64,000 nt of DNA from Poriferisphaera corsica (GTDB lineage: Bacteria > Planctomycetota > Phycisphaerae > Phycisphaerales > Phycisphaeraceae). How positions within the stretch are numbered: the stretch's first letter is position 1; the number at the start of each line of letters is the position of its first letter. Positions 1 through 64,000 of the stretch are shown in pieces. Where the stretch lies: assembly GCF_007747445.1 (NCBI RefSeq), contig NZ_CP036425.1, positions 310,001-374,000 on the forward strand, given 5' to 3'. Made by a program: the position numbers and the translations under genes. The notes beneath the pieces were generated by a model. That model was not told the origin of the DNA, made no database searches, and saw only the letters and a program-made list of their open reading frames with translations.

Positions 1-1
1 T

Positions 2-454
2 GAGATTGAGGTTGAGCGGATGGTTGCGAGACGGATGGGTGAAAGGGTTCGGCTTGCGGTGGAGTTAAAGCGGACGGAGCGTCGTAAGCTTACAGATGCG
101 GAGCATTTGGCGGTTGTGGGGCGTGATTTAAGTATTTATTTAGATGATCCGTATACGTTTTACTTTAGAGCGAATGCTACTTTTGGTGATGATGAAGTGG
201 TGATGTTTCATTTTAGTAATACATCAAAAAATGCGAAGGTGAGGCAGGAGGGGAATGTGATTACGCGGGTGAGTCGGTATATTTATTACTGCGATGTGGA
301 ATCGTTGGATCCTGGGATAGGAAGTGCGCGTATTGAAATGAACAGCGGGCTTAAGGCTGGAGGTTATTCGAGATCGCGAAAGCTGTGCTGGAAAGGCTCG
401 CTATCGATGGGCGTTGTTGAGGTGGAGAGGTGGGATTTGATTGGGAGTGAGTGA
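2..454 (+). CDS. hypothetical protein, C-terminal part (cut by window edge)
   Basis: The reading frame is already open at the left edge: codons from base 2 have no stop before the first ATG at 20, so this is probably the C-terminal part of a longer gene. About 150 residues are visible. There is no transmembrane segment and no motif I can assign. A central stretch (YTFYFRANATFGDDE, then repeated alternating hydrophobics) suggests beta strands. It ends 45 bases before the ATG of the next gene on the same strand, so the two may be co-transcribed. I do not recognise the family. Confidence 0.5.
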   Translation, partial: EIEVERMVARRMGERVRLAVELKRTERRKLTDAEHLAVVGRDLSIYLDDPYTFYFRANATFGDDEVVMFHFSNTSKNAKVRQEGNVITRVSRYIYYCDVESLDPGIGSARIEMNSGLKAGGYSRSRKLCWKGSLSMGVVEVERWDLIGSE

Positions 455-499
455 TGGGTGCAATGGTGTTTCGCTTGTGTGTGATTGCAAGAGGTCGCG

Positions 500-1546
500 A
501 TGATAAGATTTTTGGAAAGATATCTGGATGTTGTTTGGTTCCTTGGGTTGAATTTATATTTGCCTTTGCTGGTAGCGGGGTGTGCGCTGATTTGGTTTGG
601 GGTGTTTGGTGGCAGTCGGAAGTCGGGGGTGAGCTGCAAAGACTGCGGTGAGGATTTGAGTGGGGAGGTGCCGGAGGAGTTGGAGGCATGTCCGGGATGT
701 GGAGTGAGCTTAAGTTGGCGGCGTATCAAAATTGAGCGACGGGCGAAGTATCACTTGGTTGCTTTGGGAGTTTTTGTTTTGGTTGTTCCATTGGTAATTG
801 GGTATGCGGTTGCGAAGAGAGAGTATGAGAATGAGATTGAGTCTTCATGGGGAGCGCGGCTGATCTATCGGGATCATGCATATTTGGCGGGGAATTTGAA
901 TGATATCCTGGCAGAGGCGGAGAGCGATTACTACAGGACATTGATTTGGGAACGCGTGGTTGGTCGGATTCAGGAAGATGAGTTTGATCGTGTGCAGCTT
1001 GAGGCGATTGGTGAGGTTTTGGTTGAGAAGGTTGATATCTGTCGTGAGGAAGGAGTAGTTCTCCCAGATTGGTTACGGGAGGTCATATCGGTTTACTTAA
1101 GGAATGATAGGATTTCGGATGAGCTGTTGGCGAAGTTGGCGGTAGCTGCGGTTGACGTTGATTTTGAGCCGCAAGTTAAAGTGATTTGTAAATATAAGGG
1201 AGTGAGTGATTGGAGTTTAACGGCTTATTCGGGGGTTTCGGAATCTATATGGATTGACGATGACGTGTTTGATGTTGTTTGGTTTATTGAAGATTTTGAA
1301 GTGGAGGGAGCAACCTATCGTGAGTTGGATTATTGGGGGAGAGGTGAATTTCATTTAACATTGCAGGGAAAAAAGAATGATGATATTACGCTGAGGTATC
1401 GGCTTCGCGGGCGATTCGTTCGTCCTGAACAGCGTATTGCGTTGATCCACGATGGAACGGGGTTAGAGTTTAATGATTTGCATGATGATTACTATCGATA
1501 TGAGTTTGTGTTTGAGGTGCCGATTAAGCTAGTTAAGACGCGTTGA
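500..1546 (+). CDS. membrane protein with a zinc-ribbon-like knuckle
   Basis: Hypothetical protein of about 348 residues. A hydrophobic segment at roughly residues 14-38 is followed by two CxxC knuckles (C46/C49 and C64/C67, CKDC and CPGC), typical of a small zinc ribbon, and then a second hydrophobic segment at about 85-105. The remaining 240 residues are acidic and probably extracytoplasmic or cytoplasmic depending on topology; I see no catalytic motif there. I chose the ATG at 500 over the TTG at 485 because an AAGAGG Shine-Dalgarno sits just upstream of 500. The stop lies 9 bases from the convergent U32 gene, with no visible terminator between. Function unknown. Confidence 0.7.
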   Translation: MIRFLERYLDVVWFLGLNLYLPLLVAGCALIWFGVFGGSRKSGVSCKDCGEDLSGEVPEELEACPGCGVSLSWRRIKIERRAKYHLVALGVFVLVVPLVIGYAVAKREYENEIESSWGARLIYRDHAYLAGNLNDILAEAESDYYRTLIWERVVGRIQEDEFDRVQLEAIGEVLVEKVDICREEGVVLPDWLREVISVYLRNDRISDELLAKLAVAAVDVDFEPQVKVICKYKGVSDWSLTAYSGVSESIWIDDDVFDVVWFIEDFEVEGATYRELDYWGRGEFHLTLQGKKNDDITLRYRLRGRFVRPEQRIALIHDGTGLEFNDLHDDYYRYEFVFEVPIKLVKTR

Positions 1547-1555
1547 TGTTTGGGG

Positions 1556-2818
1556 TTAGTTGGCTGCTGGTTTCATGTAGTAGAAGGAGTCGGAGCGGCG
1601 GACACGGTTGGGGAGCTTGAGAGAGAAGCGGGAGCCTTGCGGGGCGGTTTGGACAGATTGTTCGTCGACGCGAAGTTCGGTGATGATGCCTTCGAGTACG
1701 CCGGTGGTTGGGCCGATGATGGCGAACTTGTCGCCGACGGAGATGGGAGCGGCTTGGGCGTGGATTTCAGCGACGTTTAGTTTGGTGAAGAAGTTGGTGA
1801 CGGGGCCAACGATGGTTTTGGTGTGCGTGGCTTTTGAACCGTATTTTTTCGACCATTCTTGAGGCTTGCCGAGATAGTAGCCGGTGGAGAGGTCGCGGTT
1901 GTAGACGGTTTTGAGGTCAGTGAAGAGAGATTCGACGAAGTCTTTGTTGTAGGTATTGTTTCGGAGTGCGGTGAGTGCTTTGCGGTATGCGGTGATGACG
2001 GTGTGTACGTATTCGGGGGCGCGGCCGCGACCTTCGACTTTGAGAACGGAGATGCCAGAGGCGATGACCTGATCGAGGATGTCGATGACGGCGATATCGG
2101 AGGGTGAAAAGACGAAGTTGTTGTCGAGGGTCATTTCTTGGCCGGTGTCTGTGTCGGTGACTTTGTAGGAACGTCGGCAGAGCTGGCGGCAGGCACCACG
2201 ATTGGCGGAGAGACCTTCGTGATAGAGCGACATGGAGCAGCGGCCAGAGGTGGCGATACAGAGCGCGCCGTGGGCAAAGGCTTCGAGTTCCATGAGGTGT
2301 CCGGTGTTTCCTAATAGATGGTTAGACTGGATTTGTTCATGGATGACACGGATTTTAGAGAGGGAACATTCGCGTGCGAGGACGACGCGTTCGCAGTGAG
2401 GTGCGTAGAAGCTAAGCGCTTGATAATTGGAGATGGAAAGTTGAGTGGAGAGGTGGACGGGTAGGTCGAGATCTTTGGCGATCTGGAGGATGGCCATATC
2501 TGCGAGGATGACGGCGTCGACGTTGTTGGCTTTGGCTTGTGTGAGGATTTCACGGGCTTTGTCGAGTTCGTTGTCGTAGACAACAGTGTTGAGAGCGAGA
2601 TAGGCTTTGATGGGTTTGCCGGAATGGACGGCGGGTGCGGCTTTGACACGGGCCATGATCTCGGGGAGGTCGGTGGTGTCGAAGGATCTACGTGCGACAG
2701 AGCGCATATTGAGGTTGCCGAGGCCGAAGTAGATGGCGTCTGCGCCGGCGTTGATGGCTGCTTGTAGTGAGGGGAAGCAGCCTGCGGGTGCGAGGAGTTC
2801 GACGTGTGAGGTGTCCAT
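1556..2818 (-). CDS. peptidase U32 family protein (TrhP/YegQ-like)
   Basis: Member of the U32 family. Its characterised bacterial members are iron-sulfur, prephenate-dependent RNA hydroxylation enzymes (TrhP for tRNA wobble uridine, RlhA for 23S rRNA) rather than true proteases. The N-terminus (VELLAPAGCFPSLQAAINAG) and the AGADAIYFG strand start the TIM-like barrel. The U32 signature is at residues 178-196 (ELEAFAHGALCIATSGRCS), with C187, C194 and C210/C214 as likely cluster ligands. The length of 420 is close to TrhP and much shorter than RlhA, so a tRNA role is the better guess. AAGGA lies 7 bases before the ATG. It is convergent with the upstream zinc-ribbon gene. Confidence 0.9.
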   Translation of the reverse strand: MDTSHVELLAPAGCFPSLQAAINAGADAIYFGLGNLNMRSVARRSFDTTDLPEIMARVKAAPAVHSGKPIKAYLALNTVVYDNELDKAREILTQAKANNVDAVILADMAILQIAKDLDLPVHLSTQLSISNYQALSFYAPHCERVVLARECSLSKIRVIHEQIQSNHLLGNTGHLMELEAFAHGALCIATSGRCSMSLYHEGLSANRGACRQLCRRSYKVTDTDTGQEMTLDNNFVFSPSDIAVIDILDQVIASGISVLKVEGRGRAPEYVHTVITAYRKALTALRNNTYNKDFVESLFTDLKTVYNRDLSTGYYLGKPQEWSKKYGSKATHTKTIVGPVTNFFTKLNVAEIHAQAAPISVGDKFAIIGPTTGVLEGIITELRVDEQSVQTAPQGSRFSLKLPNRVRRSDSFYYMKPAAN

Positions 2819-2952
2819 GGGAGATCCTTGGGGTAAAGCTGTGGAAAAAGCTGGAAGTGTATTGTAAACGAGGTTGGGTGCGAGTTTAAGCTGGGTGATG
2901 GGGGAGGGGAGGATAGGGATAAGTGGGTGGAAGTACGGTTGGTAGGGGCGTG

Positions 2953-2982
2953 TTGCAAGGGTTTATGGGGAGGTGCTATAAT
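2953..2982 (+). promoter_or_regulatory. sigma-70-type promoter of tRNA-Gly
   Basis: TTGCAA (2953-2958), an 18-base spacer and a perfect TATAAT (2977-2982), ending 13 bases before the tRNA 5' end. This is the clearest housekeeping promoter in the window. Confidence 0.8.
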
Positions 2983-2995
2983 CTTGGCCGAACTA

Positions 2996-3068
2996 GCGGG
3001 TGTAACTCAATTGGTAGAGTGTCAGCCTTCCAAGCTGAATGTTGAGAGTTCGAGTCTCTTCACCCGCT
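2996..3068 (+). tRNA. tRNA-Gly (anticodon TCC)
   Basis: Full cloverleaf. The acceptor GCGGGTG (2996-3002) pairs with CACCCGC (3061-3067), with discriminator T at 3068. The anticodon stem is TCAGC/GCTGA (3022-3026 / 3034-3038) around the loop CTTCCAA, with TCC at 3029-3031. The T arm contains GTTCGAGTC. CCA is not encoded. It reads GGA and GGG glycine codons, which are heavily used in the Gly-rich genes of this window. Confidence 0.97.
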
Positions 3069-3084
3069 TTAATAGGATGGATGG

Positions 3085-3112
3085 AAAACGCTGAGGTAAT
3101 CAGCGTTTTTTT
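3085..3112 (+). terminator. rho-independent terminator after tRNA-Gly
   Basis: AACGCTG, a 7-base loop, CAGCGTT, then a run of seven T. It begins 17 bases after the tRNA 3' end. Confidence 0.85.
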
Positions 3113-3135
3113 AATGCGCGTTTTGGGTGCGGGGG

Positions 3136-3166
3136 AAAGAAAAAGAGGCATGCGTTTGCATGCCTC
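3136..3166 (-). terminator. rho-independent terminator of the 3206-4135 gene
   Basis: Perfect 9-bp stem GAGGCATGC / GCATGCCTC with a GTTT loop (3145-3166), followed on the minus strand by TTTTTCTTT. It lies 40 bases past the stop of the leftward gene. Confidence 0.8.
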
Positions 3167-3205
3167 AAAGCGTAGAAAGAACAGGATATCTGGGGGAATA
3201 GAGGT

Positions 3206-4135
3206 TTATTTGTTTAGATTTTGCTCTGCATTTGCCGTGGAGGTGTTGGATCGTTGGGATTGAGAGTTGAGGTACTTAGCAAGTTGTATGGGTTTGTCGG
3301 TGTTGATGAGTTGTATGCCGGACTGGTAGAGGAGCTGCCACATTTTCGTGGAGTCAGGAGTGGCCCAGATACGGGCGATTCGTCCTTTCTGGTGGGCGGC
3401 GCTTTTGAAATCGGTTAATGCGATGAGGATATCGTTGGGGTTTTGACTGCCAACGGATTTGAGGAATTCTGAAAAGGAAGTGGAGATCATGGGCATGAGA
3501 TGAGCAGGGGCTTGTGAGTGGTAGTCGGTGCTGTATCGTCCGTCGATACCGACAAATCGTTCTGTAGCTTTCGAGATTTGCTTCACAGGACGCTGGCCGG
3601 AGGCGACAACGATGACGGGGGCTGGGGTGATCGTTGTTTTTTCGTTGTCGATGGCGACGTGACGAAAGAGGTTTGGGTATTGTGCGAGCTGTTTTTCGAG
3701 TGTTTGCCAGCATTTGAGGCCGTCGTTTTTGAAGTCAACCATAAGGATGAGGGGGAGGCCGGATGTTCGGACTTGGCCGCCGAATGGATGTTCAGTGTCG
3801 ATGCTGCCATGTTTTTTGAAATGCTTATTGAGTGGATCGAGGTATAGTTTTTTGAGGGTCCGGCTAGGTTTGATCTCATCGCGACTGTGTGCGACATAGA
3901 GTTCACCATCTTTGTGAAAGATATCAGCTTCGATGCTGAACATATTGGCTTTTAGAGCATAGTGAAGTGGGTTGCGTTGGTAGTAATCATTATGGCTGTG
4001 ACCAAGAGATTGTTTGAGAAAAAGTCGGCCTTGCTTGTCGCTGGTGACGGGAGATTCGTTGTTGGCATTACTAGTATTAGTTGATAATGAGATAAATAGT
4101 AATACAGCAGATATTAGAGTGATCAGTTTTTTCAT
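3206..4135 (-). CDS. secreted PI-PLC/GDPD-like protein (AIM6 type)
   Basis: Predicted exported protein of 309 residues with a clear signal peptide (residues 1-24, ending near SNA-N). The diagnostic block is GHSHNDYYQRNPLHYALKAN at 45-64, followed by SIEADIF (E69, D71) and LYVAHS (H83). This is the pattern of the phosphatidylinositol-phospholipase-C/glycerophosphodiesterase-like family that includes yeast AIM6. The metal/acid-base residues H46, H48, E69, D71 and H83 are all present, so a phosphodiesterase activity on an exported substrate is likely but unproven. It follows another phosphodiesterase gene on the same strand after a 31-base gap, suggesting an operon for phosphodiester scavenging. 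The C-terminal 30 residues are Asn/Ser-rich. Confidence 0.8.
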   Translation of the reverse strand: MKKLITLISAVLLFISLSTNTSNANNESPVTSDKQGRLFLKQSLGHSHNDYYQRNPLHYALKANMFSIEADIFHKDGELYVAHSRDEIKPSRTLKKLYLDPLNKHFKKHGSIDTEHPFGGQVRTSGLPLILMVDFKNDGLKCWQTLEKQLAQYPNLFRHVAIDNEKTTITPAPVIVVASGQRPVKQISKATERFVGIDGRYSTDYHSQAPAHLMPMISTSFSEFLKSVGSQNPNDILIALTDFKSAAHQKGRIARIWATPDSTKMWQLLYQSGIQLINTDKPIQLAKYLNSQSQRSNTSTANAEQNLNK

Positions 4136-4166
4136 AATATTTTCTTAGTGAATAATTGTCGTTGGA

Positions 4167-5027
4167 TTAGTTGTGTTTCTGGTTGTTTGAATGATTTTGC
4201 TGGCTTAAAAGATCATGTTCGATATTAATTAAGTTGCGAGGATGATTGGTGTTGAACATGTCGCAATTAAGTTGGATTGCGCGGCTGAATGCGTACTCAT
4301 CGTTTCGCGTGGTGTAGACCATTGCTTTCATGTTGAGCGAGTGTATTTTTTCAATCAGAGGACGAGTGAGGTTTTCTGCTCGCACTTCAATGATTTCAGG
4401 ACGGTATTGATTGTAAACTTCGATTAGTTTTTCTACAGAATGTGCATTCATCTTGAGTTGATATTCTGGAGCGATACGGCGGATTTCACGAATGATTTTC
4501 TCAGAGTTTGACCAATAGAATATTTGGTCCGACATTTTAGTTTCTTCGATGATTTGGATGAAAGTGATCGGGTCGACGTCCTTGATATCAATATAAACTT
4601 TAATGTGTCCACGTGCCCATTGAAGGAAATTTCGAAGGCGGGGGATACTTTCACCTTTATATTTATCGTCAAACCATAAGCCTGCATCGATTTGATCAAT
4701 TTGATCGGAATGAAGTTTATTGAATGAGATTTTCTTGTCGGAGAACTTTTCGATTGAAAGATCATGTATTAGATAGATAATGCCATCGGCTGATGTGCGA
4801 ATATCAATTTCGATAAAATCGAGATTCCATTTGTGGCAAAATTTAGCTGCTGCAAAAGTATTTTCTGGAGCAATATTATTAGCACCACGATGCGCGACGA
4901 TTGCGATTTTTGCATTAGGATGACGGTCGGGAGCGCCGAGGTTGCTTGGTTGCTTTGCACTTGTTTGAGAGATTAACAGCAATGTTATGCATAAACAGCG
5001 TATCAATTGGAATGTTGCATTTTTCAT
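4167..5027 (-). CDS. glycerophosphodiester phosphodiesterase family protein
   Basis: Exported GDPD of 286 residues that would hydrolyse glycerophosphodiesters to glycerol-3-phosphate and alcohol. A signal peptide spans roughly 1-24. The GDPD signature is intact: VAHRGANNIAPENT (H46, R47, E56, N57), IEIDIRTSADG (E73, D75) and LIHD (H88, D89). A TIM-barrel lysine/aspartate strand (VYIDIKD) and a C-terminal FNTNHPRNL also match the family. No strong Shine-Dalgarno is visible. It lies upstream of and close to the AIM6-like gene, so the two are probably co-expressed. It is richer in A+T than the genes to the right of 19.8 kb. Confidence 0.9.
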   Translation of the reverse strand: MKNATFQLIRCLCITLLLISQTSAKQPSNLGAPDRHPNAKIAIVAHRGANNIAPENTFAAAKFCHKWNLDFIEIDIRTSADGIIYLIHDLSIEKFSDKKISFNKLHSDQIDQIDAGLWFDDKYKGESIPRLRNFLQWARGHIKVYIDIKDVDPITFIQIIEETKMSDQIFYWSNSEKIIREIRRIAPEYQLKMNAHSVEKLIEVYNQYRPEIIEVRAENLTRPLIEKIHSLNMKAMVYTTRNDEYAFSRAIQLNCDMFNTNHPRNLINIEHDLLSQQNHSNNQKHN

Positions 5028-5121
5028 TTGAATTACCGTTCAATATTTTGAAACAAGAGGAAAGACATTACATACTCGTTAGAACATGCAATGTCTCAAG
5101 GGGTGTTGCTGGCCCATTTAA

Positions 5122-5931
5122 TTAGTTGTTCCAGTATTGTGGGAAATTAGCCCATTTGTCGTTTTCGTAGGCGATGTATTCGCTTTGTGTGGTGTCCATT
5201 TCATCGACATGGCCATCAACAAAGACAACATGTGAACCACCACCGTTCATGACGCCGCCAACATCACTATGTGAGACGGAGTAGCTGTGTGGGTTCTTGC
5301 CCACATAACGGTTTGAAGGGTTGTGGTATGTTGCTAGGGTATCTTGGTCAGGCCAACGATCGACGACGAATCGGCCGTCATTCATAGCAGTACCGTAGAC
5401 GGGATGTTTCCATGGGTTTTCTTCGACGAACATGCCGATTTGGGTAGTCTTTTTGACCATAGAAGCACGAAGAGGTCTTTCGTTGTAAGGTTTGTATGCA
5501 TCTACGCTTTTATAGCAGAGCGTGCTGTTAAATGTATAGCTGTAGGAGACTCCATTTTCAGGTATTTGATTGGCTACATAATCTTCGACGTAATCGCGGA
5601 AGATAGGACAAATCATTGTTTCCTCACGGGCTTCAGAGATATATGGAAGAAGAACGCTTTGATCTATAAGATTCGTTTTGACACGGCGGCCGACAGGTGG
5701 TGAGTTCCAGTTGCCGGGAAGTAGATCAGTGTATGATCCGAAGAAATCATCGTTGTTAACGGTATATGCGTGGAGTGCTAAGCCGAGTGACCGGATGTTC
5801 GATTTGCATTTTAAGTTGACAGCGGTTTCGCGGGCTTTACCCAGAGCGGGAAGAAGGATACCGATTAATAGCGCGATGATACTGATGACGACGAGGAGTT
5901 CGATGAGTGTGAATGCTTTACGTTGTTGCAT
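5122..5931 (-). CDS. prepilin-type N-terminal cleavage/methylation domain protein
   Basis: Planctomycete pseudopilin-like protein of 269 residues. Residues 5-17 ([13 protein letters not shown]) are the prepilin peptidase/methylation site and the start of the long hydrophobic helix. The C-terminus has the H-x9-DG-like strand [14 protein letters not shown] common in this planctomycete family. I start at the ATG at 5931 because AAGG is about 9 bases upstream and methylation motifs normally sit within the first ten residues; upstream codons would place it too deep. It is probably exported by the type II secretion / pilus machinery and exposed at the cell surface; specific role unknown. Short neighbours and its own position suggest independent transcription. 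Confidence 0.9.
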
Positions 5932-5975
5932 TTTTATTAGCCTTGATGAATAAAGGTTCGTTTTTTGATTGATAT

Positions 5976-6008
5976 AAAAAAACCTCTGAGGCAATTAAGC
6001 CTCAGAGG
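5976..6008 (-). terminator. rho-independent terminator of the LamG/dockerin/PEP-CTERM gene
   Basis: Perfect 10-bp stem CCTCTGAGGC / GCCTCAGAGG (5983-6008), followed on the minus strand by seven T. It lies between the stop of the 924-residue gene and the start region of the pseudopilin gene. Confidence 0.85.
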
Positions 6009-6020
6009 TGTGGGTTATGA

Positions 6021-8795
6021 TTAAGCATGTTTTCTACGGATAGCGGCAAGTGAGCCGAGCGAAAGTAGTATGAGTGTGCTTGGTTCAGGAACAGCAATGA
6101 GATGTGGGAAGAGGTCGGCAGCTGTGAGATTGGTGCCGTTGGAAGTGTTAAAATTAACTGCGACAACATTGAGATCTATAGCGTCAACTACGCCGTCACC
6201 ATTAAAGTCACCAGTGTCCCAGCTAACATTATCTTTTCCGAAATTAACGGCGATAGTGTTCAAATCGAGAGCATCGATGAGACCATCTAAGTTGGCATCA
6301 CCAAACTGATAGACTTTGGTTGCTTCAACGAGGATTTGCTTGTTGGCATCGTCGTAGATGACATTCCATTCGACACCGTCGATTTCTGCACCAGATATGG
6401 TTGTGAATTGGTCGAAGCGTGTGCCGTTGTATTCGATGATTGAGATTTGTGTGCCAACTGATGTGCGATAATCGTTGAGATTACGGTCAATGTCGATAAT
6501 GAGATCGGTATCGAAGATGGAGACATCGCCAGTGAGCGTGATTCCTTCAGTCACAGTGCCGCCAAGGACATTGATTGCCGTGTGCGTATCGCCGGTGAGT
6601 GCAATTTCGAAAGCACTTGTGCCAGTACTATCACCGTTGAAGTCGCCACCGAAGTAAAGATCGCCGTTGATGTTAATGTTTGCGGAATCACCTTTGGTGC
6701 GAAGTTTTGCAGAGCCTTCGAGGCCGATGACAAGATCGCGGTTGATCGAGAGACTGCCGCCCTCAATATTGAGTAAGCCGACACCGGTCTCTTTGTTACC
6801 CATGATGAGGTCACCGCCAGCTTCGGCGAATGAACTGTTGCCGCTGAGATCGGAACTCATACCAAAGCTGATTGGAGCATCACCTCGAACGATAAGTGAG
6901 CCATCGATGAGATTATAGGTACCCGTACCTGCATGGCCGATAATGGCTTCACGACCAACGGATAGAGTTGAATTTATGCCGGTTTGATTGACTGTACCGC
7001 TGCCGTTTTTATGAGCGCCAACATAGAGGCGGTGCTCGTCATTAATTTTTTTGCGTGTGTGCGTATCGCCAACATTGCCACCGACGTCCGCATTGTAGAT
7101 GTAAGCGCCGATATTGATATTGACAGCATCCTCAATGTTAAGTGAAGCGATACCAGACTCTTTGATATTATCTTTGCCGCCAACCATCATTTGATTGCCA
7201 ACTTCGATGTTAGCGTTCCCGGCGAATGTTGCATTGATTGTGGTGTTGTTACTGTCTGCAATGGTGAAGCGATTTTCGACTTGAAGAAGCGCGTGCCCAT
7301 GGATATCGATTGAGCCAGTGCCGTTGTCGGATGAACCAGCACGAAAATCGTCGCCAATGCGGAGGACGGCGTTGTCTGTCATTTTGAGATGACCATCACC
7401 TTTGTCGAGATACAAGTCGTTTGCAACACGGACTTCTGAGTTGCCAGACATATCGAGAGTCCCTTTACCGAAGCCTGCTTCAGAACGGCCGCGGCCAATC
7501 GCGAGATCATCACCGGTGTTGTCGTTAGTTTTAAACCAGCCACTTTCAAACTGTGAATCCTGTTCCCATCCACCAATCTGAAAGAGGCCGCCGGTCATGA
7601 TGTAGCTCGCTTCAACGTTTTCACCATTTGCAATATCAAAATCGTTGTTGTTGCCAGCGTGGATGAGCGTACCGCCAGATTGTTCGATGACCCCGTTCTC
7701 GCCGCGGCCAACACCACTTGCGAGTGCGTTTGAAAGTTTTATGGTTCCGCCGGAGATAATTAGTTTGCCTTCACCTGTGTTTCCTACATTGATGTATTGG
7801 TTAGTGCCAACTTCGATCGCATCGATATCCAGATTGCCAGAGCTAAAAGTGACCGTACCGTTGTTGCCGATATAGACGATATCGCTGGCAGTTGGTTTGT
7901 CGATATTCCAGCCTGTGTCAGTGTCAAAGGTTCCTGTAGCGTTATCTGCTGCCCAATAGGCGAGGTTGGCCTCATCAATAGCGGTCGCGGTATCAAGGAT
8001 ATTGAGTCGCTGATCAATGTCTGCTTGCGTAAGAGCTGTGTTATAGAATGCAACCTCATCGATATCACCAGACCAAACACGTCCGTTACGTTGCGCGTTC
8101 GCGCCGATCAGAACGTTGAATTCTGAGAGGCCTACATTGCGGCCAGGTGAAAATGTTTTGCTTGTTGCAGTCCGATCAAAGTAGGTTGTTTGGATGCCAT
8201 TGATGAAGTCATAGGTCATGGCAATGTAGTGCCAATTACCGTTGTTCATATCGTTGAGTGAGTTTGAAATTTCACTCTTGCTCCCATTACCATCGGTAGC
8301 GGCGCCTTGAACGCCAGTACTACTGCTGTTACGGGCGAGACGCCACGAGTTGTCGCCTTTCGTAATGATGCCGGTCCATGATCCATCCGGGAGCGTGTCG
8401 GTACGTATCATTGCCTCGATCGTGAATGAGCCTTGCATATCATAGTTAGAGGTAGCCGAGGCACCGGAGTTTAGAAGTTCCACATAGTTTGTATCGGCGG
8501 CGTCTGTAGGGCTGCCAGAGAAAGTGCCCGCGTAACCGACATGTCCGAGTACAGAATCGACTGTACCAACAACGGTACCGTTAGTTCTACCTGAAACTTG
8601 ATTAACAACAGTTGATAGAGAACCAGATGTTCCAAGATCTTCAAAGTTCCAGTAGTCGATTAGCCCATTAGTGTTGGTGATTAGGTTTTGATAATCCAAT
8701 GTCAGGTCGGCTTGGGCTTGTGGTATAAGTGCAGTGGCTGCAATAAATGCTGACAATAAATGTTTTGTTTTAAAACAAAAATAGGTAGATCGCAT
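6021..8795 (-). CDS. LamG-domain, dockerin-like, PEP-CTERM surface protein
   Basis: Exported protein of 924 residues. It has a signal peptide (about 1-29), then a LamG/concanavalin-like jelly roll (about 35-265: DYWNFEDLG near its start, SFTIEAMIRTD, GDIDEVAFYNTALT). A long beta-helix region of autotransporter-type repeats (GNIEV, GTGTYNL and similar) follows. Near the end are two EF-hand-like dockerin repeats, DANLDGLIDALDLNTIAVNF and DFNGDGVVDAIDLNVVAVNF. The tail is a PEP-CTERM sorting signal: VPEPST, a hydrophobic helix, then RRKHA. Carbohydrate or glycan binding at the surface is inferred. AAGGAG lies 7 bases before the ATG. It sits just downstream of the sigma/FecR pair and may be in its regulon. 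Confidence 0.85.
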   Translation of the reverse strand: MRSTYFCFKTKHLLSAFIAATALIPQAQADLTLDYQNLITNTNGLIDYWNFEDLGTSGSLSTVVNQVSGRTNGTVVGTVDSVLGHVGYAGTFSGSPTDAADTNYVELLNSGASATSNYDMQGSFTIEAMIRTDTLPDGSWTGIITKGDNSWRLARNSSSTGVQGAATDGNGSKSEISNSLNDMNNGNWHYIAMTYDFINGIQTTYFDRTATSKTFSPGRNVGLSEFNVLIGANAQRNGRVWSGDIDEVAFYNTALTQADIDQRLNILDTATAIDEANLAYWAADNATGTFDTDTGWNIDKPTASDIVYIGNNGTVTFSSGNLDIDAIEVGTNQYINVGNTGEGKLIISGGTIKLSNALASGVGRGENGVIEQSGGTLIHAGNNNDFDIANGENVEASYIMTGGLFQIGGWEQDSQFESGWFKTNDNTGDDLAIGRGRSEAGFGKGTLDMSGNSEVRVANDLYLDKGDGHLKMTDNAVLRIGDDFRAGSSDNGTGSIDIHGHALLQVENRFTIADSNNTTINATFAGNANIEVGNQMMVGGKDNIKESGIASLNIEDAVNINIGAYIYNADVGGNVGDTHTRKKINDEHRLYVGAHKNGSGTVNQTGINSTLSVGREAIIGHAGTGTYNLIDGSLIVRGDAPISFGMSSDLSGNSSFAEAGGDLIMGNKETGVGLLNIEGGSLSINRDLVIGLEGSAKLRTKGDSANININGDLYFGGDFNGDSTGTSAFEIALTGDTHTAINVLGGTVTEGITLTGDVSIFDTDLIIDIDRNLNDYRTSVGTQISIIEYNGTRFDQFTTISGAEIDGVEWNVIYDDANKQILVEATKVYQFGDANLDGLIDALDLNTIAVNFGKDNVSWDTGDFNGDGVVDAIDLNVVAVNFNTSNGTNLTAADLFPHLIAVPEPSTLILLSLGSLAAIRRKHA

Positions 8796-8942
8796 CGTCT
8801 CTTCTCCTTGATAAAAGTATAGTTGTATTAAATTACGTGATTAGTGCCTTAAAGTATCAGGTTGAAAGAACATAAAATAAAATTATGAGGCGTATATTCA
8901 GTCTTTGTCGTTTGTTTGCTAATTTAACTATCTAATGGTTAG

Positions 8943-10613
8943 TTATAGTTTTTGTATTGATTTTGTTATTATAGAATCCGTTTCTTTGTTTTTATGGATT
9001 TTAGAAAAATTAGATATTGGGAGTACCGATCTCCATGAACTGCCTATACGAATACTGTCAAATTGCCATGGGCCAGCGCCAGCTTCGCTTAATAAGCGAA
9101 TTTTTTGACAATCAAAGTAGGTTTTAATTTTTGCATTTGGTTTGATCGGTTCATCATCGATGACGGTTGGATCAAAATATATGCGGATATTGTCAAGCCC
9201 GGCGGCGGCATCAATTCTAATTACAAACAGATGAATATTATTATCAACTGGTATTGCTTCTATCGCACTGGTGTTAGGATCCGCATCAAGAAGTGTGGGG
9301 TGACCATCACGAAAATCTAGTGAAAAATTATCATAACCCGGTACTTTGCCAACCAATAACGAGCGGTGGTGAAGCTGATGAATAGACAGACCGGCTAGAC
9401 CATTAGGGCTTCCGTTTTGAGAGCGTACCAGCCAGCTGATATATATCGGTTTGTTGAAGGTACCTAATGTACCATTAGATTTTAGTAATCCGGCTCTCCC
9501 AAAGGGACCAGAGAGAGAGGTGTCTAGATTAACCCAGACAGGGTAATCGGGTTTAGTAAGAATCGAACCTTGTATTGATTGAAGATTTGGGAATTCAAGC
9601 GATTGGTCAACAATGGGATTTTCTTCTTGAATATATCTTAGGCCCATTCCAGAATCGAAATGGAAACTGGCAAGATTATCTGAAGCTTGAGAATATTTAG
9701 GTTTTGATGGCGTATTGTAAAATTGTGTGTGTGTTGTTCTAGTCGTTTTACCATCAATGATCACTGCTTCGCCTGCTTGGACAGTTTGAATAGTTATGCC
9801 TGACTTAATAGTTGCGGTGCCACGTAGTGCGTAAATTTCTATAGAATTGTTTGGTTTAGTTTTGATTGCAATCTCGGCCATTGAGATTTCAATTGCTACT
9901 GTGTCTATTTCGATTGTAAGCTGGTTATCAATTGATTGTGACGAGCACATCATTGTGCCATGTTCTAATTTGAAATAATTTTCCGATATTGCAGAAAATT
10001 GAGCAGGACCGGTTAAAAAAACGCTTGTATGGTCTGTGATTTTTAGGCGAGCGATACCTGCTATAAGTTCGATTGTGCCATTCGAAATATTCGTACCCTT
10101 AAATAGTGTGATATCATGCTTTTTTTGTGTGGTTGTATGTTGTATTAGACGGGCATCTAGTGAGTAATCAGCAAGAATAATATTTGAGAAGTTGTCGGTT
10201 GATTTGAGATTTTGGCGATTTATTTGTCGGTGTGGAGACAAACCCACAATACCAAGAAATAAACTAAAAATGATAATTGCAGCGGCAGTAGCGTACTTCG
10301 TCAATTTGTAATTGGTAGGAGGCAAATTGCGATTGTGTTCTTGTTTAAGATTTATTTCAGAAGGATAATCGTAAAATTGGTAGTGCTTCGAAATGGTCTT
10401 TGTATCACTAGGCTGCTTGTCTATTTGTGAATAACATTCCCAGTTGAGCAAAGTGTGTGTTTGAAGGTAATAGATATAATATTCACGATAAAATTTTGAA
10501 GAACTGAGAATGTTCTCTAGTTGTCTGATCTGTTGAGTCGTTAAATTATCATCCACCAGATCTGTGAGAAGGGTTTGTAGTTCCTGTAATTCTTTATCGT
10601 TTTTCCGTTGCAT
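8943..10613 (-). CDS. FecR-domain anti-sigma-like membrane protein with LamG-like C-terminus
   Basis: Single-pass membrane protein of 556 residues. It has a cytoplasmic N-terminus (1-105, with a possible sigma-binding helix region LQTLLTDLVDDNLTTQQIRQ), a transmembrane helix at about 106-126, and a FecR-like beta domain (about 150-300, including FKGTNISNGTIELIAGIARL and GTATIKSG). A jelly-roll-like region (about 330-530) ends in WQFDSIRIGSSWRSVLP, typical of planctomycete FecR/LamG proteins. Its ATG directly abuts the TGA of the sigma factor gene (TGAATG), so translation is coupled. It most likely holds the partner sigma factor inactive until a periplasmic signal arrives. Codon use is A+T-rich. 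Confidence 0.8.
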   Translation of the reverse strand: MQRKNDKELQELQTLLTDLVDDNLTTQQIRQLENILSSSKFYREYYIYYLQTHTLLNWECYSQIDKQPSDTKTISKHYQFYDYPSEINLKQEHNRNLPPTNYKLTKYATAAAIIIFSLFLGIVGLSPHRQINRQNLKSTDNFSNIILADYSLDARLIQHTTTQKKHDITLFKGTNISNGTIELIAGIARLKITDHTSVFLTGPAQFSAISENYFKLEHGTMMCSSQSIDNQLTIEIDTVAIEISMAEIAIKTKPNNSIEIYALRGTATIKSGITIQTVQAGEAVIIDGKTTRTTHTQFYNTPSKPKYSQASDNLASFHFDSGMGLRYIQEENPIVDQSLEFPNLQSIQGSILTKPDYPVWVNLDTSLSGPFGRAGLLKSNGTLGTFNKPIYISWLVRSQNGSPNGLAGLSIHQLHHRSLLVGKVPGYDNFSLDFRDGHPTLLDADPNTSAIEAIPVDNNIHLFVIRIDAAAGLDNIRIYFDPTVIDDEPIKPNAKIKTYFDCQKIRLLSEAGAGPWQFDSIRIGSSWRSVLPISNFSKIHKNKETDSIITKSIQKL

Positions 10614-11135
10614 TCAATTAGCCTCTTTCAAGTCAATTTGTTGCTGAATGCAGTGAAGCAATGTATGACGCACTCGATGTAGAAGGCTTTTAATTGCATT
10701 CGAGGAGGTTTTCATTTCAGTTGCGATATTTGTAAGCGGGGTGTCTTGGAAATATCGACGATGCACTATCTTTCGATGTTTGTCTGGTAGTTTTTGGAGA
10801 CAGAGAGAGAGTGCGTTTGCTCTTAAATCGTAATCTTGAAATTGCTCGACCTCTTCAGCTATTTGTATCATGAGTGATTCGTCGAAGAGTAGGCGATCAC
10901 GACCGCGTTGCTTTCGGAAAGCACGTATTTGATTGAGGGCAATCGTAAAGATCCATGCTTGGAAATTTGAGCCGAGGGTGAATGTATCTGCTTTACGCCA
11001 AATTATGAGATTGGTTTCCTGAAGTATGTCTTGTGCATATTCACGATTGCCAACGACAGCGAGAATGTATGAGTACAGCCGCCCTTGGTTTTGGGTGATC
11101 AATAGTAATATCTGATCAAGATTTTCAGGCAACAT
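10614..11135 (-). CDS. ECF-type sigma-70 family RNA polymerase sigma factor
   Basis: Sigma factor of 173 residues with region 2 (YSYILAVVGNREYAQDILQE ... NFQAWIFTIALNQIRAFRKQ) and region 4 (ALSLCLQKLPDKHRKIVHRR ... NIATEMKTSSNAIKSLLHRV). This is the arrangement of the Rhodopirellula/Verrucomicrobium ECF family. It lacks regions 1 and 3. Its stop codon is immediately followed by the ATG of the FecR-like gene, the classical sigma/anti-sigma pairing. The PEP-CTERM genes on both sides are plausible targets, which is inference from position only. A palindrome and a weak promoter lie upstream. Confidence 0.93.
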   Translation of the reverse strand: MLPENLDQILLLITQNQGRLYSYILAVVGNREYAQDILQETNLIIWRKADTFTLGSNFQAWIFTIALNQIRAFRKQRGRDRLLFDESLMIQIAEEVEQFQDYDLRANALSLCLQKLPDKHRKIVHRRYFQDTPLTNIATEMKTSSNAIKSLLHRVRHTLLHCIQQQIDLKEAN

Positions 11136-11158
11136 TTGGGGCTCGATGGTAGGAAGGA

Positions 11159-11189
11159 TTTATACACGGTGTGCTTGCACATATGTAAA
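11159..11189 (-). promoter_or_regulatory. candidate promoter with palindrome upstream of the sigma factor
   Basis: On the minus strand, TTTACA (11189-11184) and TATAAA (11164-11159) are separated by 19 bases, longer than ideal. The spacer contains the palindrome TGTGC-TT-GCACA (11170-11181), a possible operator. The rest of 11190-11390 shows no gene. Confidence 0.3.
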
Positions 11190-11390
11190 TAGTCGAAAGA
11201 GGGGTTTAGTTACGAAATTTACAAAAATTAAATCTCATCCAGACGCTTTACAAAATCCTAATAGATTGGTTGATTTGCTATGACCGAAATGCGATTTATT
11301 TATAGTGTTCTACTTTTTAAAATATATAAGTCATTTGGCTGTTAGTGAATTGCGAGAAATTTGTTTGTATTTATTGAAAATAAGCGCATG

Positions 11391-11412
11391 AAAAAACCGC
11401 TTGAAACAGCGG
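11391..11412 (-). terminator. rho-independent terminator of the split PEP-CTERM gene
   Basis: CCGCT / AGCGG stem with a 6-base loop, followed on the minus strand by six T. It lies 29 bases past the stop at 11441. Confidence 0.75.
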
Positions 11413-11440
11413 CTTAGTGTATCGGTATTTTGGCTACAGG

Positions 11441-13150
11441 TTATACCATTCTGCGGCGTTTGTTGAAGATACATAGTAGGGCGCTGAGTGTGAGTGCAGT
11501 TGTTGGTTCTGGGATGATGCGTAGGACGCCTTGCGAATTAAGTTGGGTTGTATCCCAATCGAGGTTGCTAGTGAGGTTGGGTAGTAGAAGTTGCTCAAAC
11601 TGACCTTGAAAGTTGGTAGCGCTAAAGAGTTGAAAGGTTTGGCTGAGCAATGGGTTGAAGCCATCGAGGAGAAGGATTTCGAGGATACCATCAAGTGTTA
11701 GGTCACCGTTGATATCGAGAGCATCGTACTCTGAACCGATGGTCGTACCCGCGAGTTCCATTTGAGCGGTTGCGTTGTCAGATAGAACGACGTCACCGTC
11801 AACGTTGATTAGACCGGGGCTGTTGCCAGGCGTAAGTTCACCCTCGATGTAGGTTGTACCGCCGCCAGTGATTGAGCCAGTGCCGGAGAACTGGCCAAAA
11901 ATCACAACGGATGCATCGTGGGAGATACGCAGTTCGCTTTGGTTGTCAAAATCATCTTGGATGGTAAGTCTTGCATCACGTGTGACGGTGATAGAACCAT
12001 CGATATTGTTGGTGATGTCTCCGAAGATGACGTGTTGTGTGTCGGCGTAATTCATTTCGCCATAGTTATCGATTGAGGATGCGCGAAAATAGGTGTTGAG
12101 GCCTGTGATGTCACCGTAATTGAGGAGTGAGCCGTCGAAAGTGAGGCGTGAATCATAGATTTCGATGGTGCCGTTGTTGACCGCGCCATCCATGTCGATA
12201 AATAGGTGGTTGTCATCATCAAGGTGAATAACGCCAACTGCTTCATTGATGAAAAGTGAGGTTGTTGGATTCGTTGGCAGGTTGCTTGGGATTTGATCGG
12301 TGATGAGGCCACTGCCGCCGATCCAGCCGGTATTGGTGAGTGTGCTTCCTGCAATAATCTTCATATCTTCATTCATCATCAGATGGCTACCCAGTGGACT
12401 ATTGTCACCGAGAGTATCTGTGTGATAGAAACCAAATGAACCTTTACGAAGGTCGAGCAGTGGTAATCCGCCATGACTGTCGAATTGGTCGACGATGAGT
12501 GTACCGCCGTCAATGGTGAGTTGTTTACTCATGGAAAATTCACCATTGATGAAGAGTATTTTGCCTACACCAAGTTTGTTAAATGAAGTGCTGGAGGTTG
12601 ATTCGTCATCGTATGTCAGCACATCTAGCGTACTGCCCTCATAGATCGCCTGATCACTATTCAGAATGATCGAGCCGGTCTGCCAATTGATTGGGCTTGT
12701 GTCTGGTTCTAAGAAAAGATTATTGGACGTGAGTTGCCCGCCGAAGATGTTGATTGTACTTGCGTAGTTGGTAAAGAGCGTGCCGTTAACGTTTAACTTC
12801 CCGTTATGATAAAGGTCGAGACGGGCGTTATTATTTACACCCATGTTGACTTCATTGTGAACGACAAGCTCGGAGTCTTTGTCGATGATCGTAACATGCC
12901 CACGAGCGAAATCATTATCTACAAAGAGAAGATTAGTTGCTGTTACAGTACCTTCACGAATGGTGAAATTAGCATTACCTGCGTTACCAACGACCAAACC
13001 GTTTCTGACTAAGACTGATGCGTTTTCACCATCAACGGTCATGTGAGATTCATTACCTGCGGCCAATTGAAGACGGATGTTTGAAACCTCAATTTCACCA
13101 TAATCACCAACATAAATGTCACCAGATGAATCAGAACCGTTACCTGTCAT
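11441..13150 (-). CDS. C-terminal half of a frameshifted PEP-CTERM beta-helix protein
   Basis: 569-residue frame without a signal peptide. It has beta-helix repeats and a PEP-CTERM tail: IIPEPTTALTLSALLCIFNK followed by RRRMV. It is colinear with the second half of the intact 1238-residue paralog at 15545-19261. The last 150 residues are nearly the same (for example TSNLDWDTTQLNSQGVLRI in both). Its first ATG overlaps the TGA of the upstream half (ATGA, 13150-13147), and its frame stays open back to 13189, so the two halves read as one gene of about 1260 residues missing one base. Reinitiation at the ATGA is possible, but the product would lack an export signal. Probably a broken gene or a sequencing indel. 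Confidence 0.7.
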   Translation of the reverse strand: MTGNGSDSSGDIYVGDYGEIEVSNIRLQLAAGNESHMTVDGENASVLVRNGLVVGNAGNANFTIREGTVTATNLLFVDNDFARGHVTIIDKDSELVVHNEVNMGVNNNARLDLYHNGKLNVNGTLFTNYASTINIFGGQLTSNNLFLEPDTSPINWQTGSIILNSDQAIYEGSTLDVLTYDDESTSSTSFNKLGVGKILFINGEFSMSKQLTIDGGTLIVDQFDSHGGLPLLDLRKGSFGFYHTDTLGDNSPLGSHLMMNEDMKIIAGSTLTNTGWIGGSGLITDQIPSNLPTNPTTSLFINEAVGVIHLDDDNHLFIDMDGAVNNGTIEIYDSRLTFDGSLLNYGDITGLNTYFRASSIDNYGEMNYADTQHVIFGDITNNIDGSITVTRDARLTIQDDFDNQSELRISHDASVVIFGQFSGTGSITGGGTTYIEGELTPGNSPGLINVDGDVVLSDNATAQMELAGTTIGSEYDALDINGDLTLDGILEILLLDGFNPLLSQTFQLFSATNFQGQFEQLLLPNLTSNLDWDTTQLNSQGVLRIIPEPTTALTLSALLCIFNKRRRMV

Positions 13151-13192
13151 GATATCAGCGGATGACCAGACTCTGGCATTCTTAGCGTACTA
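13147..13192 (-). other. frameshift interval between the two PEP-CTERM halves
   Basis: The upstream frame ends at TGA 13149-13147. The downstream frame opens right after a TAG at 13192-13190, leaving about 40 bases where a single -1 shift (or one missing base) would join them. The joined frame would read YAKNARVWSSADIMTGNGSD. I see no X-XXY-YYZ slippery heptamer here, so programmed frameshifting is unlikely. Confidence 0.7.
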
Positions 13193-15219
13193 AAGCCATT
13201 CGTATTCGTGTTATCACCTTCACCTTCGACAAGCAATTGGGCATATGAATGAGTAGCCATACCTAATCGGATATCATCGTTTGTAGTGAGGTAACTGCCG
13301 TTGAGAACATTGATTTCGACATGACGTCCCTCACCAACACCAGCATGGATACCGTTGATCGCTCGGACGTAAGCGTTGTTTTCTGCGTGAAGTAAAGCAG
13401 ATGTACGCGTATCGAAAGCAACACCTTCGCCAAGGAAGATATTGCTACTAGCAAACATCACGCCTTCATTGGTGACGTTCAATGCGGCGGCACGATTTGC
13501 ACCAATACTGACAAAATTAGAACGTAATACACTGCCTTGTCCATCAATATTAACACGAGCGTTTAAGCTCGGATCAAATTTATTAATATAACTTTGATTT
13601 CCACCGGCTACATATACATCATAAATTAGAGCTTCAGCACCATCTGTAATCGAAAACGTACTATTATCACCGCCTACAGCTAAAGTTGCAGCCTGCATGG
13701 TTGTTTCGTTACCTGTAACTAGCACTTTACCTTGGCCGTATTTATGGTCTGTAAAGCCACCTGCGACAATCTTTTTAGCAATGAAGGTAGCGCCATTTCC
13801 AACCGTCAGATTACCAGTATTTTGGGCTAGACCATTACCAGCCCGTCCAAAGCCGAGATAGATATTTGCGGATTCATCAGTCCAACTTGATCCGATGCCA
13901 TCAACAATCAATTCGCCCTGACCATGTATATTGTTAGAAAGACCTTTGATACCGAAAAAATACGAAGTTGATAATCCGCTGCCATCATCAACGTGGCTAT
14001 AGCTTGCACCATTTAGTACTTCCCATTGCCCATGTGAAGATTGACCAATGGTCATCTGCCCAACAGGGTTGCCCAGCTGCATGCTGGTATTGTCACCGGT
14101 TAGAGTCAATTTGTTTGTGAGCAAAGCGCCTTCTACACCAACAATTAAACTTTGACTGATGTCTGATGTGTTCATGACAAGTTGACCGCCAGACTCAATC
14201 ATGACACTGCCTTGCCCCTTATCCATACCAATAGTCATCTTATCAACGTAAAGTGTTCCGTTGTTAGAAACTGTGACATGACCCTGTGTTTGATCACCGA
14301 TATTCAGCGTGTCCATTCTCATTTCAGCTGAATCATCATCAATCACCAGCTCGCTGAGTGTGCGAGAAGTAAGTGCTGTCGTACCCAAATGGCTTTGGCC
14401 GACATTCGTGATATTTGCTTCAGCTGTTGCGTCAGAGATAACGAGCTGGCCATTCGCACCATCACCAACATTGATCGTGCCGCCATCGTCGGCGTTGGTT
14501 GCGTAAAGTGCTGCACCATTTTCAATGATGACCTCACCTCGTGTGTTTGCTGTTGCATCACTCGTGGATGATGAAAACCCACTTACACCAATCGACAAAC
14601 TACCACGCGTTGTTATTTCACTATTTGCACCAGAGACATTCACCTTCGCTAGGCTTTCCACCGTGTCCGTCGAATCGGTCAATGCAACCAACAAATCACT
14701 TGCAATGAACCTGCCGCTACTACTAATGTTTGCCGTCGCCTTTTGGCTGCCAGTCTTAAATCCAATGATTGGACCCAACAATCCTGAAGATGTCACAAAT
14801 GTGGCTTCATTGGTAATTCGCAGTTCACTATCGGCCCCAATATTGATTCCGGAGAAAGCATCGTTTTTGTAGATTTGCGAATGCACATCATCAATTTCCA
14901 AGACCGAGCCATTCACAAATGTGAAGAAGCCAGAGCTTAACACCGGATTATAGCGATCAAGCAACGGGCCATGGCCCTTATCGATCGTTGTATCAATTAA
15001 CACATGATGACCAGAGATCAAACCCGTCACATCAAAAGGTGCTTCGTTCGTACCCGAACTTTTGTGAAGCCAATTGTCGGCTTGGCTAAAATCTTCTTTG
15101 TCAACCGATCCGGCTGCTTCCCAAATATAAGTGTCAGCGGAGGTTAGTCCACCCATTGTAAAAGCCAATAGCGTTACAGTTGAGTAATTGTGTATGCGCG
15201 TAATAACATTCTCTCTCAT
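13147..15219 (-). CDS. N-terminal half of a frameshifted PEP-CTERM beta-helix protein
   Basis: Frame of 690 residues from the ATG at 15219, chosen because GAAGGG lies 6 bases upstream and a signal peptide follows directly (TVTLLAFTMGGLTSA). The next residues DTYIWEAAGS..DNWLHKSSGT match the start of many autotransporter-like PEP-CTERM proteins. Beta-helix repeats follow (ITDGAEALIYDVYVAGGNQS, LTVGNGATFIAKKIVAGG). It stops at 13147 with no sorting tail. The paralog immediately upstream (15545-19261) continues uninterrupted, which shows what is missing. If expressed alone, this half would be secreted without surface anchoring. Confidence 0.7.
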   Translation of the reverse strand: MRENVITRIHNYSTVTLLAFTMGGLTSADTYIWEAAGSVDKEDFSQADNWLHKSSGTNEAPFDVTGLISGHHVLIDTTIDKGHGPLLDRYNPVLSSGFFTFVNGSVLEIDDVHSQIYKNDAFSGINIGADSELRITNEATFVTSSGLLGPIIGFKTGSQKATANISSSGRFIASDLLVALTDSTDTVESLAKVNVSGANSEITTRGSLSIGVSGFSSSTSDATANTRGEVIIENGAALYATNADDGGTINVGDGANGQLVISDATAEANITNVGQSHLGTTALTSRTLSELVIDDDSAEMRMDTLNIGDQTQGHVTVSNNGTLYVDKMTIGMDKGQGSVMIESGGQLVMNTSDISQSLIVGVEGALLTNKLTLTGDNTSMQLGNPVGQMTIGQSSHGQWEVLNGASYSHVDDGSGLSTSYFFGIKGLSNNIHGQGELIVDGIGSSWTDESANIYLGFGRAGNGLAQNTGNLTVGNGATFIAKKIVAGGFTDHKYGQGKVLVTGNETTMQAATLAVGGDNSTFSITDGAEALIYDVYVAGGNQSYINKFDPSLNARVNIDGQGSVLRSNFVSIGANRAAALNVTNEGVMFASSNIFLGEGVAFDTRTSALLHAENNAYVRAINGIHAGVGEGRHVEINVLNGSYLTTNDDIRLGMATHSYAQLLVEGEGDNTNTNGFSTLRMPESGHPLIS

Positions 15220-15482
15220 TGTTTTCCCTTCCCATTTTCGGAAGTGTTGTTTGGTTGCAATTTGCAAAGTCTCTCTTAGGTAATGACGTATGTAAGTATA
15301 ATTGTGAAGGTCTTAGAATCAAGTAAACCATATTCTAGGTCGTAATTTATAGTACATTCGTCAACAAGTATCTATTTACATAGCCAATAGATTTCATAGA
15401 TAAAATAATTGATATGATTGGTGTTTTATATAATAAACAACCGGTTTCTCTTTTTGTCGTAAATAAAATTAATGTATACAAA

Positions 15483-15516
15483 ATAACAAAGGCTTCATGC
15501 TTGAAGCCTTTGTTAT
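15483..15516 (-). terminator. strong hairpin terminator of the 15545-19261 gene
   Basis: Perfect 15-bp inverted repeat (15483-15497 / 15502-15516) with a 4-base loop, 28 bases past the stop. The following minus-strand sequence TTTTGTA is only moderately T-rich. The surrounding 15220-15544 holds no gene. Confidence 0.75.
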
Positions 15517-15544
15517 AGGAAAATTAAAAGTTTTAATAATGCAT

Positions 15545-18500
15545 TTACACAGAACGTCGATGTTTGATAAAGAGGCAGAGCAGGGCGCCGAGTGTGAGCG
15601 CAGTGGTGGGTTCTGGGATGATGCGTAGGACGCCTTGTGAATTGAGTTGGGTTGTATCCCAATCGAGATTACTGGTGAGGATGGGTAGTAAGAGTTGCTC
15701 GAATTGACCATGGAGGTTGGTGGCATCGAAGAGTTGGAATGCTTGACCAAGCAATGGATTGAAGCCGTCAAGAAGAAGAACTTCGAGGATACCATTGAGG
15801 GTTAAGTCGCCGTTGATGTTAACGATATCGTATTGTGAACCTGCAAGAGTGCCAGCGATTTCCATTTGTGCAGTTGCGTCTTCGGTGAGAACGAGGTCGC
15901 CAGTAATGTCGAGCTGTCCGGGACTATGGCCAGGCGTGAGTGTGCCTTCGATGTAGGTCGTACCACCACCGATGATTGAGCCGGTACCTGAAAGTTCGCC
16001 GAAGATGACAACACTTGCATCATCGGCAATTTCGATTGTTGAATCATTTTGTACATCATCATGAAGTGTGAGACGAGCGCCGCGAGTTACTGTGATCTTG
16101 CCGTTAAGCTCATTCTTAATATCACCGAAGATGAGGTGTTGTGTGTCAGCATAATCCATGTCACCTTGATTGACGATGTTACTTGTACGAAGATGCGTAT
16201 TTAAACCTGTGATTTGACCTTCATTAAGAAGTTGCTCGTCAATATTAATGAGGCCGCCAAACTGCATGAGATCACCACGGTTAAGCAGAGCGCTTTCGAT
16301 AATGAGTTGACCATCAAAAACCTCAATCTTACCTTCGTTCGTCGCATCAAACATATCGATGAATATGCGGTCGTTCTTGTCAAGATGTAATGTACCGTTA
16401 AGGCCGTTATAGAACGTACCATCGCCGTAGCTATAAACGTCATCATGCTCTGGTACTTGATCATTAATTGTACCACTACCACTGATCCAGCCATTGTTGG
16501 TGAATTGACCAGCACTTGCGATCGTTATGCCTTGCTTCAATTCAAGGTGATCACCCAGTACATTGTTTCTATTGCCGATATCAACACCATAGATAAAGCC
16601 AAGCATGCCGCTATTCAGTTGCAGCATTTGTGAACCCATGAAGGCATCGATATCACTCGCAATGAGCGTTCCGCCGTTGAGTGTTAGTTGCTGTGCAAGA
16701 TTGAGCGTTCCATCAACAATCAGCATTTGACCAGCATTCAAATGATTACTGGAGCCAAGCAATTTACTTAAGCCACTGCTGTAATACAGATCCGTACTCT
16801 GTTTGAACATGATCAATCCGCTGTCCCAATGTACATCCGCTCCGTTTTCAATGATGATTTCATTGGTTTGAAGCTCACCGCCCCAGATATTGAGCGTACC
16901 ATTTTCGCCAACGATTAATTGCGTGCCTGCGGCGAGTGTACCGTTGTTAATCAGATCAACGCGGCCATTGCCTGAATCATTCGCATTAGCAGGATTGTAG
17001 CCGATGGATGCTGTTGTCAGGATGTTTAGCTTTGAGTCTTGGCCTTTTACAATGACATGCCCATAGCTATCCATGTTCGTGCCAACAGATAAACTATGTA
17101 CATCCGCTTCACCCTCGTTGATGATAAATTTGCCGTTGCTGTTGTAGCCAACATGCAATTGGGATGCGACATTAAGATCAGCTAAAAAGCCGTCAATGAC
17201 CACTTCCGCTTTACCTGTATTGTCACGACCAACATGCATATCATCCGCGATATTAATCTCACTATGATCACCCATCGTCAGCATCACATCGCCATTGCCT
17301 TCATCGCCAACGTATAAGTTAAAGTCAACATCCAAAATAGAGGCGTTGTTCCATTCACCTTTGATCGCAAGCAATGAGTTGCTCTGATCGCCCTGGCCAA
17401 TAATAACGTAGTTGTGCGCCTCAACAATACTTCCAGAGTTTATCTCGAGTCGTGAATCAAATTTCCTACCTTTACCAATCACAAGATCTGATACAACACT
17501 AAGTTTGGAATTATTACTGAGCTTCGTCACTGCTAGTGCATTACGTGCACCAATACGGTCTTCCTTACCCAACCAGAAGCTGCCAACATCAACAATACCA
17601 CCGTTGTTGATGTTCATCTCAGCAGAATTGCCTTCGCCAACAACGATCGAATTTGCGTTGATATAACCGCCCGCTCCGACATCAACTCTTGGGCTTGAGT
17701 CGAACAAAGAAAAATTATCAATTTCCAAATAATCGACATCAATCTCACCACCGGATTCGACCGTAACTGTCGATCCATCTACATGCACATTGAGAGCTTG
17801 TGCAATCAACTGACTATCCATGCCGCTGATATTCAGATGCCCACTGCCTTGATTACCAACATCAATACGCTCTGCTTGTATCGATCCACCATCAAGCACA
17901 TCCAAATAACCCGTTGTTGCTGTTCCCATGGCAAGCGTAACATGCCCATTCACATCGGTGAACGAACTATTAGCGCCAGAAATAGTCAAGCGGCCAACAC
18001 CGTTGTATGAACCAACACGATAGCTACTTGTTATTGCAGCATCACTACCGAACTGAGCGCCATCTGTAATGGCCCATGTACCATCACCGTTATAACCGAT
18101 GTGCATAGTCGTGCCATCCTGATCGGTTATGCGCATTTCTGTATCCGTGCCACGCAGGATCAATTGATTGTCTTCTCTTGAATACGATCCGATTCGAACC
18201 GCCGCAGCGATGTTATCGAATGAACCTTCGATCGACAGATTACCACCTGAATGCACATCAAGAATACCCAGCCCATCAAACGCGCCAATCGTCAGGGCAC
18301 CTGTTGATAATGATGCAAAATCTTCTACATTAACCACACCCGTCGCGTATGTACCGATCGTAAGTAGATTCGATCTCACAGAACCCGCAGACCCCGACAC
18401 TTCCAGTTGGCCTGTTGCGAATTTAGTTGCGAAGCCGGATGATGTTGATGAGGACCCAACATACAAATCATTAGAATCCAGCGTTGCATTATCAATGATC

Positions 18501-19261
18501 ACTTCACCATCAGCATTACCACCGACCACCGTCAAATCAGATGTGACGACAGCCAAATTACTGATGTTTAATAAACCTTGTGTGCGTGGCGTATAGATTC
18601 CAGGCACACCGCCACTCGAAACATCGCCGATACGTAGCGTGCCTGTATCCAGTCGCGAACCGGAATCAGTGATCGTTGCGACCCCGTTACCCGCTACTCC
18701 GTTATAAAATTTCCCGATCGAGATTTGATTTGTTTCAATCACACCACCTGTACGTATTTCTAATGTACCGGCTGCCGTGTCAGCTACATAACCGCGCCCG
18801 ATATAAATTTCCGAGCTGCCGCCAACAACCGAGAGCTTCGCTTTATTGTCAACTGTAAGGCTAGCCGAATTTTCAACACTCAAAAACGCATCGAACTGAT
18901 CGAATGTTAATTTAGTCGCTGCATCTTTAATCCGTAAGCTTGCACCGTTAAAAAGCCATAGTTCGTGATCATGAATCGGATTTGTTACAAATGCAACTGG
19001 GATACCTGAAAAATATGATGTCGTATCAACCGTCAACTGATGGCCATACACACCATAATTCGTTGTATTGAAAGGCAAGACGCCCGATGTGTTCGTTGTG
19101 TTATTCTGCCAGTTCGTTCCAAGATCAAATGCTTCGGTTCCGCCCAGCCAACTGTAATAATCTGCGTGTAGTAACGATGCCCCAGTGCCGAGTATCGCAT
19201 AGCCAATCAATGCGGCTGCGCTACAGCCACGTAAACGCGCAATCAATGAAGCGTCGCTCAT
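15545..19261 (-). CDS. giant PEP-CTERM autotransporter-like beta-helix protein
   Basis: Intact exported protein of 1238 residues. It has a signal peptide (about 1-33, ending near LHA), a start block YYSWLGGTEAFDLGTNWQN, and dozens of beta-helix turns of about 20 residues with the recurring pattern G-x-hydrophobic-x-hydrophobic (for example GSGHLNISG, GNGDVMLTMG, GTGSIIGGGTTYIEG). The C-terminus is IIPEPTTALTLGALLCLFIK then HRRSV, a PEP-CTERM signal. The protein is probably anchored or processed by an exosortase that lies outside this window. It is a tandem paralog of the split gene at 11441-15219, so a local duplication has occurred. GAGGAAGGG lies upstream of the ATG. Confidence 0.88.
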   Translation of the reverse strand: MSDASLIARLRGCSAAALIGYAILGTGASLLHADYYSWLGGTEAFDLGTNWQNNTTNTSGVLPFNTTNYGVYGHQLTVDTTSYFSGIPVAFVTNPIHDHELWLFNGASLRIKDAATKLTFDQFDAFLSVENSASLTVDNKAKLSVVGGSSEIYIGRGYVADTAAGTLEIRTGGVIETNQISIGKFYNGVAGNGVATITDSGSRLDTGTLRIGDVSSGGVPGIYTPRTQGLLNISNLAVVTSDLTVVGGNADGEVIIDNATLDSNDLYVGSSSTSSGFATKFATGQLEVSGSAGSVRSNLLTIGTYATGVVNVEDFASLSTGALTIGAFDGLGILDVHSGGNLSIEGSFDNIAAAVRIGSYSREDNQLILRGTDTEMRITDQDGTTMHIGYNGDGTWAITDGAQFGSDAAITSSYRVGSYNGVGRLTISGANSSFTDVNGHVTLAMGTATTGYLDVLDGGSIQAERIDVGNQGSGHLNISGMDSQLIAQALNVHVDGSTVTVESGGEIDVDYLEIDNFSLFDSSPRVDVGAGGYINANSIVVGEGNSAEMNINNGGIVDVGSFWLGKEDRIGARNALAVTKLSNNSKLSVVSDLVIGKGRKFDSRLEINSGSIVEAHNYVIIGQGDQSNSLLAIKGEWNNASILDVDFNLYVGDEGNGDVMLTMGDHSEINIADDMHVGRDNTGKAEVVIDGFLADLNVASQLHVGYNSNGKFIINEGEADVHSLSVGTNMDSYGHVIVKGQDSKLNILTTASIGYNPANANDSGNGRVDLINNGTLAAGTQLIVGENGTLNIWGGELQTNEIIIENGADVHWDSGLIMFKQSTDLYYSSGLSKLLGSSNHLNAGQMLIVDGTLNLAQQLTLNGGTLIASDIDAFMGSQMLQLNSGMLGFIYGVDIGNRNNVLGDHLELKQGITIASAGQFTNNGWISGSGTINDQVPEHDDVYSYGDGTFYNGLNGTLHLDKNDRIFIDMFDATNEGKIEVFDGQLIIESALLNRGDLMQFGGLINIDEQLLNEGQITGLNTHLRTSNIVNQGDMDYADTQHLIFGDIKNELNGKITVTRGARLTLHDDVQNDSTIEIADDASVVIFGELSGTGSIIGGGTTYIEGTLTPGHSPGQLDITGDLVLTEDATAQMEIAGTLAGSQYDIVNINGDLTLNGILEVLLLDGFNPLLGQAFQLFDATNLHGQFEQLLLPILTSNLDWDTTQLNSQGVLRIIPEPTTALTLGALLCLFIKHRRSV

Positions 19262-19890
19262 CTTTAGTGTCCCTTCCTCAGGAGTTTATTTCGGAAAAAT
19301 ATTTTGTCAGTTAAGCTAATTAGCAACGTTAAGAAATGCATGCCCCCGTTACCCTTAGGGTAACGACTGCAAGATCAACACAGACTAATCAACCGCTGCA
19401 TCAGTAATCTGATGCCTAAGGTTTTGGAAGTATAAGCAAGTTTTAAGTCATTTCAATTCACAATTTAGACGCAAATCATCAGGAGTAGTTGGATGCTAAA
19501 AATGAAAAGTTTGTGTTCTATATACAACTACCAATTCGATCTGCGGCATGCTATTTGTCCCTCATACGGTATAAGAGAGGCTGGTTCTTTGGCTTTTTCA
19601 TACAGATCGTAGTAGCGATATATACAGAAAAAATTTTCTGCGTATTCCCCGCATGGGCTCAGGTTTATGCATCACGTTCTTGGTTCTATCGATCGCTACG
19701 GTCTAATGTGTCTAAATGGGATACCCTGAATTGCGGTGTTCTGAGATGTGTATTTGGGGGTGAGCAATATGGACGAGAGCATCATTGCCGATAAGCCCTG
19801 TCATTTCTGACACTTGAAACAATTTTTCTTAATTCGGCCGAAGATATTTGCATTGGCTGGGTAAAGTTGTTATTTTGACAAATCAAAGTT
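19262..19890. other. intergenic region with a 19-bp palindrome, no supported gene
   Basis: This 629-base divergent region separates the leftward PEP-CTERM block from the iron island. It contains the perfect palindrome CGTTACCCTTAGGGTAACG (19347-19365), 86 bases upstream of the leftward start codon, which is a plausible operator. A frame at 19489-19794 begins with TTG, lacks a Shine-Dalgarno and has no recognisable product, so I do not call it. TTGACA occurs at 19876-19881, immediately before the DtxR-like start, too close to serve that start as a -35 element. Confidence 0.5.
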
Positions 19891-20892
19891 ATGAGCAATA
19901 TCATTCAAACCATGTTACTGACCTTAATCGCTGTCTCGCTTTGCACCGGCGTCGCGCTATTCGCTTTACGTGAGAAGGCTCGCAGATACCGTGCGCTGAC
20001 TGAGGATGCCCTAAAGTATCTGATTTCATCCGCATTTGAGCAGCAGCAGATCACACCAGACACGTTGGCCGGTGCATTGCATTTGTCGAGAAGCGACATC
20101 CTAGCCCTCATCGAGCGACTTCAGTCGAAACTATATATAGATTACGAGCAGAATCATCTGGTCCTGACGCCACTCGGTCGTCAACGTGGATTGCGTTTGC
20201 TTCGGGCTCATCGCTTGATTGAACGCTATCTGCATGACGAGGCGAACATGCCGCTAGATCGAATACATGCTGTCGCTGAACGTCGTGAGCACAAACTCAC
20301 AGACAAGCAGATTACTGAACTAGAGGCGCATCTCGGTTATCCGCAATCAGATCCGCATGGTGATCCTATTCCAACACCTCAAGGGCAGATCCCAGATATT
20401 CCTCGTTTTATTCTCAAAGATTGGCCGCTCAATTGGCCTGCCACAATCATTCATATTGAAGATGAGCCTGCCGATGTTTTTCATCGGATCACGAAGCTTG
20501 GCTTTCTGCCTTCCTCGCTCATTACCATCCTACAAGTATCTGAATCCAGCTTAACGATTCAGCATCAAGATCAAACGATTAAGCTGCCCAAGACACTCGC
20601 TTCGTCGATTCATGTCCAGGCCGCAGACGATCATGCCATTCAGCAGGAGTCTTATATGACACTCGCCGAACTTCCTGACAGGCACCAAGCCCGTGTCGTG
20701 ACCATTCACGATCAGTGCCAAGGCCTCGCCCGCCGTCGTTTACTTGACTTGGGTGTGACGCCCGGTGCCACGATTGCCACTGAACTCGCATCCCCCGGCC
20801 GATCCGCACGGGCTTACCGAATCCGTGGCACGTTGATCGCTTTACGCAAAGATCAAGCATCACAAATCGCGATTCAGCCAATCCCAGCATAA
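19891..20892 (+). CDS. membrane-anchored DtxR-like regulator fused to two FeoA domains
   Basis: 333-residue fusion. It has an N-terminal transmembrane helix (about 7-26), a winged helix (about 38-100: ITPDTLAGALHLSRSDILAL then LTPLGRQRG), and the DtxR/IdeR dimerisation and metal-binding helix region (RAHRLIERYL ... HAVAERREHKL ... GYPQSDPHGDPIPTP, about 105-163, with candidate ligands H107, E130 and H134). Two SH3-like FeoA domains follow at about 180-245 and 256-330 (MTLAELPDRHQARVV ... RRRLLDLGVTPGATI). It is first in the feo gene series, 77 bases before the FeoB GTPase gene. It probably senses Fe(II) and modulates FeoB, and may act as a repressor, though anchoring a DNA-binding domain to the membrane is unusual. 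Confidence 0.85.
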   Translation: MSNIIQTMLLTLIAVSLCTGVALFALREKARRYRALTEDALKYLISSAFEQQQITPDTLAGALHLSRSDILALIERLQSKLYIDYEQNHLVLTPLGRQRGLRLLRAHRLIERYLHDEANMPLDRIHAVAERREHKLTDKQITELEAHLGYPQSDPHGDPIPTPQGQIPDIPRFILKDWPLNWPATIIHIEDEPADVFHRITKLGFLPSSLITILQVSESSLTIQHQDQTIKLPKTLASSIHVQAADDHAIQQESYMTLAELPDRHQARVVTIHDQCQGLARRRLLDLGVTPGATIATELASPGRSARAYRIRGTLIALRKDQASQIAIQPIPA

Positions 20893-20969
20893 ATACGTAT
20901 CGATCATATTATTAACACCGACCTGAACGCTTGAAACTAATTAGCGATTAGAAAGATCCAGGCTAAAAA

Positions 20970-21839
20970 ATGAGCTGCTCCGGAAACTGCAACTGTTCCA
21001 ACAATTCTGCCAGCCAACCACATACCTTCGGTGGCTCTGTCGGACTCTCCGTTCGTGGACAATCGCGCACCATCGCCCTTGCTGGCAACCCCAACACCGG
21101 TAAATCAACGGTTTTTAATGCACTCACCGGGTTACGTCAGCACACAGGCAATTGGCCCGGCAAGACCGTCACACGAGCAGAAGGTCATTTCACCTTCAAT
21201 AACTTCAATTACAAGATCGTCGATCTGCCTGGAACGTATTCACTACTTTCCGCATCCGTCGATGAAGAAATTGCTCGTGACTACATCCTATTTAGTCAGC
21301 CCGATTGCACTGTTGTTGTTGTCGATGCGACAGCACTACAGCGCAACCTTAATCTTGCTTTCCAGGTAATGGAGATCACGCATAAAGTTGTGCTTTGCGT
21401 CAATCTCATTGACGAAGCGGCCCGTAAGGGATTTGAAATCGATTTCGAATCCCTTGAGAAAAAGTTAGGCATCCCCGTCATTCCGACTTCCGCACGCCGC
21501 AAGCAAAACCTCGATAGATTGCAGCAGGCCATTGAGGATGTTTGCACTGGTAAGATAATTTCAAAACCAAACATTCCTGCTCCGCCCGCAGCGTTAAAAG
21601 AGGCTATTGATCAAACACTACCACTCATCGAATCCATTGCTCCCGGTCTACCATCAGCACGTTGGGTCGCGTATAGGCTAATCGAGGGAGATGTCAGGAT
21701 CCGTCAAGCACTTGAGAATGGCGAACTACAGCAGCTAGCTGGCATCAAACAGCCAGCCACCTCCAATCCACCCACCTCGCCCTCTCCAGCACCTAAAGCA
21801 TCTCAAAGCAATCCTGCCCATGACAAGCAATCTGCTTAA
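20970..21839 (+). CDS. feoB: ferrous iron transport protein B, GTPase part (split FeoB)
   Basis: 289-residue soluble half of FeoB, the GTP-dependent Fe(II) importer. A Cys-rich start (MSCSGNCNCSNN) precedes G1 GNPNTGKS (39-46), the switch region GKTVTRAEG, G3 DLPG (85-88), G4 NLID (145-148) and G5 TSAR (about 173-176). The helical regulatory subdomain follows (ARWVAYRLIEGD). It ends in a Pro/Ser-rich tail. The membrane half is a separate gene 69 bases downstream. Although both are in the same frame, at least three in-frame stops lie between, so this is a true split rather than one readthrough error. The halves must assemble in trans at the inner membrane. Confidence 0.9.
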   Translation: MSCSGNCNCSNNSASQPHTFGGSVGLSVRGQSRTIALAGNPNTGKSTVFNALTGLRQHTGNWPGKTVTRAEGHFTFNNFNYKIVDLPGTYSLLSASVDEEIARDYILFSQPDCTVVVVDATALQRNLNLAFQVMEITHKVVLCVNLIDEAARKGFEIDFESLEKKLGIPVIPTSARRKQNLDRLQQAIEDVCTGKIISKPNIPAPPAALKEAIDQTLPLIESIAPGLPSARWVAYRLIEGDVRIRQALENGELQQLAGIKQPATSNPPTSPSPAPKASQSNPAHDKQSA

Positions 21840-21908
21840 CTCGCATATGAGTAAACAGATTGATGAAATAACACCAATCAACATAGTAATCACCACACGG
21901 ATACCACC

Positions 21909-23360
21909 ATGAGTTCCGCACAAGATACAAAACAAATTCTCGACAAAGTCGATGCCATTCGTAAAAACACCGGCCAGCAGTTCCGCGATCAAATCGTGAC
22001 TACCATGTACGACCAGGCTGAAGCCATTACGAACGACGTTGTAACACGTTCTGGTAAACGGTGGACGTTCGATGCGACGCTGGATTATGTCGCAACGCAT
22101 CCCATCCTCGGCCTCCCCTTTATGCTCGGCCTTCTTGCACTCACCTTTTATCTCACGATTGCCGGGGCAAACATCCCATCAGCCTTTCTTGCAGGCTTAC
22201 TCATGGAGCAAGGCGGTCTCGTCGGCTTCTTCGAAGAGTTCGGTATTGCCATCCCAGCATACCTTCACTACTCGGTATACGACCTCCTGCATCTCGCCAC
22301 CGCCAGTTGGATGCCTGCGTCACTTGCCTCATTTTTTATTGATGGCATTTACCTCTGCCTCGGTTGGGTCATCTCCGTCATGCTCCCTCCGATGGCCATC
22401 TTCTTTCCAATCTTCACACTACTTGAAGACCTCGGCTACCTCCCTCGTATTGCATTCAACCTCGATTGGCTCTTCCAGAAATCCGGTGCGCATGGCAAGC
22501 AAGCACTCACGATGTGTATGGGGTTCGGTTGTAACGCAGCAGGTGTCACCGCGTGTCGTATTATCGATTCGCCTCGTGAAAAACTCATCGCGATCCTTAC
22601 CAATAACTTTATGATCTGTAACGGACGTTTCCCGACAGTTATCGCTGTGGCACTATTCTTCTCTTACTTTCTAGGTTATTCCGATGCTCTCGTTTCATTC
22701 ACTGCCGCATCTATCGTGATTGGCATCGTCCTACTAGGTGTGGTATTCACTTTCGTGACGTCACTAATACTTTCAAGAACTTTCCTTAAAGGCGAAGCCT
22801 CTGCATACACACTTGAACTGCCCCCATACCGCCGTCCAGCAGTGATGCGCATAATCTACACATCGCTTATTGACCGGACTATGTTCATCCTGGCTCGTGC
22901 ATGTGTCGTCGCGATCCCCGCAGGTGCTGCCATCTGGATCTGCGCTAACGTCAATATAGGTGACGCATCCATTGCCACACACATCGAGAATTTCCTTCAG
23001 CCTCTTGGATACCTGATGGGTCTTGACGGCGCGATCCTGCTTGCATACATCATCGCAATCCCTGCAAATGAGATTGTTGTGCCGACCATCATCATGCTAT
23101 ACATTCGACACAATACGATGATTGAGTTTGAGGGTGATATGCTCCGTAAAACGTTTCTTGATAATGGTTGGTCTCTACTGACCGCAGTCTCGCTCCTGCT
23201 CTTCTGCCTTCTTCATAATCCTTGTGGCACAACCATCTGGACGATATACAAAGAAACACGCTCAAAGAAGTGGACAATATTTGGCTCAATTTTCCCAGTA
23301 GTGTTGGGAATCGTCGTCTGTATTATTGTTGCAGGTGTTTGGCGACTCATCGCGAACTAA
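21909..23360 (+). CDS. feoB: ferrous iron transport protein B, membrane part (split FeoB)
   Basis: 483-residue polytopic half of FeoB, which forms the Fe(II) permeation path. After about 60 cytoplasmic residues come 8-10 hydrophobic helices. Gate motif 1 is GFGCNAAGV (205-213) and is followed by the second conserved element NNFMICNGRFP (about 232-242), corresponding to GFGCNVPAI and the partner gate loop in fused FeoB. The C-terminal NPCGTTIWT also belongs to the family. It has its own ATG. A 15-bp hairpin lies 46 bases after the stop. The family length is met only by adding the preceding GTPase gene. Confidence 0.9.
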   Translation: MSSAQDTKQILDKVDAIRKNTGQQFRDQIVTTMYDQAEAITNDVVTRSGKRWTFDATLDYVATHPILGLPFMLGLLALTFYLTIAGANIPSAFLAGLLMEQGGLVGFFEEFGIAIPAYLHYSVYDLLHLATASWMPASLASFFIDGIYLCLGWVISVMLPPMAIFFPIFTLLEDLGYLPRIAFNLDWLFQKSGAHGKQALTMCMGFGCNAAGVTACRIIDSPREKLIAILTNNFMICNGRFPTVIAVALFFSYFLGYSDALVSFTAASIVIGIVLLGVVFTFVTSLILSRTFLKGEASAYTLELPPYRRPAVMRIIYTSLIDRTMFILARACVVAIPAGAAIWICANVNIGDASIATHIENFLQPLGYLMGLDGAILLAYIIAIPANEIVVPTIIMLYIRHNTMIEFEGDMLRKTFLDNGWSLLTAVSLLLFCLLHNPCGTTIWTIYKETRSKKWTIFGSIFPVVLGIVVCIIVAGVWRLIAN

Positions 23361-23406
23361 AACATTTTGATACGCGACTAATCATCAATTAGCACAGTTC
23401 CAATGT

Positions 23407-23442
23407 CACCCTTTGTTACTTGATACTAAGTAACAAAGGGTG
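23407..23442 (+). terminator. long perfect hairpin after feoB
   Basis: 15-bp perfect inverted repeat (23407-23421 / 23428-23442) with a 6-base loop, 46 bases after the feoB stop. It lacks a T-run, so it may be a weak terminator or an mRNA-stabilising 3' hairpin separating the feo genes from the ATPase. Confidence 0.55.
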
Positions 23443-23593
23443 CATGCTAGCGTGATTCATCGGTTGAAGTATATGTATATTGAGATTCAGATTAAATTTC
23501 TCAAACTATAGACATATCTTCCAAATTTGTGTCTCGACCAGCTAACATAAGTGTATATTCGCCTACTATAAATTCCGACGTATAGGCTGCCAT

Positions 23594-26077
23594 ATGCATA
23601 CCGTTTCGCTTACAGTTCAAGATTGTACTCCCGGCCAATCCAATCAGTGTCAGGGTTGTATTTCACAACGCCTGGATTTACAACCCGGCGTCACAAGCTA
23701 TCGTTTTACAAATCAGAATGACGCGCTGAGTGTTGCTGTAACGTATGATCCTCGTGTACTCACATTAGCTGAATTGGCAAGGCAGCTCCGTTGCTCTCAT
23801 GCGCATCTTGATCCAAATATTGCGCAAATGGTGATAAAATTAAAGGGTATGCACAACCCGCGGTGTGAAAGAACCATCGAATCAACAATCAATGCTCTTT
23901 CAGGTGTATATGCGACAGCATCATATCCTTCCTCCTCTTTGCGCCTTGAATTTGATCGTCTTCAATGCCCGCTGCCAGAAATTATTCGCCGTCTAGATTT
24001 ACTTGGCTATTCACCCGTTTTCCCTGCGCCAGTTGATTTGCATACAACATCGCAATCTCTTGGTATTACACAAAAGCAGGTCGAGCAATTACCGAAACAG
24101 ACTGAGAAATACACAGCAAACAAACAATCAAATATTTGGAACTGGCTTCGCACGCATCCTGATATCCTTCTTGTCAGTATCTCAGCCTTATCATTCCTTA
24201 TCGGCTTTTTAATTTTTGTGTTGGGTGGTTCCGACGTATGGCGCATAACCTTCCTTGCAATCGCCGCAATTACAGCGTCGACGCAAACTGCTCCCGAGGC
24301 TGTTCAATCAATTCGTCAGTTTAAACTTGATGTCGATGTTCTGATGTTCGTTGCTGCTACGGGGGCCGCCTCACTTGGTCATTATGAAGAGGGAGCATTT
24401 CTTCTATTCCTATTTGGCCTTGGTGCTGCAGGAGAACATCTCGCATTATCACGCGCTCGCTCTGCGATCAACGCGCTGTCAACTGTTACGCCCGATACTG
24501 CAGATCTGATCCATTCAGACGGATCGATCACAACAGTGCCTGTATCTAATCTAAAGATAGGCGATCAGGTTTTAGTTAAGCCATATGCCCGGATACCTTC
24601 AGATGGAGAAATTCTTCAAGGTGCTTCAGAGGTTGATCAGGCAACTATTACAGGTGAAGCTCAGCCTGTTGCAAAACATATTGGGGACTCCGTTTTCGCA
24701 GGAACAATGAATACAACCAATGCGTTGACCCTCAATATCACAAAAACCGCGTCAGAGTCAACGATTGCACGTATCCTCAAACTTGTTGAGGAAGCGCAAA
24801 CCACTAAATCAAAAACACAATTATTCACAGATCGTATCGAAGCAGTTTATGTACCAATTGTTTTTCTGGCAACGATTCTACTTGTCGTCCTTGTACCTCT
24901 TCTCACAACAAAATCATGGGGGTTGTCCTTTTTACACGCGATGGCATTCCTTACCGCAGCCTCTCCATGTGCTCTCGCCATCGGCACACCAGCCGCCATT
25001 CTTTGTGCGATTGCACGTTCCGCAAAAATTGGCGTTCTTATTAAAGGTGGAATCCATCTTGAGCAACTTGCTCACATCAAAGCTATTGCTTTTGATAAAA
25101 CTGGTACGCTCACAACCGGTCAGCCACAGCTACTTGATATTGTTATGGCCGATCAGGATAACGAACCAACCGAGCTATTGAAACTAGCAGCGTCTGTTGA
25201 ATCCTCAATCTCGCACCCACTTGCACAAGCTATCAAACGTGCTGCTGAGCAAAAGAAAATTCAACTCGAATCAGTTCTTGAATTAACACAGACCGCAGGG
25301 CAAGGGGCTTCTGCGCTCGTCAAAGGGCAGCGTATAACTGTTGGTAAATTGCCCACAGGTATTGATTTGTCTGAGGATCTTAATGAACATGCAAACCAGC
25401 TAGAGCAACAGGGATTAACGGTTATTTATATAACCCGAAATCAAAATCATGTACTCGGCTTTCTTTCACTCCAAGACACACTACGTTCAAATGCACAGCG
25501 AACGATACAGCAACTCAACGATATCGGTATTACACATACTTCATTATTGACAGGTGATCATGTCGAAGCCGCAACACGTTTAAATTCCCTCGGCCTTTCA
25601 AATATTCATGCAGATTTACTACCAGAAGATAAGCTTAATCTAATCGATGAATTGACTAAACAGTATAAACATGTAGCAATGGTTGGGGATGGTGTTAATG
25701 ACGCGCCAGCACTTGCGCATGCCTCAATCGGAATTGCAATGGGAGCTGCGGGTTCTGATGTTGCACTTGAAACCGCCGATATTGTGCTGCCCGGCTCAAA
25801 TCTTTCACGTATTCCAAATGCGATTCAGCTCGCCCGGAGATCGCGCAAGATTATCATTCAAAATCTAGTATTCGCTCTTGCAGTTATCGCGATTGTTTCA
25901 CCGCTAGCTGCTATCGGATTTGCTAATCTCGCCGTTGCGGTCTTCTTACATGAAGGATCTACTGTGCTTGTAACCCTGAATGCTTTACGGCTTCTTCGCT
26001 TTAACCCAGACCCACTGCCAGCCATTGATTCACCTCATCAGCCTGCAATTGAGCAACCTACATTGGTGAATGCATAA
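23594..26077 (+). CDS. P1B-type heavy-metal ATPase, P1B-4-like (SPC / HEGST)
   Basis: 827-residue metal-transporting P-type ATPase. It has an N-terminal CQGC metal site (about 19-22) and a second HMA-like fold whose CxxC is degenerate (GMHNPRC). TGE is at about 353-355 and the phosphorylation site DKTGT at 501-505, with the SSISHP nucleotide-binding element and GDGVNDAP at about 698-705. The transmembrane metal site is SPC (457-459) rather than CPC, and a late helix carries HEGST (786-790). SPC plus HEG(G/S)T is the P1B-4 signature, whose known substrates include Co(II) and Fe(II). Lying next to split feoB, it could export excess Fe(II); Zn/Cd/Co remain possible. It is convergent with the GIY-YIG gene, 4 bases apart. 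Confidence 0.92.
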   Translation: MHTVSLTVQDCTPGQSNQCQGCISQRLDLQPGVTSYRFTNQNDALSVAVTYDPRVLTLAELARQLRCSHAHLDPNIAQMVIKLKGMHNPRCERTIESTINALSGVYATASYPSSSLRLEFDRLQCPLPEIIRRLDLLGYSPVFPAPVDLHTTSQSLGITQKQVEQLPKQTEKYTANKQSNIWNWLRTHPDILLVSISALSFLIGFLIFVLGGSDVWRITFLAIAAITASTQTAPEAVQSIRQFKLDVDVLMFVAATGAASLGHYEEGAFLLFLFGLGAAGEHLALSRARSAINALSTVTPDTADLIHSDGSITTVPVSNLKIGDQVLVKPYARIPSDGEILQGASEVDQATITGEAQPVAKHIGDSVFAGTMNTTNALTLNITKTASESTIARILKLVEEAQTTKSKTQLFTDRIEAVYVPIVFLATILLVVLVPLLTTKSWGLSFLHAMAFLTAASPCALAIGTPAAILCAIARSAKIGVLIKGGIHLEQLAHIKAIAFDKTGTLTTGQPQLLDIVMADQDNEPTELLKLAASVESSISHPLAQAIKRAAEQKKIQLESVLELTQTAGQGASALVKGQRITVGKLPTGIDLSEDLNEHANQLEQQGLTVIYITRNQNHVLGFLSLQDTLRSNAQRTIQQLNDIGITHTSLLTGDHVEAATRLNSLGLSNIHADLLPEDKLNLIDELTKQYKHVAMVGDGVNDAPALAHASIGIAMGAAGSDVALETADIVLPGSNLSRIPNAIQLARRSRKIIIQNLVFALAVIAIVSPLAAIGFANLAVAVFLHEGSTVLVTLNALRLLRFNPDPLPAIDSPHQPAIEQPTLVNA

Positions 26078-26081
26078 AACA

Positions 26082-26981
26082 CTATTCATTTTTTCGCGCA
26101 GCCTCAATTGCAGCAGATTTCCATTCCCCATATGTCATCGCGCCATTAGCCAAACGCCAACTCATCCGTCCATTTGTATTTCGAGCCGCAACGACAGCTG
26201 CTGCCGCACTCGGGCTACTAAAGGCTACATTCTCCGTGAACTCATAGAATCCATTTTTTATCACACTCAACTTTCCATCACTCACGAGTTTGTCCCTGAG
26301 CAGCACATAACTATCCCAACCTTTTGTCCCTTTCTTACGTGCAGTCGATCCTTTTAATACAACGAATTCGCCATCAATCTCTTTGGCTTTCGCATCCGTT
26401 CCAACATCAGTCATCACGAATGTTGCACGTCTTGCAAGCTGAACAATATCTTCCTTGTTCCCGTCAATACGAGGCTGGAGCATATTAAATCCAAGCCCAG
26501 GCAACATCATCTTTACCATTTCAATAAAATGCCCCATGTCAGCCAGATCACTCTCTGGCAATACTTTTTCACTGGGTTCGTTGCCATTCGCAAGACTAAC
26601 TCGTCCCGCATTTTTCAATTGTCTTACAATCTCATGTTCCAGGTATCTCACATGTGCCTTCGTAAGATTTTCATCCTTACTTGTGACCGCAATTGTTGTA
26701 ACCCAAAAATCTTTTTTATTATCATTGTTATGCGCACTAAGCCGATCAAAAACATTATCACCTTCGCCGACATATACCCGCTCCTGCTCAATATTCTTGG
26801 GATCTGGCCCAACCAAAAAGTAAACACCAGTTCGATGCAATTCTTTTCGCTTCGCCATCTCAGCCAGGCAATGTCGCGGTAAGACAACAGCCCGCCCTGT
26901 CCAATTAATGACCTCTGCAATGATAGGGCCCTTTGCTGTTCCATCCATCAAATACATCTTAATCGTACGGCCTCTACGCAT
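26082..26981 (-). CDS. GIY-YIG nuclease family protein with DUF4357
   Basis: 299 residues. The GIY-YIG fold is seen at about 50-115: TGVYFLVG, then RVYVGEGDNVFDRLSAH, then FWVTTIAVTS and LEHEIVRQL, with the YVG-type second motif. The C-terminal DUF4357 module is at about 235-290 (YEFTENVAFSSPSAAAAVVA ... NGRMSWR). This two-domain layout occurs in many bacteria and is often annotated as a nuclease-like protein of unknown target. No restriction-modification partner is visible nearby. Its stop faces the ATPase stop 4 bases away, and it has no operon partner. Intergenic sequence 26982-27186 shows no gene. Confidence 0.85.
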   Translation of the reverse strand: MRRGRTIKMYLMDGTAKGPIIAEVINWTGRAVVLPRHCLAEMAKRKELHRTGVYFLVGPDPKNIEQERVYVGEGDNVFDRLSAHNNDNKKDFWVTTIAVTSKDENLTKAHVRYLEHEIVRQLKNAGRVSLANGNEPSEKVLPESDLADMGHFIEMVKMMLPGLGFNMLQPRIDGNKEDIVQLARRATFVMTDVGTDAKAKEIDGEFVVLKGSTARKKGTKGWDSYVLLRDKLVSDGKLSVIKNGFYEFTENVAFSSPSAAAAVVAARNTNGRMSWRLANGAMTYGEWKSAAIEAARKNE

Positions 26982-27186
26982 TAATCAAAACCTCGACACT
27001 TACGATTTACACTGCCACACTTCCTGAACATCATCGCCTTCCTTGTCCATACATCTTCACAGTGGTCTACCTCACTGTCCATCATCTTTTCTACATCCAC
27101 CGCACTACCACAAGTTATGCACGATTCCGTACTCCAGTTGATTTCAATTTAACAAATCTAATATGCAAATAGAGTTTTATAAGCAT

Positions 27187-27210
27187 AAAAAAAGCCCGCG
27201 AATGCGGGCT
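27187..27210 (-). terminator. rho-independent terminator of the 27238-30648 gene
   Basis: AGCCCGC-GAAT-GCGGGCT (27193-27210) followed on the minus strand by seven T, 28 bases past the stop. Confidence 0.88.
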
Positions 27211-27237
27211 AGAATGTACATTTTCATATTTAACTGC

Positions 27238-30200
27238 TTACTCAGACGCAGGCTTCATGATTAACTCAAGAACCTTACCATCAAGCATCCTTGTTTGACC
27301 TCGCCATTCACCTGATTTCTGAACGCGAAGGTCCATTCCTGAATCATCCGTTTGATCGAAATCAATCTCGTCTAATTCCTTGACTTCATAATTCTTCAAG
27401 TCATTGAGATTCGAAATCCGCAAGCCTAAGAAGTCATCTGGCACTTCAACAAACACCAGATCATTATCAAAATGTGCCGAGCCAGCTTCAACGATCAGAG
27501 CTGTAGAGCCAATCGTGATCTCACGTAAAATGGGTGATTCTTCAAAGGTTGATTTCTTCTCAACGCGACGACTGCGTGCTCTCGCATTTGAATATCCACC
27601 CGGCCCGCCCGGACCACCCATTTCCATTCCCATCTCCATTTCCATCGACATCGCCATTTCCATCGACATTTCATCATACTCAGATTGCCGACGACGTGAT
27701 GACGTTTTCTTCGCGTTTTCCTCGCCTCTAACAATAAGAATCAGTGTATATGTGCCCGCAACTTTTTCCAGCGATCTTGTATGAATCTCTCGTTTTGCAC
27801 TCGACCAGAAATCACGCAGCGTTTCATATGAACGATCTGGCTTCGAAATGATCGTTGTCGCCATACGCTCTTGCATCTCCTCATTGCCACCCGCCGCCGC
27901 GACCAATGCCGCAACCGCACCCGATGCCAATTTCTGATCTTTTTGACCCGCAAGCTGTAGTAATGCATCGTCATTACCATAGACTTCCGCAAACTTCATC
28001 GCGTCAGGTAATCCGCTGCTCATTAATTCTTCTGCAAACCAGCTCCCAATCACACTCTTTTCATCAGCATCGCGCATCAGCCCAACAACCAACGGCACCT
28101 TCTTATCTAATGATTCATACATTCTGCTCGCAAAGCGTTCACGTTCGTCGACATTCAATATCTCAAAAATTTGATCCAACGAGCGTTGTGAACCACGTAA
28201 CTTAATAGCTGCTTCCAACGCAGCCGAATCGTCACCATCAATCACCAATCTAACCAAAGCTCTCGTCGCATCATACTCTAGAGATTGCTTCGCAAAGAAA
28301 TAAGCAATCCCATCAGGCGTATCCGATTGCCGTATCGCAGCCTCAAGCAGTAATGTATAAACTTCAGAGAGTGAATCCTCATCTTGCAGCTTTCGAGTGT
28401 TCCCATAACGTGAACCGCGGCTATTTCGTTTCTGATCCATACCTTCAATCGCTGGCTCGCCAATAACAAAGTGACGCAGCGATTTCCATGCAAGCTTCTT
28501 CAGTACGTCATCGCCCGAGTTCAAAGCTCTGAACAGATTATGTGAAGGTGTCAAAATCGGTATCTGTGTCATGCCAACCGCGTCAGCCGCTATATCCGTT
28601 TTGTCTTCATCAGCCGATTTCTTCTTGCCCAACAAGCTCGACAACAATTTCGTTGTTGCCTTATCCATCAGCTCGCTTTTAGGTGAGGCAATCGCATCGA
28701 TTGTTCGTAAGGTCTTTTTAGGAAGTTCTGCATTGGGTGAACCCAAAAGCCGGTGGTTCACCCAGCCCGCTGCAATCTTTGATTCCGCAGCCTGTGATGC
28801 AATAAATCTAACCGCTTCGTCCAATCTTTTCGCAGACAAACTCTCAAAATTCAATCCATGTATCAGAATCTTTGAGATCTCTTCTGCATTCGGAGCCTGC
28901 TCCGACGACAAGAGAATCTCGTCTAGCGCTTTCGCAGGGTTTGGCCCATCATTATCCGAAAGCACACGATTCGCCATCTCAAGCATTTGCTTCACAGCAA
29001 TCGGATTTTGAACATCCACAGTAACCAATGAGCGCAACGCTAATAATTGTTCTTCTGAACCCATCGCGTCCGCCGCCAAACTCAGCAACGATAATGTAGC
29101 TTCCGTCGGAGGAACCGCCTCAGATAATCCGCCGATGACTGGCTTTCTCGTTAACGCATCATCCGATTCAATCAACTGTGCTGCGAGGCGATAAATCGAA
29201 TCATTTTTTTCGACGTTCGGAAGCGATCCCGAATTACTCAACGCATTCGCAACCAGGCGATCAATAAACGGATTGCCTTTCGACGCTAAACGACTCAAAT
29301 CGGTTGCCAATTGGTACGCAACGGGGTTCGCGCCGTTTTCTCTGGATCGATTATTCGAGTTGCCGCGCATAGTTGATGACGACTGCAAAGTTTCCAGATC
29401 CGAAAACGACAGTGTCCATTCCGGCTCCGTCGTAGATGTCACATCATCCACCGACAACGGCAAATCGTAAATCGCCCAAATCTGTGCAGGCTTACTCAAC
29501 GTAAAACGTGATGGCAACGCACGAACATCTTCCTGTAACACACGATAATCATCCATCGCACGTTTAAACGAAATCTGTGCTTGACGCTGCTTCTCGCGGT
29601 CCGCTGCACGCGAATTGCCGCTTGATCGTGACGTCGTTGCCCTCGAACGAGTCGGCCGTGAAGATCTCGATGAACCGCCACCCATGCCCGGAGGCATGCC
29701 GCCCATTTCACTCCCCATTCCGCCACCAGATCGTGACGACCGTGATGAGCTGCTCCGTGATCGTGATGACGTTCCGCGGCTTCGTGATGAACTCGACGAG
29801 CGTTTCTGCTCGCCCGCCCGTAACGGCCGCTGATCTGCCAATAATTTCGAATCCAACTTAAACGCAAACAAAGACTGCGTATCAGCAATCTCTGCCCCAA
29901 CAATATTCTTTTCAAGCCCCCACGTCACCGATCCATCTGGCCGCACGACTAAATGCTTGCTGATCCGTGGCGCATCTTCCGCAATCTCTGCTTCTTTGAT
30001 TTCTTCTTGTACATCTAATCTTTGATTAGGCATCGGTTTTGATTGGCGAGGCGCTCGCTGAGGCATACCTTCCATTTCCATACCGCCCATCATCATCGCC
30101 ATCTCCATATCCATCCCGCCTTGTGGATACGTTTGACGATTGCGGTTACTCGAACCTCTGCGCGCGTTTCCTTGATTTGCTTGCTGCACTTCTTCTTGAA

Positions 30201-30648
30201 TGTACCAGCAAATAAATCGTCCCGTCTTCAACTTCAATTCCGGATCTCGAAGTTCTACCTCGCCCTTAATATCCGAAAAATCAATCGGCACCGCGATCAA
30301 CTGACGACCCTCACGCGGATTCACCGTCCAGATCCGCCCCTGAAGCTGCTCCGCCAACACCAGCGGCGAACTCAAAAACAGCTCCGCATCAATCGCCTGC
30401 TCAGGCACCGCCACGTCTGCCTTGACCTTGACTTGCTTCTGAGCCTGAGCCTGCTTCATCTGCTCCAGAATCGCCATCGTCTCAGGCGAATACTGTGGCT
30501 TCTCACCCTGACCATACAGCAAACTCACCGGTGCCGCCGTCAGCGTGATCACCGCTAATAAATTTGAAATGAACGGACGAGATATTCTTCGACCTGTCGA
30601 TGTGGGCATACCTGAAACTCCACGTTGGGCTTTTACACTTTTTTTCAT
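27238..30648 (-). CDS. large secreted low-complexity protein of unknown function
   Basis: Protein of about 1136 residues from the ATG at 30648, chosen because GGAG lies 6 bases upstream and a signal-like stretch follows (LLAVITLTAAPVSLLYGQG). Three compositional islands stand out. Two are Met-rich (MDMEMAMMMGGMEMEGM near residue 170 and a similar MEMAMSMEMEMGMEMGG near the C-terminus). One is Ser/Arg-rich, about 70 residues, with many SSRSSR units. The middle 500 residues look like alpha-helical repeat scaffold (regular Leu/Ala heptads), possibly HEAT-like. No catalytic motif is recognised. It is monocistronic, with its own terminator. Confidence 0.8.
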   Translation of the reverse strand: MKKSVKAQRGVSGMPTSTGRRISRPFISNLLAVITLTAAPVSLLYGQGEKPQYSPETMAILEQMKQAQAQKQVKVKADVAVPEQAIDAELFLSSPLVLAEQLQGRIWTVNPREGRQLIAVPIDFSDIKGEVELRDPELKLKTGRFICWYIQEEVQQANQGNARRGSSNRNRQTYPQGGMDMEMAMMMGGMEMEGMPQRAPRQSKPMPNQRLDVQEEIKEAEIAEDAPRISKHLVVRPDGSVTWGLEKNIVGAEIADTQSLFAFKLDSKLLADQRPLRAGEQKRSSSSSRSRGTSSRSRSSSSRSSRSGGGMGSEMGGMPPGMGGGSSRSSRPTRSRATTSRSSGNSRAADREKQRQAQISFKRAMDDYRVLQEDVRALPSRFTLSKPAQIWAIYDLPLSVDDVTSTTEPEWTLSFSDLETLQSSSTMRGNSNNRSRENGANPVAYQLATDLSRLASKGNPFIDRLVANALSNSGSLPNVEKNDSIYRLAAQLIESDDALTRKPVIGGLSEAVPPTEATLSLLSLAADAMGSEEQLLALRSLVTVDVQNPIAVKQMLEMANRVLSDNDGPNPAKALDEILLSSEQAPNAEEISKILIHGLNFESLSAKRLDEAVRFIASQAAESKIAAGWVNHRLLGSPNAELPKKTLRTIDAIASPKSELMDKATTKLLSSLLGKKKSADEDKTDIAADAVGMTQIPILTPSHNLFRALNSGDDVLKKLAWKSLRHFVIGEPAIEGMDQKRNSRGSRYGNTRKLQDEDSLSEVYTLLLEAAIRQSDTPDGIAYFFAKQSLEYDATRALVRLVIDGDDSAALEAAIKLRGSQRSLDQIFEILNVDERERFASRMYESLDKKVPLVVGLMRDADEKSVIGSWFAEELMSSGLPDAMKFAEVYGNDDALLQLAGQKDQKLASGAVAALVAAAGGNEEMQERMATTIISKPDRSYETLRDFWSSAKREIHTRSLEKVAGTYTLILIVRGEENAKKTSSRRRQSEYDEMSMEMAMSMEMEMGMEMGGPGGPGGYSNARARSRRVEKKSTFEESPILREITIGSTALIVEAGSAHFDNDLVFVEVPDDFLGLRISNLNDLKNYEVKELDEIDFDQTDDSGMDLRVQKSGEWRGQTRMLDGKVLELIMKPASE

Positions 30649-30987
30649 ATCAATCTCCGTCTGCTTGTGCGTATTACGCAGCACACGAAGCCGTCACGTC
30701 ATCACCTCACACATGCCTAAAACATCCTGTTAGCATGCGCGCAAAACCCCACCCTTGCATGACGCAACTCTTAAGCGTCGATTTTAACCAAATATTCAAC
30801 ACGCAGCACGGGAAAAAACCTCACTTTCACCTCCAATACCACCATTTCCCGCATCGATACCCCTTTCGTATGCAAGATCCGCGCTAACCCTGCCGATAAC
30901 CACTTGTGAGCGAGCCGATTCAGTGCTAATGTCGCCTCAGTCACGGCTCATCCCTCCTCAAACCAATTAATCCTCGGAGCTCTTCTC
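30649..30987. other. divergent intergenic region, no gene seen
   Basis: 339 bases between the leftward large secreted protein and rightward manC. GGAG lies about 8 bases before the manC ATG. No clear -35/-10 pair, palindrome or RNA was recognised. Confidence 0.4.
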
Positions 30988-32085
30988 ATGAGATACGCAC
31001 TCATCATTGCCGGCGGGTCCGGTACTCGTCTCTGGCCTATGTCCACACAAGCAATGCCCAAGCAACTCATCCCCTTCATCAACGGTAAATCCCTCCTCCA
31101 AATCGCCGTCGAGCGACTCGAAAAAGTACTCCCGCACGACCAAATCTTCATTTGTGCCGGCTCCTCCATGAAGCAAGCCATCCTTGACGGCCTCCCCAAC
31201 TTCTCACCCAATAATTTCATCGAAGAGCCCACAGGCCGCGACACCCTCAACGCCATCGCGCTCTCCACCGCCATCCTCGCTCAAAAAAATCCCGACGCCG
31301 TCGTAGGCGTCTTCTCCGCTGACCAAGTCATCGAACCCGTCGACCAATTCGCTTCCGTCGTCGACACCGGCTACCAAATCGCCGAATCCACACCCGACTC
31401 ACTCGTCACCTTCGGCATCAAGCCCACGCACCCCGCCACAGGTTACGGCTACCTCCAGCTCGGTGCCGCTCTCCCCTCAAACAACGGCCTCATCGTGGAT
31501 CAATACAAAGAAAAACCCGATCTCTCCACAGCTCAAGCCTACCTCGACGCAGGTCCCGACCAATACCTCTGGAACTCAGGCATGTTCGTTTGGCAAGCCA
31601 AAACCCTTCTCGAATGTGTAAAACGCTATACACCAGATAATTACACTCAGATCAAATCGATCACCGATGCACTCGATACACCGCAGTACGACGCCATCCT
31701 CGCCGAGGTCTACCCCAAACTCCCCCGTATCAGCGTCGACTACGCCGTCATGGAGCCCGCCTCGCAAGACCCCGACATCCAGGTCATCGCCACCCCCATG
31801 CCCATCCAATGGCTCGACGTTGGCTCATGGCCATCTTTCAAAACAGTCTGCGATCATGACGACAACCAAAACGCGCAACCCAATACAAAATCAACGCTTA
31901 TAGATACGCAAAACACACTCGTCGCCTCGAACGATCCCAATCACCTCGTCACTGTTCTTGGCTGCTCCGACCTCATCGTCATCCACACACCGACCTCAAC
32001 GCTCGTTTGCCACAAAGATCATGCTGAGCAAATCAAAAACCTCCACAGTCAGATCGCCGAAACCCACGGCCCCGACTACCTCTAA
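30988..32085 (+). CDS. manC: mannose-1-phosphate guanylyltransferase
   Basis: 365-residue sugar-nucleotide transferase making GDP-mannose from mannose-1-phosphate and GTP, a precursor for exopolysaccharide and glycoprotein glycans. The nucleotide-binding loop GGSGTRLWP is at 9-17, followed by MPKQLIPF. Later motifs are EEPTGRDTLNAIAL, FSADQVIEP, GYGYLQLG, YKEKPD, WNSGMFVW and VDYAVMEPA, all in family order. The length fits the single-domain GMP type, without the isomerase domain of bifunctional ManC/AlgA. A FemAB-like PEP-CTERM-associated gene follows 368 bases downstream, consistent with a surface-glycan neighbourhood. Codons are strongly C-ending. Confidence 0.93.
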   Translation: MRYALIIAGGSGTRLWPMSTQAMPKQLIPFINGKSLLQIAVERLEKVLPHDQIFICAGSSMKQAILDGLPNFSPNNFIEEPTGRDTLNAIALSTAILAQKNPDAVVGVFSADQVIEPVDQFASVVDTGYQIAESTPDSLVTFGIKPTHPATGYGYLQLGAALPSNNGLIVDQYKEKPDLSTAQAYLDAGPDQYLWNSGMFVWQAKTLLECVKRYTPDNYTQIKSITDALDTPQYDAILAEVYPKLPRISVDYAVMEPASQDPDIQVIATPMPIQWLDVGSWPSFKTVCDHDDNQNAQPNTKSTLIDTQNTLVASNDPNHLVTVLGCSDLIVIHTPTSTLVCHKDHAEQIKNLHSQIAETHGPDYL

Positions 32086-32150
32086 CCCCCATCCCCCACC
32101 ATCCCCCATATTCTTCCCTCGTTTCTTCACCCCCCACCTCAACACCTGCA

Positions 32151-32181
32151 CAAGCCCGCCACCGTCGGTGGCGGGGTGTTA
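32151..32181 (+). repeat. palindromic repeat copy 1 (CAAGCCC...GGGGTGTTAT)
   Basis: Lies in the 368-base gap after manC. The stem CCCGCCACC / GGTGGCGGG (32155-32163 / 32167-32175) has loop GTC, is preceded by CAA and followed by GTGTTAT. It shares outer and apical bases with copies at 33594 and 42819 while the middle stem pairs differ in a compensated way. It may serve as the manC 3' hairpin. The rest of the gap holds only C-rich sequence and a small CGTGAA/TTCACG inverted pair. Confidence 0.65.
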
Positions 32182-32453
32182 TCCCATCCTATATCAGCCG
32201 CCTGCGTCTACTTCCTTCTTCCCCTCAATTCCAGTAGCCACGAGACAGGTCATCGGTTTTTCAATAACCACACCATTCCAAATCTCTAAAACGTGAATAT
32301 AACAGTGTTTAAAACGTAAATTTTCACGATCCCCATAATTCCGCGCCGATAATATCCACAGCAATTCCCTGTCCCTTTCACTTCAGCCCCTCTTTCCGAT
32401 GCCCGATAGGGTTTGTAGCAGTTATAACAGTTTTACTGAGGAACCCATCAACC

Positions 32454-33542
32454 ATGCTCGTGCACATCGAACATGACTTCGACGAAAAGACTTGTGATCA
32501 GATCGCGCACTATCTCCGCGCATCAAAATCACCCGATGTCGCGATCGAGCACGATGTCCGTTGGCTTCGCATCCTTCGCGACGGCCTCGGCCACCGCGTC
32601 ATGGCCATCATCGCTCGTGATCGCAACGATCAAATCCACGGCTACCTCCCGCTCGCGCTCACACGCTCCCCCCTCTTCGGCCGCTTCCTCGTCTCACTCC
32701 CATACCTTAACCGCGCCGGCATCATCGCCGATTCCACCGAAATCGCTCACGCCATCATCCAAAAAGCTGCCGAAGCCGCTCAATGGGTCAACGCTCAATA
32801 CCTCGAACTCCGTCATCTCGATCAACAACTCCCTTCTTTCAGCACCTCAAAATCCTCACCTATCAATCAGATCAAGTCCGACAAAGTCCTCATGCAACTC
32901 GACCTCACTTCCATTCAGGACAATGATGCCCTCTGGCAGCATTACTCCGCCAAAGTACGCAATCAAATCCGCAAAGCAGAAAAGCACCCTCTTTCCATCC
33001 AATGGGGATCAAGCCATCTGCTCGACGCTTTCTACGGAATTTTCGCCATCAACATGCGCGATCTTGGCACCCCCGTTTACTCCAAACGTCTCTTTGAACG
33101 CATCATCGCCGAACTGCCTGATAACGCAGAGTTTGGCATCGTTTCACACGAAAACCAACCCGTTGCCGCAGCACTCCTGCTTCACGACGACCTCGCATCC
33201 TCACCCCGAACACAAATCCCCTCCGCATCATGCCTTCGCGCATTCAACCACACCAACGCAAACATGTTCATGTACCACAACCTCTTGCAGCGCGCGCTTA
33301 GTCGCGGCTCACACATCTTCGACTTCGGACGCTCAACGCCCGATACAGGCACATTCCGTTTCAAAAAACAATGGGGCGCAACCCCCACCGCCTGTCATTG
33401 GCACTATCACCTCCGTCGCGGCTCCATCAATGCCGTTCGACCTGAAAGTGCATCCATGCAGCGCAAAGTCGAACTCTGGAAAAAAATGCCCGTTTGGATG
33501 ACCAAAGCCATCGGCCCCGCCATCGTCAAGGGCATCCCCTAA
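32454..33542 (+). CDS. FemAB-related protein, PEP-CTERM system-associated
   Basis: 362-residue GNAT-fold protein with two acetyltransferase-like lobes. Recognisable blocks are YHxAWxx-like DVRWLRILRDGLGHRVM, LPYLNRAGI, YLELRHLDQQLP, the charged NQIRKAEK helix, FAINMRDLGTPVYSKRLFE (205-223), HDD...SCLRAFNHTNANMFMY and the strongly conserved FDFGRSTPDTGTFRFKKQWG (about 300-319). The last motif typifies the FemAB-like family found with exosortase/PEP-CTERM exopolysaccharide loci. It probably transfers an aminoacyl or acyl group to a surface glycan or its lipid carrier; the substrate is unknown. GAGGA lies 10 bases before the ATG. Four PEP-CTERM open frames occur elsewhere in the window. Confidence 0.85.
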   Translation: MLVHIEHDFDEKTCDQIAHYLRASKSPDVAIEHDVRWLRILRDGLGHRVMAIIARDRNDQIHGYLPLALTRSPLFGRFLVSLPYLNRAGIIADSTEIAHAIIQKAAEAAQWVNAQYLELRHLDQQLPSFSTSKSSPINQIKSDKVLMQLDLTSIQDNDALWQHYSAKVRNQIRKAEKHPLSIQWGSSHLLDAFYGIFAINMRDLGTPVYSKRLFERIIAELPDNAEFGIVSHENQPVAAALLLHDDLASSPRTQIPSASCLRAFNHTNANMFMYHNLLQRALSRGSHIFDFGRSTPDTGTFRFKKQWGATPTACHWHYHLRRGSINAVRPESASMQRKVELWKKMPVWMTKAIGPAIVKGIP

Positions 33543-33544
33543 AT

Positions 33545-33560
33545 CCCCCCCCCCTTTTTT
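33545..33560 (+). repeat. homopolymer tracts C10 then T6 directly after the femAB-like stop
   Basis: Ten C (33545-33554) followed by six T, starting 3 bases after the stop codon. A similar C8T7 follows the next gene (35173). These tracts are prone to slippage; no hairpin accompanies them, so they are not standard terminators. Confidence 0.8.
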
Positions 33561-33593
33561 GATAAGCACGAACTGTATATCTATCGCTTCAAT

Positions 33594-33625
33594 CAAGCCC
33601 ACGACCGCCGGTCGTGGGGTGTTGT
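33594..33625 (+). repeat. palindromic repeat copy 2 (CAAGCCC...GGGGTGTTGT)
   Basis: Stem CCCACGACC / GGTCGTGGG (33598-33606 / 33610-33618) with loop GCC, preceded by CAAG and followed by GTGTTGT. Downstream ACAAC can pair with GTTGT for a second small hairpin. Compared with copy 1, the middle pairs are ACG/CGT instead of GCC/GGC, so pairing is maintained. Confidence 0.7.
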
Positions 33626-33675
33626 CTATCCCAACAACCAATCGCCTGCAATCATCCATGACACCCTCCTCCTCA

Positions 33676-33708
33676 CCCCCCCCCCTTACCCCCTCCATCG
33701 CCTATAAT
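33676..33708 (+). promoter_or_regulatory. candidate leaderless promoter with a C10 tract at the -35 position
   Basis: Perfect TATAAT (33703-33708) ends 7 bases before the ATG at 33716, so transcription would start at or next to the start codon. About 17 bases upstream, where a -35 element should be, is a run of ten C (33676-33685). Tract-length change would alter spacing or activator binding. Confidence 0.4.
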
Positions 33709-33715
33709 GCCCTCC

Positions 33716-35170
33716 ATGAAAGCATCGCTGTCTATTTTCCGTCTCGCCGCATCATTCGCCATTCTCGCGGCCACTTTCTCATTCTTTACCCCGCTCAACG
33801 CACACCACGAATCAACCCCGCACACCCATCCGCAAAACATTGCACCGGTTCAAAACAACAAAGGCACGCAGCAAGCCAAGCCCCGCCTCTCCAACTATCA
33901 GCTTCTCGGCATCGACGCGGCTAAGCAGCGCTTAGGCCGCAAAATGCCCACCGGCAAAAACATTATCTTCGGTCACGTCGAGGGCCCCGCAAAATCCTAT
34001 ATCCCCAACACAAAACTTCTACGATTCTCCAAAGTCAATTTCAATAAACGCTCCGGCCCATCCTCCGTCGCAGGACACGCCACGACAACCGCCTCCAAAA
34101 TCTACGGTTCGTCAGGACTCGCACCCGGCGTTACCAACGTCAATCTCTTCTCCGCGAACTCATGGATGGGCCCCGACTTCCTCGGCCTCGGCACAGGTAA
34201 ACCACCCAAAAACGAAGAAATTAATATCTTTACTAACTCATGGATAGGTGCTGAGTTTCCCGGCGCGACGCAACTCCTCCGCCGCATCGACTACATGATC
34301 GACAATAACGGAGCCATCGTCGTTGCCGGCGTCAACAACGGTCGCAACACACAAGTCCCACCACTTGTCGCCTCCTCATACAACGGAATCGCCGTCGGCA
34401 CATGGGGCGGCGAAGGTTCCTCCGGCAACTACACAACCATCGAAACCACCGGCCGAGTCAAACCTGATATCGTCGGTATCTACGACAAAACCTCTTTTAC
34501 AACCCCGCTTGTCGCCGCGACCGCCAGCCTCATCCTCGAACTCGCACAAACCCGCGAGCTCCCTCAACTTGCCCGCCCCGAAACCGTCAAAGCCATCATC
34601 CTCGCCGGTGCCACCAAACCTTGGAACTGGAAACCAGAGCCCGGCCACACTCAAGACAAATACCTCGGTGCAGGTATTCTCAACCTCAATAACGCTCTTC
34701 TCATCGCAGAGGCGCCTCAAACCCATACTTCAAACCCACTCCCCGATTTCGGTTGGGACTATGCATCGATTAGCCCAACTCAAACGCACACCTATAACTT
34801 CACCATCCCCAATAACACAACCAAACCGCTCACCGTTTGTCTTGTATGGAACCGTCACATCCTCGGCAAGTCCTACAAGCTAACCATCAATAAAGAAAAG
34901 AACATCACCCGTGATATCTGGGTCGATACCCCCTCTATCGCAGACTTAGACCTTCGCCTACTCAAAGTGAATCCAGACAATACAACGCGCATTGTGACGC
35001 TTTCAGATTCTGAGCGTGACAATGTCGAATACCTCTATCTGCCAAAACTAACGTCCGGCAACTACCAGCTTCAAGTAGTCCGCCAACCCGACAAACTAAA
35101 ACCACAAGCCCCTTGGCCTTACGCCATCGCCTATCGCTTCGGTGGGGATACTTGGCAAGGCGACAACTAA
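33716..35170 (+). CDS. exported subtilase-like (S8 fold) protein with atypical catalytic Asp
   Basis: 484-residue exported protein with a signal peptide at 1-29. The core resembles subtilisin-like peptidases: His motif SSVAGHATTTASKIYG (H121), a candidate oxyanion Asn in AGVNNGR (207-208), and the Ser motif KTSFTTPLVAATASLI (S260). The first acid strand reads NIIFGHVEGPA, with Glu89 where the Asp of the usual DTG/DSG box should be, so activity is uncertain. The C-terminal 150 residues form a beta-rich P-domain-like region (HTYNFTIPNN ... YQLQVVRQPDKL). I start at 33716; an upstream in-frame ATG at 33707 overlaps the TATAAT. It may process or be part of the cell surface. Confidence 0.7.
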   Translation: MKASLSIFRLAASFAILAATFSFFTPLNAHHESTPHTHPQNIAPVQNNKGTQQAKPRLSNYQLLGIDAAKQRLGRKMPTGKNIIFGHVEGPAKSYIPNTKLLRFSKVNFNKRSGPSSVAGHATTTASKIYGSSGLAPGVTNVNLFSANSWMGPDFLGLGTGKPPKNEEINIFTNSWIGAEFPGATQLLRRIDYMIDNNGAIVVAGVNNGRNTQVPPLVASSYNGIAVGTWGGEGSSGNYTTIETTGRVKPDIVGIYDKTSFTTPLVAATASLILELAQTRELPQLARPETVKAIILAGATKPWNWKPEPGHTQDKYLGAGILNLNNALLIAEAPQTHTSNPLPDFGWDYASISPTQTHTYNFTIPNNTTKPLTVCLVWNRHILGKSYKLTINKEKNITRDIWVDTPSIADLDLRLLKVNPDNTTRIVTLSDSERDNVEYLYLPKLTSGNYQLQVVRQPDKLKPQAPWPYAIAYRFGGDTWQGDN

Positions 35171-35172
35171 AT

Positions 35173-35248
35173 CCCCCCCCTTTTTTTCCTTGCCCCTCTC
35201 CACATCTACATCTACCCCCCCCCCCCCCACACACACACACACACACAC
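35173..35248 (+). repeat. poly-C and (AC)10 microsatellite after the subtilase-like gene
   Basis: C8T7 at 35173-35187, then a C14 run (35215-35228) continuing straight into ten AC units (35229-35248). Such compound simple repeats are rare in bacterial genomes. The remaining gene-free stretch to 35773 has several small inverted pairs (for example AGCCG/CGGCT near 35630-35660) but no RNA or gene I can support. Confidence 0.9.
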
Positions 35249-35773
35249 CACCGCCACAAACCACACCCACATATGTAAACTGGTTATAGCAAGTTAAACT
35301 AACTAATAATTAGATAGTATGTACAACGTGTGAATACACAGAATCTGATGCTCTGTCACATTAGTTAATCAATTCTCATTATCACCAGATTAAATTCAAT
35401 GCACATGATCACATCTGCATTTTATGCATGCATACACAGAATAACGGGTGGCATGCTTATTCATGACATAATGACTAGATTAGATATGATTCCGTCTATG
35501 ACGATCAGGCAATGTAGGCTGACACTTGTGAGCAATATCCCTTTTGCTCCGATGTCATCGCTGAGAAATATGATCACGATCTTCCCATAGCTGAAGTTTC
35601 AATTAAATCCCGTCGATTCAACATGCGAAGCCGTACAGTTTTTATGTTAGGGGCACGCGGCTAATCACAAGCGCATTCCGATCACATCACGTGATCACCT
35701 CAAGCACAAAAATGCATGCGTTTGATAGAAAAGAGATGACGCAGTGATCCGTACACTGGTCAGGATGTTTTTC

Positions 35774-36211
35774 ATGCAGATCGAGAATAATCAGCAAGAC
35801 CCGCCTAAAGATGTGTTGGCGAGAATCGTTGGGGTTGCCGATGGCCACGAAATTGTCACCGCACAATTCATTGACGATAACGCCAGCGAACAATCTCAAA
35901 TCTCACTCGAAGGCGCTCAAGCCCTCGATACGTACCTCGAATCCCTCACCTCGCAGGTCAACCAGCTCCATGAAGCCATGATGCGTCAAGACATCGAGCA
36001 ACTCGAAGATGTCGTTGAGGACATCAAACGCGGTGCCGGCAGTTACGGGCTACGACGCGTTGCTTCCATGGCTGCGAAGCTCGATGAAGAGATCGAAGGT
36101 GATGAGAGCATCATCTCGCTTGTGAATTGCGTCTCAGAACTTTCCGAGCTTTGTCGCGATTTGATCGGCGATAACATGCCAAATGATGATGACTTCTTGC
36201 CCGGTGCTTAA
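35774..36211 (+). CDS. Hpt-like domain protein lacking the phospho-histidine
   Basis: About 145 residues, all-helical C-terminus. Residues 60-130 (LHEAMMRQDIEQLEDVVEDI then KRGAGSYGLRRVASMAAKLD) resemble the histidine phosphotransfer (HPt) four-helix bundle. The consensus AHxLKGSAGNxG aligns to VEDIKRGAGSYG, putting Glu82 where the phosphorylated His should be. It may therefore be a non-phosphorylatable scaffold or an inhibitor of a two-component relay. Starts at 35744 (GTG) and 35765 (ATG) are alternatives; AGG sits about 9 bases before 35774. It is monocistronic, with a good terminator. Assignment is by pattern only. Confidence 0.6.
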   Translation: MQIENNQQDPPKDVLARIVGVADGHEIVTAQFIDDNASEQSQISLEGAQALDTYLESLTSQVNQLHEAMMRQDIEQLEDVVEDIKRGAGSYGLRRVASMAAKLDEEIEGDESIISLVNCVSELSELCRDLIGDNMPNDDDFLPGA

Positions 36212-36268
36212 ACGAGCGAACAAAGCTGAACGAATGGCGTATTAAACACAGAAATCATGTTACAAAAG

Positions 36269-36298
36269 CGCTCTGTCGAGGTGGCAGAGCGTTTTTTT
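36269..36298 (+). terminator. rho-independent terminator after the Hpt-like gene
   Basis: CGCTCTG (36269-36275) pairs with CAGAGCG (36285-36291), followed by seven T. Confidence 0.88.
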
Positions 36299-36837
36299 AT
36301 TTCCAACTCATTGGTGTATCACACGATAGTTCAAAGACTTAGCTCAAACGTAGATCATCGTACAACTCGCTTCACCTAGCCACGGCAGATTTGCCGAAAC
36401 ATTCTCACGACATCCCGCGTCTATATAGACTGCAATGCTTCATATGGGTCGACCATCAAAATGTGTGTTTAACCTTGATGATTTGGAGTCGCATGGGAAG
36501 CGAAACCCCCATTTTTAGCGAGTTATAGGGCATCACTGATTAACTTGGGTCTAAAAGGTCGATAATAAACTGAAAATACGCGTATGAAGTGACTTATGCG
36601 CTTCTGAGGGCGAACCGCCCTTGACGCTTTCACGAATAAAAGGGATAAAGGGTGTTCAAATGAGAATTTGGGGGATTTAACCATTTTGGGCAGTCGCAGG
36701 ATTGGAGGCGGCTTGGGATCGAGGGGGACTGAGAGGATCAGGGGGGCTGGGAGATAACTTGGGACGGGGCTGGGCGTATAAAGCCCATGAAATTAAAGCT
36801 TTAGAAATATAAACGCAGACAATGCGGAGATGGTCAG
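36299..36837 (+). promoter_or_regulatory. 539-base gene-free region with one promoter candidate
   Basis: TTGACG (36621-36626), a 17-base spacer and GATAAA (36644-36649) form a reasonable promoter for the SH3-domain gene, giving a leader of about 180 bases. That leader is G-rich (GGGGGA, GGGGCT repeated). No gene or known RNA motif was recognised. The base composition of the plus strand changes from C-rich (left) to G-rich (right) across this interval. Confidence 0.35.
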
Positions 36838-38181
36838 ATGAATCGACTCAAGAGACTCAGCGGATACAGCTTATTTGTGATTATGGCAGTTGCCATGATG
36901 GGTTTTGTCTGGGCAGAAGATGGCCCGTACCTCGCCGAGGTGAATTGGGACAAAGTCGATGTCATGAGTGGGGCGGGCAAGCGTGTTTACTACAAAGTGG
37001 GTGAGCTGAAGAAGGGCGATACAGTCACCGTCATCGGCCGCGTGTATGGCTGGTACCGGATTAAATGTACAGACAGCGTTTATAGTTACGTGTCCAAGGC
37101 TTATGTCGACATGAAGGGCGATCCCAAGGTTGGTGTCGTCAATTCCAACGGCACCGAAGTTAAAGCTGGCATGATGAACGGCAAGGAAAGCGATCATCAC
37201 CGTGTGCAACTGCTCCTCAATGAAGGAGATACAGTCCGCATCGTTGGCGAGCTTGGCAGCCTGTACAAGATTGTTCCTCCGGAAGAAGCAACCGTCTTCA
37301 TCGAGCCTGGCGCGTTGCGATCCGTTTCAACTGCGTTGCAGATGAAGAAGCAAGAAGAAGCAGCTAGGCAGGCTCAGCAGCCAGTTGCTGTGAAGCAAAC
37401 GCCCGTTAAAGCATCGAACCTCAGCCTTGCTGAACGCGTAAAGCAGGCGACAGCGAAGAAAAACGCAGAAGCTCAAGCTGCTGCTAATACTGAAGTTAAA
37501 GGTCAGGTTATTGCTGCGACACCTGCCGGAACCACGCCGGTTGTAAAACCCGCCGAAACGACTGGCCTGACACTCAGCAAACAGACCGAGCAAGTTAAAA
37601 CGAACAAAGACGAAGTGAAGTACATCGCGGGCAGCAAAGGCGCGATTCTCGATGAGTCCGGCATCTCCAAGGAGCTTGAAACGCTTGAGAAGAAGATGCA
37701 GGAACTAACCAAGAAGAAGCTCGAAGATCAGCCGCTGGATGTGATGATTAAGGCTTATGAGGAGATGCTTGCTAAGAAGAGTGTCAGCGAGATCGATAAG
37801 GAAGTGATCAAGCTTCGCCTTGAAGCGCTCAAGCACAACAAGGATTTGTTGTCGTTGCTGGCAACGATTGAGGAAGCGGAAAAGCCTGTGGTTGTTGAGG
37901 TTAAAAAAGAAGAAGTGCCGGTGATCGAGTATGACGCTGTGGGGCAATTGCTCGCCAGTGCGGTGTATGACGGTTCGACGTTGCCTCGGATGTACCGTTT
38001 GGTTGATCCGGCGAGCAATCGTACGTTAGCGTATGTGAAGCCAGGCCAATTGGTGGATGGTCGCGCGACATTGGGCCGATTGGTGGGCATTGTTGGCTCT
38101 CAGAGCTTTGATCAGTCGCTTAAGCTGAACGTGATCAGTGTTGAGAAAATCGACGTGCTTGAGAAGACAGCAAAACGCTAA
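36838..38181 (+). CDS. exported protein with two bacterial SH3-like domains
   Basis: 447 residues. A signal peptide (about 1-26, ending VWA-ED) is followed by two SH3b-like units, 30-92 (LKKGDTVTVIGRVYGWYRIK ... YSYVSKAYVD) and 97-160 (LLNEGDTVRIVGELGSLYKI ... ATVFIEPGAL), typical of domains binding cell wall or protein partners outside the membrane. A Lys/Ala/Gln-rich linker (165-270) and a charged helical region (275-375, likely coiled coil: ISKELETLEKKMQELTKKKL) lead to a C-terminal beta domain. GGAG lies 8 bases before the ATG. It is monocistronic, with a strong terminator. Confidence 0.8.
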   Translation: MNRLKRLSGYSLFVIMAVAMMGFVWAEDGPYLAEVNWDKVDVMSGAGKRVYYKVGELKKGDTVTVIGRVYGWYRIKCTDSVYSYVSKAYVDMKGDPKVGVVNSNGTEVKAGMMNGKESDHHRVQLLLNEGDTVRIVGELGSLYKIVPPEEATVFIEPGALRSVSTALQMKKQEEAARQAQQPVAVKQTPVKASNLSLAERVKQATAKKNAEAQAAANTEVKGQVIAATPAGTTPVVKPAETTGLTLSKQTEQVKTNKDEVKYIAGSKGAILDESGISKELETLEKKMQELTKKKLEDQPLDVMIKAYEEMLAKKSVSEIDKEVIKLRLEALKHNKDLLSLLATIEEAEKPVVVEVKKEEVPVIEYDAVGQLLASAVYDGSTLPRMYRLVDPASNRTLAYVKPGQLVDGRATLGRLVGIVGSQSFDQSLKLNVISVEKIDVLEKTAKR

Positions 38182-38205
38182 TCATTGATTAGAAGATGAA
38201 TATCT

Positions 38206-38239
38206 AAGACGCAGGCTTTCGGGTCTGCGTCTTTTTTTT
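38206..38239 (+). terminator. rho-independent terminator after the SH3-domain gene
   Basis: AAGACGCAG (38206-38214) pairs with CTGCGTCTT (38225-38233) within a run of eight T. Confidence 0.9.
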
Positions 38240-38739
38240 GTGTACGCTGATTGTTCAGAATTTGGACAAGTGTGTGCGCACGTTTTGTGTGGGGATTGAA
38301 CGCAAAAATCAAAAAATCCCGGCGCGCACAAATGCGCTCAAATCTGATCAAAACAGTTTTAAAGACTTATGATTGCAGGTGATAAGATCGGATTTTGAAG
38401 TCGCTTGAAATCGTCAAAGAATCACAAACTTTGGTTAGTAATAGCCAAGGTTTGGCCTGTTTTAGTGAGGAAACATCTAAAAACACAGCTTTTACACAAC
38501 CGATTTTGCGCACCGATGCGCGCGTGAGAAAATAATCGTGCGCACAAACGCGTCCTCCGGCGACGGGTGTGACTCAATTTCAATTTGGTTGATAGGGAGT
38601 TATGTGATCGATTTTTTAGATGGAGGATGAAGTTGAAGGTAAAGTTGTGATTGAGAGCGAAAGTTGTTGGTGGGGTATTATGAAAAATCAGAAATTGTCA
38701 GTGAGCGTGTGATGAAAGTTGTTAAAGAGTCGGATAATC
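38240..38739. other. gene-free region with four GCGCAC motifs
   Basis: 500 bases without a supported gene. GCGCAC occurs at 38276, 38324, 38508 and 38540. The first and last sit in the identical palindrome GTGCGCAC (38274-38281, 38538-38545), suggesting protein-binding sites upstream of the sirtuin gene. Otherwise A+T-rich; no promoter pair is convincing. Confidence 0.4.
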
Positions 38740-39576
38740 ATGGCTAATCATAAGATAGATGGTAGGTTGATTGAAGTTTTAAGGAGAGCGACTTCTGGGA
38801 GAAGGGGGAAGGTTGTGGTATTGACGGGGGCAGGGGTGAGCGCGGGGAGTGGGGTGCCAACGTTTCGGGATGCTTTAACGGGGTTGTGGGCGAAGTATGA
38901 TCCGATGGCGCTTGCGACGCCGGGAGCTTTTGCGAAGGATCCGGCATTGGTGAGCGAGTGGTATGACATGAGGCGGATGATGGTGTTGGGGTGTGAGCCG
39001 AATGAGGGGCATCGGGCGCTTGTGCGGTTAGAAGATTTGATGAAGAAAAAGGGTGGTGCGTTTTGTTTGTTGACACAGAATGTGGATCGGTTGCATCAAC
39101 GGGCGGGGAGTGAGACGGTGGTGGAATTGCATGGGAGTTTGCTTGTGTGGCGCGATGAGTTGACGGGTGAAGAGGTGTTGTGCGATGGGAAGGAGAATTT
39201 GCCGAGCTATCCGTGGATTAGAGAAGATGAAGAAAAAGGGCATGAGAGCAATCGGGGAAGCAAGGGCGGAAGCAGGGGGGGGATGGGGATGATGAGGCCG
39301 GGGGTTGTCTGGTTTGGAGAGATGTTGCCGGAGGAGGCGGTGAGGGCGGCGGATGAGGCAGTGGGAAGTTTAGAGGAGGGGGATGTGTTTCTGAGTGTGG
39401 GTACGAGCGGCGTGGTGTATCCGGCGGCGGGGTATATGGATGAGGCGAAGCGGCGAGGGGCGGTGACGGTGGAGGTGAATTTGGAGCGGACTGCTTTAAG
39501 TGACGGGGTGGATTGGTGCTTGCTGGGCAGAAGTGAGGAGGTTTTGGGTGCATTGGTTGAGGAGGTGATGGGATAA
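38740..39576 (+). CDS. NAD-dependent deacylase, sirtuin family, zinc-site lost
   Basis: 278-residue SIR2 protein that would remove acyl groups from lysines using NAD. NAD-binding GAGVSAGSGVPTFR (30-43), TQNVD (112-116), catalytic HG (H131) and GTSGVVYPAAG are intact. The class III acyl pocket Y-x-x-R is present as EWYDMRR (Y75, R78), so desuccinylase-type activity is likely. The zinc module normally following WFGE-side strands is degenerate: between residues 135 and 190 there is one Cys (C148) instead of four, and a Gly/Ser/Met-rich insert (GSKGGSRGGMGMM) encoded partly by a G8 run. ATG 38740 preferred over TTG 38719. The HEAT-repeat gene follows. Confidence 0.88.
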   Translation: MANHKIDGRLIEVLRRATSGRRGKVVVLTGAGVSAGSGVPTFRDALTGLWAKYDPMALATPGAFAKDPALVSEWYDMRRMMVLGCEPNEGHRALVRLEDLMKKKGGAFCLLTQNVDRLHQRAGSETVVELHGSLLVWRDELTGEEVLCDGKENLPSYPWIREDEEKGHESNRGSKGGSRGGMGMMRPGVVWFGEMLPEEAVRAADEAVGSLEEGDVFLSVGTSGVVYPAAGYMDEAKRRGAVTVEVNLERTALSDGVDWCLLGRSEEVLGALVEEVMG

Positions 39577-39763
39577 AGGTCGGTTTGTTGGCGATGTTTA
39601 CGAAGACGATGGGGTGTTGATTCGCATTGTGTGAGTGGGGTGGCGATGAAGGAGAAGGAAGTTGGGGAGAAGTGGGGAGGATGTGGAGGTGGGTGACATA
39701 AGGGTGGCATGCGGGGATGCGGATTGGGTAGCGGTTGAATGGGGAGGTGGGTATGGTGAGGGG

Positions 39764-40765
39764 ATGAAGCGAAATGATCTGGAATCGGAACTGGCGGAGA
39801 TTAGTGCATTGGGGCAGGGCCAGGTTGAGGCGGATGCGTTGTTGAACGCGCTAAAGGGGGGGCTGAAGCATAGGAGCAATTTTGTGGTGGCCAAGGCGGC
39901 GGAGGTGGTGGTGAAGCGAGGGGTGAGCGAAAAGCTGAGTGACGAGTTAGTGAAGGCGTATGAGCGGTTTTGCAAGCATGCGGTGAAGAGTGATCCGGGG
40001 TGCAAGGCGAAGATCGCGGTGGTGGATGCGCTAAGGGAGGGGGCTGTTTGGGTGGAGAGCTTGTATTTGGATGCGGCGAGGCGGAGGCAGATGGAGCCGG
40101 TGTGGGGGGGCCGCGTGGATACGGCGGGGGGATTGCGATGCGCGGGGGTGAACGGGCTCATGGCGGTGGGGTATGGAGATGTGATGAATGAGTTGGCGAT
40201 GCTATTGGGTGATGAGGAAAGGGAGGTGCGTGTGGGGGCTGCGCGGTTATTGGGGGATTGGGGTGATGCGGTGGGCGAGCCGCTGCTGAGGTTGCGGGTG
40301 CTGTGCGGAGAGGAAGATGGGGAGGTTCTGAGTGAGTTGTTTGGCTCGATTTTGGCGGTGAATTCGGCGAGTGGGCTGGATTTTGTGGGTAGGTATTTGA
40401 TTGGTGGTGAGGGTGGGAAGCAAGGGGGGAATGAGGGGGGGGATGATGAGGTGAGGCGGTGCGCAGCGCTGGCGATCGGGCAGTCACGGAATGGGAAAGG
40501 ATTGGAATGGTTGGTGAGAAGTTTTGAAAAGGAGCTGGATGCGGGGTTGCGGGAGACGATATTGATGGCGATGGCGATGTTGCGGAATGAGGATGGGTAT
40601 GGGTATTTGTGTGATCTGATTAAGGATGCGGATGAGCGGACGGCGGAGCTGGCGGTGCGGGCGATGGGGATTTATTACTACGATGAGAAGGTGAGGGAGA
40701 TGGTGATCACAGCGGCGGAAGGGCGAGAGGAGTTGGATGAGGTATTGCGAGAGGTGATTGCGTGA
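39764..40765 (+). CDS. HEAT-repeat-like protein
   Basis: About 333 residues, nearly all alpha helical, with repeated ~30-residue pairs such as VRVGAARLLGDWGDAVGEPL, RRCAALAIGQSRNGKGLEWL and AELAVRAMGIYYYDEKVREM, typical of HEAT or PBS-lyase-type scaffolds that bind proteins. A Gly-rich loop (GGEGGKQGGNEGGDDE, about 215-230) is encoded by G6 and G8 runs and interrupts the helical array. I start at 39764, preceded by GAGGGG; an upstream start at 39662 would add a poorly conserved Gly-rich leader. Partner unknown. Third positions are mostly G or T. Confidence 0.7.
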   Translation: MKRNDLESELAEISALGQGQVEADALLNALKGGLKHRSNFVVAKAAEVVVKRGVSEKLSDELVKAYERFCKHAVKSDPGCKAKIAVVDALREGAVWVESLYLDAARRRQMEPVWGGRVDTAGGLRCAGVNGLMAVGYGDVMNELAMLLGDEEREVRVGAARLLGDWGDAVGEPLLRLRVLCGEEDGEVLSELFGSILAVNSASGLDFVGRYLIGGEGGKQGGNEGGDDEVRRCAALAIGQSRNGKGLEWLVRSFEKELDAGLRETILMAMAMLRNEDGYGYLCDLIKDADERTAELAVRAMGIYYYDEKVREMVITAAEGREELDEVLREVIA

Positions 40766-41071
40766 TGGACAGGTGAGCGTGGTTGGAGAGGTGGTTGAGG
40801 GGGGATGAGGGGGGGATGAGGGTTATCGGATGGGGGGATGGACTTGAGGGGTGGTGCGAAAAAAGTTGTGTAAGAAAGGCAGGGGGGGAGGGTTTTGTCG
40901 GCGATGCGGAGAGGAGGGGGATGGTTAGGAATTAATGAGATGAAAAAGTGAGGGGGGGTTGATGTTGCGCGCGCGGCTGTCGATGTGATAAGTGCGGAAG
41001 GATGAAAGGTGGGATTGGGGGAGATGAAGATTGTGTTTGTTGTCTGATAAAAGAATTGATGACAGCATTTA
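40766..41071. other. G-rich gene-free spacer
   Basis: 306 bases rich in GGGG runs on the plus strand. No promoter, hairpin or gene recognised before the structured repeat that begins at 41072. Confidence 0.4.
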
Positions 41072-41198
41072 TAGAGCGTTTTACGAAATGACCTGGATCG
41101 TTGACCAAAGGGTCGTTTCGTAAAAGGTACCTATTACAAGAGTTGGCTGCTGAATTCTGAGTAATCGGATGTTCCAGATAATCACGCAACTTGCTCTG
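41072..41198 (+). repeat. structured 127-nt element, copy D
   Basis: Begins TAGAGCGTTTTACG and ends CACGCAACTTGCTCTG, which pair as a terminal inverted repeat with a 3x3 internal loop. Inside, TTTTACGAAA (41079-41088) pairs with TTTCGTAAAA, around an apical GACC-AAAG-GGTC hairpin (41103-41114). It ends 38 bases before the ATG of the next gene and so may form its leader RNA. See the related copies at 41960, 42678 and 50646. Confidence 0.65.
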
Positions 41199-41236
41199 GA
41201 GATGGGAAAAGACAGAGGCGGATAAAGGAGATCGAC

Positions 41237-41731
41237 ATGCCAAGGCCTATACGAATTGGTGAGATTCTGGTTGAACAGGGTGTATTGAGTGAGCAACAGG
41301 TATTTGAGATTATTCAGGAGCAGAAGCGGGTGAAGAGGCCGTTTGGCGTGCTTGCTGAGACGATGTTTGATGTGACGGTGGAGTCGATTGAGAATGCGTG
41401 GGTGGAGCAATATCACCGGACGACGGGGACATTGGATCTGAATAAGGTTGAGATTGATGCGGATGCGCTGCGGATGATTAACAGACGTCAGGCGTGGCAG
41501 TTTGAGATGTTGCCGATCCGTCAGGAAGAGACGGGTGAGGTTTTGATTGCTGCGAGCCGAAGGCGGTTGGCGAGAGCGGTGACGTTTGCGACGCTGAAGT
41601 TTGATCGAGTTGCGTTTTTCCGGATAGCGGAAAGTGAACAGCTTCGAGATTTTCTAAGAAAACACTACCCGATGCCTGAAGTTTCTGATGAATTATTAGA
41701 AAAGGTTAAAGCGATGACCTCGGGTGGCTGA
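41237..41731 (+). CDS. stand-alone GspE/MshE N-terminal-like domain protein
   Basis: 164 residues. RIGEILVEQGVLSEQQVFEI (6-25) and the following ALRMINRRQAWQFEMLPIRQ ... VLIAASRRRLARAV (about 75-115) match the N-terminal (GspE-N / MshEN-like) domain of type II secretion and type IV pilus ATPases, here without the ATPase. In MshE this domain binds cyclic di-GMP, so a signalling role is conceivable, but the binding residues cannot be verified by eye. AAGGAG sits 7 bases before the ATG. The 5' leader contains structured element D. No terminator follows. Confidence 0.75.
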   Translation: MPRPIRIGEILVEQGVLSEQQVFEIIQEQKRVKRPFGVLAETMFDVTVESIENAWVEQYHRTTGTLDLNKVEIDADALRMINRRQAWQFEMLPIRQEETGEVLIAASRRRLARAVTFATLKFDRVAFFRIAESEQLRDFLRKHYPMPEVSDELLEKVKAMTSGG

Positions 41732-41852
41732 TAACTATATTACAGTCGTACAAGTGCAAGCTAAGATTGCTTGCACACACTTGATGCTGGTTAGAGATTT
41801 ATCAGGGAAGCATCAGGGACATGCAATGTGTTCTGCGTTCACGGCTCCATGT

Positions 41853-41883
41853 ATCAATCTATCCATGTAATAGATAGATTGAT
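41853..41883. repeat. 11-bp inverted repeat
   Basis: ATCAATCTATC (41853-41863) and GATAGATTGAT (41873-41883) with a 9-base loop, in the gene-free stretch 41732-43000. Similar CTATCTATTA-type sequence recurs near 44530 and after element B near 50775. Confidence 0.6.
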
Positions 41884-41959
41884 GTGAGAGTTTGTTTGAA
41901 CGGGGAGGGTTTACGACTCGTTAGGGTACAATTTGTGATTATTTGACATGGCTATTGTT

Positions 41960-42087
41960 TAGAGTGTCTTGCATGGTTGTTCATGTGTTGGCCGGTAGGT
42001 CAGTAACATGAAACGAAGGTATCTAATGGATCCTTTACAGCTATCATGCACTGACAAGACCTATGGATATCCGTGCAAACTGTTCTA
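41960..42087 (+). repeat. structured 128-nt element, copy A
   Basis: Same length and orientation as copy B at 50646, and about three-quarters identical by eye, including the shared ACATGAAACGAAGGT. The ends TAGAGTGTCTTGCATGG and CCGTGCAAACTGTTCTA pair with several G-U pairs. TTCATGT / ACATGAA forms an inner stem around the GGCC-GGTA-GGTC apical hairpin. Flanking sequence has no gene. Confidence 0.7.
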
Positions 42088-42677
42088 GCTGTATTGATTT
42101 GTCTTATGGCGATCGATTGCTGTATTGCATGATTGGTTGTTGTGAGGTCATCGGATTTTAACTGCTCAATGCTCTGCATTGTTCTGGCTTTGGCGTGCCC
42201 GTTGCCGAGGTCTAAGGTCTGTGGGATGGATTGATACGGGGGAGGAAGATTAAGTAGGGAGGACTCGTGAGTGAGGGGATATTCAGTGGGCATTGGGGAG
42301 GGATAACTGAATCGGGGGGAGATCGTAGGAGGATCAAGATTGAGGGGCAATGAAGACCGAGGGGTGGGAAGGATGCGGGGAGAAAGATTGGGAGAGGGGA
42401 TTTTTTTGGGGGGGAGGATGATGTAGAGCATTTGTCAGTCGTCTTTGGATCGTACGATTGGCAAGGCCACTCTACGGGCAAGAGAAGGGCACGCTTGGGA
42501 GAGCGTGTTCTAAGGGGCGGTGGGAGAAAGAGCCTTGTAGGTAATTGCTGGATCTGCGAGGCATTTGAGGAACCGTCTTTAACGAGACGGTTTCTTATGA
42601 AGGGTAATGTGGAAGTGATAGAGAAAGAATCTCGGTAATTGCTTGGTTTGTGGGAGGTGAGATGAGTTGAAGGTGTT
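42088..42677. other. gene-free spacer with a terminator-like hairpin
   Basis: No supported gene in 590 bases; frames here are short and lack Shine-Dalgarno or recognisable products. AACCGTCT-TTAACG-AGACGGTT (42571-42592) followed by TCTT is a terminator-like hairpin on the plus strand, and a weaker CACGCT/AGCGTG pair lies near 42490-42505. These may end a transcript that includes element A. Confidence 0.4.
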
Positions 42678-42801
42678 TAGAGCGTCTTGCGAGATGATCT
42701 GTTCGGTGACCAGTGTGTCGTTGTATGAGAAGATTATTTACATAGGCCGGCTGCCGATTGTTTCGCAGGGCATGTGGTACATCATGATGCAACTTGCTCT
42801 A
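42678..42801 (+). repeat. structured 124-nt element, copy C
   Basis: 5' TAGAGC...TTGC...ATGAT pairs with 3' ATCAT...GCAA...GCTCTA: TAGAGC with GCTCTA, TTGC with GCAA and ATGAT with ATCAT, separated by small symmetric internal loops. The central GAC-N6-GTC hairpin (TGACCAGTGTGTCG) aligns with copies A, B and D. The middle sequence is otherwise quite diverged, yet overall length is conserved. Confidence 0.65.
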
Positions 42802-42818
42802 GGGGGTGGTTGAACAAC

Positions 42819-42845
42819 ATCTCATGACCGGCGGTCATGGGCTTG
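42819..42845 (-). repeat. palindromic repeat copy 3
   Basis: Read on the minus strand this is CAAGCCCATGACC-GCC-GGTCATGAGATGTTGT, the same layout as copies at 32151 and 33594 but with ATG/CAT middle pairs and one G-T pair. It sits between element C (ends 42801) and the truncated element E (starts 42853). Confidence 0.65.
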
Positions 42846-42852
42846 AGGGGTC

Positions 42853-42894
42853 AAGTACGTTTTGCGTGGTAATTCACGTGTGAAAACTGTTCTA
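42853..42894 (+). repeat. truncated relative of the structured element (copy E)
   Basis: 42 bases. CGTTTTGCGTGGTAATTCAC matches the start of copy B with two differences, then the sequence jumps to AAAACTGTTCTA, the 3' end of copy A. About 85 internal bases are absent, so it looks like an internal deletion derivative. Confidence 0.55.
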
Positions 42895-42910
42895 ATCAAG
42901 TGTTTGATGA

Positions 42911-42943
42911 AAAGAAAACCCACACCGATGAGGGTGTGGGTTT
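42911..42943 (-). terminator. rho-independent terminator of the Bax1-like gene
   Basis: AAACCCACACC / GGTGTGGGTTT (42916-42926 / 42933-42943), followed on the minus strand by TTCTTTTC. It lies 58 bases past the stop. Confidence 0.8.
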
Positions 42944-43000
42944 GTTGGTTTTGGGTTGTCGTTATGGGGAATGTGGGAATGTGTGTGGAAGAGGGGGGGG

Positions 43001-43768
43001 TTAGCGGTTGCGGAGTTTAGCGAGGAGGCGGAGGATTTCGATGTATAGCCAGACGATGGTGACGAGGAGGACGAAAGCGCCGAACCATTCCATGTATTTT
43101 TTTGCGCCGGTTTGTGAGCATCGTTCGATCATGTGGAAATCGAGGACGAGGTTGAGTGCTGCGAGAACGACGACGATGCCAGAGAAGGCGATGGAGAGGG
43201 GTGAGCCGTTGTTCATGTTGAGGATGGGGATGTCGACGCCGAAGAATCCGAGGATGAATGCGACGAGGTAGAAGAGCATGAGTCCGCCGGTGGCTGCGGA
43301 GACGCCGACGATGAATTTGTTGGTGACGGGGATGATGCGTGTTGAGTAGAGTGCGAGCATGACGGCGAGGACGCCAAGGGTTGCGCCGACGGCTTGTATG
43401 GCGATGCCTGGGTATTTGATGTTGACCAGTGCTGAGAGAGCGCCGAGGAAGAGGCCTTCAAAGACGGCGTAGATGGGTGCGGTGATGGGTGCGGCTTTTT
43501 TGAAGAACATGGTGGCGAAGCCGATGAGAAGTCCGCCGATGAGACCGCCCATCATGTAGGGCATGATATCGGCGATGGCGTTGGGGTTTGCAGATGAGGC
43601 GTATTTGTAGGTGAGTTGCCAGGTGATGGCACCGGCGACGGTAAGGATGGCGAGCAGGATACCGGTTTTGATGGCGGTGCCTTGGACGGTCATGACGTCG
43701 GTGTGCTCGTAGGAGTCGGCACTCGAACGGAAGGTTTCTTCTTTAAGCAGTGGGTTGGCATTGAACAT
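43001..43768 (-). CDS. Bax inhibitor-1/YccA family membrane protein
   Basis: 255 residues with seven hydrophobic helices, starting at about residue 33 (IKTGILLAILTVAGAITWQL). Family features are the long N-terminal cytoplasmic arm (MFNANPLLKEETF), the APIYAVFEGLFLGALSALVN segment, GVSAATGGLMLFYL and the closing LNLVLDFHMIERCSQTGAKK then YMEWFGAFVLLVTIVWLYIE. It corresponds to the bacterial YccA/YbhL-like group, proposed to act as pH-sensitive calcium leak channels or protease modulators; role in this organism unknown. It is monocistronic, preceded by a C-rich (coding strand) leader and followed by a terminator. Confidence 0.93.
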   Translation of the reverse strand: MFNANPLLKEETFRSSADSYEHTDVMTVQGTAIKTGILLAILTVAGAITWQLTYKYASSANPNAIADIMPYMMGGLIGGLLIGFATMFFKKAAPITAPIYAVFEGLFLGALSALVNIKYPGIAIQAVGATLGVLAVMLALYSTRIIPVTNKFIVGVSAATGGLMLFYLVAFILGFFGVDIPILNMNNGSPLSIAFSGIVVVLAALNLVLDFHMIERCSQTGAKKYMEWFGAFVLLVTIVWLYIEILRLLAKLRNR

Positions 43769-43984
43769 GGGGGGGATATCTCCCGGATTTTTTTGTTTTA
43801 ATTGGGTACGATTTATAACGTGGGCCTATTTTAACGTTTTATTGAATGAGAGGGGATGGTTTTGTGTGTGGGCAGTGCGGAGGGATGAAGGGATGTGAGT
43901 AAGGATGGATAAAAGAGGGCTGAGCGGGGAACAAAGCGGATTTGAAGGGGGTGATGGGATGGGGAGGATGAAATGGAGGGGGGG

Positions 43985-44413
43985 ATGTATGATATGAGGA
44001 TGAGGTATTTAGCGATTGATTTTGGTGATAAGCGGACGGGTGTGGCGATGGGGGATGACGTGTTGCGGATTGCGACGCCGATGGATGTGGTGCGGACGGG
44101 GAGTGCTGTGGAGCGGGAGCGGTTGTTGATGAAGATGATTGAGGCGGAGGAGCCGGATGGGTTGGTGGTGGGTGTGCCGCTGGGGAGGGATGGGGAGGTT
44201 GGGGATGCGGCGAAGAAGATTATGGCGTATGGGGAGTCGATCGGAAAGAGAAGCGGAGTTGAGGTTCATTATATTGATGAGCGGATGACGAGTGTGGTGG
44301 CGGATGAGCAGATGGCGATGACGGGGTTGACGCATAAGCAGAAGAAGGCGAGGCGGGATGCGCTCGCGGCTGCGGCGATTTTGAAGCGGTTTTTAGATCA
44401 GTTGCCGGGGTAG
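43985..44413 (+). CDS. ruvX: Holliday junction resolvase-like RuvX (YqgF)
   Basis: 142 residues of the YqgF/RuvX RNase H-like fold, which acts in pre-16S rRNA 5' end processing and has been proposed as a Holliday resolvase. YLAIDFGDKRTGVAM gives the first Asp motif, LVVGVPLGRDG the second strand, and YIDERMTSVVADE the third acidic motif. The C-terminal DALAAAAILKRFLD is typical. ATG 43985 has GGAGG 5 bases upstream; ATGs at 43994 and 44000 are alternatives. It lies alone between the leftward Bax1-like and Pro/Ala-rich genes. Confidence 0.93.
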   Translation: MYDMRMRYLAIDFGDKRTGVAMGDDVLRIATPMDVVRTGSAVERERLLMKMIEAEEPDGLVVGVPLGRDGEVGDAAKKIMAYGESIGKRSGVEVHYIDERMTSVVADEQMAMTGLTHKQKKARRDALAAAAILKRFLDQLPG

Positions 44414-44583
44414 GAACATGGGCGGTGTGGAATAAGTGGATTTGAGATGAGGGGGATGGGGGTTTGGTAAGTAATAAAGAATATTTGTGAGGCATGCTTG
44501 ATGGGCGAGACGTTTTTAGTATAGAACTATCTATCTATTAGTTAGTTTGTTTTGCTATAGCCAAAAAGGGGTGGCAGGTAGAA

Positions 44584-44618
44584 CGAATAACGAATAGCGA
44601 ATAACGAAGATCGTAGAA
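44584..44618. repeat. heptanucleotide tandem repeat
   Basis: CGAATAA-CGAATAG-CGAATAA-CGAAGAT-CGTAGAA, five 7-base units with increasing divergence, in the 334-base gap between ruvX and the leftward Pro/Ala-rich gene. The rest of the gap (44414-44747) shows no gene; CTATCTATCTATTA lies near 44528. Confidence 0.75.
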
Positions 44619-44747
44619 CAAAAAACGTGGAAGCTGAAAGGTGTGTAAGGAGAAGGGAGGTGGGGCTGTGTGCGGCGGAGCAAGAGAAAGGGAAGTGTTT
44701 TGTGTCGTGGCGGTTTAGCTGTTACGAGTCGAAAAAAGGGAGATGTG

Positions 44748-47006
44748 TTAGGTGAGGAGGCCGGTGAGGCAGAGGCCGAGGGCGGAGATGAAGACGACGA
44801 TGGCGACCCAGCCAACGATTTGATTGGTTTCGGGGTTGAGTTTAAGGACGGGGAAGTTGATGAGGCCAAGGAGTTTGATGAGGGGTGAGGTTTTGGGTGT
44901 GGCACTGGTCTGATTGTTAGATGAACTGTCGAGATCGGTTGATGTCTCTGTGTTTGCTGAATGCTGAGATTGTGCGGCGTCTTGGTCGAGTTCGCGGGCG
45001 ACGTCGTCGGCGGTGGCGGCGAAGGAATGGGGTGATGTTTGGCCGGTTTGTTGAACGGCTGGATCGACGGGTTCTTCGGGTTGATCGGGTACATCGGAGG
45101 CGTCGCCGAAGAGTTCGGATGGTGAGGCGAAGGATTGAGTGTGGGTTGGCTCGGCGGCTTGGGCTTGAACCTCAATGGATTGCGCTTCTTCGGGCGATGG
45201 AGGGGGAGCGGTTTGTGTTTCAGTTGCGTTGGTGGCGATGACTTCGGCGAGTGCGTCGGCGTTGCTGGTTTCAGCGAGTGCGTCTTGAGCTTCGGAGGCG
45301 ATGATGTCGTCGATGTCATCGATGGAGACTTGTTCGGTATTTGTGTCGGGTGTGGGTTGTGTTGCATCAGCAACAGGTTGTGGTGTGGTTGCTTGCGGCT
45401 GTGAGGCAACTTGCTCGGGGGATTCAAATGCGCCGGCGAGCAGGTCGTCAATGTCGGATTGATCTTGGGTTTGGGATTCGGTGGCTGCGGCGACCGGTTC
45501 GGGAGTGGGCTCGGCGGGCGCTTGTGCTGTTGCGGTGGGCTCCGCAGGAGCGGCGGGGGTTGGGCTGACGAGCGAATCGAGTTTGCCTGCGAGCTGATCG
45601 AGATCAAGAGATGCTGAAGGCTCGGCAGGTTGTTCGGCTGGAGGCGGTGTTGATTCAGCAATTTCGGAATGAAGTTGTTCGGGTGTGTCGAAGGAGCCGG
45701 CGAGCAGATCATCGATTTGGGATTGATCTTGAGATTCACTGTTGGCGGCTTCGGCTTGTTCGGCGGCAACGGCTTGATGGTGTTTGACGAGTTCGGCGGG
45801 GTCGATGGAGCGTTCGGACTGGATGTCGAGGTGTTCGGGTGCGAGGAATTCGCCCTGCAAATCTTCATCGGTGATGGTTTGTGGAGGTTCGGATTCAGCG
45901 GGCGGGGCCGTGGTGTCGGCAGCGGCGATGGTGCGTTCGATTTGAGTATCGATGAGGCCATCAATGAAGTTTTGATCGGCGGTGCCGCCTTGGGCGGCGA
46001 TGGGGTCGAGCAATTCGTCGGCTTCAGGTTCGGACTGAGCTGGTGGTGCGGGTGCGTTTTTCGCGGCTTCGGCAGCGGCGATCTGGTTGGCTTCGTCTTG
46101 TTCGATGATCGCGGCGACATCGGGATTGGATGCGGCGAGTTGTTCGAGCATGATGCGTTCAGCTTCGTCCTCGGGGAGCGAAGGTGAGCCGGGCGCGGGG
46201 GTGGGCGGTTTCCAAGCTTCGGGTTCAGGTTCTGAGGTTGCTGTAGGCGCGGGATTTGCTTGTTGGTCGGTCGAAAGTTCGGAGACTGCGGCGCTGGCTT
46301 GAGCGAGTAGTTGCTTGGCCAGGTCGGACATGGGTGCGGGGGCAGGTTCTGCGGCTTTAGATGGTTGCGTTTCTGGGGTGGGTTGCGGTTGTGTTGTCGG
46401 CGCAGTTGCGGGCGGGGCATCTTTCTTGACTGAAGAGACGGCCTCATTGGCTTGTGAAAGTAATTGTGCTGCGAGATCTGAGACGGGCGGCGTTGAAGGT
46501 TGCGAAGCTGTTTCTGAAATTGCTTCGGGTGTTTTTGGTGTTTCAGGGGGAGCTGGGGGGGGAGCGGTTGCGGCTGCGGCGATTTCAGGATTTGAGGCTG
46601 CGAGCTGTTCGAGCATGATGCGTTCGGCTTCATCTTCAGGAAGCGAGGGCGAATCGGGCGCGGGGGTTGGGGGTTTCCATGCTTCGGGTTCTGGCGTTTT
46701 GGAGGTTGCGGCTTGAGGGGCATCGGGTGTGGAAGACGTGGTGGGAGTCGGCGTGGCTGTGGGAGTAGTTGCGGCGGTAGGGGGGGAAGCAGGGGGGGGA
46801 TTTTCGCGGTTTTTTTGTGTGGCTTCGGCGGATTTCTGTAGGAAGCGAGGGGTTGGCGCGGCGGTGGCATTGGATTCGCTTTGAACGATGCCGGGCTCTT
46901 GTTCTTCGATGCGCGCGAAAAGGCTATCGAGTTGAGACTCGAGTTCGGAGATGTCTTTGGCAGGTTTTTTAGGATTCGCGTCTGCCACGATTGGTTGCTG
47001 CTCCAA
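44748..47006 (-). CDS. Pro/Ala-rich repeat protein with C-terminal membrane anchor
   Basis: 752 residues, acidic and largely disordered, ending in one transmembrane helix (IVGWVAIVVFISALGLCLTG). Internal duplications are evident: EPEAWKPPTPAPDSPSLPED followed by EAERIMLEQLAASNPEIAA occurs near 107 and again near 257 with few changes; SDLAAQLLSQANEAVSS is repeated; and QSQIDDLLAGSFDTPEQ / QSDIDDLLAGAFESPEQ recur. The IDDLLA units resemble the N-terminal EIDALL peptide by which FliM binds CheY, so they may be short docking motifs. Tail-anchored at the inner membrane, it could tether several partners. Another long frame on the same strand is a composition artefact. Function unknown. Confidence 0.75.
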   Translation of the reverse strand: MEQQPIVADANPKKPAKDISELESQLDSLFARIEEQEPGIVQSESNATAAPTPRFLQKSAEATQKNRENPPPASPPTAATTPTATPTPTTSSTPDAPQAATSKTPEPEAWKPPTPAPDSPSLPEDEAERIMLEQLAASNPEIAAAATAPPPAPPETPKTPEAISETASQPSTPPVSDLAAQLLSQANEAVSSVKKDAPPATAPTTQPQPTPETQPSKAAEPAPAPMSDLAKQLLAQASAAVSELSTDQQANPAPTATSEPEPEAWKPPTPAPGSPSLPEDEAERIMLEQLAASNPDVAAIIEQDEANQIAAAEAAKNAPAPPAQSEPEADELLDPIAAQGGTADQNFIDGLIDTQIERTIAAADTTAPPAESEPPQTITDEDLQGEFLAPEHLDIQSERSIDPAELVKHHQAVAAEQAEAANSESQDQSQIDDLLAGSFDTPEQLHSEIAESTPPPAEQPAEPSASLDLDQLAGKLDSLVSPTPAAPAEPTATAQAPAEPTPEPVAAATESQTQDQSDIDDLLAGAFESPEQVASQPQATTPQPVADATQPTPDTNTEQVSIDDIDDIIASEAQDALAETSNADALAEVIATNATETQTAPPPSPEEAQSIEVQAQAAEPTHTQSFASPSELFGDASDVPDQPEEPVDPAVQQTGQTSPHSFAATADDVARELDQDAAQSQHSANTETSTDLDSSSNNQTSATPKTSPLIKLLGLINFPVLKLNPETNQIVGWVAIVVFISALGLCLTGLLT

Positions 47007-47155
47007 ATTATCGGGCGAAGGCGGAGAAAACAGCGATGGTTGGTTACAATGGGGAGCTGTTTTGGACCTTGCCTGATCGTTACATCCGGAAATATCGGCA
47101 CGAGTGATTGTTGACTGAAGTCCGGATTGGCTAAAAAGCCGGGAAGAGAGACAAA

Positions 47156-48025
47156 TTGGACGCAGAGCAGCGAAAAAACCATGTGAAAGCGAGGCTTTAC
47201 TGCCCTGACTTTAAGATTCCTGCGGGGAATGTCGGGGGTGAGGGCGGAAGTGATGAGGGGGAGAGTGGGGGATGCGGTGGTGGGGAGAGTGTGTTATCGG
47301 ACAGTATAACATGTGATTTGCCAAGCGATCAGGCGAAGCATGCGCGGACGGTGTTAAGGTTGGGTGTGGGAGATTGGGTGGAGGTGTTTAATGGTGAAGG
47401 TGAGGTGGGGCGGGGCAAGATTGTGGTGAGCGGTAAGAAGGGGATGGTGGTTGAGGTGAGTGAGGGCTGGGTGCAAGAAAGAAAACAGGGGGGACTGATT
47501 GTGGTGACGGCGCTGCCGAAGGGGAGCCGAGTGGATGGGATGATTGATATGCTGGGTCAGCTTGGGGTGGATGAGGTTTGGTGCATGACGAGTGAGCGGA
47601 GTGTGGTTGATCCGCGGCAGGGGAAGTTGGATAAATTGCAGGCAAGAGCGGTGGAGGCGAGCAAGCAGAGCGGTCGGTCATGGTTGATGAAGGTGCGGCG
47701 TGAGGTGGTGAGGTTTGAAGATGTACTGAGTGAAATCGGTGATGGGATGGAGAGAGCGGGTGAGCAGGGGGGATCGGGGGGGGCGGTGAAGCTGATCATG
47801 CATTTTGGGGGTGTGGGTTTGGATGAGGTGAAGGGGATGCTGAGTGATGAGGGGAGAAGTGGGGGGAATGATGTGGTGCTGCTGGTTGGACCAGAGGGTG
47901 GGTGGACGGATGGAGAAGTTGAGATGGCAGAAGCGAAAGGGTTTGTGCGGTGGACATGCGGAGCGCACGTGATGCGGATTGAGACAGCGGCGGTTGTGGG
48001 GGCAGGGGTGTTGGGTGCGCTGTGA
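47156..48025 (+). CDS. rsmE: 16S rRNA m3U1498 methyltransferase RsmE
   Basis: About 289 residues of the SPOUT-class enzyme that methylates U1498 of 16S rRNA with S-adenosylmethionine. The C-terminal knot is clear: LLVGPEGGWTDGEVEMAEAK and AHVMRIETAAVVGAGVL. Upstream are KQGGLIVVTALPKGSRVDGM and the conserved ERSVV, KLDKLQARAVEASKQSGRSW. The N-terminal PUA-like part contains a non-family Gly-rich insert (residues about 27-45), and a second one (GEQGGSGGA) is encoded with a G8 run. Start is uncertain: TTG 47156 has AGAGAG upstream; GTG 47183 would remove nine residues. It diverges from the Pro/Ala-rich gene. Confidence 0.9.
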   Translation: MDAEQRKNHVKARLYCPDFKIPAGNVGGEGGSDEGESGGCGGGESVLSDSITCDLPSDQAKHARTVLRLGVGDWVEVFNGEGEVGRGKIVVSGKKGMVVEVSEGWVQERKQGGLIVVTALPKGSRVDGMIDMLGQLGVDEVWCMTSERSVVDPRQGKLDKLQARAVEASKQSGRSWLMKVRREVVRFEDVLSEIGDGMERAGEQGGSGGAVKLIMHFGGVGLDEVKGMLSDEGRSGGNDVVLLVGPEGGWTDGEVEMAEAKGFVRWTCGAHVMRIETAAVVGAGVLGAL

Positions 48026-48241
48026 TGTGGAGAAGGGAATCATGATGTGGATTAATGGTGTGAGATGGTTTTCGTTTTGAGGCTGATTGTGGGTTTATGG
48101 TGTGGTTGATATTGGAAACAGAACAACATTAGGGTTTGCTGCAAGCGGGTATGGGATAGTGGGTAAATCTGTCTTGTGAGTGCGGTTTTAGCGTGATTTT
48201 TGTATTTGCTGAGAGTTGTTGGGGGGGGTATCCTTCGGGGT

Positions 48242-49081
48242 ATGAGTGAGAAACGCAATCATATACAGATGGGTCATGGGCATGGAGAAGCTCATGGCGG
48301 GTCGGCTCAACATGGTTCTGGTGGAGGAGGGAAGCCGGGTGGCAAACCTGGTGGGATGCCAGAAGGGATGGGGGGGATGATGGGGGGAGAGAAGCCAGAT
48401 CTGAGAGAGAAGGGGGCGAACGGGCAGGCGACGGATCGTCGTTTGTTTATGCAGTTGCTTGTGTTTACGGGGTGTTTGGATACGGATGAGTTGGTGAAGG
48501 CGCTTGAAGCGTCGGGGATTCAGGCGGTTTTGTATGAAGATGTGAATGATCCGCAGGGTGTGGGGCTGTTGACGATGAGTGAGGATGAGGGATTTTTTGT
48601 GGGTGAGTTGAGGGGTTTGTTGAAGCAGCGGCCGTTTGATGAGCTGTTGCTTGTGCCGGAGTACACGATGTTTGGGCGGTCGTATAGTTTGGGATATGAA
48701 GCGGAGTTGGAGGATGGGCTGGTTGATCGACCACGGCGATATGTGATGGATGAAGATTGGAAGTGGGCAGTGTGGTATCCGCTGCGAAGGGGCGGCGCGT
48801 TTGAGCAGCTTGATGAGAAAGAGCAGATGGGGATTTTGCGGGAGCATGGCGCGATTGGTTTTGCGTATGGCCGTGGTGGTTATGCGAAGGATGTACGGCT
48901 TGCGTGTCATGGGATGGGCGGTGAGGATAATGATTTTGTGATTGGTGTATTGGGTCAACGGCTGCATCCGTGCAGTGCGATTGTTCAGCGGATGCGGAAG
49001 ACGCAGCAGACGTCGCTGTATTTGGAGAATCTGGGGCCGTTCTTCGTGGGACGTGCGACTTGGCAGAGTGGTGTGAAATAA
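48242..49081 (+). CDS. chlorite dismutase / HemQ-like protein
   Basis: About 279 residues. The C-terminal 120 residues resemble the chlorite dismutase fold: WAVWYPLRRGGAFEQL, MGILREHGAIGFAYG (candidate proximal haem His), DNDFVIGVLG, and SLYLENLGPFFVGRATW close to the family end (ARYAEFGPFYVG). In Gram-positive and some other bacteria such proteins are HemQ, the coproheme decarboxylase. The N-terminal 50 residues are an unusual His/Gly/Met-rich leader (HIQMGHGHGEAHGG..., GMPEGMGGMMGG), perhaps metal-binding. ATG 48242 chosen over the upstream TTG at 48200. Enzymatic class is inferred from pattern; haem residues should be checked. Confidence 0.65.
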   Translation: MSEKRNHIQMGHGHGEAHGGSAQHGSGGGGKPGGKPGGMPEGMGGMMGGEKPDLREKGANGQATDRRLFMQLLVFTGCLDTDELVKALEASGIQAVLYEDVNDPQGVGLLTMSEDEGFFVGELRGLLKQRPFDELLLVPEYTMFGRSYSLGYEAELEDGLVDRPRRYVMDEDWKWAVWYPLRRGGAFEQLDEKEQMGILREHGAIGFAYGRGGYAKDVRLACHGMGGEDNDFVIGVLGQRLHPCSAIVQRMRKTQQTSLYLENLGPFFVGRATWQSGVK

Positions 49082-49202
49082 AAGTAAAAAAAGGAATTGC
49101 GTTTTCGGAGTTATCTGGACGTGATTGGGTGTCTTGTTGTCTGAGTAGTGCAAACGACGATTAGACAGAAACATCAAGAAGTTTTTACTGGGGTTTTAAT
49201 TC

Positions 49203-50648
49203 ATGGATCAGGCAAGCAGGTTTGAGGAACGTTTTGCGGCGGCGCTATCGAAACTCGAAGCGATCGGGCAGGCGCATGTATTGACGTTTTATAATTCATT
49301 GGACCCATCGAGCAAGTCACGGCTCCTGGATCAGATCGAAAAAATCGACTGGGATGAAGTGGCGCGTTTGCGTGATACGCATGTGCTGAAAGATCCGGAG
49401 TTGAAGATCGCGGAATCGATTGAGCCCGCGCCATATTACCCGTATGTTCCAACGGAAGATTTGAAGGGTAAATATGCGGAGGCGAAAGAGCTTGGTGAGA
49501 AGCTGATCGGTGAGGGTAGGGTTGCGGCATTTTGTGTGGCTGGTGGACAGGGGACACGATTAGGATTTAGCGGGCCGAAGGGGATGTATCCCGCGACGCC
49601 GATCCGTGAGCGGTCGCTGTTCGAATGTTTTGCTGATTACATTCGAAATGTACAGAAGAAATATGGTTGCCGTGTGCCGTTTTATGTGATGACGAGCCCG
49701 CTGAATCATGCGGAGACGGTGAACTATTTTAAGTCGAATGATTATTTGGGATTGGATGAGAAGGACGTCATGCTTTTCCCGCAGGCGATGATGCCGGCGA
49801 TGGACTGTCAGACGGGTAAGGTGTTGATGGCGAGTGTTGATTCGCTGGCGCTTTCGCCGAATGGTCATGGTGGATCGTTGAAGGCGTTGTATACGAGTGG
49901 CGCGATACAGGATATGCGTGAGCGTGGGGTTCAGCAGATTAGTTATGTACAAGTTGATAATCCGTTGGTTCGATTGATTGATCCGTTGTTTGTTGGGTTG
50001 CATGCGATGGATGGGGCGGAGATGAGTTCGAAGATGCTTGAGAAGCGTGATGCTTTTGAGAGGGTTGGGAACTTCTGCTTGAGCGATGGTCGGATGAGCG
50101 TGATTGAGTACTCGGATATGCCTGAAGAGTTGGCGGTTGAGAAGACTGATCAGGGTGAATTGAAATATTGTGGCGGATCGATAGCGATTCATATGATGAG
50201 TGTTGGGTTTGTTGAGAAGTTGAATAAGGGTGGGTTTATGTTGCCGTTCCATCGTGCGGACAAGAAGGTGCCGTACATGGATATGGAGAGTAAGCTGCCG
50301 GTGAGTCCGCGTGAGCCGAATGGTGTGAAGCTTGAGACGTTTGTGTTTGATGCGTTGCCGCTTTGCAATGTTTCGATCGTGTATGAAACGCTGCGTGAGG
50401 ATGAGTTTGCACCGATTAAGAATGCGGACGGGCCGGGTGTGCTGGATTCGCCTGCGACGAGTAAGCAGATGCAGACAAATCGTGCGGCGAAGTGGTTAGA
50501 GCAATATGGGGTGAAGGTGCCGCGAGATTCGAATGAGAATGTGGAAGCTGTGATTGAGATCAGTCAGCTGACAGCGGTGTGTGCGGAAGATCTTGAGGGG
50601 CATCCGATGCCGAAAGAGATTGCACGCGGAGCGGAGATTGTGATTTAG
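49203..50648 (+). CDS. UDP-N-acetylglucosamine/UDP-sugar pyrophosphorylase (UAP-like)
   Basis: 481 residues of the eukaryotic-type UDPGP family that makes UDP-GlcNAc (or another UDP-sugar) from UTP and sugar-1-phosphate. CVAGGQGTRLGFSGPKGMYP (about 100-119) is the nucleotide loop. FYVMTSPLNHAETVNYF, MLFPQAMMPAMD, NGHGGSLKALYTSG, ISYVQVDNPLVRLIDP and IEYSDMPEELA follow in the UAP1/AGX order. Bacteria usually use GlmU; UAP-like genes in planctomycetes are known but worth noting. The stop codon coincides with the start of structured element B. A terminator lies at 50800. Shine-Dalgarno weak. Confidence 0.9.
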   Translation: MDQASRFEERFAAALSKLEAIGQAHVLTFYNSLDPSSKSRLLDQIEKIDWDEVARLRDTHVLKDPELKIAESIEPAPYYPYVPTEDLKGKYAEAKELGEKLIGEGRVAAFCVAGGQGTRLGFSGPKGMYPATPIRERSLFECFADYIRNVQKKYGCRVPFYVMTSPLNHAETVNYFKSNDYLGLDEKDVMLFPQAMMPAMDCQTGKVLMASVDSLALSPNGHGGSLKALYTSGAIQDMRERGVQQISYVQVDNPLVRLIDPLFVGLHAMDGAEMSSKMLEKRDAFERVGNFCLSDGRMSVIEYSDMPEELAVEKTDQGELKYCGGSIAIHMMSVGFVEKLNKGGFMLPFHRADKKVPYMDMESKLPVSPREPNGVKLETFVFDALPLCNVSIVYETLREDEFAPIKNADGPGVLDSPATSKQMQTNRAAKWLEQYGVKVPRDSNENVEAVIEISQLTAVCAEDLEGHPMPKEIARGAEIVI

Positions 50649-50773
50649 ATCGTTTTGCGTGGTTATTCATGTGCTGACCAGTGAGTCGGTTACATGAAAC
50701 GAAGGTGTTTAATTGATCCTTCACTGCTGTTATGCACTGGCAAGATCTATAGGTAATCACGCGAACTCCTCTA
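50646..50773 (+). repeat. structured 128-nt element, copy B
   Basis: Starts exactly at the TAG stop of the UAP-like gene and ends 26 bases before its terminator, so it would be the 3' untranslated RNA. Ends: TAGATCGTTTTGCGTGG with CACGCGAACTCCTCTA (TAGA and GCGTG-type pairs kept, internal loop between). TTCATGT / ACATGAA encloses the GAC...GTC hairpin, exactly as in copy A despite other differences. Confidence 0.7.
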
Positions 50774-50799
50774 ATAGATTGATAGATTAAGATTTACTG

Positions 50800-50829
50800 A
50801 ACCCGCAGCTGAAATGATGCGGGTTTTTT
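50800..50829 (+). terminator. rho-independent terminator after the UAP-like gene
   Basis: AACCCGCA (50800-50807) pairs with TGCGGGTT (50818-50825), followed by T6. Placed after element B. Confidence 0.85.
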
Positions 50830-50957
50830 ACATTGTATGCACAGGAAAATCTTGGAGAGTGGCGAGGTATAGACTGTTAAGATGGGGTATGTTAGGATGC
50901 GCTGGTGTGGGGCGGGTCGTGAGTAGAACAGGAAAATTGCTGGTAAAGGAATATGCG

Positions 50958-51308
50958 ATGCGCGGATATATGATGTTGCTATTGATGGCATTGGCGATGA
51001 TGGGTGGGTGTGCGAGCATGCAGGAGCGTGCGTTAGTGAAGGATTCGATCGTTGTGGGTGCGGGTTTTGAGGTGGATTACACGGCTCCGATGGATGGTAA
51101 GGTTTATTATTATGATCGTACGAGCCATCGGATTATTATTACGAAATCGTTGAAGAAGGGTGAAGGGTTTCATGTGGTGTCGGGGCCGAACGATCAGCGG
51201 TTGCAGTCGATTTTGGGAGTGGAAGCAAGGAAGGCCAGGATGTTGCTTTATTTCCGGCCTGATGCCTATGCGACACCGCAGTATAATTTGAATGATGCTG
51301 CATACTAA
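50958..51308 (+). CDS. small predicted lipoprotein
   Basis: 116 residues from ATG 50958, preceded by AAAGGA 7 bases upstream; frames beginning earlier lack a signal. MRGYMMLLLMALAMMGGC gives a short charged start, hydrophobic stretch and Cys18 with a lipobox-like MGGC, so lipid attachment at the outer or inner membrane is likely. The mature part is beta-rich (FEVDYTAPMDGKVYYYDRTS, GEGFHVVSG) and unassigned. A bidirectional terminator follows. It sits just downstream of the UAP transcript terminator, so it is probably transcribed separately. Confidence 0.75.
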   Translation: MRGYMMLLLMALAMMGGCASMQERALVKDSIVVGAGFEVDYTAPMDGKVYYYDRTSHRIIITKSLKKGEGFHVVSGPNDQRLQSILGVEARKARMLLYFRPDAYATPQYNLNDAAY

Positions 51309-51325
51309 ATGAAATATGGGAAGTG

Positions 51326-51355
51326 AAAAAGCTCACCAATCGGTGAGCTTTTTTT
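51326..51355. terminator. bidirectional rho-independent terminator
   Basis: AAAAAGCTCACC-AATC-GGTGAGCTTTTTTT: a 7-bp stem with A-run on one side and T-run on the other, serving the convergent lipoprotein gene (+) and the 685-residue gene (-). Confidence 0.9.
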
Positions 51356-51380
51356 GTGTCTTGTGTTTTTTGTTTTGATG

Positions 51381-53438
51381 TTAATGTGTTTGAGTTTTGA
51401 GTGTGTTGAGTGATTCGAGTAATTCGGTGCATGCGATGAGAGACATTGCGGAGGGGGCGATGCCGATACGGTTATCCCATAGGCGGAAACGGACGGCTCC
51501 AACAACGCGATCAGGGCTGGGGATGTAGAAGGTTGATTCAGGTTTGAATGTGATTTGATCAATGAAGCGGGCGGCGAGTGATGCGGTGAGGATCCAACCG
51601 AAAGCATCGCGTGATTCTTTCATGCCGGGCTCGCGGAGGCCGATCGCGGTGAGCGCGAGGATTTGTGCGGTGTTCCAGGATGGGTCTGGTGCTGCGTCGA
51701 GTGGCAATTTGTAGAGCTCAAAAGCGCCGATGACATCAGGGGGGCCGATGCGCGGTGGTGAGATGATTTGCAGTGCTTGGAGTTTTTCAATTGCGTTGCC
51801 GAGGGATTGTTCACGGTCGACGAGTGCGGCAGCGAGTTGCTGATCGTTCTCAGGGTTGATGATGGAATCAACGCGTGAATGTGCGAGTGCGAGCCAATAT
51901 AGGGTCGAGAGATTGAGGTTCTTTTGGGTCTGATCCCAGAGGTGGTCGAGCACGGTGAGGGTTTGAACTCGGAGGGCTTCGGTGCGCTGTTGCTCGTAGG
52001 TTGTGGCGAGGGCGCCTGCGATGAAGGCGAGTGTGGGTTGTTCGACACGTGGGGATTCGGGGTCGGCATCAATGCGGTATGACCCGTCAGGGTTGGCACA
52101 TGCGTTGAGATTGGCGATGAGTGCGTCACGAGTCGGGCCCATGAGTGATGCGCGCGGTGATTGGATGACGTTCATGAGTGCGAGTGCGAGCTCGACGGAG
52201 GTCGGTGCTGCATCTGGTTTAACAAGGTCTTCCGCGATGAGTTCAGCGGTATTGCTGGCGAGGTCTGCGAGTTTGTCGATGATGGGATTGGTGTCTTGTT
52301 GGCCTAGCAGGTGGCGGTGGTAGCGGAGGACGGCATAGGAAGCGAGGAGAGATTGTTGTTTGTTGGCGAATGCAGGTTTGTAAACATTTTGAACGGGGAA
52401 GAAATCGCCACGAACTTGGTTGTCTTGGGTGAAGAGTGTTTGCAGGTGTTCGGTGATGTCGTCGGCGAGGTTGCGTACATCTTGATCGCCGATGCCGTGA
52501 GGAGGGAGGAGGACATTGCCGCGAACAAGGTTGACGGGTTCGAGGCCGGGTTGAGGTTGAACAAATTGGATGACATCAAAGCGTTGGAAGTCGAGGCCGT
52601 TAGGTTGGCCGATTTTATTTTGTTCATGAAGCGAGAGGCCGAGGTTGATGAGAAGACGAGAGATCTGATCCTTGGGGAGGACGCTGTTGATGAGGACATC
52701 GTTGGGCCAAATGAAGGCTTCAGATTTATCGCCGGCTTTGGGTGACGGGTTGGTGAGGCGGAGGCCGTGAAAGCCGGGAGCGAAAGAGGTGTAGATGGAT
52801 TGCGGCATCTTCTGGCCGGTGAGATTGATTTCGGCGAGTTCGTGCGCGATTTGGATGTCGACCTGAAGGTCGGCAGCGATATCTTCGAATGTGGGGGTTG
52901 GCTCGTCAGCGTTGATCCAGCCTTTGGCAACGGCATCGATACGATCGTTAATAATTTTGCGGCGGGTATGGGTGAAGGCGTCACTGGCGGCAAGTGAGAG
53001 TAGTGGTGCGAGGTCGTAGGCTTGGCCGGGGTTGTTGATGAGCGTGTTGAGGTTGGCCCGGAAGGCGGTTCCTTGGCCAAATGTTTCGCCTGCGCTGCGA
53101 AGCGTGACGCGGATGCCAAGGAGGTTGGTGACTGAGATACGAGGTAGTTCGAAACTGTTCTCGGGGACTTTGGCGTCTTCGAGCCAATTGTTGACGAGCC
53201 GGTAGGCCTGCATGGCGTTGGAGAGATCGACGAAGGGGGCCTCGAGCTCCTGGTCGAGTGGGAGGGGGGCGCCAGCAGGTGGCGAGGAAAAGTTTTGAGC
53301 TGTCAGGGCAGGGGTGATGGCAAGCAGGAGGGCGATGGTGAGTGTGATGATTTTTTGAGACATCGATCTGGGATCGATGTTGCTTAAAAGCGACATCCGG
53401 CTTGAGTCGCATGAGTCTGAGGTCGTTAGATTCTTCAC
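51381..53438 (-). CDS. exported protein of unknown function
   Basis: 685 residues if started at GTG 53438, which has GGAAAGG 7 bases upstream. The signal-type stretch MSQKIITLTIALLLAITPAL begins at residue 26, so ATG 53363 is an alternative start. The mature protein is helical with repeated hydrophobic heptads. Recognisable but unassigned segments are YRLVNNWLEDAKVPENSFEL, DVLINSVLPKDQISRLLINL and DRVVGAVRFRLWDN. It could be an alpha/alpha barrel of the prenyltransferase-like type, but I see no catalytic DxDD or QW motif, so I do not assign this. It shares a bidirectional terminator with the small lipoprotein. Confidence 0.7.
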   Translation of the reverse strand: MKNLTTSDSCDSSRMSLLSNIDPRSMSQKIITLTIALLLAITPALTAQNFSSPPAGAPLPLDQELEAPFVDLSNAMQAYRLVNNWLEDAKVPENSFELPRISVTNLLGIRVTLRSAGETFGQGTAFRANLNTLINNPGQAYDLAPLLSLAASDAFTHTRRKIINDRIDAVAKGWINADEPTPTFEDIAADLQVDIQIAHELAEINLTGQKMPQSIYTSFAPGFHGLRLTNPSPKAGDKSEAFIWPNDVLINSVLPKDQISRLLINLGLSLHEQNKIGQPNGLDFQRFDVIQFVQPQPGLEPVNLVRGNVLLPPHGIGDQDVRNLADDITEHLQTLFTQDNQVRGDFFPVQNVYKPAFANKQQSLLASYAVLRYHRHLLGQQDTNPIIDKLADLASNTAELIAEDLVKPDAAPTSVELALALMNVIQSPRASLMGPTRDALIANLNACANPDGSYRIDADPESPRVEQPTLAFIAGALATTYEQQRTEALRVQTLTVLDHLWDQTQKNLNLSTLYWLALAHSRVDSIINPENDQQLAAALVDREQSLGNAIEKLQALQIISPPRIGPPDVIGAFELYKLPLDAAPDPSWNTAQILALTAIGLREPGMKESRDAFGWILTASLAARFIDQITFKPESTFYIPSPDRVVGAVRFRLWDNRIGIAPSAMSLIACTELLESLNTLKTQTH

Positions 53439-53545
53439 GTAAATGCCTTTCCAGCAGCTATTTAACTTGATTGCATGGCTTTATGGCCAATCTTTGGCAT
53501 GGCTCTTGATGATATCAGGTATCCAAGCCACTGCGGAGAGAAACC

Positions 53546-53644
53546 ATGCTGAGGAAATTGATCATTGATTTGAGCAGCGAACAGGCTGCGAACCGACGCA
53601 AGATCCTGATTTTAGCGATTCTGACTTTCGTCGCACTTTGCTAG
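53546..53644 (+). CDS. 32-residue single-helix membrane peptide (possible)
   Basis: Tiny frame with GGAGA about 7 bases upstream of its ATG and a terminator about 70 bases after its stop. The peptide has a charged start (MLRKLIIDLSSEQAANRRK) followed by a hydrophobic helix ILILAILTFVALC. It lies in the 557-base gap between two leftward genes and on the opposite strand, forming its own transcript with the terminator at 53715. Length and layout fit small membrane regulators or toxin-like peptides; there is no homology evidence. Confidence 0.4.
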   Translation: MLRKLIIDLSSEQAANRRKILILAILTFVALC

Positions 53645-53714
53645 ATTGTGGTTGAAGTCGATGGGCTCGCCAAGGGGTTTTATCGGCTTAATGAATTCAT
53701 CATGACCAATGCTT

Positions 53715-53750
53715 CACCCCTGCCTCGTGCTGACGGCAGGGGTGTTTTTT
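53715..53750 (+). terminator. rho-independent terminator on the plus strand
   Basis: CACCCCTGCC (53715-53724) pairs with GGCAGGGGTG (53735-53744), followed by six T. There is no plus-strand gene here other than the 32-codon frame, which supports a small transcript ending here. Confidence 0.85.
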
Positions 53751-53946
53751 GAGCGTTGTCAGAGAATGTGCATTGTGTTGACCTAGCCGTTGTGTCCTTT
53801 TGCACGTTGCTAATGATTTACTTCTGATATCAACGGGCAAATCGGGATCGATTTAACGTAAAGACGCTCTATGGGCATACACTAATCCATATGGACGGCT
53901 GGAATAGTTATACGGATTCAAAATTGGGTCGGGTTTGATGAAGGCA

Positions 53947-53975
53947 CAAAAAAAAGCCGCGATGAGGCGGCTTTT
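53947..53975 (-). terminator. rho-independent terminator of the 449-residue esterase gene
   Basis: AAAAGCCGC / GCGGCTTTT (53952-53960 / 53967-53975) with minus-strand T-run, 21 bases past the stop. Confidence 0.85.
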
Positions 53976-53995
53976 GTGGTCGTTTATATTGTTGA

Positions 53996-55345
53996 TTACT
54001 GCATGTCTTTTACGTGTTGCATGATTGTCTGGTCGAATTCGGCTTGGAGGTCTTGTGGGAAGCTGTGTCCCATGAGCGGGCGATTGATGATGCGTTTGTT
54101 TTTGTGAGGGATGTTGTTGAAAGCGGTGTAGACCGAAGTGGGGCAGCATACATGATCGGCGAAGCCAACGGAGATGAGTGTTTGTGCTTGGATGAGCGCT
54201 GCGAAGTTGGCGGCATCGACGTAGCGGCTGGCGTCGATTGTTGATCGATAGGTGATGTCCTTTTCACTGTCGTTGGGTTTGTTCCATGAAGCCAAGCGAG
54301 GCCAACCGACCATCTTGCCGGCTTCGTATCCAGCGTGATCAGACATGGCGGGGACGGATGCGCAGATGAGTGTGATGTCGGGGTCGAGTCCGCCAGCGAT
54401 AAGGGCTTGGCCGCCGCCTTGTGATGAGCCTTTGACGACGAGGATTTTGCCGTCCCATTCGGGCTGAGCTTTGATAAATTCGAGAGCGCGGATGAGTCGC
54501 ATGTACATGCCGGTGAAGTAGGAGTCGTTGGGGTTGGTTTTACCGAAAGCGGGATAGCCTTTGAGGGGGCCGTTGGTTTGTTCTTGATAGAAGGAGGCGG
54601 GTTTGCCGTTGGGTAGGCCATGTGCGTTGAAGTCGAGGGCGATGAAGCCGAGGGAAGCGTAATAGGCGGGGATGCGAGATGAGCGAACACCTGCAGAGTG
54701 AGGGATGAGTATGGCGGGGTGAGATTTAGGTTTAGCGTTGGCAGGTTTAGCGTAGTAACCGGAGAGTGGTGAAGTGGAGGTTGTTGAGCCGGGGGTTTGG
54801 ATTTGCAGGTCGAAGGCAAGGATGTTGCTGTCTTCAAATTCGACGGGTGTGAGGACCGGAGTCATGGTTGCGTTGCGGACGGTCTGGATTTTGCTTTGCC
54901 AGAACTGATTGAAGTCTTTGGGGAGTTTCGCGGTGGCTGGGATTTGGGTGGGGTTGATACCGGCGGCAAGTCGTTTGAAAACTTTGGTTTGTTTGGTGTT
55001 GTCAGCGTTGATGGGTTTGTAGGTGAGTTCGAGGCGGACGAAGCCGGGCTTGTCTAGACGTGTACGGATGAGTGAGGGTTTGGATGTGGTGGTGAATGTG
55101 CCGGTTCGGATCGTTTCGTAGCCATCGAGGCTGAGTGTGTATTGTATTTTGCGGCCGGTGAGGGCAGCGTCATTTTGATTGAGTAACTTGATGCGGAAAG
55201 TAATGGGTTCATTGGTTTGATAGATTGCATCAGGCTTCGTGCATGAGGCGTCAAGTCGAAGTGTGTCAGCGATGGCAGATTGCGCGGCCACGCAAAGTGT
55301 AAGTAATAAGAAAAGCAGGGAGCGATTTAAAAATTTCGCGTGCAT
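53996..55345 (-). CDS. exported acetylxylan esterase-like protein (CE7 type)
   Basis: 449 residues with a signal peptide (about 1-26). An Ig-like beta domain (about 30-135) precedes the CE7-type alpha/beta hydrolase. The nucleophile elbow is GSSQGGGQA (Ser about 278), the oxyanion region HSAGVRS, and the last catalytic His is in LMGHSFPQD near residue 425. DFNAHGLPNG, a CE7 RGQG-loop equivalent, is unusual. Substrate is probably an O-acetylated polysaccharide or small ester outside the cytoplasm. It neighbours a second CE7-like gene on the same strand, but each has its own terminator. Confidence 0.85.
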   Translation of the reverse strand: MHAKFLNRSLLFLLLTLCVAAQSAIADTLRLDASCTKPDAIYQTNEPITFRIKLLNQNDAALTGRKIQYTLSLDGYETIRTGTFTTTSKPSLIRTRLDKPGFVRLELTYKPINADNTKQTKVFKRLAAGINPTQIPATAKLPKDFNQFWQSKIQTVRNATMTPVLTPVEFEDSNILAFDLQIQTPGSTTSTSPLSGYYAKPANAKPKSHPAILIPHSAGVRSSRIPAYYASLGFIALDFNAHGLPNGKPASFYQEQTNGPLKGYPAFGKTNPNDSYFTGMYMRLIRALEFIKAQPEWDGKILVVKGSSQGGGQALIAGGLDPDITLICASVPAMSDHAGYEAGKMVGWPRLASWNKPNDSEKDITYRSTIDASRYVDAANFAALIQAQTLISVGFADHVCCPTSVYTAFNNIPHKNKRIINRPLMGHSFPQDLQAEFDQTIMQHVKDMQ

Positions 55346-55452
55346 GATAAAGTCCTGTCATTCGTGATGTTTGTTGCCAGCCTCAGCTAGGGGTTGCTGG
55401 GTTAGCTGGGGGTTGAGTTGATGGTATCAGATTCGATTGGGCGAGTGAATAG

Positions 55453-55475
55453 AAAAAGGCCGCGTGAAGCGGCCT
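55453..55475 (-). terminator. rho-independent terminator of the 326-residue esterase gene
   Basis: AGGCCGC / GCGGCCT (55457-55463 / 55469-55475) with loop GTGAA and minus-strand TTTTTCT. Confidence 0.8.
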
Positions 55476-55506
55476 GGTGTTTATATATTGATGTTGTGGT
55501 GACTGA

Positions 55507-56484
55507 TTAGACGGGCTGAGCTACCATTTCTGCGATGAAGTGGATTGCGCGACTGGTCCAACCGGGGAGGTGTTCGTGCGCGAAATCGTGGTAGATAAGC
55601 ATGTCTTTGGGGGCAGTGATTTTGTTGTAAGCGGCAAACTGTGTAGATGGCGGGCAGATGTCATCAAGCAGGGTTGCGGCGAAAAGGACTTTGCCGTTGA
55701 TGCGGTCGACGAGGTTTTGGATATCGATATAGCCGAGACGGCGATACCATTTTTCCATGTTTTCGTGTAGTGGATCGTGATGGCGGAAGAAATCGGAGAG
55801 TTCGAAATAAGCGCCTTTACGAGAAAGATCCATATTCCAAACGCGCTGGAAATCGCTGAGGAATGGGAAGGAGGTTACGACGCGTTGGATGGAAGGTACC
55901 AGTGAAGCGCAAACGAGTGAGAGGGCGCCACCTTGTGAGCCGCCGTAAGTAGCGACACGGGTTTCGTCGATATCATCCATGGCCATCATGAGTTCTGTGA
56001 GCTGTGCCGTATCGAGGTATATATCACGGAAGAGGAGTTTGTCTTCGTGGTCTTCGAGTCCACGGATGATATGGCCGCGAAGGGTTGTGCCTTTTGCTCC
56101 ACCAGAATCTTCGGATATTCCGCCTTGGCCGCGGACATCAAGCGCGACAACGGCCATACCAAGTGCAGTAAAGCGGAGATACTCATCCCAATCGGGTGCA
56201 GCGCCTGAATAGCCATGTAGCCAGACAACCAGTGGGATTTTTCCAGTGGTATTTTCAGGCTTCGCATAACGTGCATGAATACGCGCGTTATTGACGCCTG
56301 TGAACCAGACATCGTAAAACTTGGTGTTGGGGAGCTCGTAAGAAGAGGAGTCTAATTGTAGATTAGACTTTGTACTATGCATTTCATCTAGTGCGCGATC
56401 CCAGTATGCATCAAAATCATCAGGCTTGACACTACAGCCCTGATATTTTTTCAGTTCTTTAAGTGGCATGTCCAGTACGGGCAT
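55507..56484 (-). CDS. acetylxylan esterase / cephalosporin-C deacetylase family (CE7), cytoplasmic
   Basis: 326 residues without a signal peptide. It starts MPVLDMPLKELKKY, the standard CE7 N-terminus, which is why ATG 56484 (GGGAGG 7 bases upstream) is chosen over TTG 56490. The CE7 signature RGQGG (around residue 118), nucleophile GGSQGGALS (Ser about 185), Asp LLDDICPPS and His in HDFAHEHLPG are all present. The enzyme family removes acetyl groups from xylo-oligosaccharides and cephalosporin-like esters in the cytosol. It probably complements the exported CE7 gene downstream. Confidence 0.93.
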   Translation of the reverse strand: MPVLDMPLKELKKYQGCSVKPDDFDAYWDRALDEMHSTKSNLQLDSSSYELPNTKFYDVWFTGVNNARIHARYAKPENTTGKIPLVVWLHGYSGAAPDWDEYLRFTALGMAVVALDVRGQGGISEDSGGAKGTTLRGHIIRGLEDHEDKLLFRDIYLDTAQLTELMMAMDDIDETRVATYGGSQGGALSLVCASLVPSIQRVVTSFPFLSDFQRVWNMDLSRKGAYFELSDFFRHHDPLHENMEKWYRRLGYIDIQNLVDRINGKVLFAATLLDDICPPSTQFAAYNKITAPKDMLIYHDFAHEHLPGWTSRAIHFIAEMVAQPV

Positions 56485-56643
56485 GGTCAACCTCCCAATA
56501 TGTCATTGGTGTGCACAGACGAAGTATGGCTTCTGTTAGTCGCCCTCCCAATAAAGATGCATACCTTAGCGGATTCAGGCAAGCTGGTCTACTGATTTAC
56601 TGTGATTGTGGGGCAACTGTGCTTGTGGGTAATGGGGGCTGTA

Positions 56644-57000
56644 TTAATGTAATTTGAAGAGGATTTTGTCATTGTTGGGGTTGTTAAGATCCGCTTGATG
56701 GTGAAACACTGCGGGGTGCATGAGGTTAAAGGTTGCGTACTGGGGTTGCAATTGCATCGCCTCGTCAGAGGTTGGGGCATGGTCGTGCGGAGGGTCTTTA
56801 GCAGGTGTTTGTGTGTGATTGTGTGAATCGACCTGCGCAGCATTCGCTTTATCCGTTGAACGTAGATGGCGCGATTGCTTCAGAATGACGGGGCTACTTG
56901 CGGATATCAAGAAAGTAATGATGAGTATCGATATCACGATCACGCCGATCGCTTTATAGCGATGATGTGTTTTTCTGCTTTGTTTTTGTTTGGAATCCAT
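56644..57000 (-). CDS. small single-pass membrane protein
   Basis: 118 residues from ATG 57000 (AGGAG 7 bases upstream). A basic start (MDSKQKQSRKTHHRYK) is followed by one transmembrane helix (AIGVIVISILIITFLISA, about 17-35), then a His/Pro/Asp-rich outer region. Not recognised. The start lies 26 bases after the previous small membrane gene, so the two form an operon. Confidence 0.6.
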   Translation of the reverse strand: MDSKQKQSRKTHHRYKAIGVIVISILIITFLISASSPVILKQSRHLRSTDKANAAQVDSHNHTQTPAKDPPHDHAPTSDEAMQLQPQYATFNLMHPAVFHHQADLNNPNNDKILFKLH

Positions 57001-57025
57001 CTCCTCACTCCTAATAGAGCTTTTC

Positions 57026-57364
57026 TTACTGTGAAGATGCTTCATGGCTTTGAGGTGTAATAACCGCTCGTTCGATCCAGCGCGGCCGCCTTAAATCATT
57101 GGTTGCGTTGCCAGGTTCTTCTATTTGGGGCGTATTCGCAGGGGGTAACGGAGCGGCATTGTTGTACGCATCACTAGGCCAGATCGTATCTTGAATAACA
57201 GTATTTTCGTTGTCGTATGTCACAGAGATCGCAGACAGCAATGCGATGATTAAGATCGTGATCAGCAGGACAGCGATTAGTGTCCATGGGTTCTGATCGC
57301 ATTTATTACAGGGATCTTTTTGTGGTTGCTGTGCGTTTCGATGTATTGCAAGCGTCGTTCTCAT
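57026..57364 (-). CDS. small single-pass membrane protein with a CxxC start
   Basis: 112 residues with GGAGG 7 bases before the ATG. N-terminal C19/C22 (PCNKC) are followed by a transmembrane helix (WTLIAVLLITILIIALLSAI, about 27-47) and a Pro/Asn-rich outer part. Same layout as the next gene (56644-57000), suggesting paired small envelope proteins. Preceded by a very long hairpin that ends an upstream transcript. Confidence 0.65.
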   Translation of the reverse strand: MRTTLAIHRNAQQPQKDPCNKCDQNPWTLIAVLLITILIIALLSAISVTYDNENTVIQDTIWPSDAYNNAAPLPPANTPQIEEPGNATNDLRRPRWIERAVITPQSHEASSQ

Positions 57365-57412
57365 GGTGATAGCCTCCAGAGAATGTGGCCACTTCTGTGG
57401 TCGTTAAATAAA

Positions 57413-57475
57413 GAAAAAACCCGTCTCTTCGGCCTGATATTGTTTGGTATGACAATATCGGGTCGTAGAGACGGG
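57413..57475 (-). terminator. very long near-perfect hairpin terminator
   Basis: CCCGTCTC (57420-57427) pairs with GAGACGGG (57468-57475). The inner helix runs 57430-57443 against 57452-57465 (14 pairs including G-T), closed by an 8-base loop. On the minus strand it is followed by TTTTTTC. It ends the leftward transcript from 57912 and lies about 55 bases before the next start codon. Confidence 0.8.
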
Positions 57476-57645
57476 CGATTGTTGAATTGACAATCATGAC
57501 ATATTGCGGTGAAGAAGATCAGCCGCAAATTAGGCCATGATCTGTGAGTGATCCATCCGAACTATCTCACAGGCTGCGCAATCGTAGGCATCAAGGAAGG
57601 AAAGGAAAGCGCGAGGATAAAATTTTGGTCATTTCAAGTGAGATT

Positions 57646-57912
57646 TCAGCGGCCAAGGATGTCGAATGTTTCTGATTCGGGGTGAAGCTGCTCATATTCT
57701 TCGAGCTTTTCTGCTTGTTCTTTCGAGTTTTTAGAGGTCTGCTGATTGCTCTGACGATTAAATTTTGGTTTATCTGGGGAGCAAGCGGGTATGACAGAAA
57801 TGGATATGAAAAGAATCGCGCAGACGGTCAGCCATGCTGAGATCTTGGCGTATTGCGGTATATGAGCATGTTTTTGGAGTGAGCTAATCATCATTATCGC
57901 TACGCATAACAT
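57646..57912 (-). CDS. small lipoprotein-like protein
   Basis: 88 residues with a hydrophobic segment (WLTVCAILFISISVIPAC) ending in Cys44, preceded by VIPA, a lipobox-like site. The mature tail is charged and helical (KNSKEQAEKLEEYEQLHPES). The start is unclear; ATGs at 57912, 57894 and 57891 all lack a strong Shine-Dalgarno. A terminator hairpin downstream at 57420 supports transcription in this direction. Confidence 0.5.
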   Translation of the reverse strand: MLCVAIMMISSLQKHAHIPQYAKISAWLTVCAILFISISVIPACSPDKPKFNRQSNQQTSKNSKEQAEKLEEYEQLHPESETFDILGR

Positions 57913-58178
57913 CGGCTATATCTAGTACTTAAGTCGGTCGATATCATTACGGACTTCTACTGAATAGTAGGAGGAGACAACCAGCTTGAAGGGGCCTATT
58001 TAAGAGAAGAATGGGAGCAAATTGGATATTGTGGTTGTAAATTGTTCGTTGCCAGTCGTTTTGGCAACTCGATTCAAATACCGCTAAAATGCTCTATTCC
58101 GATCAGGTTGCGACATTTTGGTGGACGTTTGCATGCGTCCGGTCAGCCGCGACAGGTGTTTCAAGAAAGAGATATGTT

Positions 58179-58658
58179 ATGGCTCAACAAGGCCCAAATA
58201 ACCTCGAAGGTGATTTATTGGCAATCGATGCTCGTGTCGCAATTGTCACAGCTCGCTTCAATGAGTTCATTACGGATCGACTTACGGAAGCTGCGATCAA
58301 TACATGGGAACGATTAGGTGGTAAGGCTGAAAATTTGGCATCCGTCCATGTGCCGGGCGCTATTGAGTTGGCTGTAACAGCTAAAAAACTTGCAGAAACA
58401 GGCAAGTATCAAGCGGTTATCTGTCTGGGCTGCGTCATTCGTGGCGAAACGGATCACTACGATCATGTTGTTGAGCAAACCGCGATCGGCGTTCGTGAGG
58501 TCGCAACGCAAACCGGTATCCCATGTATTTTCGGTGTACTGACCTGCGATACACTTGAGCAGGCCATTGATCGTGCGGGTACTAAAATGGGTAATGCAGG
58601 GCGTAATGCCATGATGACCGCAGTTGAGATGGCGAACCTCATGGAAAAAATCCGATAA
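58179..58658 (+). CDS. ribH: 6,7-dimethyl-8-ribityllumazine synthase
   Basis: 159 residues. Lumazine synthase condenses ribityl-aminouracil with dihydroxybutanone phosphate in riboflavin synthesis, forming an icosahedral or pentameric particle. ARVAIVTARFNEFITDRL starts the fold, VPGAIELAV and CLGCVIRGETDHYDHV carry substrate contacts and the catalytic His (in TDHYDHV), and FGVLTCDTLEQAIDRAGTKM then GNAGRNA close it. ATG 58179 is preferred over upstream frames: AAGAAAGAG lies just before and the core starts in frame there. It lies directly upstream of nusB, a common pairing. No FMN riboswitch motif is visible in the leader. Confidence 0.95.
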   Translation: MAQQGPNNLEGDLLAIDARVAIVTARFNEFITDRLTEAAINTWERLGGKAENLASVHVPGAIELAVTAKKLAETGKYQAVICLGCVIRGETDHYDHVVEQTAIGVREVATQTGIPCIFGVLTCDTLEQAIDRAGTKMGNAGRNAMMTAVEMANLMEKIR

Positions 58659-58788
58659 ACCGTCTGCACGCCTACGATAATTTCTTTTAAGGCAGCATCG
58701 GCTTCATCCATTATTGAACATGCCGCCACATCAATCAGCACTACATTGGCAGCTCTTCGATGAGTATACGCCACTGGATATATACGCA

Positions 58789-59268
58789 ATGTCAAAGCAA
58801 CGAAACACAAGACGCCTCGCGATGCAGGTTCTCTATCAGATCGATGTTACAGGTGAACTGGATCGAGATGAGATCCTGTCCAATATCGATAATGAATTCG
58901 ATACACCAGATGTCTGCGCTAAAGCCGTTGATACAGCTCTCCATGCTTGGGTTACACATGGAACTTCAGATGAGCAAATTAGCCTTCTCGCGCCAGATTG
59001 GCCGACTTACCGCCAACCCCCTGTTGACCGAGCAATTCTTCGGCTTGCTTATTACGAAATGTCATCAGGTCAGACGCCTCCCAAGGTCGCAATCAATGAA
59101 GCAGTCGAACTTGCCAAGAATTTTGCTTCTGAAAACTCACCAGCCTTTATTAACGGTGTGCTCGATAAGCTCGCTAAAAAAGTGAAGCCGCGGCGAGTTG
59201 CTCCAGAGCCCCAAGAGCAGTCAGAGCCAGCCGATCAATGGCTTGATGATGCGAAAACAAGCGACTAA
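58789..59268 (+). CDS. nusB: transcription antitermination factor NusB
   Basis: 159 residues. NusB pairs with NusE (ribosomal S10) on boxA RNA to antiterminate rRNA transcription. The start MSKQRNTRRLAMQVLYQIDV (1-20) is the RNA-binding face. PVDRAILRLAYYEM and KVAINEAVELAKNFASENS then PAFINGVLDKL (about 100-135) are the conserved dimer/S10 helices. An acidic tail follows. ATG 58789 is 26 codons inside the longest frame and matches the family start. 130 bases after ribH; terminator follows. Confidence 0.95.
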   Translation: MSKQRNTRRLAMQVLYQIDVTGELDRDEILSNIDNEFDTPDVCAKAVDTALHAWVTHGTSDEQISLLAPDWPTYRQPPVDRAILRLAYYEMSSGQTPPKVAINEAVELAKNFASENSPAFINGVLDKLAKKVKPRRVAPEPQEQSEPADQWLDDAKTSD

Positions 59269-59298
59269 CGCACTTCATCTTACGTAAGTTAACATTTG

Positions 59299-59329
59299 CC
59301 ACCCAGCCAGTGCTGGGTGGTTATTATTT
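59299..59329 (+). terminator. rho-independent terminator after nusB
   Basis: CCACCCAGC-CAGT-GCTGGGTGG (59299-59320) followed by TTATTATTT. Confidence 0.88.
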
Positions 59330-59751
59330 ACTGCTTTTGAGCCGAAATCGCCACGCAGGAAAATTAATGAAAAATGCAGCCTATACCTCGTTGAAACGTT
59401 GCAGGAGCATGTTCAAAATCGTATCTTGTGAAATTATATAACACACGGTGTTTAGGCAATTTTTCGCAAAATAATTAGGAAAATATTCCACCTTTTATTT
59501 TGTGTAAATAGCCAATTTAAACCGGATCTATAAGTCCTGTATAATAGTAGAATATCTGTTTCGCAGGATGCGACAGAAATCAGATATCATGGATGAATGA
59601 TACGTGCAAAAGCCTTATAAGCTGTATATATCAATGAAACAGCAGTAAGGCATCATCAGGATTTGATGGCGATTTACTGCCCGATATCAGGCCTGACGCT
59701 TGTATCATGCCCAAAACGCAAAGACAAGATCCGCTGAAAGGCTTATATAAG
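59330..59751 (+). promoter_or_regulatory. leader and promoter region of the amino-sugar operon
   Basis: 422 bases without a gene. TATAAT at 59540-59545 is a good -10 with no convincing -35. Downstream, CTGTTTCGC / GCGACAG and an imperfect hairpin CAGTAA...TTACTG (59644-59680) lie in the predicted 200-base leader, which is long enough for a regulatory RNA; I recognise no known riboswitch class. Confidence 0.4.
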
Positions 59752-60579
59752 ATGAGTTCCGATTTTCAACTCGTAAAGCTCGAGAATAACAAACGCGTCG
59801 TCAGTGAAAACTTCGCTGATATCCTCGCTGATTGGCAGCCTGGAAAAGAGTGCTTCCTTTTCGTCACGCCTCATGATGATGATGCTATTCTTGGTGGTGG
59901 CCTCATGCTCGACATGGCGCTCGCTAACAATATTCCTGTCTATATCCTCTGTGTTACTGATGGTTCTGCGGGTTACTGCACGCTCGAAGAAAAAGAAAAC
60001 ATCATCGAAGTTCGTGCTAAAGAGACATACGATTGCTATGAAGCCATGGGTGTTCCCACCGACAACATTGTCTGGATGGGTTTCCCTGATGGCCAGCTTT
60101 CGCAATACCTCGGCCGCCGCGAAGCTAAATCCGGTGACCCTTCACCTATCCAAGGCTATACCGGTCTTGTGAACTCTTTTGTATTCAATCTCCGAAAAAT
60201 TCAGCCGACCCGCGTTTTCCTCCCTACCAACGCAGATCTTCACCCAGACCACCGCGCAACGCACTCCGAACTACTTATCTCACTCTTCCACGCAATGGGC
60301 GGCATCTGGCCAGAGCTCGGCCCATCGCTGCCTAAGCTCCCCAGCGTCTATGAGCTTGGTGTCTACTGCGATTTCCCCGAGCCCCCGCAAATACAACTCA
60401 AATCCACGCCCGAGCGACTTGAATCCAAAGTTAACGGCATCCTTAAGTTTGTTTCGCAAACTCAAATCGCAGCACTCATCGAAAACGTTCGTAAGTCAGG
60501 CCCATACGAGTACTACCGCGATCTTCAGTTCGCACTTTACTCACCTGACACCTACCACGAGCGTTTTGCTGAAAAATAA
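59752..60579 (+). CDS. PIG-L family deacetylase
   Basis: 275 residues. PIG-L/LmbE enzymes remove acetyl from N-acetyl sugars using Zn(II). HDDD (41-44, in FVTPHDDDAILGGG) and HPDH (about 165-168, in NADLHPDHRATH) supply the metal ligands. GFPDGQL and YILCVTDGSAGYC are also conserved. ATG 59752 has AAAGG about 10 bases upstream; an in-frame ATG at 59707 lacks one. First of four rightward genes (deacetylase, amidotransferase-like, PPi-PFK, SIS) that could take an N-acetylated sugar to glycolysis. A small-molecule rather than lipid substrate is inferred. Confidence 0.9.
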   Translation: MSSDFQLVKLENNKRVVSENFADILADWQPGKECFLFVTPHDDDAILGGGLMLDMALANNIPVYILCVTDGSAGYCTLEEKENIIEVRAKETYDCYEAMGVPTDNIVWMGFPDGQLSQYLGRREAKSGDPSPIQGYTGLVNSFVFNLRKIQPTRVFLPTNADLHPDHRATHSELLISLFHAMGGIWPELGPSLPKLPSVYELGVYCDFPEPPQIQLKSTPERLESKVNGILKFVSQTQIAALIENVRKSGPYEYYRDLQFALYSPDTYHERFAEK

Positions 60580-60655
60580 AATAAATCCAAAATCATACCG
60601 AAGTTCATCTTAATCGATCAGCTTCGGCTTTGAATGACTAATCGAAAGATAGAAC

Positions 60656-61411
60656 ATGGCCAAAGACGTACTTTACCTCGGCGACACTGCTTACACTCAG
60701 CAAGCATGCTACCTCACTGGTATCATGACACATTTCGATATCTCGTTCGATTACGTCCCATCCGATCAGTCGCCATCTGATGAACAACTTACGGATGACT
60801 ACAAAACAATCATCCTTAGTGATTATCCTTCGAAAATGCTCTCAAAAAAGCAGGTTGACTTAATTGTTGAGAAGGTCAACTTAGGTACCGGCCTGATTAT
60901 GTTCGGTGGTTGGGAAACATACGTTGGCCTGGATGGTGGTTACCAAAACACAGCAATCGCAGACATCCTACCTGTTCAAATGAAGGATTCAGATGATCGC
61001 AATAACAACTATTGGCCATGTTTCGTCGATAAACAAGCCGATCACGCAATCCTCGCAGATCTCCCATTTGATACCAACGCGTCAACTGTTGGTGGTTTTA
61101 ACGCCTTCGAGCCTAAGCCTCACGCTAAGACGCTCCTTCACGCTAACATGAACAATGCTTCAAAAGATTCAAGCGGTTCATTCACACTCACATACACAAA
61201 ATCAGTGCCACTTCTCGTTGTCGATGAATCCACTAACGCGAACATTGCCTGTTTTGCTTCCGATGTCGCGCCTCACTGGGTCGGTCCATTTGTTGACTGG
61301 GGCGACTCACGTCTCAGTGCTCAAGCGCCGGAGGGTGAAGCGATTGAAGTCGGTAACTGGTACGCTCAATTTTTTGCGAACCTCGTGAAGTGGTCTGCGA
61401 AAACGATATAA
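60656..61411 (+). CDS. putative glutamine-amidotransferase-like (class I GATase fold) protein
   Basis: 251 residues. KDVLYLGDTAY and YKTIILSDYPSKMLSKKQVD with GTGLIMFGGWETY give a flavodoxin/class I amidotransferase-like fold. It belongs by pattern to the putative glutamine amidotransferase family near ThuA-type proteins, where the nucleophilic Cys is often absent; here the elbow is MFGGWETY, without Cys. Later blocks are NYWPCFVDKQADHAILADLP and VAPHWVGPFVDWG. Likely a carbohydrate-related binding or hydrolase protein rather than a true amidotransferase. 76 bases after the deacetylase. Confidence 0.75.
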   Translation: MAKDVLYLGDTAYTQQACYLTGIMTHFDISFDYVPSDQSPSDEQLTDDYKTIILSDYPSKMLSKKQVDLIVEKVNLGTGLIMFGGWETYVGLDGGYQNTAIADILPVQMKDSDDRNNNYWPCFVDKQADHAILADLPFDTNASTVGGFNAFEPKPHAKTLLHANMNNASKDSSGSFTLTYTKSVPLLVVDESTNANIACFASDVAPHWVGPFVDWGDSRLSAQAPEGEAIEVGNWYAQFFANLVKWSAKTI

Positions 61412-61496
61412 ATATTGATAAATTACGCTGCATAAAAGACAGCATCATTGGTAAATAAATCACACAATCACTCGCTTTTACTGAGAGGTGAATACA

Positions 61497-62699
61497 GTGC
61501 TTAAAGGTAACGCTCTCGTCGGTCAGTCCGGCGGCCCAACTTCCGTCATCAACTCTTCTGTTGCTGGTGTCGTGCAAACCGCGCAAGGCGTTGAACAAAT
61601 CGAAAATATCTTCGGCATGCGCTACGGCATCGAAGGTCTTATGCAAGACAACGTCTTCGACTTCGGTGCTGAAACAGCTGAAGCAATCGAAGGTCTTCGT
61701 TCAACACCTTCATCAGCTTGTGGCTCCTGCCGCTACAAACTCAAAGACGAAGACTTGCCTCTCGTTCTTGAAAAGCTGAAAAAGTTTAACATCCGTTACT
61801 TCTTCCTCATCGGTGGTAACGACACAATGGACACCGTCCACCGCGTCGAAGCTTACGCTCAATCACAAGGCTACGACATGATCGGCGTCGGCATTCCTAA
61901 GACAGTCGACAACGACCTCTTCGGTACAGACCACACGCCAGGTTACGCCTCTGCAGCCAAGTATATGGCTCTGTCCGTACTCCAAGCTGGCGTCCTTACA
62001 CGTGACATGCAGAAGGTCGACCAGTTCGTCGTCTTCCAGTGCATCGGTCGTGAAGCAGGTTGGCTCCCAGCGGCATGCTCACTTGCAAAAGAATGTGATG
62101 CAGACGCACCACACATCACACTCTTCCCCGAGCATGGTTTTGATAAAGCGAAATTCCTCGCCAAGGTTAAAGAAGTCTACGACAAATATGGTTTTGTATC
62201 TGTCGTCTGCGGCGAAGGCATCACATACGAAGACGGAACACCTGTTTCAGCATCTGAAACACGCGATAAATTCAACAACGTTGAATTTGGCGCCATGGGT
62301 GGCTCCGCTGTTGCAACCGTCCTTCACAAGATGATTGCGGACGAATTTGGATTCCGTGGCGAATTCCAAGTCACCGAATCACTCCCAATGTGTGCCGCTG
62401 ACCGTGGCGTCCCGCAGGATTTCGAAGATGCATACCAGTGTGGCGTCAAAGCTGTTGAGCTCGCAGCCGCAGGTACCACCGGCGTCATGGTCTCCATGGT
62501 CCGCGAAGAAGGTTCGGCTACCTCATCATTCGAAACAGCACCTCTTTGCGATGTTGCTGTTCGTGCGAAGCCAATGCCAAAGAACTTCTTTACTGAAGAC
62601 GGCTTCGGCGTAACTGAAGAATACTTCAAGTACGTAAAACCACTCATCGGTGATCTGCCAAAATACACTAGGTTGGTTTACAAAACCGTTGAAATGTAA
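61497..62699 (+). CDS. pfp: 6-phosphofructokinase, probably PPi-dependent
   Basis: 400 residues of the PfkA superfamily, converting fructose-6-phosphate to fructose-1,6-bisphosphate. The GQSGGPTSVIN phosphate loop is near residues 9-19. GGNDTMDT (106-113) and PKTVDND (about 134-140, with Lys) follow the PPi-using pattern rather than the ATP pattern GGDGS. FGTDHTPGYASAAKY, GREAGWLPAA and PEHGF complete the site. GTG 61497 is chosen because GAGAGG lies 8 bases upstream. Third gene of the sugar operon; reversible PPi-PFK suits a gluconeogenic or PPi-saving metabolism. Confidence 0.88.
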   Translation: MLKGNALVGQSGGPTSVINSSVAGVVQTAQGVEQIENIFGMRYGIEGLMQDNVFDFGAETAEAIEGLRSTPSSACGSCRYKLKDEDLPLVLEKLKKFNIRYFFLIGGNDTMDTVHRVEAYAQSQGYDMIGVGIPKTVDNDLFGTDHTPGYASAAKYMALSVLQAGVLTRDMQKVDQFVVFQCIGREAGWLPAACSLAKECDADAPHITLFPEHGFDKAKFLAKVKEVYDKYGFVSVVCGEGITYEDGTPVSASETRDKFNNVEFGAMGGSAVATVLHKMIADEFGFRGEFQVTESLPMCAADRGVPQDFEDAYQCGVKAVELAAAGTTGVMVSMVREEGSATSSFETAPLCDVAVRAKPMPKNFFTEDGFGVTEEYFKYVKPLIGDLPKYTRLVYKTVEM

Positions 62700-62788
62700 T
62701 TAACAAAAACAATCACGTTGGCTTGACCCTCGCGTCAGGCCAACGCTTTCCTAATTAATAAACATTAATTAAAAAACTGGATGTACCC

Positions 62789-63808
62789 ATGAAACTTTCA
62801 GAAGAAAAATACGCAAAGTTCGCGCTCTGTAAAGAGATGCTCGAAACCGTTGAAGTCATCAAAAACTTCAAAGTAGATGGAATCGAAGAAGTTGTCGAGG
62901 ATCTCAAGAAGACCGGCAAGCTCTTTCTCACCGGTGAAGGTTCATCACGTATCTTCCCAGCGAAGAACGCAATGACCAACGCTTTCCGTCACGGCCTCGA
63001 TCTCGACATCGCGACCGAAGGTGGCTGCCAAGCTTACGAATACGATCTCGCTAAAAAGACCGTTTTCGGTGCTTCAAACTCTGGTGCGACCAAAGAGCTC
63101 ATCGCTCTCTTTACCAAGCTCAAAGGCGAAGGCAAAGAGAACCTCTTCTCAATGACCGCAAACACCGACACAAAAGTCGAATCACTCTCCAAGAAGTGCT
63201 TCGTTCTTAACTGTGGTGGCGAAGATGCAGTCGCAGCAACTAAATCAGTTGCAGAACAGGCGCTCCTTTATCAGTCCATGCTCGTCAAGCTCGCAGGCGA
63301 AGAAACTCCTGCAGAAGCACTCGCAGAACTCGCAGCAAAGATCGAAACAGTCCTCACAATGGATATCGATCCAGAGATCACCAAGAAGATCGCTAACGCT
63401 GGCACAATCTACTTCGCAGGTCGCAACGACGGCGTTGCAGAAGAGCTCACACTCAAGACCAACGAAATTACGCGTAAGAAGTCTGACTACCTCGAAGGCA
63501 CATACGCTGTTCATGGTATCGAAGAAGTCATGAACGCTGATGACGTTGTCATCCTCGTCGATCCATTCGAAACTGAACTCGAAAAGATCAAGCAGACTCT
63601 CGCTGAAGGCGTTGGTCTCACCGTCGTCGCAATTTCTTCTAAGGAAACCATCTTCCCAACGATCACGATCCCAGAAGCAGGTTGCCTCTCAGGCTACGTA
63701 AACCTCGCAGCTGGTTGGAACATCCTCGTTGAAGTCGGCATCGCGCTCGGCATCGATCTCGACAAGCCAACACGTGCTCGTAAAGTTGGTAACGCTTTTG
63801 AAGGTTGA
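62789..63808 (+). CDS. double SIS-domain sugar isomerase/deaminase-like protein
   Basis: 339 residues with two SIS domains (about 35-165 and 195-320). The first has LTGEGSSRIFPAKN, SNSGATKELIAL and AATKSVAEQALL. The second has IYFAGRNDGVAEELTLKTNE, YLEGTYAVHGIEEVM and a phosphosugar-binding stretch. This is the layout of the GlmS isomerase half and of AgaS/FrlB-type deaminases, without the amidotransferase part. In this operon it could isomerise/deaminate glucosamine-6-phosphate to fructose-6-phosphate. Last gene of the series, followed by a terminator. Confidence 0.85.
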   Translation: MKLSEEKYAKFALCKEMLETVEVIKNFKVDGIEEVVEDLKKTGKLFLTGEGSSRIFPAKNAMTNAFRHGLDLDIATEGGCQAYEYDLAKKTVFGASNSGATKELIALFTKLKGEGKENLFSMTANTDTKVESLSKKCFVLNCGGEDAVAATKSVAEQALLYQSMLVKLAGEETPAEALAELAAKIETVLTMDIDPEITKKIANAGTIYFAGRNDGVAEELTLKTNEITRKKSDYLEGTYAVHGIEEVMNADDVVILVDPFETELEKIKQTLAEGVGLTVVAISSKETIFPTITIPEAGCLSGYVNLAAGWNILVEVGIALGIDLDKPTRARKVGNAFEG

Positions 63809-63880
63809 TACTTAAAAAACCTCAAAGCTCCATTTATTGTTAATTCAAATTCACAATAGATGGCAAAACTAAAAAATAAA

Positions 63881-63918
63881 AAAGAAGGCCACTCGCAAGA
63901 GCAGCCTTCTTTTTTTTA
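63881..63918. terminator. rho-independent terminator after the SIS gene
   Basis: AAAGAAGGC (63881-63889) pairs with GCCTTCTTT (63904-63912); CTC-GCAA-GAG forms the inner tip. T-run on plus and A/T-run on minus make it suitable for convergent genes. Confidence 0.9.
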
Positions 63919-63932
63919 TAACTCATCATAAT

Positions 63933-64000
63933 TTACTTTGCTTCAAACACTCGCAATTCGACTAGGTGCATACTCGGATTCGAACTGTTATATAGCATCG
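63933..64000 (-). CDS. possible C-terminal end of a leftward gene (cut by window edge)
   Basis: A minus-strand frame is open from 64000 to a TAA at 63935-63933; the visible end reads SSNPSMHLVELRVFEAK. The bidirectional terminator just left of it supports a convergent gene. Only about 22 codons are visible, so product unknown. Confidence 0.3.
   Translation of the reverse strand, partial: MLYNSSNPSMHLVELRVFEAK

What the first reader, a model, noticed from the sequence alone, without database searches (positions are those of the whole stretch)
32151..42845. Three dispersed palindromes with compensatory stem changes
Copies at 32151, 33594 and 42819 (minus) share CAAGCCC before the stem, ACC-GNC-GGT at the tip and G(T/A)TGTT(A/G)T after it, but the middle stem pairs are GCC/GGC, ACG/CGT and ATG/CAT. 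Keeping pairing while changing sequence points to a selected hairpin, either a lineage-specific terminator type lacking a strong T-run or a REP-like repeat.
Basis: seen in the sequence. Interest (0 to 1): 0.55.

Follow-up and report, generated by a model that had tools for sequence, protein, structure and literature searches.

The report
Palindromes pointing at periodic skew centres
In the sponge bacterium Poriferisphaera corsica, about 150 small hairpin repeats point almost without exception toward evenly spaced sites, roughly one every 45,000 bases, where the chromosome's strand composition abruptly reverses, as if the chromosome had dozens of origin-like centres.

Summary
The three palindromes belong to a family of at least 150 copies in this genome (Poriferisphaera corsica KS4) with real stem covariation. 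They resemble REP repeats, and the one full-length Y1 (HUH) transposase gene sits among copies. They are not terminators: between codirectional genes they lie sense and antisense (29 and 17) and no T-run follows.

What fixes their orientation is larger. Silent-site C/G skew reaches about +-0.9 and forms a sawtooth: abrupt C-rich to G-rich reversals every 45 kb (15 spacings, CV 0.23), independent of gene strand, with slow return between. Clusters of an intergenic motif (GYGCGCACAAA) mark the reversals; a motif profile trained elsewhere ranked 16 of 17 reversals above every other window in 754 kb. Outside the discovery stretch, 90 of 90 palindromes within 15 kb of a motif locus point toward it. 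The sister species has sawtooth and motif but only 2 palindromes, so the palindromes are passengers that report a polarity. A/T skew still mostly follows ordinary replichores from dnaA, so the sawtooth needs a second, motif-centred process. Origin-like bidirectional DNA synthesis is my leading, unproven reading.

The parts
32149..32208 (+). palindrome copy 1 with its conserved 3' tail (stem GCC/GGC)
33592..33652 (+). palindrome copy 2 with tail (stem ACG/CGT)
42787..42847 (-). palindrome copy 3 with tail (stem ATG/CAT)
38182..38814 (.). intergenic motif locus toward which all three palindromes point; motif hits start near 38273 (-), 38322 (+) and 38538 (+)
   Evidence: sites and sequence; window at 348251, sixth highest of the 454 kb stretch
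35442..37442 (.). reversal of silent-site skew, estimated at 36442 with roughly 1-2 kb uncertainty: plus strand C-rich to the left, G-rich to the right
   Evidence: raw GC skew changes sign between 34-38 kb and 36-40 kb
17760..36442 (+). half-domain with C-rich plus strand (silent-site skew rising to 0.83)
36443..58177 (-). half-domain with G-rich plus strand (silent-site skew to -0.96), independent of gene strand

Best explanation
The palindromes are a species-specific, REP-like family of non-autonomous elements. They were probably spread by the genome's single full-length Y1 (HUH, IS200-like) transposase, which acts on single-stranded DNA hairpins. They were fixed in one polarity because the chromosome is organised into about 45-kb units. 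Each unit is centred on an intergenic cluster of the motif GYGCGCACAAA, and from each centre a bidirectional, strand-asymmetric DNA process runs outward. That process makes the outward strand G-rich and, I infer, regularly exposes one strand as ssDNA, so elements land only on the other (C-rich, inward-pointing) strand. My preferred identity for it is origin-like local DNA synthesis in addition to ordinary replication from oriC. Shown: the family, its covariation, the sawtooth, the motif at the reversals, and the palindrome polarity. Inferred: mobilisation by this transposase, exposure of ssDNA, and the nature of the process.
For: Family and covariation. Y1 gene flanked by copies; the sister species lacks the gene and has 2 copies. 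In 69 of 69 intergenic regions tested, palindrome orientation equals the C-rich strand with the hairpin masked. 34 of 35 copies in two contiguous stretches point to the nearest reversal; the exception lies near a stretch end. Outside the 454 kb discovery stretch 90 of 90 copies within 15 kb of a motif locus point to it, 93 of 94 within 20 kb. Motif at reversals: 26 of 27 GYGCGCACA within 3 kb, 3.6 expected; held-out 300 kb: 9 of 9 strict sites within 3 kb; profile trained on 516-1786 kb ranks 16 of 17 reversals above all other windows. Cis effect: the sister has an extra motif cluster at 2995 kb where the syntenic P. corsica interval has none; the ortholog to its right changes sense skew from -0.54 to +0.53 and the four to its left go from 0.14-0.60 to 0.80-0.92. 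The outward strand is both G- and T-rich, the usual leading-strand sign.
Against: If local origins were the only source of fork direction, A/T skew should be a pure sawtooth too; instead it is offset by replichore (-0.112 over 9 complete cycles right of dnaA, +0.135 over 6 cycles left of it) with only a small sawtooth part. No leading-strand gene bias: genes on the G-rich strand against the C-rich strand are 146 to 124 in P. corsica and 47 to 72 in the sister (|skew|>=0.3). The motif is not a DnaA box, and DnaA-box counts at reversals are too small to judge. The Y1 link rests on proximity and co-occurrence; the two downstream copies could equally be ordinary copies beside two convergent genes, and the upstream copy is degraded (no hairpin). 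Two of 17 reversals exceed or lack the pattern: one (54836) has no strong motif window.
Confidence: 0.5

Rival explanations
1. The motif clusters load a directional machine other than a replisome (a loop extruder, helicase-nuclease or repair complex) that travels outward up to about 25 kb and leaves strand-biased mutations. The palindromes simply record the strand it exposes. Ordinary oriC replication does all the copying.
For: A/T skew follows replichores while C/G skew follows the motif units, so two processes are needed. No leading-strand gene bias within units. The motif is unlike DnaA boxes.
Against: The small A/T sawtooth has the same sign as ordinary leading-strand bias, and the gradual decline to zero midway is what converging forks would give. 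No known machine of this kind leaves a silent-site skew near 0.9 (from general knowledge, not tested).
Confidence: 0.33
2. Strand composition is itself selected as a polar code (like KOPS or Chi polarity) that steers a DNA translocase toward or away from the motif sites; the palindromes are part of that code.
For: Strict polarity over the whole genome; effect seen in intergenic and silent sites alike (correlation 0.91 over 130 regions).
Against: The sister has the sawtooth and 145 strict motif sites but only 2 palindromes, so the palindromes are dispensable. A skew at nearly every silent site is more than a sparse code needs.
Confidence: 0.08
3. The palindromes are a lineage-specific transcription terminator or mRNA 3'-end hairpin.
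For: 96 of 100 copies are intergenic; 68 of those 96 lie downstream of a gene read in the same direction, many within 100 bases of its stop codon; REPs elsewhere can stabilise mRNA or terminate transcription (PMC6006769, passages).
Against: No T-run. In codirectional regions 17 of 46 copies are antisense to both neighbours, and 11 copies sit between divergent genes. Orientation is explained by skew without exception in 69 regions. Canonical terminators precede some copies.
Confidence: 0.04
4. Polarity is only a target-sequence effect: the element inserts wherever a C-rich, G-poor strand exists, for whatever reason that strand is C-rich.
For: Flanks on the element strand are about 36-38% C and 10-12% G whatever the gene orientation. 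This would give the same 69 of 69 agreement.
Against: It does not explain the sawtooth or the motif. It is compatible with the main account and concerns only how the palindromes acquire polarity.
Confidence: 0.3

Closest known systems
REP/REPIN repeats with RAYT (TnpAREP) transposases (PMC3733652 abstract and two sections; PMC6006769 passages and one section)
   Same: Short palindrome, more than 100 copies, mostly intergenic, predominantly downstream of genes, covarying stem, conserved bases at the foot, one full-length Y1 gene flanked by copies.
   Different: Foot is TCAA/CAAG, not GTAG or CGTC; copies are mostly single, not inverted doublets; nearly absolute polarity toward motif-defined centres, which I did not see described in the passages read.
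Class 3 TnpAY1 of Planctomycetes with atypical flanking hairpins (PMC6006769, section 27 read)
   Same: Same phylum, about 180 residues, HUH motif and catalytic-Tyr region, hairpins in high copy number around the gene.
   Different: The Y----Q signature and the CnGA foot given for class 3 are not met here.
Replication origins (bacterial oriC; archaeal multi-origin chromosomes; mammalian skew N-domains, the last recalled)
   Same: Abrupt C-rich to G-rich reversal on the plus strand, outward strand rich in G and T, gradual decline to the midpoint, a discrete intergenic cis element at each reversal.
   Different: About one per 45 kb in a bacterium; C/G asymmetry far stronger than A/T; motif unlike DnaA boxes; replichore-scale A/T skew persists; no gene-strand bias.
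IS200/IS605 insertion polarity on the lagging-strand template (PMC6006769 abstract start)
   Same: A Y1 transposase acting on ssDNA predicts strict orientation relative to fork direction.
   Different: Here the polarity follows local motif centres and not the two replichores.

Membership tests
REP repeats | short palindrome of about 20-40 bp in high copy number | tested here: met
   116 copies at up to 1 mismatch against 0 control; at least 150 by covariance model
REP repeats | mostly intergenic | tested here: met
   96 of 100 copies by a home-made gene caller; the 4 others are antisense inside two predicted ORFs
REP repeats | GTAG or CGTC tag at the foot | tested here: not met
   foot is TCAAG: C at -1 in 99, A at 0 in 99, A at +1 in 100, G at +2 in 96 of 100 copies
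REP repeats | a RAYT-type Y1 transposase gene flanked by copies | tested here: met
   180-residue ORF, PF01797 just above cut-off (23.1 against 23 bits), with HAH and a conserved YI..H region; two copies downstream and a degraded one upstream
REP repeats | hairpin cleaved or moved by its transposase | not testable with these tools
   needs biochemistry
Class 3 TnpAY1 | Y----Q signature | tested here: not met
   the query has YIKRHV at the aligned place
Class 3 TnpAY1 | CnGA foot on the flanking hairpins | tested here: not met
   foot TCAAG
REP_Tyr_transpos (NF047646) | score above NCBI cut-off of 80 bits | tested here: not met
   17.5 bits, E 0.0028
intrinsic terminator | hairpin followed by a T-run, sense to the upstream gene | tested here: not met
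   no T-run in the profile of 100 copies; 29 sense against 17 antisense in codirectional regions
replication origin | reversal of leading-strand skew at a discrete intergenic locus | tested here: met
replication origin | DnaA boxes | tested here: inconclusive
   2 of 3 strict TTATCCACA (recalled consensus) within 2 kb of reversals, 0.3 expected; loose boxes 6 of 31, 2.7 expected; sister 0 of 2 and 3 of 20
replication origin | leading-strand gene bias away from the origin | tested here: not met
   146 to 124 and 47 to 72 genes
replication origin | initiation of DNA synthesis there (copy-number peak, nascent strands) | not testable with these tools
   needs sequencing of growing cells

The most novel reading that the evidence does not exclude
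A bacterial chromosome carries on the order of 95 regularly spaced, motif-defined sites at which DNA synthesis starts bidirectionally, alongside a conventional oriC. The sites are a dispersed repeat family present in several genera of one Phycisphaerae family, and a mobile REP-like palindrome records the fork polarity around each of them. (95 is 4.29 Mb divided by the mean spacing of 44.6 kb, an extrapolation from 754 kb.)
Probability: 0.38. Interest if true: 0.97.

Novelty: categorically new. Interest (0 to 1): 0.88.

Why it matters
Bacterial chromosomes are thought to be copied from one origin, so their strand skew has two arms. Here C/G skew reverses about every 45 kb around a discrete intergenic motif, at an amplitude (near 0.9 at silent sites) that is itself extreme. 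Whatever the process, it is strong, directional, tied to a cis element, and heritable enough to set most silent sites in the genome. If it is DNA synthesis, it would be dense multi-origin replication in a bacterium. If it is not, it is an unknown machine that writes strand asymmetry. Either way it is directly testable in two cultured species. The palindromes matter as an independent-looking reporter of polarity, and as a warning that motif orientation relative to genes can mislead when local strand composition is the real driver.

Tried and rejected
Gene-sense orientation: a first, weak gene caller gave 87 of 94 copies in the sense of the upstream gene, which looked like a terminator. A better caller, whose gene density (280 genes in 333 kb) resembles the published 3,714 genes in 4.29 Mb (PMC7783415 Table 1 passage), gave 68 of 96, and only 29 to 17 where genes run codirectionally. 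I discarded the first figure.

Pyrimidine-rich Rho-site idea: the C-rich flanks first suggested rut sites. Rejected because the C-rich strand is the same whatever the gene orientation and extends through silent codon positions (correlation 0.91).

Replichore explanation of palindrome strand: no two-arm pattern in 200-kb bins. My early impression of a plus-strand excess came from a truncated listing.

Transcription-driven skew: rejected because genes of both strands inside one unit share the same plus-strand skew. Ten window ORFs were checked against Pfam: 9 had a family; the one without was the antisense competitor of one that did.

Second DnaA paralogue as the special initiator: 53 of 61 relatives have two or more matches (52 have two, one has three), so it is not specific.

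Solved-structure search with the Y1 protein: no hit. Scan of genome contigs with the Y1 protein: nothing confirmed; with the palindrome pattern: 0 matches, own and very near genomes possibly left out.

Shared sequence at reversals beyond the motif: in P. corsica only weak pairwise similarity (70-80% over 120-191 bases in a few of 30 loci, some of the 30 overlapping); in two metagenome-derived relatives the loci are 80-91% alike over hundreds of bases.

Print searches (listings only unless said): in one open-access library without preprints. None of the listings describes periodic skew in these bacteria. SkewDB was searched for terms: no Planctomycetes or Phycisphaerae mention; it notes that multiple skew peaks might reflect multiple origins, inversions or assembly problems.
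Full report
What was claimed and what is there. The three palindromes are present as described. They are members of a dispersed family: 116 genome copies at up to 1 mismatch with 0 for the reversed control, and at least 150 by covariance model. The genome length, 4,291,168 bp, is that of Poriferisphaera corsica KS4 (PMC7783415 Table 1 passage; PMC10945688 passage), so I name the organism on length, supported by its nearest held relative having exactly the length published for P. heterotrophicis ZRK32 (5,234,020 bp).

Anatomy. The unit is TCAAGCCC-NNN-ACC-GCC-GGT-N'N'N'-GGGGTGT followed by a looser tail ending near GCCTGCAA about 50 bases from the start. Conservation starts sharply at the TC. 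On 91 of 100 collected copies (9 were left out of the alignment, not recorded one by one) 98.5% of stem cells pair and 129 cells carry double changes against 40.7 in shuffles. Stem type and tail similarity are correlated, so part of the covariation is subfamily descent and not independent repair of pairing. In the alignment of 91 copies there are 22 distinct stem types, one of them with a gap.

Transposase. Two PF01797 matches exist in the genome: an 85-residue fragment near 580.6 kb and a 180-residue ORF at 3.3295 Mb just after groEL. The latter has copies 14 and 74 bases after its stop codon in opposite orientations and a degraded copy upstream that keeps TCAAGCC and GGGTGT but not the hairpin. 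Relatives of the protein occur in 34 of 61 genomes, own genome included, and the sister species has none; the alignment with 19 of them shows the HUH and a conserved YI..H region. The sister has 2 palindromes. Of the other 59 relatives 4 have a single one-mismatch match each and 55 have none.

Orientation. Gene calls come from my own script; the first version was poor and is disowned. With the second, 96 of 100 copies are intergenic; 35 lie between convergent genes, 29 sense and 17 antisense between codirectional genes, 11 between divergent genes, and 4 have one neighbour unknown. Orientation instead follows composition: the palindrome lies on the C-rich strand in 69 of 69 intergenic regions tested (both neighbours scoring at least 25, length 80-1200, hairpin masked). 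My notebook says 67-68; I recounted the printed list and all 69 agree.

The sawtooth. Fourfold-site skew of flanking genes correlates 0.91 with intergenic skew over 130 regions. Inside the window, genes verified by Pfam on both strands share one plus-strand skew: between 38 and 57 kb plus-strand genes (Sir2, RuvX, UDPGP and others) end codons in G, the minus-strand Bax-inhibitor gene in C. Raw GC skew without any gene call shows the same reversal near 36-38 kb. In 454 contiguous kb there are 10 abrupt C-to-G reversals, in a held-out 300 kb there are 7; 15 spacings average 44.6 kb, SD 10.1, CV 0.23. Silent GC content is about 0.6-0.7 near reversals and about 0.35-0.5 midway. The sister shows the same with shorter spacing in 200 kb: 7 reversals, spacings 11.7-45.9 kb, most 28-33 kb. 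Four other relatives, 100 kb each, do not.

The motif. k-mers shared by reversal windows pointed to GCGCGCACAA. In the 454 kb, 26 of 27 GYGCGCACA and 17 of 18 GCGCACAAA lie within 3 kb of reversals (3.6 and 2.4 expected). In the held-out 300 kb: 9 of 9 strict, 17 of 20 and 14 of 17 for the looser forms. A profile from 47 sites at 516-1786 kb puts 9 of 10 reversals in the top 9 windows of the first stretch and 7 of 7 in the top 7 of the second, lowest hit 54.0, highest other window 35.5. The first stretch is where the motif was found, so only the second is a clean test. In the sister the top 6 windows are 6 of 7 reversals, within 3.9 kb. Genome-wide there are 79 strict sites (control 3) in 68 loci.

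Palindromes against motif. Of the 148 model hits that one search printed for this genome, 133 lie outside the first 454 kb; 90 of these are within 15 kb of a strict motif locus and all 90 point toward it; at 20 kb it is 93 of 94. 81 of 133 lie within 10 kb, random mean 36.6, maximum 55 of 500 trials. Against composition-defined reversals 34 of 35 agree; the exception at 4073761 sits in C-rich DNA near the end of the stretch, so its true centre probably lies beyond it. At the transposase locus two copies converge 60 bases apart without a motif nearby.

Cis effect. In the region syntenic between the two species (36 ortholog pairs, sense-skew correlation 0.82) the reversal next to the Sir2 gene is in both. 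The sister has a further motif cluster at about 2995 kb that P. corsica lacks: the four orthologs to its left have sense skew 0.84, 0.89, 0.92, 0.80 against 0.16, 0.60, 0.31, 0.14, and the gene to its right +0.53 against -0.54. This is the nearest thing to an experiment in the data.

Spread. The strict motif is enriched over its reversed control in several other genera of the family: 50 to 1 in G006, 22 to 0 in G015, 26 to 10 in G018, 17 to 2 in G005, 11 to 0 in G021 (101 genomes searched). G015 has a weaker sawtooth (about +-0.5) rising to a motif site; G006 only small local reversals. In both, many motif loci sit at contig ends and are 80-91% alike over hundreds of bases, so the loci are themselves a dispersed repeat family.

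Interpretation. Two processes are needed: A/T skew carries a replichore offset (-0.112 and +0.135 over complete cycles either side of dnaA at 361) with a small sawtooth, while C/G skew is nearly all sawtooth with small offsets (-0.049 and +0.079). Ordinary oriC replication accounts for the first. For the second, origin-like bidirectional synthesis predicts the sign, the shape and, through lagging-strand targeting known for IS608 and ISDra2 (PMC6006769, start of abstract), the palindrome polarity. It does not predict the lack of gene-strand bias or the different A/T to C/G ratio. I therefore give it about two chances in five.

Limits. All gene calls are mine; reversal positions are good to about 1-2 kb; only two stretches of P. 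corsica (754 kb) were mapped continuously; copy polarity could be acquired by target composition and so is not fully independent of the skew; the literature was searched in one open-access library only.

Noticed in passing
L057 (G000:C1:573000-576400), ORF on the plus strand of L057: Three palindromes lie antisense inside one long ORF, each within a repeated stretch of roughly 45 residues (HPLTAGQGLDE...SNGELDDE...); the ORF's end resembles an AddB-type nuclease (my reading, not searched). Intragenic REPs in repair genes are reported in PMC3733652 (section 15).
   Followed up: partly
L041, G000:C1:3534105, 3534233, 3534361: Three copies with the same stem at exactly 128-base spacing, apparently a local tandem duplication of a longer unit.
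   Followed up: no
L085 and L081 (sister genome G001): A different short repeat, roughly CAACGATACGYTCAAGTGAAAC, occurs several times in one orientation around the only two palindromes of the sister.
   Followed up: no
G015 and G006 contig ends (L268-L277, L279-L286): Metagenome assemblies break at motif loci, which are near-identical repeats there; motif loci may spread or be homogenised.
   Followed up: partly
G000 motif loci, for example 305033/305180, 3500971/3501118, 4011609/4011756; sister loci 2936169 and 3081692: Recurrent motif spacings of about 147-151 bases (exactly 150 and 149 in two sister loci) and about 217 bases.
   Followed up: no
G000:C1:580601-580816 (L031): An 85-residue ORF matching the first part of PF01797, probably a remnant IS200-like transposase.
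   Followed up: no
window 2996-3068: A tRNA gene, the only Rfam match in the window at gathering score.
   Followed up: no
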